This document shows, one piece after another, positions 1 to 29,160 of a stretch of DNA of 29,160 nt. Each line of letters starts with the position of its first letter. The first letter of the stretch is position 1. The notes beneath the pieces are model-generated. The model was given only the letters and a program-made list of their open reading frames with translations. It searched no databases and was not told where the DNA came from. The DNA comes from a virus. Both the position numbers and the translations under genes were made by a program. Location: IMG/VR virus record IMGVR_UViG_3300046000_006350, positions 1 through 29,160 of that record. One strand, written 5' to 3'.

Positions 1-1133
1 GTACCAACGTTAGGTGTTACCAGAACTGGTGAGTTAGAGAACAGAATATTACCTGTTCCTGTTTCATCGATGACCGCGGCCGCAAGATTAGCAGAAGAAG
101 GTGTTGCCAAGAAAGTTGCAACATTAGTACCAAGACCAGAGATACCAGTTGATACTGGAAGACCAGTAGCGTTAGTTAATATAGCATAAGAAGGTGTACC
201 AATATTTGGCGTCAACAATACTGGGCTATCAGAGAATACTAAAGAACCAGAACCGGTTTCATCAGAAACTAGGGTTCTAATTTCAGCAGAGGTTGTTGAG
301 GCAAACTGTGCTAATGAGTTCGCAGTAGTTGCAAACCCGGTTGCAGCGCCTGTCTGACCATTAACAGAAAGAACACCAGAGTTATTAATTGTAGGTGTGG
401 CACCTTCGTTACCAAGACCGGAAATTGTAATACCAGTACCAGCAACCAAATTGCCAACATATGCACCAGTAGTATCTCTACCAAGTTCTACAGAATTAGG
501 TTGAATACTTGCAGAGAATGAACCACCATCGGCAGTACCAATTGTAAATGTATTACCAGAAGCGGTAAATGTTGAAACACCTGCAACACTGACGTTAGCG
601 GCAGAAGTAATTCTACCGAATGTATCAACAGTAATAACTGGAACTTGAGAAGCACCACCGTATGTGTTAGCTGTAACACCAGATGTGCTTAATGCAACAT
701 TACCTGTCGTTGCATTGTAGGTAATTGGACCACCGGCTGTAGCATCAATCGAATTGCGGGCTCTTGCTGTGGTGAAGTAAAGATTTACTCCCTCTGCAAC
801 ATTGCCTGTTGTAAGAACACCAGAACTTGTAATACCAGATGCCAATTGAGCATTAGATACAGCACCTGTTGCACCACCAACCGAGGTAACACCACCGGTA
901 ATTGTAATAACTCCAGTAGTGTTATCATAAGAACCAGCACCTGCGACTGAAATTGCATCACGTGCACGTGTATTAGTAAAATAAAGGTTGGTACCTTCTG
1001 TTACTGTGGTTGTGGTTAATGAAGCTGATTGGAGAGCCCATGCAGAACCATTAAACACCCATGTTTTTCCCCCAAAGGAATAGGTATCATTTGTATTCGG
1101 GCTTGATGGGAAATTTAAAGTTGGACCGGACAT
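1..1133 (-). CDS. Tail-fibre-like structural protein, 3' end cut off by the window
   Basis: The reading frame is open from ATG at 1133 to the left edge (about 377 residues seen), so the C-terminus is missing. The N-terminus (MSGPTLNFPS, then a GGKTWVFNGSAW motif) is the short head type I know from marine phage fibre proteins. Modules follow in order: two NLYFT(N/T)xRAR units near residues 49-57 and 117-126, a YGG...TVDTFGRITSA unit near 158-182, and two DETGxGxLxFSxSPVLxTPNxGTP units near 291-314 and 356-377. All are Ser/Thr/Gly/Asn-rich and predicted to be beta. No enzyme motif is visible. AAGGA lies 7 bases before the ATG, and a TATAAATA late promoter lies 37 bases upstream. It probably forms part of a side or tail fibre; family placement is from the modules, exact role unknown. 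Confidence 0.8.
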   Translation of the reverse strand, partial: MSGPTLNFPSSPNTNDTYSFGGKTWVFNGSAWALQSASLTTTTVTEGTNLYFTNTRARDAISVAGAGSYDNTTGVITITGGVTSVGGATGAVSNAQLASGITSSGVLTTGNVAEGVNLYFTTARARNSIDATAGGPITYNATTGNVALSTSGVTANTYGGASQVPVITVDTFGRITSAANVSVAGVSTFTASGNTFTIGTADGGSFSASIQPNSVELGRDTTGAYVGNLVAGTGITISGLGNEGATPTINNSGVLSVNGQTGAATGFATTANSLAQFASTTSAEIRTLVSDETGSGSLVFSDSPVLLTPNIGTPSYAILTNATGLPVSTGISGLGTNVATFLATPSSANLAAAVIDETGTGNILFSNSPVLVTPNVG

Positions 1134-1169
1134 TTTTTTCCTTGTGGTTGGAAATTATCGTTATTCGTT

Positions 1170-1177
1170 TATTTATA
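1170..1177 (-). promoter_or_regulatory. T4-type late promoter TATAAATA
   Basis: This is an exact TATAAATA on the minus strand in the 57-base gap before the gene starting at 1133. With T4 spacing, transcription would begin near 1164 and give a leader of about 31 bases that includes the AAGGA ribosome site. An imperfect hairpin (ATAG/CTAT plus TAAC/GTTA, 1175-1201, with a 4-base bulge) abuts and overlaps its upstream edge. Confidence 0.75.
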
Positions 1178-1190
1178 GTAACAGAGACCG

Positions 1191-1736
1191 TTAAAAACTA
1201 TTAGTAGAAGGGTTGTAAAATACTTTACCCGTAACGGTGGTAGTTTTGGTAATGGTAGGTGTAGAATAATTAAATGTAAATACATCACCTCCCCCAATTT
1301 CTCCAAATTGCAATCTTATAGGGTAATATAACCCTGCAGCCATAGAAAAAGAAGCACTTACCTCAACTGGACCATGCGCGCCTCCGTTGTTAATATTGGA
1401 GTTGGCTGCTGTAAATCCAGATAAAGCATTAGCTCCAATCCACATATACGAGCCATCATCACTGGTTAAAAAGAATGTATGTGTTTCAGTAGTTGTAGGT
1501 TTAAAATAACCTAACCATTGACAACTAAAATTAGAACCATCATCAGAACTTGGTTCACTTATAGTAGTTGTTTGAACAGAGGTTGCCGGGTTAGCACCAT
1601 AGGTAGTAGGGGTTGCAGTTGCAAAAAAGGCAGGGTTCTCATTATGATATCCTGCATATGTAGTCTTGAAAAGACCTGCACTGTAGCTGGTAGTTGCAAG
1701 TCTATGATTTAACATCATATTCATATTACCAGACAT
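1191..1736 (-). CDS. PA14/GLEYA-like lectin-type virion protein
   Basis: A 181-residue protein. Residues 70-160 resemble the PA14/GLEYA sugar-binding fold: W74-L-G-Y-F opens the domain, SDDGSYMWIG at 92-101 matches the family's conserved acidic SDDGS(x)(L/M)(W/Y)(I/V) strand, and a late GLYYPIRLQFGE segment (135-146) matches the characteristic G-x-YYPIRL(x)(Y/F)GE strand. The two adjacent Asp residues (93-94) are the usual calcium or sugar ligands in this fold. There is no signal peptide or membrane segment. The start overlaps the upstream stop by one base (TAATG) and is preceded by AGGAG at good spacing. Lying between two fibre-like genes, it is probably a small receptor- or glycan-binding component of the tail. 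The fold call is by motif; the ligand is unknown. Confidence 0.7.
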   Translation of the reverse strand: MSGNMNMMLNHRLATTSYSAGLFKTTYAGYHNENPAFFATATPTTYGANPATSVQTTTISEPSSDDGSNFSCQWLGYFKPTTTETHTFFLTSDDGSYMWIGANALSGFTAANSNINNGGAHGPVEVSASFSMAAGLYYPIRLQFGEIGGGDVFTFNYSTPTITKTTTVTGKVFYNPSTNSF

Positions 1737-3130
1737 TATGTAACTCCTGAGCCGTTAATAAACCATGTATTCGTAGCTACTTTTATTAATGTTGCCATCC
1801 CATAAGCACTGATTGTTCTAGAGGCAGATGTACTATTTCCAGCAAGATAAAGTGTGACCCCGCTGAATGGGTTTACAGTTATACTACCCGAACCCTGCAG
1901 GATAATACTAACAGTAGTACCCACTGAAAATGCAACGTTAGCGTTGGTAGGAATTGTAATGACCTGTGTAGCAGTATTTTGGCTGTAAATATGCTTACCT
2001 GAATCTACTGTAGCTAAAGTATAACTTGTACTTTGAGCATTTTGAGGAATTTCTAAATAACCTACCGTAAAACCATTTGCTGTTATTGTGTTACGAACAG
2101 TTAAAGCGCCAGTGTCAGTCAAAGTAAGTATATCTAACAGATAGGCGCTGTTAATAACTTCTAATCCCCCAGAGCTATTAAGTCGAATATACTTGTTTGG
2201 ATTTGTAGAGCCACCCGAAGTATTTGTTAATTTTATAACATCAGCGTACCCAGTACCTCCAAATGTATTACCAGCACTTAAATTGTAAAGTGCTGTATTT
2301 GTCGGGGAACCTGTAATGGATGATGTGATAAAACCACTTGACGTTATATTACCATTAAATACTGCATTACCTGTCACTGTAATATTACTTAATGATGTAT
2401 TTGTAACAGCAGAAGTTGCTCTTGCATTAGTAAAATATAAATTTGTTACTTCTGCAACGTTAGCTGTTTTTAAATCAGCAACGTTGGCTTTTAATGCAAC
2501 GTTAGCGTTTGTTGCATAACCTAATAATATAACGTTAGAGTCACCATAGGAACTGGCGCCCCCAGTAGAAGCTACCGATGCTCCAGTTTCAACCCATTGG
2601 AATGTATCTCCATCACTAAAAAATAAGTATTCGGTAGCAGTTTCAGACTGTATCCACACATCCCCTATATTAGGATTAATTGGTGCAGAAGTAGATACAG
2701 TTACATTTGCGGCATTAATTGATAAAATGCCGGTTGCAGAATCATATGAACCTTTACCGTTTACATTACCACTTGCGACCGATATGGATGCTCGTGCCCT
2801 TGCGTTGGTAAAATAAAGATTAGTTAATTCAGAAATATTAGCAGTAGTTAATAACCCAGATGAGGTTATCCCAGAAGCCAACTGAATGTTTGAGACGTTA
2901 CCCGCTACCCCGGCAACTGTGTATGATGCAGCTACATTGGCCGCTTCAAAAGCAAGTGATGCAATGTTACCAGCAAACCCTGAACTGATTGTAATAACAT
3001 TACCAGTAGTATCTTTGGTATATAATATTCTATCAGCTAAGTTAAATACTGGTTCTCCAACCAAAACATTAGCGGCCCCTGGGACAGAGCCAGGGGTAAT
3101 AGATCGTTTTAGTTGAATATCTGTTGCCAT
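1736..3130 (-). CDS. Tail-fibre-like structural protein with shared N- and C-terminal modules
   Basis: A 464-residue protein. The N-terminus (MATDIQLKRS, then a GEPVFNLADRILYTKD segment to about residue 40) is the attachment-type head common on marine myovirus fibre proteins, and it is also found in modified form on the gene at 3544-4917. Two NLYFTNARA units lie at 104-113 and 230-238. A PxxGDVWxQSxTxxxYxFxxDGDxxQWVE segment lies at 151-181. The last 108 residues (357-464), beginning GYLEIPQNAQ and ending TNTWFINGSGVT, form a module repeated in the genes at 8514-8945 and 8981-10144. Start overlaps the previous stop by one base; the ribosome site is weak, so translation is probably coupled. 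Likely a fibre or fibre-tip subunit; the function is inferred from modules and neighbours. Confidence 0.75.
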   Translation of the reverse strand: MATDIQLKRSITPGSVPGAANVLVGEPVFNLADRILYTKDTTGNVITISSGFAGNIASLAFEAANVAASYTVAGVAGNVSNIQLASGITSSGLLTTANISELTNLYFTNARARASISVASGNVNGKGSYDSATGILSINAANVTVSTSAPINPNIGDVWIQSETATEYLFFSDGDTFQWVETGASVASTGGASSYGDSNVILLGYATNANVALKANVADLKTANVAEVTNLYFTNARATSAVTNTSLSNITVTGNAVFNGNITSSGFITSSITGSPTNTALYNLSAGNTFGGTGYADVIKLTNTSGGSTNPNKYIRLNSSGGLEVINSAYLLDILTLTDTGALTVRNTITANGFTVGYLEIPQNAQSTSYTLATVDSGKHIYSQNTATQVITIPTNANVAFSVGTTVSIILQGSGSITVNPFSGVTLYLAGNSTSASRTISAYGMATLIKVATNTWFINGSGVT

Positions 3131-3498
3131 TATTTACCAGACAAAGAAGATAACTCAGCTTTAAGTCTTCTTATTTCTTGTAGAAGTGTTTCGTTTTGAT
3201 CACGTACAAATTTTGTACTGCTATCAATATTGGCGCTTGATAATGCTAGTTGTTGTTTAAGTATGTTATTTTCTTCTTCAACGGTTCTAAGCTGTTCTTG
3301 TATAACGGAATAAGTATTAATTTCGTTCGCACTGATACCCTGACCAGACACTCTTTCAAGATAACTCTTATATGCGTCTCTCTCCTCAATGGCCATTTGA
3401 AGTTGAGACTCAAGTACGATGACTTGAGCCTGAAACGAATTTAATTTTTGATTTGTCTTATCAATTATTACATTAAAAAACTTACTCTGATCTTCCAT
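3130..3498 (-). CDS. Small coiled-coil protein, probably virion-associated
   Basis: A 122-residue protein from ATG at 3498. It is almost entirely helical and charged, with heptad-like Leu/Ile spacing in residues 17-48 and 65-118 (for example EENNILKQQLAL and LLQEIRRLKAELSSL), so a coiled coil is likely. There are no Cys, no signal peptide and no membrane segment. A GTG two codons earlier (3504) is also in frame, but GGGG five bases before the ATG favours the ATG. This gene has its own TATAAATA promoter and a hairpin around its ribosome site (see 3503-3540). It is translationally coupled to the fibre gene that follows (TAATG overlap). It could be a fibre assembly factor or a short trimeric connector; I do not recognise the family. 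Confidence 0.7.
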   Translation of the reverse strand: MEDQSKFFNVIIDKTNQKLNSFQAQVIVLESQLQMAIEERDAYKSYLERVSGQGISANEINTYSVIQEQLRTVEEENNILKQQLALSSANIDSSTKFVRDQNETLLQEIRRLKAELSSLSGK

Positions 3499-3502
3499 AA
3501 CC

Positions 3503-3540
3503 ACCCCATAAAAATAACGTTATTGTATATTTATAGGGGT
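3503..3540 (-). promoter_or_regulatory. Hairpin masking the ribosome site, with a late promoter in its 5' arm
   Basis: On the minus strand, ACCCC-T-ATAAA (3540-3530) can pair with TTTATGGGGT (3512-3503): ten base pairs with one bulged T. The 3' arm contains the GGGG that serves as ribosome site for the ATG at 3498. The 5' arm contains most of the TATAAATA promoter (3535-3528). The loop holds the palindrome AATAACGTTATT. Read-through RNA would fold and mask the ribosome site; RNA started at the late promoter would lack the 5' arm. Confidence 0.55.
3528..3535 (-). promoter_or_regulatory. T4-type late promoter TATAAATA
   Basis: An exact TATAAATA on the minus strand, 30 bases before ATG 3498. 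The expected start is near 3522, giving a leader of about 24 bases that carries GGGGTGG. Confidence 0.75.
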
Positions 3541-3543
3541 AAT

Positions 3544-4917
3544 TTAATAAGTTCCTCCGTCGATACCACCATATACTGGGGTACCATCAGAACCTGCTTG
3601 TAGTACTTGACCGTGCGTTCCAGCTGCAGTTACACTTAATGCACCTGTAGCATTACCAAATAAAATACCGTTAGTAGTAAATGTACCGCGACCTGTACCT
3701 CCATCACCAACAGCAATGTTAGCAGTCAGTCCAGAAACTGTACCCCCAGTCAAACTAGACACCAATGTGGCAACAGTGTAGTCAGCAACAGTGACAATGT
3801 TACCTGTTGGGTTAGTAGTTAGGTCGTTAAATAATTTAAATTTACCTGAGTCAGAAGCATCTCTAAACAAGCCAGCAAACTTGGTGCCTGAATTAACGTA
3901 CTCACCAAAGAAACCAATGTCTAAGGAATCTGAAGGATTAGCATTTCCGAACTTAACCAGAGGGTCTTCAACAGTTAAGGTTGCAGTATTTAAAGTAGTT
4001 GCATTACCAAGTACAATTAAATCACCGTTAACAGTCAATGTGTTACCAATTGTAACATCATTTGGCAAACCAATTGTAATTGCTGCGTTAGAGCTACTAA
4101 CTTCGATTTCGTTAGCAGTACCTGTTAGACTTGTAACACCAGTGTTAAATATAGAAATGGTATTATCAGAAACAACTGTATTAATACCGGTGCTTCCAGT
4201 AATTCTTAAAGTATCACCACCACTTAAAGTATCTGGGGTTCCAGAATTACCAGCTAATGTAAAAGATGTGGAAACAGCTACGTTAGAAGCTGATGTAACT
4301 CTACCGAAAGTATCAACTGTAAGTACAGGTATGTTAGTTGTACCACCATATGTTGAAGCAGATACACCTGATGTTGCTAGAGCAACAGTAATGTTAGAAG
4401 ACTCACCTGCTTGACCGGATAATGTGACCCCGGTGCCAGCTGTTAAATTAGCAACATAATCACCAACAGTATCTGTACCTAGTACGACGGAATTACTAAT
4501 GACGTTGGCAACAATAGTAACATCTTGGGTACCATCGAATAATACGTTGCCTTCAAGATCCCCACTAAGGTTGATACGTCTTGCTGTAGATAGGCTTTGT
4601 GCAGATGTAGCTACAATATTACCAACAAAAGAGTTGGCGGTAATAGTATTGGCAGAAAAATTACCTAAAGAATCACGAGCAACTAAGGTGCTTACAGTAT
4701 TGGCGCTGGTTGCAGCATCTACCTTAGTTGTATAGTATCTACCACCAATGGTATGAATTACTTCCCCGCCCCCGGAGTCTTGTACTTCAATGTACAGTTT
4801 GGCGTTAGCACCATTGTTACTCTTGTCGTAGGAATAGGCTAATTCGCCTTCCAGCAGATCTGTAGTAGTTGCTGCTGTTACGTTGGGGGAGCGCTTAATT
4901 TGAATTGTGGTTGCCAT
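3544..4917 (-). CDS. Tail-fibre-like structural protein (MATTIQIKRS type)
   Basis: A 457-residue protein. The N-terminus (MATTIQIKRS, then LLEGELAYSYDKSNN...AKLYIEV and GGRYYTTKVD to about residue 67) is a head domain I know from many cyanophage and pelagiphage structural proteins. The middle carries a VVLGTDTVGDYVANL unit and a STYGG...TVDTFGRVTSASNV unit, both with counterparts in the gene at 1-1133. A later segment (VNGDLIVLGN, then VEDPLVKFGN and DIGFFGEY...FAGLFRD) is a recurrent marine fibre module. The protein ends in DGGTY, as the next gene ends in DGGIY. AAGGAACCACA before the ATG is a good ribosome site. No late promoter is seen directly upstream, so it is probably co-transcribed from 5534. 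Likely role: fibre or baseplate-attached structural subunit. Confidence 0.75.
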   Translation of the reverse strand: MATTIQIKRSPNVTAATTTDLLEGELAYSYDKSNNGANAKLYIEVQDSGGGEVIHTIGGRYYTTKVDAATSANTVSTLVARDSLGNFSANTITANSFVGNIVATSAQSLSTARRINLSGDLEGNVLFDGTQDVTIVANVISNSVVLGTDTVGDYVANLTAGTGVTLSGQAGESSNITVALATSGVSASTYGGTTNIPVLTVDTFGRVTSASNVAVSTSFTLAGNSGTPDTLSGGDTLRITGSTGINTVVSDNTISIFNTGVTSLTGTANEIEVSSSNAAITIGLPNDVTIGNTLTVNGDLIVLGNATTLNTATLTVEDPLVKFGNANPSDSLDIGFFGEYVNSGTKFAGLFRDASDSGKFKLFNDLTTNPTGNIVTVADYTVATLVSSLTGGTVSGLTANIAVGDGGTGRGTFTTNGILFGNATGALSVTAAGTHGQVLQAGSDGTPVYGGIDGGTY

Positions 4918-4940
4918 TGTGGTTCCTTGTTATTATTTTT

Positions 4941-5177
4941 TTAGTAAATTCCACCGTCCACCGCAGCAACCCCAGCCGTTATAGGCTGTGCTACCCACTT
5001 ACTTGTGGTTGTATCATAAATTAAAGTATACCCATCTTGTAAATCGGTGGTAACAACATTACTTAATGATTGTAAAGTACCACCTGTTGATTTGTTAACC
5101 GTTATACTACCGGTTGCTCCTGCTCCTTGGGCAACAGAAATACCGGTATTAGTATTTTTTCTGACTGTAATGGCCAT
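4941..5177 (-). CDS. Small virion-type protein ending in DGGIY
   Basis: A 78-residue protein starting MAITVRKNTNTG. It has a Gly/Thr-rich beta-type first half, then SLSNVVTTDLQDGYTLIYDTTTSKWVAQ..., a segment that looks like the recurring 'L-x-DGYTLVYDxxTxKWV' unit of marine fibre proteins, and ends VDGGIY. The ATG directly follows the stop of the upstream gene (TAAATG), and the next gene starts 24 bases on, so it is part of the same operon. It looks like a stand-alone copy of a fibre module and may be an accessory subunit of the neighbouring fibre. Specific function not known. Confidence 0.65.
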   Translation of the reverse strand: MAITVRKNTNTGISVAQGAGATGSITVNKSTGGTLQSLSNVVTTDLQDGYTLIYDTTTSKWVAQPITAGVAAVDGGIY

Positions 5178-5510
5178 TTATTTCGTAGCCTCAGGGTAAA
5201 TGGTTACTATTCCCTCTACAATCCTCTCCACCGTTAGAGTATTAGATACTAACTCCACATCATAAACATATCTACCTGCCTTAAGAGCGCTGGTTTGTGT
5301 AGAAGTAAGATCTAGAGAGATTGTTCCGTCTGCAGGGCTGGCAACATTTGCTGTAAATGAGGTATTAGCAGTCGTATAGTACGACCTTCTCATCTGAGAA
5401 CGTACTGTATAGTTGGTTAAATTCCTAGCCGAACCGGTATCATCAGTCACAGTTATAGTAACACTAAACGTTGTACCTTGATCGATAGCTAGATTGGAGA
5501 CGGTTGCCAT
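5178..5510 (-). CDS. Ig-like, BppU-N-terminus-like virion protein
   Basis: A 110-residue protein from ATG 5510. The layout (DQGTTFSVTITVTDDTGSARNLTNYTVRSQMRRSY, then DGTISLDLTSTQTSAL, then GRYVYDVEL..GxV..RIVEGIVTIYPE) is the beta-sandwich seen in phage baseplate upper proteins such as the BppU N-terminus and in small T4-like cyanophage structural proteins. A TTG at 5522 would extend it by four residues, but GAGGA lies between that TTG and the ATG at proper spacing, so ATG 5510 is chosen. It is the first gene after the TATAAATA at 5534-5541. A baseplate or fibre-attachment role is plausible but inferred from fold pattern only. Confidence 0.65.
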   Translation of the reverse strand: MATVSNLAIDQGTTFSVTITVTDDTGSARNLTNYTVRSQMRRSYYTTANTSFTANVASPADGTISLDLTSTQTSALKAGRYVYDVELVSNTLTVERIVEGIVTIYPEATK

Positions 5511-5533
5511 TTTATTCCTCAATATTTATCGTA

Positions 5534-5541
5534 TATTTATA
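5534..5541 (-). promoter_or_regulatory. T4-type late promoter TATAAATA, fused to a terminator
   Basis: An exact TATAAATA on the minus strand. Its first T is the last T of the upstream terminator's T-tract. The expected start is near 5528, giving an 18-base leader with GAGGA before ATG 5510. Confidence 0.75.
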
Positions 5542-5564
5542 AAAAAAGGGCCCTAAGGCCCTTT
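5541..5564 (-). terminator. Rho-independent terminator of the oxygenase cassette
   Basis: On the minus strand, AAAGGGCC-TTAG-GGCCCTTT is a perfect 8-bp stem with a 4-base loop, followed by more T (seven in a row in total, including the stem's last three). It lies 22 bases after the stop of the gene at 5586-5813 and is the clearest terminator in the window. Confidence 0.8.
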
Positions 5565-5585
5565 GCAAATGTTTAATATTATAGA

Positions 5586-5813
5586 CTATCTAATAATAGC
5601 CGTAGATGTTTCTTTATCTATTGTCATTACCCCTTGACATGTAATATTATAGTCAGACCCGTTAGAATCTTTTTCACTTTTAACAGGTACAGAAATATCT
5701 ATATTTTTAAAAAGATATTCTTTTTTACCTTCAAACACACGCCACACATGATCTAATGTTCCTCTACCGGCTTGACCTCTAGATTTATTAAATCGAATGT
5801 GATAGGTATTCAT
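5586..5813 (-). CDS. Conserved 75-residue phage protein of unknown function
   Basis: A 75-residue protein beginning MNTYHIRFNKSRGQAGRGT, followed by DHVWRVFEGKKEYLFKNIDISVPV and a C-terminal ITCQGVMTIDKETSTAII. From memory the pattern matches a small protein conserved in T4-like marine phages, with no function assigned. The N-terminal third is basic and the rest looks like a small beta protein. Its ATG overlaps the stop of the oxygenase gene by four bases (ATGA), so the two are translationally coupled, and a terminator follows. This pairing suggests a job linked to the oxygenase, but the sequence does not show what it is. Confidence 0.65.
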   Translation of the reverse strand: MNTYHIRFNKSRGQAGRGTLDHVWRVFEGKKEYLFKNIDISVPVKSEKDSNGSDYNITCQGVMTIDKETSTAIIR

Positions 5814-6538
5814 ATTACTTCGGCAGCAGGGGGTATATCACAAGCGTTACTAGCTGCAGGTGCAGGTATTACAGTTAAATTAAAATGTACAAACTTAATG
5901 GGTTTGTCTGCTGCATGACGAGAAAAAGAATGTGGTAACCAGGAATTAGCAAAAATCATTAAACCTGGTTTAGGAGTAAAATTAATCATTTTACTGGCAG
6001 GGGTTGCTGCATTAATATCTTTTTGAGGAAGATCGATCTGAACCTTAGCCGATCTAGGGTCATGGAATACTGCTAGTGAACCATCTTCTGGTGCCTCAAG
6101 AAAGTAAAAACCTACAATCTGCGAACCAAATCCGTGAACATGGGTATCCATTGACGAATGCTTATGATGTTCTTGGGTCCACATTTCTGTAAACGACATC
6201 GCCATATCCTGCATATCATAGCCTTGTTCATTAAGAATATTCCATGCAGTTATGCCAATAAATTCAGAAAATTCTGTCATACGGGGATCACTATAGAAGT
6301 TATCTGTCATATAGACAGGGTACATTTCGTTAAGGTCCTCCTTTTTTCGAAAAACTTCTAAATTTTCCTCTGATACTGTATTGACAGCTTCTAGAAAATC
6401 TGGGCGCTCAATCAGGTAAATAGAACATGGAAAATGATGAGCAACCTGCAATTGCGAGCCTGGAGCTGCCTCAGTAACCAATTCTTTAGTCTTACGAGCC
6501 GGTTTATTAGATATTTTTTTAGGCAGAGTTTTGATCAT
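5810..6538 (-). CDS. 2OG-Fe(II) oxygenase superfamily protein
   Basis: A 242-residue protein. Residues 76-222 fit the 2-oxoglutarate/Fe(II) oxygenase type common in T4-like marine phages: a FxEMW stretch, THVHGFGSQIVGFYFLEAP (132-150; H133 or H135 as iron ligand), SLAVFHDPR (154-162), PKPGLMIFANSWLPHSFSRH (189-208; H203 as distal ligand) and a final KFVHFNLTV strand. Such enzymes hydroxylate or demethylate proteins, nucleic acids or small molecules using O2 and 2OG; the substrate here is not known. The N-terminal 30 residues are basic and probably flexible. No clear Shine-Dalgarno precedes ATG 6538, although it is the only plausible start. It heads a two-gene unit inside the fibre region, so it may modify a fibre or host component. 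Metal ligand assignment is tentative. Confidence 0.8.
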   Translation of the reverse strand: MIKTLPKKISNKPARKTKELVTEAAPGSQLQVAHHFPCSIYLIERPDFLEAVNTVSEENLEVFRKKEDLNEMYPVYMTDNFYSDPRMTEFSEFIGITAWNILNEQGYDMQDMAMSFTEMWTQEHHKHSSMDTHVHGFGSQIVGFYFLEAPEDGSLAVFHDPRSAKVQIDLPQKDINAATPASKMINFTPKPGLMIFANSWLPHSFSRHAADKPIKFVHFNLTVIPAPAASNACDIPPAAEVI

Positions 6539-6563
6539 AGTATATTTGCTAGAAGTGTATATA

Positions 6564-6569
6564 ATTATA
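6564..6569 (-). promoter_or_regulatory. Possible sigma70-like promoter for the oxygenase cassette
   Basis: On the minus strand, TATAAT sits in a very AT-rich, nearly palindromic stretch (TATATAATTATATA core) 26 bases before ATG 6538. No convincing -35 box is seen 16-18 bases further up, so this is a weak candidate. It is the only promoter-like sequence in the 75-base gap; TATAAATA is absent. Confidence 0.3.
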
Positions 6570-6602
6570 TATACAAACTAAATTTAAAACCACTGTTGAG
6601 AG

Positions 6603-6618
6603 GTTAATCTAGATTAAC
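6603..6618. repeat. Perfect 16-bp palindrome at the end of a gene
   Basis: GTTAATCTAGATTAAC reads the same on both strands. It spans the TAA stop of the gene at 6614-7111. It could be a protein-binding site or, in RNA, a short hairpin (six pairs, 4-base loop); no T-tract follows, so it is not a standard terminator. Confidence 0.5.
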
Positions 6619-7111
6619 TAGGTGTTATTTCAATCCATTGCCATGCGATAAAGTCAAATTTATATTGGCCTTCCGGCTTTACAGGAGCATCTTTCCAGTT
6701 GTTGTCTAAACCACACCAGAAAGTAAAGATACCTGCATCTAATTTAACTTGATCAGGTTCTGGGCGTGGTATTGGAGGAACCATTGCACAAGTAGCTTCA
6801 TCCAGAGTCCATGCTGACCAATTTTCCGCTTGTGGATGAACACTAATACGATTTCTAGCAGCTTGTTGCTTGGCTGCTTTTTCTTCTGCAGTCATATCGC
6901 GCTTATGCCACACATCTGTCCATACCCCATTTACCTTTTCGTAGGTAGGCTCTTCTGCTGCCATTAATTCATAGACACCCAATGCTGGTATCTCGACCCG
7001 GGTAAAAGCCTCCCAGTGGGTAGGTATTGTACCAAATGCTTGAATGAGATTTTCCTCAAGTGCAGGGTGATTTTTTGTTACCCCGTTTTCTATTTCAATA
7101 TAAAGATTCAT
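6614..7111 (-). CDS. Conserved 165-residue protein after the adhesin, possible fibre chaperone
   Basis: A 165-residue protein beginning MNLYIEIENGVTKNHPALEENL, with a WEAFTRVEIPALGVYE segment (33-48), EPTYEKVNGVWTDVWHKRDMTAEEKAAKQQAARN (54-87) and a Trp-rich C-terminus (W98, W101, W132, W139, W158). From memory this family recurs beside fibre genes in T4-like marine phages. The layout (short beta head, 'DGVWTDVW..RDMTxEEK' middle, helix rich in Ala/Gln/Lys) recalls tail-fibre assembly proteins, which sit directly after the fibre they fold. Here the ATG follows the adhesin stop with no gap, with AGGAGAT as ribosome site. A chaperone or adhesin-partner role is inference; no catalytic motif is visible. 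Confidence 0.65.
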   Translation of the reverse strand: MNLYIEIENGVTKNHPALEENLIQAFGTIPTHWEAFTRVEIPALGVYELMAAEEPTYEKVNGVWTDVWHKRDMTAEEKAAKQQAARNRISVHPQAENWSAWTLDEATCAMVPPIPRPEPDQVKLDAGIFTFWCGLDNNWKDAPVKPEGQYKFDFIAWQWIEITPS

Positions 7112-8512
7112 TTATAGATCTCCTGTATTGGTTGATGGAAACACCCTAGTATTTCCAGGCCAAATAATACGCACACCACCAGCAGCACCTGCACGTCCAG
7201 TGCCTGCACTTCCAGCGCCAAGACCTGCACCGCCGCCCGGAACTCCTCCGGTACCACCTAATCTACCACAACCGGATCCACCATTACCACCACCTGAACC
7301 ACCTTGACCACCAACACCACCGGTACTTACGATAGTACCGCTTGCGCCCTGACCTAGTAAACCTGTACCCCCGCCACCACCACCACCCAATGTAGTTGTA
7401 CCAGCAGCGCCGCCAGCACCGGCGCCGCCTGTGCCGCTAGTACCTGCGCCGGGGCCACTTGAACCTTGACCACCGGTACCACTGTAGCCTGCCGCTCCGC
7501 CGCCACCGGCTCCAGTGCTATTGCCAGAACAGCCATTACCTCCGCCAGCATTAAATGAAGCAGTTCCGTTTTGGGTGTAGTTAGGCCCATTATTGCCAAA
7601 CGCTCTTAGTACACACTCATTTATAAATGAACTTGCTACTGCCGCTGTTGGACATTGACCTTTACCACCTGCAAGACCACCACGGCCAACTACAACTGCA
7701 TACGAAGTACCCGGGGTAACAGCTTGATTGTTACGGTACGACAAACCTCCTCCGCCCCCACCTGCACCCCTAAATCCTGCGCACTCACAATAATCGCCCT
7801 TCCAACCCGCTCCGCCACCGCCACCAATAGCAACAGCGGAAACTGAAGTTACACCCGTTGGCGCAACCCATGTAAATGATCCTGCACTTGTGAAGGCTTG
7901 CTGTCCAGTTACTGCGGTTGTCGTAATACTATCGCTCGAAGCACTGGCAGAGCCTGTACCTGCAGAATTAGTAGCTGTAACAGTAAATGTATAGCTTGTT
8001 GAAGGAGCAAGACCGGACACAGTAATAGTTCCAGAGCCGGCTTGACTTAATGTACCAGTAATACCGCTTGGTGAAGATGTTGCGGTATATTGAGTAATTG
8101 TTGCTCCCCCGTTGCTTGCAGGTGCTGTAAAGGCAACAGTAGCTGTTGAAGAGCCTGTAGCTGTTGCTGCACCAATTGTTGGCGCTCCTGGAACTATTGC
8201 TGCTACAGCGCTTGTTGCATTTGAATTAGCAGAGACTGCAGCTACAACGTTAGTAGCAGTTACAACACATCGAATAGCACTACCGGCATCAGCATTTACT
8301 AATACGTATGTACTGGATGTAGCGCTGCCAATATTGGAACCTGCCCGCTGCCACTGGTATGTAAATGTAGGAGTTGGCGCACCTGTCCAAGTACCGTTGG
8401 TAGTACTTAAAGTTTGTCCAACTGTAGCAGTACCGGATACAACTGGCGCAACTGTGTTAATGGGGGCTGAGCTGTAGGTGCCCCCGGCAATCATTGATAA
8501 TATTCCTGACAT
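7112..8512 (-). CDS. Ig/Fn3/polyglycine adhesin-like tail protein
   Basis: A 466-residue protein. A short head (MSGILSMIAGGTY) is followed by an Ig-like domain at about 18-106 (PVVSGTATVGQTLSTTNGTW...YQWQRAG), an Fn3 domain at about 109-200 (PGAPTIGAATATGSSTATV...YTFTVTATNSAGTG), and a glycine-rich domain at about 203-452 that opens FTSAGSFTWVAPTGVTSVSAV and closes GGVRIIWPG. The long Gly runs with little else match the polyglycine-II sandwich type of phage adhesins (T-even gp38 and relatives); the opening and closing strands are typical of marine Gly-rich fibre tips. Six Cys (242, 244, 287, 300, 328, 415) all lie in the Gly-rich part, unusual for a virion protein. GC is locally raised because of Gly codons. 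This is the best candidate for the receptor-binding adhesin in the window. There is an AGGA 11 bases before the ATG. Confidence 0.8.
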   Translation of the reverse strand: MSGILSMIAGGTYSSAPINTVAPVVSGTATVGQTLSTTNGTWTGAPTPTFTYQWQRAGSNIGSATSSTYVLVNADAGSAIRCVVTATNVVAAVSANSNATSAVAAIVPGAPTIGAATATGSSTATVAFTAPASNGGATITQYTATSSPSGITGTLSQAGSGTITVSGLAPSTSYTFTVTATNSAGTGSASASSDSITTTAVTGQQAFTSAGSFTWVAPTGVTSVSAVAIGGGGGAGWKGDYCECAGFRGAGGGGGGLSYRNNQAVTPGTSYAVVVGRGGLAGGKGQCPTAAVASSFINECVLRAFGNNGPNYTQNGTASFNAGGGNGCSGNSTGAGGGGAAGYSGTGGQGSSGPGAGTSGTGGAGAGGAAGTTTLGGGGGGGTGLLGQGASGTIVSTGGVGGQGGSGGGNGGSGCGRLGGTGGVPGGGAGLGAGSAGTGRAGAAGGVRIIWPGNTRVFPSTNTGDL

Positions 8513-8513
8513 A

Positions 8514-8945
8514 TTAGGTCAATCCTGTACCAGTAATAATCCAAGAGGTGGATGTTATTTTTAATGCATTTGCAAGACCGTATTGGGCAAGCGATCTATT
8601 TCCAGTAGTACCCTGACCTCCAAGATACATTGTATCTGAGGCTATAGCAATTGTTACTACCTGGGAGGTCATATTGGCAAATGCAATCACAGTACCAATT
8701 GGGTATGCAACCGATGCATTTGCCGCAATTGTAAATGTTCTTGCATTAGCATCAGATGCTGGGTGAAAAATAACTTTTCCGGCATCCGCTAAAACTGTGG
8801 TGTACGCAGCCGATTGGCTGTTTTGTGGTACGTTCAAAAAACCTACTGCATTTGTACCATCAACTGTGGTACTCGTACCCATTGTTATTGATGTTAAATT
8901 TCTTGAATCATCAATGACGGTTGTTCCGCCTACTTTAATTGCCAT
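8514..8945 (-). CDS. Short fibre protein: head plus the shared C-terminal module
   Basis: A 143-residue protein. The head MAIKVGGTTVIDDSRNLTSI is a recurrent N-terminus on marine phage fibre proteins. From residue 34 on it consists only of the C-terminal module shared with the genes at 1736-3130 and 8981-10144: GFLNVPQNSQSAAYT, then DAGKVIFHP, a TFTIAANASVAYPIGTVIAF strand pair, MYLGGQGTTGNRSLAQYG, and a final STSWIITGTGLT. It is thus a minimal fibre. AAGGAACGAAG precedes the ATG, and a weak late-promoter variant (CATAAATA) lies 33 bases upstream. It may trimerise and bind at a fibre tip; role inferred from modules. Confidence 0.7.
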   Translation of the reverse strand: MAIKVGGTTVIDDSRNLTSITMGTSTTVDGTNAVGFLNVPQNSQSAAYTTVLADAGKVIFHPASDANARTFTIAANASVAYPIGTVIAFANMTSQVVTIAIASDTMYLGGQGTTGNRSLAQYGLANALKITSTSWIITGTGLT

Positions 8946-8977
8946 CTTCGTTCCTTATTATTGTTAACTCGGCTTTA

Positions 8978-8985
8978 TATTTATG
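8978..8985 (-). promoter_or_regulatory. Late-promoter variant CATAAATA
   Basis: One mismatch to TATAAATA, 33 bases before ATG 8945. It overlaps the TAA stop of the upstream gene. The spacing matches the exact promoters in this window. Confidence 0.4.
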
Positions 8986-10144
8986 TTATACTACCAGATA
9001 CTAGTGCAACAGTAGATGTAATAAACACTATGGTTGCAATCCCTCGGGTAGAAAGATCGAATGTATTTACATCGGTATCAAATCCGCTCTTATAAACAGT
9101 GGTAATTGCTTGTACGTTACAGGTAATTGTGCTAGAGGTATTGTTAAATATTGAAAACGCATCACCAGCAGCAAAAACACCTGCTGTAAGAGAAATATTT
9201 CCCCCTGATCCTAGAATAAGTATTTTTCCTGCATCACTTGCGACAGGATTATATATAGATGTTATACTGCTAGAAGCCGGTATATTTTTGTACCCGATAG
9301 GATTCGTACCGTCTGCAGTACATGAAATAAGATTACCAGAAGCTGGAACCCCGAGTGCAGGGGCTACTAAAGTAACATTACTTAAAGTACCAGAAGCATT
9401 TGTTAAATTTAAGTATGAAGGGGTACCAACGTTAGGTGTAACTAAAGTAAGATTAGTTACTGTTCCGGTTGCGTTAGTTAAAACAATAGCAGATGGGGTA
9501 CCAAGAGCTGGGGTTGTTAGAGTAGGGCTGGTTAAGGTCTTATTAGTTAAAGTCTGGGTACCATCTAAAGTAACAGCTGTACCCCCGCTACCCCCTATCG
9601 TTGCAAATACATCCCAAGTATTACCTGAGTATACCATTTGTACACTGGCACCATCAATATCCAATACTAAATCTTCTGCTGCATTTTCAATAGTTGAACC
9701 ATTTCTGGCAACTGTTACAGCGTTAGCACCAAAGACTCCAAATGAATCTGCTATCACCACTTGATTGCCTACTACAGGTGAAGCAGGAAGGGTGATAGTG
9801 AATGCACCAGGAGCAGTATTAGCAAGAACACCTTCGTTATTATTAATAGTATAGTTTGCAGATTTAACCACATAAGACAAACCACTGGCTGGTAACGATG
9901 TACTTGCCCACACATTACCATTACTGGTTAATACATTACCACTGGAGCCAACTGCATATGTAATAGAGTTAATTGCAGACACCAGGTTAGCATTGGCTGT
10001 CGTACTTAAATTAGACAGAACTCCTAACGTAATATTAATGTTAGAAAAGTTATTGTCCACTTCCGAATTAGTCAGAGGCGTACCTTTTACAGTAGACCCT
10101 GGACTAGAGATCGAATTAGCGGTTCTTAAGAGTATCGTTGCCAT
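8981..10144 (-). CDS. Tail-fibre-like structural protein with GTPS repeats
   Basis: A 387-residue protein. The head MATILLRTANSISSPGSTVKGTPLTNSEVDNNFSNIN is a common fibre N-terminus. Residues 90-185 hold a beta module (YVVKSANYTINNNEG, GSTIENAAEDLVLDIDGASV, VYSGNTWDVF). Residues 197-275 carry three to four TLxxPxLGTPSxxxLTNATGT repeats, related to those in the gene at 1-1133. Residues 280-387 are a diverged copy of the shared C-terminal module (IGYKNIPASSSITSIYNP...DAGKILIL...STRGIATIVFI). TAAGGT lies before the ATG, with an AATAAATA variant promoter 28 bases upstream. It is the first fibre gene after the baseplate block, likely a structural fibre subunit. Confidence 0.75.
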   Translation of the reverse strand: MATILLRTANSISSPGSTVKGTPLTNSEVDNNFSNINITLGVLSNLSTTANANLVSAINSITYAVGSSGNVLTSNGNVWASTSLPASGLSYVVKSANYTINNNEGVLANTAPGAFTITLPASPVVGNQVVIADSFGVFGANAVTVARNGSTIENAAEDLVLDIDGASVQMVYSGNTWDVFATIGGSGGTAVTLDGTQTLTNKTLTSPTLTTPALGTPSAIVLTNATGTVTNLTLVTPNVGTPSYLNLTNASGTLSNVTLVAPALGVPASGNLISCTADGTNPIGYKNIPASSSITSIYNPVASDAGKILILGSGGNISLTAGVFAAGDAFSIFNNTSSTITCNVQAITTVYKSGFDTDVNTFDLSTRGIATIVFITSTVALVSGSIT

Positions 10145-10171
10145 GTAATTACCTTACAGTATTCTTTTGAA

Positions 10172-10179
10172 TATTTATT
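10172..10179 (-). promoter_or_regulatory. Late-promoter variant AATAAATA
   Basis: One mismatch to TATAAATA, 28 bases before ATG 10144. A second variant (GATAAATA, 10183-10190) lies just upstream over the stop codon of the previous gene. Both are weaker than the exact copies elsewhere. Confidence 0.35.
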
Positions 10180-10181
10180 GT

Positions 10182-10427
10182 TTATTTATCTGTCTTAGAT
10201 TGACTGATTAAAATACGAAGCATATCTTTAAGCTCACCAAGTTCATTCTTCATATTAGACATTTCTTTTTCTAAGCTCTCAGTAGAATTAGCCGACTTTT
10301 GAGCTAATGTTCTCTGGTTAATATAGTTCTGTCTAGATACTTGATCTACCACTAATATAGCTTTAGAATTAGGATCCCTATACAGAGTAGGATGATCCTT
10401 TACTTTAAGTACTTGTTTATTAATCAT
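10182..10427 (-). CDS. Small phage protein with C-terminal coiled coil
   Basis: An 81-residue protein. The first half (VKDHPTLYRDPNSKAILVVDQVSRQNYINQR) follows a pattern I know from small proteins located after the large tail gene in T4-like cyanophages: a 'HPxLxRDxxSKAIL..D...YxxY..QR' core. The second half (ESLEKEMSNMKNELGELKDMLRILI) is a clear amphipathic coiled coil. Its start overlaps the upstream stop by four bases (ATGA) and lacks a strong ribosome site, so translation depends on coupling. It may be a virion connector or assembly helper; no function is established that I can name. Confidence 0.65.
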   Translation of the reverse strand: MINKQVLKVKDHPTLYRDPNSKAILVVDQVSRQNYINQRTLAQKSANSTESLEKEMSNMKNELGELKDMLRILISQSKTDK

Positions 10428-12259
10428 TCTAGAGCAATAATTCTAAGATCTTTAACCTTTGGATAAGCGGCAATACTGGTAGATTTAAGCACTACTTTAA
10501 TTACAAACGCATTAAATGAGGCTAAACTATCTACAAGTTTTTCTATATCAACAAACTGACTATCAACAGTATTTTTAATAGTAGGTAAAGACAATTGGGT
10601 ATATTCTTTAGTATCAAAACTGATTGCTTCACTACCATTTTGCAATTTATAATATACCTCTACGTCTGCTCCTGCTGGCTTAGATACTGCAAACCGTACT
10701 AATAAACTAGTGGCAGGTGTTGCAAGTTCAATTTTCCTAGTTACATAATTTGCACGAGTACTACTTCCTGAAGCAGCCTCATCAGAAACATACATTGGTC
10801 TGTATACAATACTGGTTACATTACCTGAAGGATTGGCATTAGAGACTGGTATACTAAAAGATGCACCCTCATTAGATACTGCCGTCAACCGGAATGTACC
10901 GTTGTTTGTGACTGCACCAGAAGTGGTAATGGTAACAAAGGCCCCTGGTACCATGGTCTTTACGTTTGCTTTTTCTAACGCACCACCTATTGTTACATTA
11001 CCCGTACCATTAAATGAAATAAGGGTATTAGCATCAGCAATAGTAACTAGGTCTGGACTTAAGTTATTTGCAGAAGAAGGAGAATTAATATCAGGAGTTA
11101 TAAACAATGCACTTGAGAAAGGAAGATCAATTGTTGGGGATACAAAACCATCGCTGGTTTTTAATTCTAATCTGTAAACAAAACTTTCTGCTCCAGCCAT
11201 TGAAATAGAAGCATTTTGACTATCTACTAATAATCTTTCGGTATTAAAGTAAATAGTATCTGGATTAAAAGATTCAAAACTACTGACCGTAAAAGATGTA
11301 TCGGTAGTTTTTAATTTATGATTAACAGTTGTTCTTGGGGGTGTAGCGGTGCTAATTGCTGGATAGATAGCAGAAAATTTACGTGGTGTTGTAGCTGTAA
11401 TGCCTCCTCCGCCAAATCTACCGCTTGTAATATTACCTGTTATATAAGAGTTAGCTGCAATTGTAACCGTATAACCATTAGCAACCACATTACTTACCGA
11501 TAGATATGTGTTTGCTAGTAACAGTGTAGGTATGTTGCTAATAGATACTGTGTTACCTGATGTATTAGCTTCATATGCAAAATGTCCAGGTATACCATCG
11601 TACTTAACAACTGAACCACTTACAAACCCGTGGTTTTTATGATACACTCTTAAAATAGATTGACCATTAAACGCTTGAAAGGGATTATTTTCAAGCAAAG
11701 CCAGGGTAGGCTGTTTAAGAGAATTTTTAGAAATGATTAAATCAACTGTAGCTGCCTGCGAAGTAACGTTGGCCCGATATATTTTAAACTTTACATCGCG
11801 AGTCTGGTCTACTGTCCAATTAACTCCATTAGTAGACATGAGCATAACCCCTGAATAGGGTTGCTTAAAGATAGTAGAGCCTGTTGAATTATCTTCACCC
11901 CCTAGTTGTCCAACATATACCTTGTGTTTTTTGCTATCAGAGGATAAAGCAAAACAGTATTGTCCAGACTCTAAATTTATAGGTACAGGAAATGTAAAGC
12001 TAGTAGCTACGGCTGCGTTTGCAGACGTGTTAATATTATCTGAATCAACTACAACTATTGAGTTAGGTAGAATAGATGAACTGGGAATACCATTTTCAAG
12101 TTTTCTTACGGAAAGTTCCACAGGTAGTTTATCATGTTTTTCACTAAAAAACAAATCAATTTTAGTAAGAAGTAAGTTTCTGTCGACAAAAAAGGATTGA
12201 GCCAGAGTGTCTGAGTACCCGCTTACTCCTGTTCCACCATCTGCATTTAGACTAGGCAT
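10424..12259 (-). CDS. Baseplate/tail structural protein, distal half of the DUF4815-type protein
   Basis: A 611-residue protein. Residues 14-165 (YSDTLAQSFFVDRNLLLTKIDLFF..., then VELSVRKLENGIPSSSILP, QPYSGVMLMSTNGVNWTVDQTRDVKFKIYRA) match a domain that, as I recall, lies in the C-terminal part of the large DUF4815 proteins of marine T4-like phages. The C-terminus (TRKIELATPATSLLVRFAV, VEVYYKL, NAFVIKVVLKSTSIAAYPKVKDLRIIAL) also fits that ending. The middle holds beta segments with YHKNHGFVSGSVVKYDGI. Here it is a separate gene, 30 bases after the 1658-residue DUF4815 gene, with AAGGAATATAA before its ATG. It probably assembles with that protein. Residues 1-13 (MPSLNADGGTGVS) look like a new N-terminus. 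Confidence 0.7.
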   Translation of the reverse strand: MPSLNADGGTGVSGYSDTLAQSFFVDRNLLLTKIDLFFSEKHDKLPVELSVRKLENGIPSSSILPNSIVVVDSDNINTSANAAVATSFTFPVPINLESGQYCFALSSDSKKHKVYVGQLGGEDNSTGSTIFKQPYSGVMLMSTNGVNWTVDQTRDVKFKIYRANVTSQAATVDLIISKNSLKQPTLALLENNPFQAFNGQSILRVYHKNHGFVSGSVVKYDGIPGHFAYEANTSGNTVSISNIPTLLLANTYLSVSNVVANGYTVTIAANSYITGNITSGRFGGGGITATTPRKFSAIYPAISTATPPRTTVNHKLKTTDTSFTVSSFESFNPDTIYFNTERLLVDSQNASISMAGAESFVYRLELKTSDGFVSPTIDLPFSSALFITPDINSPSSANNLSPDLVTIADANTLISFNGTGNVTIGGALEKANVKTMVPGAFVTITTSGAVTNNGTFRLTAVSNEGASFSIPVSNANPSGNVTSIVYRPMYVSDEAASGSSTRANYVTRKIELATPATSLLVRFAVSKPAGADVEVYYKLQNGSEAISFDTKEYTQLSLPTIKNTVDSQFVDIEKLVDSLASFNAFVIKVVLKSTSIAAYPKVKDLRIIALE

Positions 12260-12289
12260 TTATATTCCTTAATATATTTTTTTATTAAA

Positions 12290-15200
12290 TTAGTAATAAT
12301 CATAACTACTTGCAACTCCATTAGCTGCTAAAACATCCCAAGCACCGTTTCCTGATGCCCCATTTTCAATAATACTTAAGGTAATAGCTGCAGCATAATT
12401 TGAGATCGCTGTCTGTATTCCCGCGTCAGTATTAGGGAAAGAACCGTTTGCAATTCCAACTTCCCAGAACGATAGCATATCGGCAGTAGGTGTGCCAGCA
12501 TTAACAATTGATGCGACAGTTTCTTTCGTTGCTTCAAAAATAGGAACAACGGTTGTATTAAAATCAGCGCTTGTTACCGAGGCAACTCTTTCTGTAAAAC
12601 TATTTCCACTACCATCAGTAGCAGAGAGAATATTTGTTGCAGTAAGATAATTATCTACAGAAAGACCGTTTGGTAATACGTAACCAGGAACTGCTAGTGC
12701 AGAAGTAGGGTTAAGTATGGCGATTGCAGGGCCGGAATGAAAGCTAAATTGAGTTCCTCCATCATTCGCTGCCAGTTCCCTATTAAAATCATACCCTTCA
12801 GGAGTAGTAACTGCTGCCTGTTGGATAACAGTAAGAGAACTTCCTCTTTCTGCAGCATATGCTGCAACTGCATCTCTGTACTGCTCAGCCCGGTCAGAAG
12901 AGAATGTACTAAAGTCAGCAGCTGCCCCATCATTATACAGGGAAGATACTATTAACCAATCTAAAGCTCTAACGGGCGGTTTAGGGGGTTCTGGTGGTGA
13001 TTTATTATGGCTTAACAAGCCCTGACAAATATATGTATGTGCTTCATCAATAGTAATCTTAACAACTGGGCCAACTGTATGATCTTCAATACCGGTAATT
13101 ACTTTACCAGACAATACATCTCCTACCTTTGCATCTTTTGCAATTAACCAAGAGGAAGTAATTTCATTATAAAATTTATGTTCATAACTACCAATAAACT
13201 CTGTATCGTTAAATATAATTTTAATTCTAGGTACTTCTGGAATTATATTACAATAGGTAACAGGGTAAGTATTCCAAATTATTGTATCTTCATGTTGGGT
13301 ATAAACCAGATCACCTACATTTAAGTTTCCAGCTTCTTTCAAGGTACCATCTGCCATTAAAATTTTCATTTCAGGTGCGGGGCAGACCGGGGGTTGGTAA
13401 GGAGGATAAGGTGGTTGTGGACCAGGTCCCGGGTCGCCTCCTCCAGTATACACGTCCTCTACGTACACAGGAGCTGGAGTACTTGCTGGAGGTGGGGAAG
13501 ATGTATCTACAAAAACTACCGGTGGAGAATATACCACCCTCGGTGGTTCAGTATAGGAAATTGTACCGCTTGCTGTATATATAGCGTCAGCAAAAGATTC
13601 TTTATCACTACCATCAGTTGGGGAGTCGGTAAGTCTAAATTTAACTGAACCAGCAGGTATTCTAAGACTGTTTATATCTAAGTTATAGTTAAACGTACCT
13701 GTAACTGTACCTTTGTCATCCGTAATTATGTCAGCACTGGTGGAAAAGTAATCCCCTGTAAATGTAACATTGGAGGTAGTATTGGCACTTTTACAGTAAT
13801 CGGTAACATTATACTCATTAAAAAAGGCATACATTTTAGTATTAGGTTTAAGCTTTTTTGCTGTAAATCTAATCGATGCGCTACGTATGAATGGAAAGAC
13901 TGCATTGGTAGAACTACCTGTAGTGCTAGCATCTGTAATTACCACACCACCTTGTACCGCCTTTGCAGCATCTTTGTTTGACGGTGTGTACCAAAACTGC
14001 TTCCAAGATCCCCATACTGAACCATAGGTTGCCTCACCTACAGAATCTGGAATAAAAGTATCGTAGGCACCAGTATCATCTCTGTATATCAATGGTTTAT
14101 CTGATGTACTAAACCATGTATCACCTGGAGGGGAAAGAGTCATTGATCCTGTAAAAGTATAATTGTCATACGGGTTAATACTTTCGACTGAATCGGAAAA
14201 ATCATTAACAATATATGGTAGATCTTCATACTGTAACATTACAGTATTATTCTTTACTACATATCCGTTATTAGTTCTATTTGCTGTAGTAGGGGTTTGT
14301 TCAACTAATTTAAAATTATCTTGAATAAATGCAGGTTTTAATTCCCCACTGTCAAAATCCATGGAGATGTTATAATCTAAATTGCGTACATCACCAATAC
14401 CATGCCCTTTAAATGCTTCTACTACGAAACCATTTTTAAATCTATCTAATCCAAAACTATCTTTGACTGAAAATACCGCAGTATCTAATTCCAATAAAGA
14501 CAAGGTAGTATAGTACTCAAGATTTTTAATTCGGTTTTCTAGTTTACCAATATCTTTCATAGTATATCGTTTTTGGTCTATAGCATAAAAGATTGAGTCT
14601 CTATTAATATTAAACCCGTAGGCAGGATGCTCTACTACAAATAGTGGCATAGCCTCAGCAGGTATTAAAGGCTCTACAGGCTCAAGACTTGATATACCTT
14701 CTTTATACGTTATCTTACCGTCACTGGTAATAAAGATTTTATCGGTTCTAGGTAAATAATAAGAATAGTCAGTTTGAAAATCATTCGCATAATCTAAGAA
14801 TTCATTTCTTACTGCTCCGGTATTCTTAAAATTTACACCGTCGTTAGAAATTCTTGGTCTTAGATCAATAGAGTCTCTTAAAGAATAAACTATACCTTGA
14901 TCTTTAAAGGTAGGTATGGTATCATAATCTGGGTATGACTCAGCACTAAAATAATCCCCTGTACCATGCGTAAAGAAATCATAATTAATCTTTATAGGAC
15001 CTACTGGTGCAGGCTTACCGGGTTTCAATTTAACTTTAGATATACCATAATATGTAGAAGTTTGACCAGTTTCTAAGGTATAATTATCAGTAATATCAAT
15101 TGAATTACTTTCTAGATAGGACGTCCCGAAAGCATTAGCCGACATTCTTACGTTTGATAGTTCATAAGCATCAGCAACACCAAGAGAAATAACGGTTGCT

Positions 15201-17266
15201 TGACAATCAGTTCTGGTAGTATAGGTGGCTGAAGTAGAGGTAGAGGTCTTAGCTTTTGCTGCAGGATCATTCTTAATGATAGTAGTATAAATCAATACGT
15301 CTTGATTAGTCAACCCGTAATCAGAAAGATCAATAGAAATGTTTCGGTTAGTGGGTGCGTCGGTAAAAGTAATTTCATCCGATTCAATTTTATAATATTT
15401 ACCTGCATTACCGCCACTTACTACAACAGCAAAATAATCTTGATCTGTTCTTGAAGCAAATGTTGTTCCAACCGCTGTGGTTAATGCTACTATGTTTGCA
15501 GAAAGTGTACCATAAAATACTCTTCTTGTACGTAAAGTAATGTCACTAAGATCTTTAATAACACTATTTGGCATTGGGAAGATATATGATGCTTTATCAT
15601 TATCAACCAAAACCGCTTCATCTCTTGTTGTATTAATTCCAAAAACATTAGATAGTGGGTAATTTCTATCTATAGTTAAAGCAGAATTAGTAGTTACTGC
15701 AGTAACTCGATATGAATTAGAAGTATCTGAATTAAATTTAATATAATCACCTACCTCAAGTTCAGAGGTAAATACAGAATTAAGGCCTACAACAGCTGTA
15801 CTTCCATTTGTTAATGTTACAGTACCAGTAACAGAAGTATTTGTAGATGGTACAATGTTTGCAGTAAAAGCAGTCGAAACATAACCAGTATCTGAAACAC
15901 TTGCATGGTATAGCTGTTTTACATCTCTTTCAAACGTATACCCGCTATTCATACTAATATCAAATAAGAAGGTATTGAAGGTAGAGGCAGCCAACATTGC
16001 GTTGCTTGAAGGAGATTCAAATCCCCTAACCTTTGCATTACCTACCAGCGTACCTGCAGGAGAGCCAGGCGTGGCGGTGTATTGGTCGTAAAGATTTATA
16101 TCTATTAAGTTGGAAGTAAAATTAGGAATACCGAATGCATCTTTTACTTCTACATAATTACCAATAGGAGTTCTAACTACAGCATTGGTAACGTTAGCGG
16201 TATCCCGTGGCTTGCTAAAAGTAAAATATCGATTTGATTGAGTTTCGACTTCATATCCCTTTACATAACTTTTACCAGGAGTTAAAATAGCTATAGAAAG
16301 ATTAGCGTTACCTTGCGCATTGCCCACATAACCTGTAAGGTCTGCAGAGGTAGCAGCATGCTCTATAAATTTAAGATTAAAAGGCTTTACCGTATAGTCA
16401 CCTGATTCATCAAAAGTTCTTCTAGCCAACTCATCTGCTAAAATATTATAACCAGGTTTATCTACTAAATTAGTTTCTTTACCATTAACTACTCTTAATA
16501 ATTCTATAAAATTATCTGAATCATTAGCACTAAATGATCTTTTATTAAGAGACAGTTCTATTTTATATCTGTCTGCACCTGGTGCAAAATAATTAAATGT
16601 ACTAATAGCAGGATCTAAAAGTGTCTCATCATCCTCACTGTTAACAGCAGATTCTACTATTTCAAGCCCTACTCTATAATTAGAATTACTAAGATACTTG
16701 TCTAGAATAATAGTATTAGCAAATACTTTTACAAAATGATCTTTAACAAAATATACACCATCACTGATACTTGCACCAAGACATTTTCCGGTAGATGAAA
16801 CAGTAGCGCTGTAAAGTGTACCGGTATCATTTGTAACAATATCTTCAGCCGCACTAAAGGCGCTAGCAGTTCTACTGGTACCAGAATCTAAATATTTAAC
16901 AAAAATTGTAGGGGGGTCAATAGCTGTAGCAGGCTCGACCTTCATTACTATAGCTCTGATTCCAGAAGTCTGACCAATCATCTCTCTATTAAGATAATTA
17001 GTAACGTCGATATCCGTAGAATTGAATGTTGACAGTAGCTTTACAAAATTAAAGTTTTGATCAAATTTAACGTTACCTGGTATAACCATTGAACCAGGTT
17101 TAAATACATGGTTACCGAATCTAGAAACTTGATTTTGAAGTATAGTTTGAAGTTGGTTTAATTCTCTTGACTGAACAGCCACACCAGGTTTAAAAAGAAT
17201 GCGGTGAAAGCCCTTACTCTCATTGTAGTCGTCATAGTACGGATCGGTGTTAAAATTAATCGCCAT
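12290..17266 (-). CDS. DUF4815 tail/baseplate protein with embedded Hint domain
   Basis: A 1658-residue protein. The N-terminus (FHRILFKPGVAVQSRELNQLQTILQNQVSRFG at 20-51, GSMVIPG at 58-64) is the hallmark of DUF4815 proteins, large structural proteins of marine T4-like tails. The DUF-type region runs to about residue 1240, including DSIDLRPRISNDG (798-810), KRYTMKDIGKLENRI..LEYYTTLSLLE (899-926) and RFTAKKLKPNTKMYAFFN (1133-1150). A Pro-rich linker (1240-1294) leads to a Hint domain (C1295 to N1421), then KSPPEPPKPPV and a 226-residue C-terminal domain of unknown type ending SYDYY. AGGTAAGAG precedes ATG 17266. The gp8 gene ends 10 bases upstream. The usual distal half of this family appears to be encoded by the next gene. 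Position after gp8 suggests a role at the baseplate periphery or fibre attachment. Confidence 0.8.
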   Translation of the reverse strand: MAINFNTDPYYDDYNESKGFHRILFKPGVAVQSRELNQLQTILQNQVSRFGNHVFKPGSMVIPGNVKFDQNFNFVKLLSTFNSTDIDVTNYLNREMIGQTSGIRAIVMKVEPATAIDPPTIFVKYLDSGTSRTASAFSAAEDIVTNDTGTLYSATVSSTGKCLGASISDGVYFVKDHFVKVFANTIILDKYLSNSNYRVGLEIVESAVNSEDDETLLDPAISTFNYFAPGADRYKIELSLNKRSFSANDSDNFIELLRVVNGKETNLVDKPGYNILADELARRTFDESGDYTVKPFNLKFIEHAATSADLTGYVGNAQGNANLSIAILTPGKSYVKGYEVETQSNRYFTFSKPRDTANVTNAVVRTPIGNYVEVKDAFGIPNFTSNLIDINLYDQYTATPGSPAGTLVGNAKVRGFESPSSNAMLAASTFNTFLFDISMNSGYTFERDVKQLYHASVSDTGYVSTAFTANIVPSTNTSVTGTVTLTNGSTAVVGLNSVFTSELEVGDYIKFNSDTSNSYRVTAVTTNSALTIDRNYPLSNVFGINTTRDEAVLVDNDKASYIFPMPNSVIKDLSDITLRTRRVFYGTLSANIVALTTAVGTTFASRTDQDYFAVVVSGGNAGKYYKIESDEITFTDAPTNRNISIDLSDYGLTNQDVLIYTTIIKNDPAAKAKTSTSTSATYTTRTDCQATVISLGVADAYELSNVRMSANAFGTSYLESNSIDITDNYTLETGQTSTYYGISKVKLKPGKPAPVGPIKINYDFFTHGTGDYFSAESYPDYDTIPTFKDQGIVYSLRDSIDLRPRISNDGVNFKNTGAVRNEFLDYANDFQTDYSYYLPRTDKIFITSDGKITYKEGISSLEPVEPLIPAEAMPLFVVEHPAYGFNINRDSIFYAIDQKRYTMKDIGKLENRIKNLEYYTTLSLLELDTAVFSVKDSFGLDRFKNGFVVEAFKGHGIGDVRNLDYNISMDFDSGELKPAFIQDNFKLVEQTPTTANRTNNGYVVKNNTVMLQYEDLPYIVNDFSDSVESINPYDNYTFTGSMTLSPPGDTWFSTSDKPLIYRDDTGAYDTFIPDSVGEATYGSVWGSWKQFWYTPSNKDAAKAVQGGVVITDASTTGSSTNAVFPFIRSASIRFTAKKLKPNTKMYAFFNEYNVTDYCKSANTTSNVTFTGDYFSTSADIITDDKGTVTGTFNYNLDINSLRIPAGSVKFRLTDSPTDGSDKESFADAIYTASGTISYTEPPRVVYSPPVVFVDTSSPPPASTPAPVYVEDVYTGGGDPGPGPQPPYPPYQPPVCPAPEMKILMADGTLKEAGNLNVGDLVYTQHEDTIIWNTYPVTYCNIIPEVPRIKIIFNDTEFIGSYEHKFYNEITSSWLIAKDAKVGDVLSGKVITGIEDHTVGPVVKITIDEAHTYICQGLLSHNKSPPEPPKPPVRALDWLIVSSLYNDGAAADFSTFSSDRAEQYRDAVAAYAAERGSSLTVIQQAAVTTPEGYDFNRELAANDGGTQFSFHSGPAIAILNPTSALAVPGYVLPNGLSVDNYLTATNILSATDGSGNSFTERVASVTSADFNTTVVPIFEATKETVASIVNAGTPTADMLSFWEVGIANGSFPNTDAGIQTAISNYAAAITLSIIENGASGNGAWDVLAANGVASSYDYY
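12293..13000 (-). other. C-terminal domain following the Hint domain, unknown
   Basis: Residues 1423-1658 of the DUF4815 protein. After SPPEPPKPPV comes a mostly helical, Ala/Ser-rich region (RALDWLIVSSLYNDG, EQYRDAVAAYAAERG, later FEATKETVASIVNAG and WEVGIANGSFPNTDAGIQTAI). I recognise no family. If the Hint domain cleaves at N1421, this would become a separate polypeptide of about 237 residues. Confidence 0.5.
13004..13384 (-). other. Mini Hint (intein/BIL-like) domain within the DUF4815 protein
   Basis: A 127-residue domain, residues 1295-1421. The N-terminal block is CPAPEMKILMADGTLKEAGN followed by LNVGDLVYT, with C1295 as nucleophile. The B-type block is FIGSYEHKFY with H1363. A WLIAKDAKVGDVLSG block follows at 1373-1387. 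The C-terminal blocks are VVKITIDEAHTYICQGLLSHN (1401-1421) with H1410, H1420 and N1421. There is no homing endonuclease insert. The residue after N1421 is Lys, not Cys, Ser or Thr, so normal splicing lacks its second nucleophile; cleavage, as in BIL domains, is more likely. Both flanks are proline-rich. Confidence 0.85.
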
Positions 17267-17276
17267 CTCTTACCTG

Positions 17277-19409
17277 TTATAATTTGATTACTGTTCTTAG
17301 TGTAACTAATTGTTGCTCGCTGTAGCTAACTGATGTTCTATTATCAATATACAGCAAGTCACCGCTAAATTTATTTATCGTGGGAGAAGTTGTCAGATCT
17401 GTTATAGCATAGTCTAGATCTGACGTCTCGTCAGTTAATACATCACCTGTAGTTAGATCATGATTATTTTTGTTTTGAATTAATATTTGATTACTTGCAG
17501 GTACTACTTCTACTACTTCAAAGTATCGCTTGGATGTACCAACTAGATGAGTTAATAAAGTATCTCGGGCAAGACCACTAACGGTATCAACTGTTACGAG
17601 AAAGCATGCACTACCAATAACATTGGCAAATGCTCTCTCATTACCATATTGCTTTAAATCTTTAACAATACCAAATTGTCTGTAATCATTCTTTACATCA
17701 ACACCTTGGTTCTTTTCATTATTTATTGTTGAGGTAAACATTAAAGTATCTGCAAATAACTCTCTAACTGGATCACTGCCATGACCTCTATATGGGGATA
17801 ATATGGCAGATACATTTGCATTAGCTCCATTACCCGTTATTGTTACATTGGCATTGGTGTAACCAGAACCCGGGGTCAATACAGAAATATAACTAATAGT
17901 ATTATTAACTATTACAGCATTGCCTGTAAAATTAATACCATCTCCTGCTACTGTAACGTTGGCATAAGAGTACCCGTTACCTACGTTACTAACTTTAAAT
18001 GCATGAATACCCCCATCAACAGCAGACAGCTCAACTACTGTCTGTAAGGTATCTATATCATCTACTGAAAGATTTGCAAATATGTTAGCACCGGTACCAG
18101 TTGCGCTGGCAACAGTTAAATTAATATAGGAATAACCAGTGCCGCGATTTTCAATAATAACATCTTCAACTTGACCGGCTGAATTAATAAAGGGTGTAGC
18201 TACGAAGCCACTACCATCACCAATGGCTGAAATAATAGTACTAACGTTTGAACTGTATCTGGTACCTTCATCTTCAATTAAGACAGAGTGAATAACGCCA
18301 TTTCTAAGTACTGGAGTTAGAACGGCAGAGGTAGCAAAAAACAAATTAGCAGTTGCATTAGATGTGGGTTGACTATTACCAGACGTACTAATTGTTATGG
18401 TTGTATTTGCTCTTGCAGCAGTAGTATACCCAGTACCTTTATTAGTTAGTACAACATCGACTAAGGCATTACTACTGAATATTAAATTTGCAAAAGCATT
18501 TGAGGTGGGTTGGACCAGGCCAGCTGTTGTTATGGTAGCAGTAGTGTTAGCAATAACAGCTGTATTATAACCAGCACCTGTGCTAAATATTCTTACATTA
18601 CTAATATTATTAAGTAAGCTTGTACCCTTACCGCCACCATCGTTAATTGTAATAGATGCAGTTTTATAATTAGCTCCTGCATCTTTAATTCTTACATCAA
18701 TAAACTCACCAGAGGTATTAAATACCGGTGTTAAATTAGCTATTGAATTGCCAGATAACCCTAAAAACTGACCTGTCACAGTTAATGTAACATCGTCATT
18801 ACTGGTATAACCAGATCCAGCATTATTAATAATAACACTGCTCACTTCACCTTCTGAATAATAAGCATTAGTAACTGCTCTCTGAACTGGTATAAAGTCT
18901 GGAGTCAAAAAACGATTCTGTGAAGAAAGAGGAATGGTGTAAAGATATTTCCAAACATAACCATCAGCTGTTGCAAACGTGGTTATGTCTTGACCGGAAG
19001 GCTCCACTGTAGACGCAGCATTATTATTATTAAAAATACATTTGTATACTCCAAACGCACCTGTCAATACATAAAAATTAGCTGTCTTTAAACTAGTAGC
19101 TCCGGAATATGCAGGGGAAGTAGCGCTATAGTCACCATCGAACTGATCGTATACTGTACCGGTCGTCCAGTTTATTCTTGGCACTACATAAGATACGTCT
19201 CTTAAATTAATCTTCTTAACACTTAAAATACCGTTGCGAGTATTATACTCATAGTTCTGGGTAACTTCCGGAGTTTCTGGAACCTGGGGACTAGCCCACT
19301 CAATTATATTACCAATAAAATAGTAATAGTTGGCTCTTCGCGATAAGAATTCATTATAAACACTATCCACCAACGAACGATGGATAGTATCTTTTAAGAG
19401 AAAAGACAT
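17277..19409 (-). CDS. gp8: Baseplate wedge protein, gp8-like, enlarged by beta repeats
   Basis: A 710-residue protein; T4 gp8 is 334 residues. Residues 1-180 contain gp8-type segments of marine phages: RANYYYFIGN, VPRINWTTGTVYDQFD, NFYVLTGAFGVYKCIFNNNNAASTVEPSG, TADGYVWKYLYTIP and RFLTPDFIPV. Residues 540-710 hold the second gp8-type part (YRGHGSDPVRELFADTLMFTSTI, NDYRQFGIVKDL). Between them (about 187-537) lie eight units with a G-x-G-Y(T/S/N) core, absent from T4 gp8. In T4, a gp8 dimer joins wedge arms between gp7 and gp10. The gene lies next to the small virion gene at 19411-19851 (one-base gap) and has only a weak ribosome site, suggesting coupling. The gp8 assignment rests on these motifs and gene order. 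Confidence 0.75.
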   Translation of the reverse strand: MSFLLKDTIHRSLVDSVYNEFLSRRANYYYFIGNIIEWASPQVPETPEVTQNYEYNTRNGILSVKKINLRDVSYVVPRINWTTGTVYDQFDGDYSATSPAYSGATSLKTANFYVLTGAFGVYKCIFNNNNAASTVEPSGQDITTFATADGYVWKYLYTIPLSSQNRFLTPDFIPVQRAVTNAYYSEGEVSSVIINNAGSGYTSNDDVTLTVTGQFLGLSGNSIANLTPVFNTSGEFIDVRIKDAGANYKTASITINDGGGKGTSLLNNISNVRIFSTGAGYNTAVIANTTATITTAGLVQPTSNAFANLIFSSNALVDVVLTNKGTGYTTAARANTTITISTSGNSQPTSNATANLFFATSAVLTPVLRNGVIHSVLIEDEGTRYSSNVSTIISAIGDGSGFVATPFINSAGQVEDVIIENRGTGYSYINLTVASATGTGANIFANLSVDDIDTLQTVVELSAVDGGIHAFKVSNVGNGYSYANVTVAGDGINFTGNAVIVNNTISYISVLTPGSGYTNANVTITGNGANANVSAILSPYRGHGSDPVRELFADTLMFTSTINNEKNQGVDVKNDYRQFGIVKDLKQYGNERAFANVIGSACFLVTVDTVSGLARDTLLTHLVGTSKRYFEVVEVVPASNQILIQNKNNHDLTTGDVLTDETSDLDYAITDLTTSPTINKFSGDLLYIDNRTSVSYSEQQLVTLRTVIKL
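17799..18851 (-). repeat. Eight GxGY beta repeats in gp8
   Basis: Units start at NAGSGYT (197), DAGANYK (243), STGAGYN (276), NKGTGYT (323), DEGTRYS (380), NRGTGYS (421), NVGNGYS (475) and TPGSGYT (512), each followed by an alternating Val/Thr/Ile strand. Two units are closely alike (NTTATITTAGLVQPTSNA and NTTITISTSGNSQPTSNA), which suggests recent tandem duplication. Confidence 0.7.
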
Positions 19410-19410
19410 A

Positions 19411-19851
19411 TTATGCTACAGTAACGTTCCAAGTAATAACCACAGTATCACCAGCAGCTTTAGTAACAACACCAAAAACTGTTCTGCACAATAGATCACC
19501 AGAAGAGGAAGCATTTAAGATACCAGCTTCAGTGATTGATCCTGTACCCGTACCTGCAGGAAAAGTACTTACATATGTAATAGTATTTGAAGATCTGGTT
19601 GTAGAGTCAAGAACCACACGTCCTAGCTCTGTACCTAAAGCGGTTTGAGAAGTAGTAGCGGCAGTATTGGATGAACCAACAGCCATGTGACTCATAATTG
19701 CAGTTGTGTTACCTACCATTCTTGAAGCAATTGTATCTTTACCAACAGCAACAACCAGGTTGTTAACTTTTCTGTAGTCTTTTTGCTTACCGGACTCGTC
19801 TAAAAGAATAATTTCTAAATTACCCTTGACATTTATCGATTCTGTGAACAT
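19411..19851 (-). CDS. Small virion structural protein
   Basis: A 146-residue protein. The pattern NVKGNLEIILLDESGKQK, NLVVAVGKDTIASRM, MSHMAVGSSNTAAT, TALGTELGRVVLDS, FPAGTGTGSITEAGILNA and a final TVVITWNVTVA is one I know from many marine phage genomes, annotated only as structural. It is a probable all-beta protein with no Cys motif or catalytic residues apart from a single C120-type Cys. It has its own TATAAATA late promoter 30 bases upstream and AGAGGAATAAAAC as ribosome site. It lies between the gp7-position gene and gp8, so a baseplate or fibre-network role is likely but not shown. Confidence 0.7.
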   Translation of the reverse strand: MFTESINVKGNLEIILLDESGKQKDYRKVNNLVVAVGKDTIASRMVGNTTAIMSHMAVGSSNTAATTSQTALGTELGRVVLDSTTRSSNTITYVSTFPAGTGTGSITEAGILNASSSGDLLCRTVFGVVTKAAGDTVVITWNVTVA

Positions 19852-19880
19852 GTTTTATTCCTCTAAGAAGTTCTATGTTA

Positions 19881-19888
19881 TATTTATA
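19881..19888 (-). promoter_or_regulatory. T4-type late promoter TATAAATA
   Basis: An exact TATAAATA on the minus strand, 30 bases before ATG 19851. The expected start is near 19875. It serves the small virion gene, gp8 and probably the genes after it. Confidence 0.75.
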
Positions 19889-19903
19889 CAAGCCATCTTG
19901 TAT
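19886..19903 (-). repeat. Hairpin overlapping a late promoter
   Basis: On the minus strand ATACAAG-ATGG-CTTGTAT is a perfect 7-bp stem with a 4-base loop, two bases after the stop of the upstream gene. Its 3' arm ends in the first three bases of TATAAATA. No T-tract follows, so it is at best a weak terminator or an mRNA end stabiliser. Confidence 0.5.
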
Positions 19904-19904
19904 G

Positions 19905-21590
19905 TTAACTAAACGAAATTGATGTAGTAGCGGCATAGGTCTCTAGGAAGTACCCAAATGCGCCAGTGTTATCGGTATAATCTTCTGTTAAGTCGGTTGC
20001 AGTAGCGCTGTCCGATTCTGTCCTACTAAATGTAAAGCTATTATTATCAGTTAATGTAGTATCGTCTGTAGAGACCTTGTACATACTTATGGTAATAGTA
20101 TCGCTGATAGTAGTACTATCCTCAAGCGGCTTAGTTATTGAATAAACAGTATTTTCTGTAGTACTTACGTTATCAGCGTCTACAACCTTACTTACTAACT
20201 TGGCAACGGTCTCTAATGTAGAGAATGTATCAAAGAGATCTGCGTAAACATTTTGCTTACTTACTACACTAACATTAGCTGACAAGTTGGCTGTTGCAGA
20301 TAACACCCTATTAACAAATAAATTTGTACCTGCCTGGTGAACTAGCTTCTTGACGATATTATAGAATGTACTAATATCTAATTCAGAAGAGATTTGATAC
20401 GCAAAAGGTTGATACAACTTACTATCTTGAACACGTACATCTGGTTCAGATAAAAAGCCTTGTGTTGATACATATTCACCAGGATATCTTGCTACGGCAC
20501 CTAATGTAAAGTTAAAGCTAGCATCATTAGGGTTCTCAACACCTGCTGTAGTAACAGATGTCAGTATCTGAGATGTGGCTGAGCTTGAAACTAAAGTAGT
20601 ACCTGTATATGAAAAAGGGGTAACATAATCTTCTAAGAAGTATCTATCGCTATCGGTTATAGAATGTAATCTTGTCGCGTCAAAGGTTTCCGAAAAACCA
20701 CCGCCTCTGGTTTGAAAATACTTAACTCTTTTAGTAACACCTAACGCGTTAGATAATATAATACTGAGATCTTCGGTAAAATTATAACCATAATTTAAAA
20801 ATTTTAATATTTGAATAGAACCAGTTGAACTAACTCTTGCAATTCTAACTAATGTATCTACCCCGCTACCAACCGTTACGTTAAAGATTTGACCGACTCT
20901 AAAGCCAGAACCACCGGATACAATTTCTACATTTGTTGTAGTTGGTTTAATAGTACCAATAAACAAAATCCCAGAAGTACCAGTTACAGTGACTTCTTCA
21001 TTAACTTCAAACGGTACTGGGAAAGCACTGTGATAGAATATCTCGTATAAATTACCACTAAGACTTTTAACTCTAACAATTTCTGCAGTATAGTTAATAT
21101 TGTTTTTAGTAAATGTCAAAAACCTATCTTTTATATCTGCTGCGCTTCCAAAGGTAAGAAGAACCCGAATAGAATTTCTAAGACTCCATTGACCATCGGA
21201 TGGTCTTAATACGAATTCATAAGGGTGGTTAGTTTGAGCAACCGTATCATATAAAACTTTAAAAAGAGTCTCTATAGATAAGGTACTACCTTTTGCAGCA
21301 TACAGCCCTTTAATTTTTTTAATTAAAAGTGGCTTATCAACTAATAAACTTACTGGTAGATCTTTAGCGTAGTTTGTTAAAAAATAATTAACAAAGGAAT
21401 TGGTAGTTTGATCAATGTCACTATACTGTCTTGCGTTTTGAACAAGTTCAAGCGCTCCTTGATCTTGCTCCAGAAACTTATAATAGTATTCTAAAAACGC
21501 AACAAAGGTTGTATAGTCAGACCTGATAAACTCAGGTAGCTGACTATTTACAAGCTCTGATACTTTTTCATTAATTCTTGTAGTCGCCAT
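19905..21590 (-). CDS. Baseplate protein in the gp7 position
   Basis: A 561-residue protein. The N-terminal 150 residues (LPEFIRSDYTTFVAFLEYYYKFLEQDQGALE at 18-48, VNYFLTNYAKDLPVSLLVDKPLLIKKIKGLYAAKGS at 67-102, then HPYEFVLRPSDGQWS at 121-135) match a conserved head of T4-like cyanophage baseplate proteins. A beta-rich middle has VSGGSGFRVGQIF (224-236). The C-terminal part (from about 430) is Thr/Asp-rich with repeated TxxDxxTxTxx units. It lies between gp6 and gp8, where T4 has gene 7 (1032 residues, wedge initiator), and is much shorter. Whether it is a true gp7 homologue or only a positional replacement cannot be decided by eye. One-base gap to the gp6 gene. Confidence 0.65.
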   Translation of the reverse strand: MATTRINEKVSELVNSQLPEFIRSDYTTFVAFLEYYYKFLEQDQGALELVQNARQYSDIDQTTNSFVNYFLTNYAKDLPVSLLVDKPLLIKKIKGLYAAKGSTLSIETLFKVLYDTVAQTNHPYEFVLRPSDGQWSLRNSIRVLLTFGSAADIKDRFLTFTKNNINYTAEIVRVKSLSGNLYEIFYHSAFPVPFEVNEEVTVTGTSGILFIGTIKPTTTNVEIVSGGSGFRVGQIFNVTVGSGVDTLVRIARVSSTGSIQILKFLNYGYNFTEDLSIILSNALGVTKRVKYFQTRGGGFSETFDATRLHSITDSDRYFLEDYVTPFSYTGTTLVSSSATSQILTSVTTAGVENPNDASFNFTLGAVARYPGEYVSTQGFLSEPDVRVQDSKLYQPFAYQISSELDISTFYNIVKKLVHQAGTNLFVNRVLSATANLSANVSVVSKQNVYADLFDTFSTLETVAKLVSKVVDADNVSTTENTVYSITKPLEDSTTISDTITISMYKVSTDDTTLTDNNSFTFSRTESDSATATDLTEDYTDNTGAFGYFLETYAATTSISFS

Positions 21591-21591
21591 G

Positions 21592-23439
21592 TTATACCGA
21601 TGTTGTCACATTGATTGTAGTGCCAGCTAGCAAGCCACCGATCTTATTAATAGTAGTATCATCTTGTACTAATATTTCGCTTCTTGAAACAGTTAAATTA
21701 TAGCTAGCTTCTTGAACGGTACCGGTGATTCTAATATCCGTTACCCCGGCTGGTATACCGGTAGGAGTAATACCTGCTATACTAATTACACCAGTCCCGT
21801 AATCGACAGTACCAACGTTAGTTGCTACTATTGAACTGTTGACTACATTAACTAATCTCAGTACCCCGGAACCAGAATCATTTGGAGGTGTGTCATTAGG
21901 TAGGTCTGTTATTTTAACAAGTGTAGAAACTCCACCTACAGATGTAAAGAAATAACTAGAAAGAATAGTTCCAGGTTTTAAAGGATTTCTATACTTAATA
22001 GATGTATCCCCAGTAAATAAATTTGTTGTATTTAACGTAGGTATAATTCGTCTTTGTAATTTAAGATTAATTAATGCGCTGGTAATTGAGGAGTTCTTAG
22101 CTAAAATTGCACTTGTTAATGCAGAGTAAATAAACTCTTTATTAAATTTTTGAAGGTTAGTAGAAAAATAATCTGTAATCGCAGTATTAACTTGAGTCTT
22201 AATTTGATCAGATGATAAAGTGGTAATAGAAGTATTATAAACAATATCAGCAGTAATGTTAACAAAGAAGAAAGTAGGATCTACAAATTCAGGAATTATA
22301 GTAATACCTTGTTTAGATTTTAAAATGTTGTTTTTAATAGAATTTTTTGTAGCATCAGATATAGTAAAACCAGAGTACGGCTTCAAAGATATTAATACTT
22401 TACCGTAGTAAGGAGGATCGTTATCTTCCCCACCCCATACAGATACCGATTCTGCACCTGCGTAATTTGCAAGTATTAGAGCTTCGTAATCGGTTGCAGT
22501 TACCGCTCTATTCTTAGATGCATTTACCCGGGGTGCATTAAACTTTATAGAGGTAATACTTTCAGTGTCTGCACCACCAGTGGAGTTACTATTAACAGTA
22601 ATTGCAATTGCGCTAGAACCACCAATAGTAGTACCAGCAGTAAAGGATTGTGATACAGTACTAGATACATTAACTGCTGAACCCGTTGCAACCAAGTATT
22701 GAATAGTAATAATGTTACCGGCTGCTAGACTCTTACCAATTATACCATCACCAAAATAAATTTGATATTTACCTTGAGGGTTTTGTTCAAGATAATAAAC
22801 CGCAGACGTACTACCTATACCGGTAATATCGGTCGATAGCGTATAAGTGCTAGTAGTTGTATCGGATGAAGATGTTTGAACACTGACTTTAATAGTAGTA
22901 GTATCTACATCTTCGTTAGGAATTTCATACTTAGCAGCGGGCGTAATATCAGATACAACATAGCTATAACTTAACAACGTACCTTCTGTAACATCTACGC
23001 CTGCAAATGTATACGTTGACCCTACTCTTTGAGCAGTTTTAGCGTCTGTAGTTAGAAACGTGTATGGTACCCCATCTACTGTAGAGGTAAAAGGTGTGTA
23101 CCGTTCCATTGTCAAGGATGCAGGCAGGTTAGATGGATTAGTAACTACAATATCTAAATTAGCAACCGCACCTCTGGCCGACACCGGAGTATAACCTAAA
23201 TGCTTGGCAATAGAAACAGCTGAAGATCTTTTGACTGCAGAATCCAAAAACATCTCATTTACTACCATGTTAGCAAGGTAGGCATTGTAATGGGTGTTGT
23301 AGGCAAGAACGTCTAACAGAGAAGATAGGCCGGAGCCCTCAAAATCGTAATCCGTAAACTCAGTTTGAGCGTTTAAGAACGTTTTTAAGTTAGTCTTTAT
23401 TTGATCAAAGTCAAGTTCTGCTATTCTTAGATTAGACAT
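21592..23439 (-). CDS. gp6: Baseplate wedge protein gp6 (Baseplate_J type)
   Basis: A 615-residue protein; T4 gp6 is 660. The N-terminus (LRIAELDFDQIKTNLKTFL, FTDYDFEGSGLSSLLDVLAYNTHYNAYLANMV, then NEMFLDSAVKRSSAVSIAKHLGYTPVSARGA) is the well-conserved gp6 signature. The central region (YQIYFGDGIIGKSLAAGNIITIQYL, APRVNASKNRAVTATDYEALI, AESVSVWGGEDNDPPYYGKVLISLKP) is the Baseplate_J core. In T4, gp6 dimers form the inner ring that joins the six wedges together with gp25 and gp53. The start overlaps the gp25 stop by one base (TAATG), an arrangement that fits equal synthesis of the partners. Confidence 0.9.
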   Translation of the reverse strand: MSNLRIAELDFDQIKTNLKTFLNAQTEFTDYDFEGSGLSSLLDVLAYNTHYNAYLANMVVNEMFLDSAVKRSSAVSIAKHLGYTPVSARGAVANLDIVVTNPSNLPASLTMERYTPFTSTVDGVPYTFLTTDAKTAQRVGSTYTFAGVDVTEGTLLSYSYVVSDITPAAKYEIPNEDVDTTTIKVSVQTSSSDTTTSTYTLSTDITGIGSTSAVYYLEQNPQGKYQIYFGDGIIGKSLAAGNIITIQYLVATGSAVNVSSTVSQSFTAGTTIGGSSAIAITVNSNSTGGADTESITSIKFNAPRVNASKNRAVTATDYEALILANYAGAESVSVWGGEDNDPPYYGKVLISLKPYSGFTISDATKNSIKNNILKSKQGITIIPEFVDPTFFFVNITADIVYNTSITTLSSDQIKTQVNTAITDYFSTNLQKFNKEFIYSALTSAILAKNSSITSALINLKLQRRIIPTLNTTNLFTGDTSIKYRNPLKPGTILSSYFFTSVGGVSTLVKITDLPNDTPPNDSGSGVLRLVNVVNSSIVATNVGTVDYGTGVISIAGITPTGIPAGVTDIRITGTVQEASYNLTVSRSEILVQDDTTINKIGGLLAGTTINVTTSV

Positions 23440-23834
23440 TATCTTACTCTTGTTATTAGTGTTGTTAAAGTGATGGGTCTATCAGAGTTGTTTAATCTAA
23501 AAATAATATCACATACAAGTTCATTAGTATCTGCTTTTTCACGAAGTACAACTTCTAACACCGTTGCTCTTGGCTCAAACTTATTAATAGTATCAAAGAT
23601 AGTCTTTTTCATAACCTGCGCAGTCACAGGATTAAAGTTCTCAAATAAAAGACCGTGAATCTGACAACCAATTTCTGGATGAAAGGGACGCTCGTAGTGT
23701 CTCGTAGATATTAAATTTCTAAGAGATTGCTTAACAGCTTCTTCATCGTTCTTTCTCGTCACATCACCGGTTACGGGGTGAGAAGAAAAGAGAAGATTAA
23801 AATCTGAATATTGTCTGGTATTTCGTGTAGCCAT
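23439..23834 (-). CDS. gp25: Baseplate wedge protein gp25
   Basis: A 131-residue protein; T4 gp25 is 132. It contains the GPW/gp25 family features: NDEEAVKQSLRNLISTRHYERPFHPEIGCQIHGLLFE (29-65) and the diagnostic EPR motif at 87-89 in a helix-strand turn (TINKFEPRATVLEV), ending with a DRPITLTTLI strand. gp25 anchors the wedge to the sheath-nucleating ring and is conserved from T4 to type VI secretion (TssE). The ATG follows a TATAAATA by five bases, leaving no room for a leader if that promoter is used, and no Shine-Dalgarno is visible before it (see the finding on leaderless expression). Confidence 0.9.
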   Translation of the reverse strand: MATRNTRQYSDFNLLFSSHPVTGDVTRKNDEEAVKQSLRNLISTRHYERPFHPEIGCQIHGLLFENFNPVTAQVMKKTIFDTINKFEPRATVLEVVLREKADTNELVCDIIFRLNNSDRPITLTTLITRVR

Positions 23835-23839
23835 GTTTA

Positions 23840-23847
23840 TATTTATA
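23840..23847 (-). promoter_or_regulatory. Late promoter TATAAATA directly before gp25
   Basis: An exact TATAAATA, with only TAAAC between it and the gp25 ATG. With T4 spacing, transcription would start at or within two bases of the ATG. It may instead serve mainly gp6 and the genes after it. Confidence 0.55.
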
Positions 23848-24093
23848 TTAGCCAGCGAACACGTCTGAGCTTCCTTCTCTAATACTATCGTTTCTTGTGT
23901 CTCTATCGCCTATTCTACAAACCCCTCTACCATTAGCAAAGACCTTGGAGCTCCCACCTACCATTGTATCTAGACGTGTGTCCCTATCTCCAATTCGAAC
24001 AACACCAAGCCCGTTTGCAAAAACGGTAGAACTACCATTATTCTTAGTGTCATTTCTGGTGTCTTTATCACCAATTCTTGCAACTCCGGCCAT
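23848..24093 (-). CDS. PAAR-repeat spike tip protein (gp5.4-like)
   Basis: An 81-residue protein made of three near-repeats of about 28 residues: G-V-x-R-IGD-x-DTR-x-D, then GSSxVFANG, at 3-28, 30-55 and 57-80. GSxxVFANG and (V/A)xRIGD are typical of PAAR proteins, which cap the spike of T4 (gp5.4) and of type VI secretion systems. The gene follows the spike gene with a one-base overlap and precedes gp25, as gp5.4 lies just after the gp5 region in T4. It has no His and only one Cys (59), so the usual zinc site of PAAR tips is not evident. It probably folds as a small sharp cone on the beta-helix. Confidence 0.8.
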   Translation of the reverse strand: MAGVARIGDKDTRNDTKNNGSSTVFANGLGVVRIGDRDTRLDTMVGGSSKVFANGRGVCRIGDRDTRNDSIREGSSDVFAG

Positions 24094-26381
24094 TATGCTA
24101 ACTGTGTTAGACCCTGAGAATGAGTCTTATGATTAAAGAATGTTAATACCTGACTTCTATTCTTAACAGAATAGGATACATGGATCCAAGGATTCTTAGA
24201 ATAACTACAATATTCTAAAATCATCTGGTCGTACTTAAGTACCTTAGCTAACTTTGATGCAATATCGTAATAGTCTTTTTTAGTAATACCTTTGAACTGA
24301 ATATCAACACCTTGACCTAATGGGTGCTGAGATGTCTTGGCATTAGATGCATTTCCTGGATCCCTAAATGCAGAAGTAACAAACATATTAGGATATATCT
24401 TCTTTATCGGTTCCAGTACATTAAGAGCTACTGCTTGAAGATTAAAAACAATTTCCCCGTATGTTGCACCAGCATGGCCTCGTATTGGATCGCGTGTAAC
24501 ACCTGCTTTACTTGATAACATCTCGACAGTAAAGTTAGGCGATAGATTATAGTTACCAGGTAACTGTGTTACAGTTTTTAATTTAACATCAGGTTCAACA
24601 AAGTTCTGTTGTTCAGACTCAACCGTCTTACTATCTACAGCAGTAGGTGGTGTACTTAGCTCTGCAGCATTAGCAAAACCTTCGCTGATAATTAGATTCT
24701 TTTGTTCGTTAAAATCTTCGGTAGTTTGAGTTTCTTCTTCTAGTGCAATAGAGCGATTATCAGCTAAGGAAAGAACCAAAGGATCATTTTTATCATTATC
24801 GGTTATATCTTTGCGGCCTGCAATTACACCAATCTTTGAAGACCCAGCAATAACGCTTTCTTGAGATTCAGATGCAGCGCCGGCATTACCTGATTGTAAG
24901 TGGGTTTGACTACCATCGAGATTAACGTTATTACTAGCTAGTAAATTAATTGCTGCGCCAGAATCAATATTAGTATTATCTCCAGCTTTAATATTAATAG
25001 CTCCGGCTGCTTGTGTATAAACAGTATCCGAAACAAAGTCATAAAGATTTGTTGCTTGAACTTTAATATCAGCATTACTACGCATATGCATATTTTCTTT
25101 TGAATGCATATTAAAGGTAGTTGCTTTTTGATTCATAGTATAATAGGCTTCAATATTAACATTACCGCTTGCGATATTAAACTCTTCTACAGCTGAAAGA
25201 TTAAATGTTCCCCCAGCCTGTGCAGTAATATCATTGTGACAGGTAATATTAGTATCACCTTCTACTTCGATGTTCGCGTCATTGCCAACAAAGATATTAC
25301 AAGCACCGTTAACAGAAATGTCTGCGCGACCTGCGATAGATATTTTTCCGTTACGATCAATAATTTCATATGAAGAGCCTTTTGTTCTTTTAACCATTGA
25401 GCCATTGGCATCAATTTCAATGTACGTACCTGATCTGTGATAAATGTGAAGTCGCTCTGAACCTGGGGTATCATCTACTTCTATAATATGACCAGATTCA
25501 GTTTGTGTTACTTTATTGTAAGGGTAAGCGCCACGAAAAGCTGATTCGGGTTCATCCCAAGCCTCCCCACCAGGTAACTTAGCACCCCTCATTCTATTAC
25601 TATTTTTTTCTTGAACTATGGTACCTCTACTGTCACCCTGTGCAAGTTTATTTGTTTCAGAAATGCCTGCATACTCTTTTGTAGGGTAGTTAGCATTAGG
25701 GTCTGTAAACCCTTTATCTAATACTTCTAACTTTTCTTTATTTTCAGTTGAATTAATATCGAATCGTTTGGCTTCTTCTAAGGCCGATGTGGCTGCACTA
25801 GAAACAAAAAGCTCATCTGTCTTTAATAAAGCTTCTTCTGGGGGTAAAGTACTGTAGAGTGTCTCAATATTATTAGTAGTTGTTTTAGGCTTTTGACCTC
25901 TACCAAATATAGAATCTGCAAACCCGCTGACTGCAGTAGTAATGGTCTTACCGACTGCAGGCGTTATTCCCTGTACAAGACTAGCTGCTAAAGCATCAAA
26001 ATTAATAATACCTAACTTGTCAGTTGGTAATGACAGTCTTAACTGGGACTGTAATTTAGTTACAATTTTGTCTGTAGTTTGTGCAAGCAATTGCTGTTGA
26101 ATAATACCATCTATATTATTACTGATAGTGATAGGGCTGTTATTACTATTAGTAATGTCAACAGGATTAATAGGCCCAATAATATTCTTAGGTATATCAG
26201 TTAACTGTTTATTAGATGCCTGTGTGACTTGCTTAACAATATCGACAGCCCCAACTTCTGCAACCCTTGAGATTACCGCTCTCAAAATTGGATTAGGAAT
26301 ATTAAGGTTGAGTGCAATTATCTTATTAAAGATATTGTTCTCAAGTACCCCTTGAATTTGTTTTGTAATTAACGGATCCAT
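24093..26381 (-). CDS. Central spike protein: beta-helix plus C-terminal M15-type peptidase
   Basis: A 762-residue protein. Residues 1-200 are a helical region of unknown type. Residues 290-500 are a gp5C-like triple beta-helix spike: VTQTESGHIIEVDDTPGSERLHIYHRSGTYIEID, then short repeating strands (GRADISVNGACNIFVGNDANIEVEGDTNI). Residues 605-745 fit the peptidase M15 type: LSPNFTVEML, GEIVFNLQALxLNVLEPI, VTSAFRDPG, SQHPLGQGVDI (H686 and D693 as zinc ligands) and NPWIHVSY (H734). M15 enzymes cut the peptide part of peptidoglycan. T4 gp5 has a lysozyme instead, in the part N-terminal to the helix. Start and stop overlap the neighbours by one base each, so it is coupled to the OB/lysozyme-like gene and to the PAAR gene. 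Confidence 0.8.
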   Translation of the reverse strand: MDPLITKQIQGVLENNIFNKIIALNLNIPNPILRAVISRVAEVGAVDIVKQVTQASNKQLTDIPKNIIGPINPVDITNSNNSPITISNNIDGIIQQQLLAQTTDKIVTKLQSQLRLSLPTDKLGIINFDALAASLVQGITPAVGKTITTAVSGFADSIFGRGQKPKTTTNNIETLYSTLPPEEALLKTDELFVSSAATSALEEAKRFDINSTENKEKLEVLDKGFTDPNANYPTKEYAGISETNKLAQGDSRGTIVQEKNSNRMRGAKLPGGEAWDEPESAFRGAYPYNKVTQTESGHIIEVDDTPGSERLHIYHRSGTYIEIDANGSMVKRTKGSSYEIIDRNGKISIAGRADISVNGACNIFVGNDANIEVEGDTNITCHNDITAQAGGTFNLSAVEEFNIASGNVNIEAYYTMNQKATTFNMHSKENMHMRSNADIKVQATNLYDFVSDTVYTQAAGAINIKAGDNTNIDSGAAINLLASNNVNLDGSQTHLQSGNAGAASESQESVIAGSSKIGVIAGRKDITDNDKNDPLVLSLADNRSIALEEETQTTEDFNEQKNLIISEGFANAAELSTPPTAVDSKTVESEQQNFVEPDVKLKTVTQLPGNYNLSPNFTVEMLSSKAGVTRDPIRGHAGATYGEIVFNLQAVALNVLEPIKKIYPNMFVTSAFRDPGNASNAKTSQHPLGQGVDIQFKGITKKDYYDIASKLAKVLKYDQMILEYCSYSKNPWIHVSYSVKNRSQVLTFFNHKTHSQGLTQLA

Positions 26382-27466
26382 TATTTAATTAAATTTAGTA
26401 ATGCTTGTTTTTCGGATTGATAACGAGATTTAACACCGGCTTGAATGGACGCTGAACTTGACTTAAACAAGATAGCAACATTATTAATTTTCCATTCACT
26501 CACTAAGGTTACAATATCTTTATCTGTTAATGTACTCTTATCTCTTAACGCTTCTGTAAATGCTCTTGTATTTGCAGGACCAAATTGTACTGCTCCAGAC
26601 CAAATTAGATCTTGTACAGCTGGTCCGTACTTGGTCATATCTAGACCTTGACGCTGTAAGTTAGCCAATGCAACATCGTAGTATTTTTTCTGAATATAAT
26701 CGTGTTGTTCTTTTTTAAAGTCTGCAGCATTTGTAGTTGCAATCTCTTTCCATTTAGCATCAAAGGCAGCTGTGGCAGGTTCTAACCCTGCGAATTTATC
26801 TTTAAACTTAGAGTTGTTTAAAAACTGAATAACAGGTGAGTTTTTAGCTGATGGTCTTGCTTTACCTGTCGACATAACTGCTGGTAAGAAAGATGCAAGT
26901 TGATAGGTACCGTAAGATGCACCACCTAGATCGCCACCTGCGCCTCCATTGTACGCATTAATCGTACCTGGACCCTTGCCACCGGATTCATATTTTTCAG
27001 ATGTTTGACCAAGCTCCCAACCTTCAACAGTTGGTGTACCGACCTTAACTGGCTCACCTTGACCATCAACAACTACATTACCTGAACCGTCTTTAAGTAC
27101 ACCATCACTTGGATTAGATACTTGAGGTTTTTCTTCTTGTACCTTAAATGCTTTCTTAGCTGCCTTGGTAGCAATAGTACCAAAGATGGCAGGTTGCTGC
27201 ATGTCCTCACCATCAAGAAAGAAACCAATAACCCAGGTACCTTCAACAGGACCTAGAGGCGAAGAACCAATACCTGAAATTGCTGCTGAGGTAATTGGTT
27301 GTATAGGTGTTGCCCATGGCAGATCTTTTGTAGGTAATATTTCCTTACTATCGGTATGATACCCGTAAATACGTACCCTACATCTTCCCATTTTTTCAGG
27401 GTCCATGCGATCTTCTACCACCCCAATCCACCAATTAAAACCATCTCTGTTAAAAATTTTCTGCAT
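26381..27466 (-). CDS. gp5: gp5-like hub protein: OB fold plus lysozyme-like domain
   Basis: A 361-residue protein. Residues 1-100 closely follow the gp5 OB fold: FNWWIGVVEDRMDPEKMGRCRVRIYGYH, then LPWATPIQPITSAAISGIGSSPLGPVEGTWVIGFF. A linker with GDGSGxVVVDGQGEPV type repeats (121-145) leads to a domain at 150-361 with EKYESGGKGPGTIN (157-170), GGASYGTYQLASFL (181-194) and WSGAVQFGP (289-297), an arrangement known from phage tail muramidase-like domains; E160 is the likely acid. In T4, gp5 carries OB, lysozyme and beta-helix in one chain; here the helix is the next gene. It digests peptidoglycan during tail penetration. AAGG lies 7 bases before ATG 27466. Confidence 0.8.
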   Translation of the reverse strand: MQKIFNRDGFNWWIGVVEDRMDPEKMGRCRVRIYGYHTDSKEILPTKDLPWATPIQPITSAAISGIGSSPLGPVEGTWVIGFFLDGEDMQQPAIFGTIATKAAKKAFKVQEEKPQVSNPSDGVLKDGSGNVVVDGQGEPVKVGTPTVEGWELGQTSEKYESGGKGPGTINAYNGGAGGDLGGASYGTYQLASFLPAVMSTGKARPSAKNSPVIQFLNNSKFKDKFAGLEPATAAFDAKWKEIATTNAADFKKEQHDYIQKKYYDVALANLQRQGLDMTKYGPAVQDLIWSGAVQFGPANTRAFTEALRDKSTLTDKDIVTLVSEWKINNVAILFKSSSASIQAGVKSRYQSEKQALLNLIK

Positions 27467-27468
27467 AG

Positions 27469-28845
27469 TTAAGCCTTAGTATCACTTTCTTTATCTACAT
27501 ATAAAGAATCTTTAATAACTTCCATTATCATTTCATGCTCCATCTTTGTTACTCGATGATGAATAGCTGATATGAGATAGTAACCTGAATATAGTTTATC
27601 CTGTGCTGAGGACTCATTATCAGACTCATCTTTAGCACCTAATGAAGGGTATTCAAAGTAAATAATTCTACCAACTTCAGCATCTGTTCTACCAGGCACT
27701 GTCATATTCATTTTAATATTAGTTAACTCTAACATACTTGATAAGCGGTTACCATGAATCTCACCCATTTTTTCATTAATATTATCTTGATAGTTATCAA
27801 ATAGTTTAGGATTCTTTGGATAAAAACTTATGTTAGTTGCAAAGTTTTTAAACGTATCTTTATTAAATACAGGCTTTGCCTCTGTACCTTTACCAGACGA
27901 ATGAAATTGTTTTTCATAATTAACAGTATGATCATAATCAATTAATTGATAATCTTTATTAAAAACATCTAGATATATTAATCTATTACCAAGATAACCG
28001 CTGGTGTAATTTTTAATATAATCAGTTGTCTCAATCATCTCTACGTCTTTAGCGAGAAACATTTCTCGATTAACATTCTGAGATTTTTTATCATCTCGAA
28101 CGTTAGATGCTGATATTAAGTATCTACCAAAATAATTTTTATTTTCATGAGCGTCTTTAAATAAATTTTCAAGTGTACCAATATAGAAGTTCTTGTTTGA
28201 TTCAAAAAATATAAAGTTCTTTGCAACTCCATCTTTAGGTATAGCTTTAGAGGCTAACCAATTAATGCATTTAAGTGGAGACCAGCCAGGTGATATAAAT
28301 TTAACTTTATTAGATGACTCATTAATAATAATTAACTCTGTCTCTTTAGGGTTTTCTTTAATAGTATTATCTGATTCTGATATATTAAAGTTACGAGATG
28401 TAGCAAGAAAATCAGTAAAGATCTTACCTGCAACATCTGTTACTGTACCTTCAAATGGCGCGAATAATGGTAGATTAACGTCATAGAAAAATTCAACCGA
28501 GATAAAATGCAAGATAAAGTTTTGTGTATTTTTATCTCTTACAATTGTTCTATCGGTTAGCTTATAAACACGAAATGTTTTTTCAATAACTTGACTATCA
28601 GGAAAGGAGGGAGTTCTAAGCTTAACGTTTAAGAACTCTTCGCCATGAATATTAAACTTATCAATAATATTTCTACTATCAGTAATTACAATATCCCCGT
28701 GTAGATAATTCTTAAATATGTCTTCATAAATGTTTAACTCAACAATAAACTCAGTTAAGTCAATAACCTTATCACTTGAGTTAATAAGCTTAAGCTGTTC
28801 AATCCGTACCTCCCCAGCACGTTGAAGACCTTGTTCACCAATCAT
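27469..28845 (-). CDS. Baseplate hub protein, gp27-like
   Basis: A 458-residue protein. The N-terminus (VRIEQLKLINSSDKVIDLTEFIVELNIYEDIFKNYLHGDIVITDSRNII) and the C-terminus (DKLYSGYYLISAIHHRVTKMEHEMIMEVIKDSL) are the pattern of tube-like hub proteins of T4-like marine phages, which fold like gp27/gpD and form the trimeric platform under the tube that holds gp5. The middle contains SPGWSPLKCINWLASKAIP and YFGRYLISASNVR. In T4, gene 27 lies in another cluster; here the hub gene is immediately upstream of gp5. Start overlaps the stop of the gp53-like gene by one base (TAATG). The assignment rests on pattern and position, not on a recognisable active site. Confidence 0.65.
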   Translation of the reverse strand: MIGEQGLQRAGEVRIEQLKLINSSDKVIDLTEFIVELNIYEDIFKNYLHGDIVITDSRNIIDKFNIHGEEFLNVKLRTPSFPDSQVIEKTFRVYKLTDRTIVRDKNTQNFILHFISVEFFYDVNLPLFAPFEGTVTDVAGKIFTDFLATSRNFNISESDNTIKENPKETELIIINESSNKVKFISPGWSPLKCINWLASKAIPKDGVAKNFIFFESNKNFYIGTLENLFKDAHENKNYFGRYLISASNVRDDKKSQNVNREMFLAKDVEMIETTDYIKNYTSGYLGNRLIYLDVFNKDYQLIDYDHTVNYEKQFHSSGKGTEAKPVFNKDTFKNFATNISFYPKNPKLFDNYQDNINEKMGEIHGNRLSSMLELTNIKMNMTVPGRTDAEVGRIIYFEYPSLGAKDESDNESSAQDKLYSGYYLISAIHHRVTKMEHEMIMEVIKDSLYVDKESDTKA

Positions 28846-29160
28846 TATTCACCTAACTTCTTTTTAAAGTCATTAACTACTGCATCTACATAAGATGCTT
28901 TTAATATCTTAATTCTACGCTTGGACTCATTTACTTCATCCTCGTATGTGTAATTTGTAACGGGGGTTCCAGATAACACAACTGTGCTTGTTATATTAGC
29001 GCTACTACTGGTATTTGATGTATTTCTTATACTATCACCTGAAATAAATCCCCCTGTGGTTACTGTTACTCTGACATTTGAACTACTATTTTTTTGAGTA
29101 ATATAACCTGTACCAGTATTGGTAATATTAGTTATAGCATCGTTTATATTAAATTCTGTC
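28845..29160 (-). CDS. gp53: gp53-like baseplate wedge protein, C-terminal part only
   Basis: The frame is open from the right edge to TAA at 28847-28845; about 104 residues are seen and the N-terminus is missing. The last 33 residues (TYEDEVNESKRRIKILKASYVDAVVNDFKKKLGE) align by eye with the end of T4 gp53 (an E..LRQIKIIAKSDINSFMNDL-type helix pair). Before that is a Ser/Thr/Asn-rich stretch with TGTGYI, similar to the GxGY repeats in gp8. gp53 helps gp6 and gp25 close the wedge ring. The gene order 53, hub, 5 supports the call. Confidence 0.6.
   Translation of the reverse strand, partial: TEFNINDAITNITNTGTGYITQKNSSSNVRVTVTTGGFISGDSIRNTSNTSSSANITSTVVLSGTPVTNYTYEDEVNESKRRIKILKASYVDAVVNDFKKKLGE

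Follow-up and report, generated by a model that had tools for sequence, protein, structure and literature searches.

The stretch of virus DNA that we have analysed (the window, 29,160 bases) carries on its minus strand T4-like structural genes: gp25, a tail lysozyme-like gp5, and a gp6 that is closest to that of Pelagibacter phage HTVC008M (43% identity). The gene at issue encodes a small coiled-coil protein for which we found no PHROG match and, in Pfam, only sub-threshold coiled-coil matches. Elsewhere in the window, a 181-aa protein of the tail-fibre region (1191-1736) matches the GLEYA/PA14 domain (E 2.8e-18), a carbohydrate-binding type of fold, and a 1658-aa protein (12290-17266) holds a stretch that, judged by eye only, is like a Hint/intein-type domain (CPAPEMKILMADGTLKEAGNLNVGDLVYT ... 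LLSHN). The window is also a mosaic: its gp6 and gp25 are 98-100% identical to those of one relative's phage (L008; 21592-23834), whose tail cassette is far more distant from the window's (1736-5541) than its gp6 and gp25 are, and two other relatives, L011 and L015, are close to the window in the cassette's upstream 457-aa gene (87-90%).

The T4-type late motif TATAAATA occurs in exact form five times on the coding strand of the window, each time with an ORF start 13 to 44 nt further on, and not once on the other strand, although the count alone (5 against 2.6 expected) is not significant. One of these copies stands before the coiled-coil gene and, on the strength of its motif, is predicted to be a late promoter; in every relative with the leader on its contig, the motif lies 36-38 nt before the gene. 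T4 promoter geometry would presumably place the RNA start of the window copy near 3522.

Table 1. Genes, predicted signals, and stem arms at the coiled-coil locus and at the head of the operon upstream
Feature	Position	Strand	Basis or remark
Coiled-coil protein gene, 122 aa	3130..3498	(-)	ATG at 3498; N- and C-termini conserved, middle variable
Upstream structural or tail-type gene, 457 aa	3544..4917	(-)	5' arm overlaps its stop codon (3546-3544)
Predicted T4-type late promoter TATAAATA	3528..3535	(-)	Exact motif; RNA start predicted at about 3522
Masking stem, 5' arm: AATTACCCC, bulged T, ATAAA	3530..3544	(-)	Folding and opening-cost test; not in the late RNA
Masking stem, 3' arm: TTTATGGGGTGGTT	3499..3512	(-)	Folding; contains the Shine-Dalgarno GGGGTGGT (3507-3500)
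Outer 5' arm: GAGGAACTTATT	3546..3557	(-)	Folding; upstream gene's last codons, to the first base of the stop codon
Outer 3' arm: AGTAAGTTTTTT	3475..3486	(-)	Folding; codons 5-8 of the coiled-coil gene
Intrinsic terminator (AAAGGGCCTTAGGGCCCTTT and U-tract) running straight into late promoter TATAAATA	5534..5564	(-)	Sequence; kept in relatives

RNA that reads through from upstream folds into a 26-bp, three-part stem (3557-3475) that encloses the entire Shine-Dalgarno (SD). Its core consists of 9 bp and 5 bp and extends through the SD-to-AUG spacer; outside it lies a helix of 12 bp, in which the upstream gene's last codons pair with codons 5 to 8 of the coiled-coil gene. An initial annotation of this DNA had described the core pairing correctly, in its sequence and its coordinates, and the stem is longer than was noted there. 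Whatever its exact start, any RNA that begins downstream of TATAAATA loses 3557-3530, that is, the 5' arm. We also considered the hairpin as an intrinsic terminator and rejected the idea, there being no U-tract and no terminator-like call at 3500-3546 on either strand.

By calculation, the ribosome site is sequestered in RNA from upstream. For read-through RNA the cost of opening it is 13.7 to 15.9 kcal/mol, for late RNA 4.2 to 6.0, a calculated difference of about 9 to 10 kcal/mol (14.2 versus 4.8 from SD to AUG; 15.9 versus 6.0 for the 30S footprint), so that the logic first claimed for the site, masked when read through and free in late RNA, holds by calculation. Could such a pairing simply be accidental? 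The leader is A/T-rich, TTTAT matches the ATAAA of the promoter, and a C-run matches the G-rich SD, so we take seriously, while thinking it unlikely, the explanation that this is chance complementarity with no selected function. A plain fold of the 71-nt stretch lends that explanation some comfort, scoring little better than shuffles (z -1.3, with 19 of 200 doing at least as well), and we dropped the z-score as evidence for the hairpin because it is too weak. The opening cost itself tells against chance when it is recalculated after shuffling or swapping the 20-nt 5' flank of the promoter, with 300 shuffled flanks and 110 natural flanks of other late promoters as controls: for the SD-to-AUG cost, 2 of the shuffled and none of the natural flanks are as strong as the window's, and for the 30S footprint, none of either kind is. 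With five late promoters in the window, the family-wise chance from the window sequence alone does not exceed a few per cent, and a second lineage with the same stem adds to the case.

That second lineage came from a search for relatives. Thirteen loci in IMG/VR carry the coiled-coil gene; tblastn and blastn found no relative of it in isolate phages, and none was found in bacterial and archaeal genomes. When viral contigs were scanned widely for the exact hairpin, L011, L012, and an unrelated chance match, L020, were all that came up; a second viral scan, for the promoter together with the gene start, added no members. L011 and L012 seem to belong to a single phage type. Every relative in which the leader is present keeps the promoter; this hairpin is kept only in L011 and L012, where it is stronger (opening costs 16.3 kcal/mol in read-through and 3.4 in late RNA). 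The arms of the window and L011 differ by five substitutions (an A-U/U-A double change, and three that exchange a wobble pair for a Watson-Crick pair or the reverse), and all 26 of the 26 pairs are intact; in the outer helix, two wobble pairs of the window are Watson-Crick in L011. All five substitutions keep pairing, which argues against chance, and in simulation 0.36% of trials with five random changes of these kinds left every pair standing (P 0.0036). Pair-preserving change, of the sort to which the initial annotation had looked for a check, is present in one other lineage; in the remaining relatives, the pairing is lost.

That loss is an argument for chance. The initial annotation had held that its idea would suffer if relatives kept the promoter and lost the pairing without compensation, and in part this is what we see: the L006-L009 types break two or three of the pairs, a G-G in the core among them, and L013-L017 break more. 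At the position of the 3' arm, relatives read GGGGTGATT or GAGGTGATT. Masking is not essential, because 5 of the 10 distinct leaders (L006, L007, L008, L009, and L017) keep the gene and the promoter with little or no masking; the independent lineages with a clear masking effect number two. Three of the relatives, L013-L015, have no real SD masking and have instead a different stem that spans the promoter, in which the flank of the late promoter, AAAAAACTTGC or AAAAAACTTGT, pairs with codons 5-8 (GYAAGTTTTTT; L013:2460-2530). This alternative stem (duplex P 0.002-0.006) lies within the 30S footprint and raises its opening cost (13.8-16.5 versus 5.0-7.8), a cost matched in L013, L014, and L015 by 18, 5, and 6 of 300 shuffles (2-6%) and by 4, 2, and 4 of 110 natural flanks (2-4%). 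One might imagine that selection in this phage group keeps some promoter-spanning stem by switching partners, the SD in one lineage and early codons in another, so that the late structural protein comes from the gene's own late RNA alone and none from the late polycistronic RNA, for the sake of stoichiometry and not of timing; we find this doubtful.

To see how the site compares with others, we can turn to a scan that took in 128 late promoters without selection (those of the window, its relatives, HTVC008M, Melnitz, BUCT-ZZ01, and T4). The window site ranks 7 of 128, T4 gene e ranks 2, I-TevII 3, and gene 51 8, the leader region of T4 26/51 also being high; the opening-cost scan therefore finds known cases, and the likening of the site to T4 gene e was apt, e and I-TevII having emerged beside it blind. 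In the duplex test, 6 of the 9 promoters of the coiled-coil gene reach P<=0.05, against 6 of the other 119, which is what chance would give for the latter; the comparison seems suggestive, and speaks to that degree against chance, with no clean significance level since the nine are related by descent. A simple blind test can, then, find such sites: it recovered the known T4 cases and flagged a stronger candidate in Melnitz. There (MZ577097, ~76315-76365; L093:1015-1066), between tRNA-Leu and the gp5 OB-domain gene, a AATCCCTTGT...ACAAGGGATTTTTT hairpin has TATAAATA toward its loop, the SD in its 3' arm, and the largest SD-to-AUG difference between read-through and late RNA among the 128 promoters. 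It looks like a terminator and a ribosome-site mask combined.

Which RNA, in the window, would the hairpin mask? The upstream operon opens at a late promoter (5541) that is fused to a strong terminator (5564-5545), and relatives have the same composite of terminator and late promoter at 11 of their promoters, before 110-111-aa and 319-aa genes. That promoter is the likely origin of the read-through RNA, and the long and the short RNA are both probably of the late class. No earlier class of RNA is evident, because the operon starts at a late promoter and marine relatives are, by report, without middle promoters (Methylophilales phage Melnitz, PMC9004378) or without motA (cyanomyoviruses, PMC2984593). 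Judged by sequence only, the usual T4 setting, a gene on an early or middle polycistronic RNA, is not the one found here.

We lean, with modest conviction, toward a T4-type hairpin, with a late promoter embedded in it and the ribosome site within it, on a late structural gene, where it sets dosage by the form of the RNA and does not serve as an early/late clock. We infer promoter use, an RNA start, a translational effect, and a purpose along the following lines. Read-through RNA, running from 5541 to 3498, would fold the SD into the long stem, and the coiled-coil gene on it would be translated poorly. RNA that a gp55-type RNA polymerase would start at 3522, from the embedded promoter and without the 5' arm, would be translated freely. 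There would be one exception: a ribosome finishing the upstream gene would melt the 5' arm, and the long RNA would then be translated in step with that gene. Indeed, with the 5' arm starting at the stop codon of the upstream gene (3546-3544), a ribosome that terminates there should open the stem, and ribosomes translating that gene may for some of the time hold the hairpin open. The silencing of read-through RNA that the initial annotation had proposed thus stands as calculated masking and gives way, as plain silencing, to coupling. Output of the coiled-coil protein would be set by the gene's own promoter or by translation upstream, whatever the amount of polycistronic RNA. With the long and the short RNA probably both late, the hairpin would tie output to the gene's own promoter.

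Is coupling perhaps all there is? On that account, translation from the polycistronic RNA would be proportional to that of the upstream gene, and the overlap with the promoter would be an accident. The position of the 5' arm, beginning at the stop codon with the same spacing in L011, fits it, as does the reach of a ribosome at that stop, which we take from the standard footprint to be about 3534; the promoter, however, is kept in every relative, stem or none, and so is the constant part of the arrangement, which makes coupling alone improbable. Least probable of all, and in our judgment very much so, is the timing switch of the initial annotation, in which early or middle read-through RNA would be silenced and late RNA alone translated: the device does just this for T4 e and I-TevI (PMC3014915, PMC2988022), with the same anatomy, but here the upstream genes look structural, their operon opens at a late promoter behind a strong terminator, the region has no more sigma-70-like sites than shuffled sequence gives (25 versus 20.4), and marine relatives are reported to be without middle promoters or without motA.

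The dosage reading can be set beside what is known of T4, where it is early or middle RNA, running on into a late gene, that is masked (PMC3014915, PMC2988022) and where hairpins of this kind have already been listed for e, soc, 49, I-TevI/II/III, segB, and mobE (PMC2988022, PMC3014915). The device itself is thus a known one; the novelty first claimed for the site lay in the kind of gene, and we found no such hairpin described in the literature for a coiled-coil or tail-fibre-region gene, nor any for cyanophages in the open-access literature. A close likeness is to gene e, in which TATAAATA lies within the 5'-arm sequence, the SD is in the 3' arm, the late RNA is without the arm, and the calculated difference is similar (12-14 kcal/mol); in e, however, a lysis gene, the masked long RNA, from which translation is cut about 100-fold (PMC3014915), is early, whereas the upstream RNA of the window is probably late and its gene is of the tail region. 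I-TevI/II/III and segB of T4 and mobE of Aeh1 share the late promoter inside an SD-sequestering hairpin (PMC2988022), but these are homing endonuclease genes, whose control is explained by their place in early or middle operons. T4 genes 26 and 51 are, like the window gene, late structural or assembly genes with a promoter flank complementary to the SD region; they differ in having divergent leaders with a shared promoter region, and we liken them by complementarity alone. The usual reason for the device, that early RNA be kept silent, does not seem to apply to the window gene, and we do not claim for it membership of the early-silencing class. In structure, by calculation, the window hairpin works like the T4 device, and if our reading is true, the range of that device would come to include aquatic T4-like phages not yet in culture, as well as a late structural gene.

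Follow-up and report, generated by a model that had tools for sequence, protein, structure and literature searches.

The window analysed here, a stretch of 29,160 nucleotides of viral DNA, encodes a baseplate protein that carries a complete mini-Hint domain, and this domain belongs to a previously undescribed family of Hint domains in virion proteins. Judged from its sequences, the family would, with a somewhat better than even chance, represent a mobile autoprocessing module similar to the A-type bacterial intein-like (BIL) domains, which enters large virion proteins at their disordered linkers. Phage Hint domains are mainly known as inteins in enzymes. The present family is widespread in virion proteins and characterized by a junction signature of its own, empty-site alleles, recent lateral transfer and tandem arrays. 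Whether Hint chemistry serves phages to cleave, ligate or cross-link tail components thereby becomes open to direct test, and the family bears on the role of a Lys beside the scissile Asn and on the spread of an endonuclease-less Hint module. No description of Hint or BIL domains in virion proteins was found in the literature searched, mostly papers outside subscription.

The features of the host gene and its neighbours are reported in table 1. The host ORF passes the curated Pfam cutoff for DUF4815 (PF16075, 165 bits against a cutoff of 30, 2.1e-48) and is homologous by blastp to VrlC of Pelagibacter and Synechococcus phages (pelagiphages and cyanophages). By these sequence matches it is the N-terminal half of VrlC, a T4-type baseplate protein, from an uncultured T4-like phage, in agreement with the first-pass annotation, which had placed the domain in a virion protein. 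VrlC is regarded as integral to the two-layered T4-type baseplate, in place of T4 gp7 (PMC7029224). The separate VrlC-C gene of the window matches by blastp the C half of VrlC of Mosig, HTVC008M, BUCT-ZZ01 and Melnitz, and the gp8–VrlC synteny is as in Pelagibacter phages. The C-terminal domain of the host ORF has no Pfam match, and its AF2 model is poor (pLDDT 49.5).

Table 1. Features of the VrlC region of the window.
Feature	Position	Strand	Extent	Comment
VrlC-C gene	10424..12259	-	611 aa	own gene in the window; fused to VrlC-N in most relatives
Host ORF	12290..17266	-	1658 aa	VrlC/DUF4815 N-terminal half, linker, Hint and C-terminal domain
C-terminal domain (CD)	12293..12973	-	residues 1432-1658	found with and without Hint in the window clade
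Lys1422 (+1)	13001..13003	-		family signature residue
Hint domain	13004..13384	-	C1295-N1421, 127 aa	without endonuclease; alignment, AF2, PDB matches, family HMM
His1420-Asn1421	13004..13009	-		predicted C-terminal junction (Asn cyclisation)
His1410	13037..13039	-		block F, AHTY motif
His1363	13178..13180	-		block B, SxxH (S1360-H1363)
Cys1295 (Cys1)	13382..13384	-		predicted N-terminal junction nucleophile
Pro-rich linker before Hint	13385..13546	-		insertion region; continuous in Hint-less L108, L110, L111
VrlC-N body	13547..17266	-	residues 1-1240
gp8-like baseplate wedge gene	17277..19409	-		upstream of host ORF; weak Phage-Gp8 match

Alongside its relatives, the segment C1295–N1421 is unambiguously a complete mini-Hint domain. 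The first-pass annotation had described such a domain, of 127 residues and without endonuclease, and this is borne out by the family profile and the AlphaFold model, both of which match BILs and inteins; all the Hint motifs that it named are present, as are the Pro-rich stretches on both sides. The domain is exactly 127 codons long and is followed by K1422–S1423, with 237 residues left to the C-terminus, so that the reported Lys and Ser after the final Asn, without a usable +1 nucleophile, are also found. The Hint match that it expected from a profile search was obtained for the family and not for the window sequence alone: PT-HINT is matched by 31 of 32 family members (best 4.9e-10) and Intein_splicing by 29, whereas a single-sequence hmmscan of the window against Pfam (E<=1) gave no Hint family, and no family was matched in NCBIfam. 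An azurin match of the window Hint in the single-sequence profile scan was spurious. After these scans had missed the domain, its identity was established through the family alignment. The family HMM scores the window Hint at 170 bits (6.5e-54), and the family profile finds BIL and intein chains of the PDB (up to 7e-11; gp41-1 at 1.6e-7). There are 21 alignment columns invariant across 32 distinct family sequences, which excludes a chance origin of the motifs.

The AlphaFold model of the window Hint has a pLDDT of 92.2 and a pTM of 0.86. Its best structural match is BIL2 of Tetrahymena BUBL1 (PDB 6y75, 6tmm; Z 20.2 for 6y75, 21% identity), which differs in standing in a eukaryotic ubiquitin-like polyprotein; other matches are mini-inteins, CthBIL4 (2lwy, Z 19.0) and Hedgehog (Z 17.9). 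The family also resembles PT-HINT (PF07591), in which some members score above the curated cutoff (for example L018, 36.6 bits against 27.7) and the Hint likewise precedes a variable C-terminal part. However, no toxin domain was recognised after the Hint, and the window copy is below threshold.

Scans of IMG/VR yielded 45 loci first and then 100 (designated L and a number below). No Hint relatives were found in a first scan of genome contigs; a second one revealed them in six Sphingomonadales chromosomes, with a pattern that included SHNK and was therefore biased for Lys. Isolates with such a relative include Sphingomonas glacialis CGMCC 1.8957 and S. asaccharolytica NBRC 15499. Among 50,697 GenBank phage records there is one good match, the uncultured MT835519. 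Unrelated host ORFs of about 20 types, for the most part structural proteins of phages, carry the domain; genes for head, tail fibre, baseplate and ejection are among their neighbours where these were checked. One Sphingomonas host carries the domains Phage-tail_3 and Rcc01698_C, which indicates a tail-hub protein of GTA or prophage type. The Hints sit in Pro/Gly-rich linkers and variable parts of their hosts, anywhere from two residues past the start (L004, with only M-G before Cys1) to six before the end (L101), and 6–10 residues remain after the Asn in L088 and L098–L103. In L098–L103, from Sphingomonadales, the Hint lies at the extreme C-terminus, at least once on a tail-hub protein with Phage-tail_3 and Rcc01698_C, the +1 residue is mostly not Lys, and Lys stands at +2. 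The dN/dS of the Hint is 0.10–0.16, indicating purifying selection.

Conservation was evaluated in 51 family domains, non-redundant at 80% and as little as about 30% identical. The block B His is present in all 51, and the block F His, Cys1 and His-Asn in 50 each (the profile alignment shows 48 for Cys1, which is displaced by an insertion in L101 and L102). Cys, Ser and Thr are absent from +1 in all 50 domains with His-Asn. Lys occupies +1 in 39 of them and +2 in 10 more (49/50; the last has Arg-Arg), against 3.6% in the nearby flanks; the nominal binomial tail of 2e-55 ignores relatedness and means only that this is not chance. The viral-contig scan patterns behind this count did not contain the junction Lys. 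Where +1 is not Lys it is V, I, L, M, F, A, Y or R, and 10 of these 11 members have Lys at +2. Over half of the members with Lys at +1 have Ser or Thr at +2. By these alignments, Lys after Asn is a signature of the family and not a loss private to the window. The first-pass annotation had treated Lys as a missing nucleophile; there is indeed no nucleophile at +1, but the Lys is itself conserved at +1/+2, which suggests that it takes part in the reaction, perhaps as an acceptor or by aiding cyclisation.

The Hint is optional in its host gene. There are Hint-less alleles of the same gene with the same C-terminal domain (body identity 96% in L108, L109 and L113, 92% in L110 and 89% in L111), which encode one continuous chain of body, linker and C-terminal domain. 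At the DNA level, the window is 88% and 81% identical to the Hint-less L108 on the two sides of the Hint, and L008 is 91% and 86% identical to the Hint-less L111. Between the window and L008, identity reaches 96% in the Hint but only 79% and 64% in the flanks; the corresponding synonymous divergence is 0.138 for the Hint and 1.04 and 1.03 for the flanks. From this low Hint and high flank divergence, the Hint was exchanged recently between two backgrounds, with ends in the linkers, and is apparently mobile. Two of the Hint-less alleles, L108 (VTVCGLPV) and L111 (IPFCPGPK), have a Cys at the insertion point, which might possibly be a scar of Hint loss.

In the Hint tree, the VrlC Hints do not form one clade: there are 6 changes, at least 3 of them forced by well-supported branches, and a single clade has an AU p of 8e-6. 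The window Hint groups with Hints of unrelated proteins (support 98/91). Hints therefore entered VrlC on more than one occasion, and invariably in the region between its halves; one baseplate protein has captured the domain repeatedly.

Cleavage at the X–Cys and/or the Asn–Lys junction is probably the outcome in the window Hint, since the residues for thioester formation at Val–Cys and for Asn cyclisation at Asn–Lys are present and the +1 nucleophile is absent. The Val1294–Cys1295 bond would be converted to a thioester, a step that needs Cys1 and the block B His. Asn1421 would cyclise with the help of His1420, and the resulting cut at Asn–Lys would release the C-terminal domain, which would then begin with Lys1422. 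Most of the thioester would next be hydrolysed, releasing the VrlC-N body, and in a minority of cases the free alpha-amine of Lys1422 may rejoin the pieces. The analysis itself establishes the sequence, family, predicted fold, conservation, optional presence and mobility of the domain; we infer every one of these chemical steps, as well as the predominance of cleavage over ligation. Inteins need a +1 nucleophile, and BILs without it mostly cleave (PMC4031507, PMC7664689, PMC7765530); type A BILs give mainly cleavage products (PMC4031507, PMC7664689). The BIL-like cutting proposed in the first-pass annotation is thus retained as the likeliest event by residues, but its three-piece cut as a step of tail assembly is not established, Hint-less relatives being present. 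As those alleles are continuous, separation of body and C-terminal domain is not needed and an uncut chain dispenses with cleavage, which speaks against the autoprocessing reading; ligation, or mere tolerance of an uncut chain that evidently works, is possible.

It is unlikely that the domain mainly splices, the freed alpha-amine of Lys1422 attacking the Cys1 thioester and rejoining body and C-terminal domain around a silent, intein-like passenger. The product would equal the Hint-less chain (alleles 89–96% identical in body), the presence/absence polymorphism and the lateral transfer look intein-like, and this route of ligation is open to type A BILs (PMC4031507). However, such ligation is a minor outcome of low yield, an unspliced or cut chain should in any case be acceptable with Pro-rich linkers, and ligation would bring no gain in hosts with a 2-residue N-flank (L004) or a 6–10-residue C-flank (L088, L098–L103), where cleavage is more sensible than splicing.

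The autoprocessing reading was also compared with the organization of VrlC genes. The VrlC of cultured pelagiphages and cyanophages is a single, Hint-less chain. VrlC that bears a Hint is found as a single N–Hint–C chain (L033, L036, L037, L039, L041 and L071), as an N–Hint gene with a separate C gene (the window, L023, L027, L034, L070, L084, L088, L090 and others) or as an N gene with a Hint–C gene (L083, L085 and L086). The gene breaks directly adjoin the Hint, on its N- or its C-terminal side, and a fused VrlC–Hint–VrlC exists, which suggests that the halves work as separate chains; the coincidence of breaks and Hint fits a cleavage element. The association of Hint and fission on the VrlC-C tree involves only about four changes of each state. 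That split genes keep the Hint, their two halves being separate anyway, counts against the autoprocessing reading. No Hint was seen in an independent, unbiased survey that covered 80 VrlC-C loci, most of them fused, so the domain is a minority feature of VrlC. In the window clade, VrlC is split in two genes (10424-12259 and 12290-17266), and in nearly all other surveyed relatives it is one chain. Splicing that would rejoin VrlC-N to VrlC-C in the window phage was rejected: VrlC-C is encoded by the next gene and does not correspond to the 237-residue C-flank.

Several proteins carry more than one Hint. There are four in a protein of 1160–1170 residues in L057 (ORF from 2908), L063, L064, L072 and L073; in L057, L064 and relatives this protein adjoins tail-fibre and baseplate-wedge genes. 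Hint 1 of the array has Cys1 and ends in LLSRTVK, Hint 2 lacks Cys1 and ends in LLSHNR, and about 15 residues join them. Within this pair, neither catalytic end survives at the inner junction, while the outer junctions keep theirs. Such complementary decay is as expected if the sequences were selected for junction cleavage; seen in one lineage, it could be a coincidence. Two complete tandem Hints per protein, about 45–55 residues apart, are present in L065 (ORF 1-6024), L091 and L093.

Arrays of two to four Hints in Pro-rich linkers, together with the fibre- and baseplate-like hosts and the dispensability of the domain (Hint-less alleles), would also suit an inert folded spacer or adhesion module, the tandem arrays being repeat decorations. 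We consider this quite improbable: exactly the catalytic residues, down to His-Asn, are near-invariant in the 51 diverse members, and a spacer needs none of them.

The Lys counts at +1 and +2, set against their flank background, and the +2 Lys of members without one at +1 raise another explanation, in which the epsilon-amine of the +1/+2 Lys, or of a Lys in a neighbouring virion protein, receives the Cys1 thioester to give an isopeptide-joined or cross-linked product. Usually 8–9 A separate the +1 nucleophile from the N-scissile bond (PMC7664689). A Lys side chain might span this distance. If so, the baseplate and tail would be spliced or cross-linked by a chemistry that Hint domains are not known to perform, and a mobile module would have carried it from one phage structural gene to another. 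We regard it as very unlikely; no precedent was found in the literature searched, the epsilon-amine is mostly protonated, and the Lys might rather promote cyclisation of the Asn or just hold the strand in place.

A canonical class 1 mini-intein (as in gp41-1, DnaB and RecA) can be practically discounted: size, fold, blocks A, B, F and G (with Cys1, block B His and His-Asn) match and empty-site alleles exist, the host being continuous without the insert in L108, L110 and L111, but the Cys, Ser or Thr at +1 is replaced by Lys1422 in the window and found in none of the 50 domains, which already contradicts it, and the Hints lie in variable linkers with flanks differing from host to host, not in conserved enzyme motifs. 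Class 3 inteins, which lack Cys1 and have a WCT motif, differ by the Cys1 present here.

The autoprocessing reading relies on the likeness to A-type BIL domains, reportedly described by Amitai in 2003 and Dassa in 2004. Like these, the window domain is a mini-Hint of corresponding size (a Hint fold of about 130–155 residues without endonuclease; here 127), with Cys1, a C-terminal His-Asn, no obligatory Cys, Ser or Thr at +1 and insertion in variable host regions. Unlike these, the family has phage virion hosts, a conserved Lys at +1/+2, a CPxP start, a T-x-HE motif, insertion/absence alleles and tandem arrays; in one BIL covered by a review, the +1 position is taken by Tyr (PMC4031507). By its residues the window Hint can be called BIL-like, with the A-type features wherever they are testable, and set apart by Lys signature, virion hosts and mobility.

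Other tail genes of the window include a gp5-like gene with an OB and a lysozyme/VgrG3-like part (26381-27466) and a separate ORF with a partial Gp5_OB match, both within 24093-27466, where gp5 looks as if encoded in two genes; the T4 gp5 product is cut after translation. A 2OG-Fe(II) oxygenase-like gene (5810-6538; PF13759, 1.9e-9) lies among the tail genes, and a GLEYA/PA14-like domain protein (1191-1736) is a putative carbohydrate-binding tail component.
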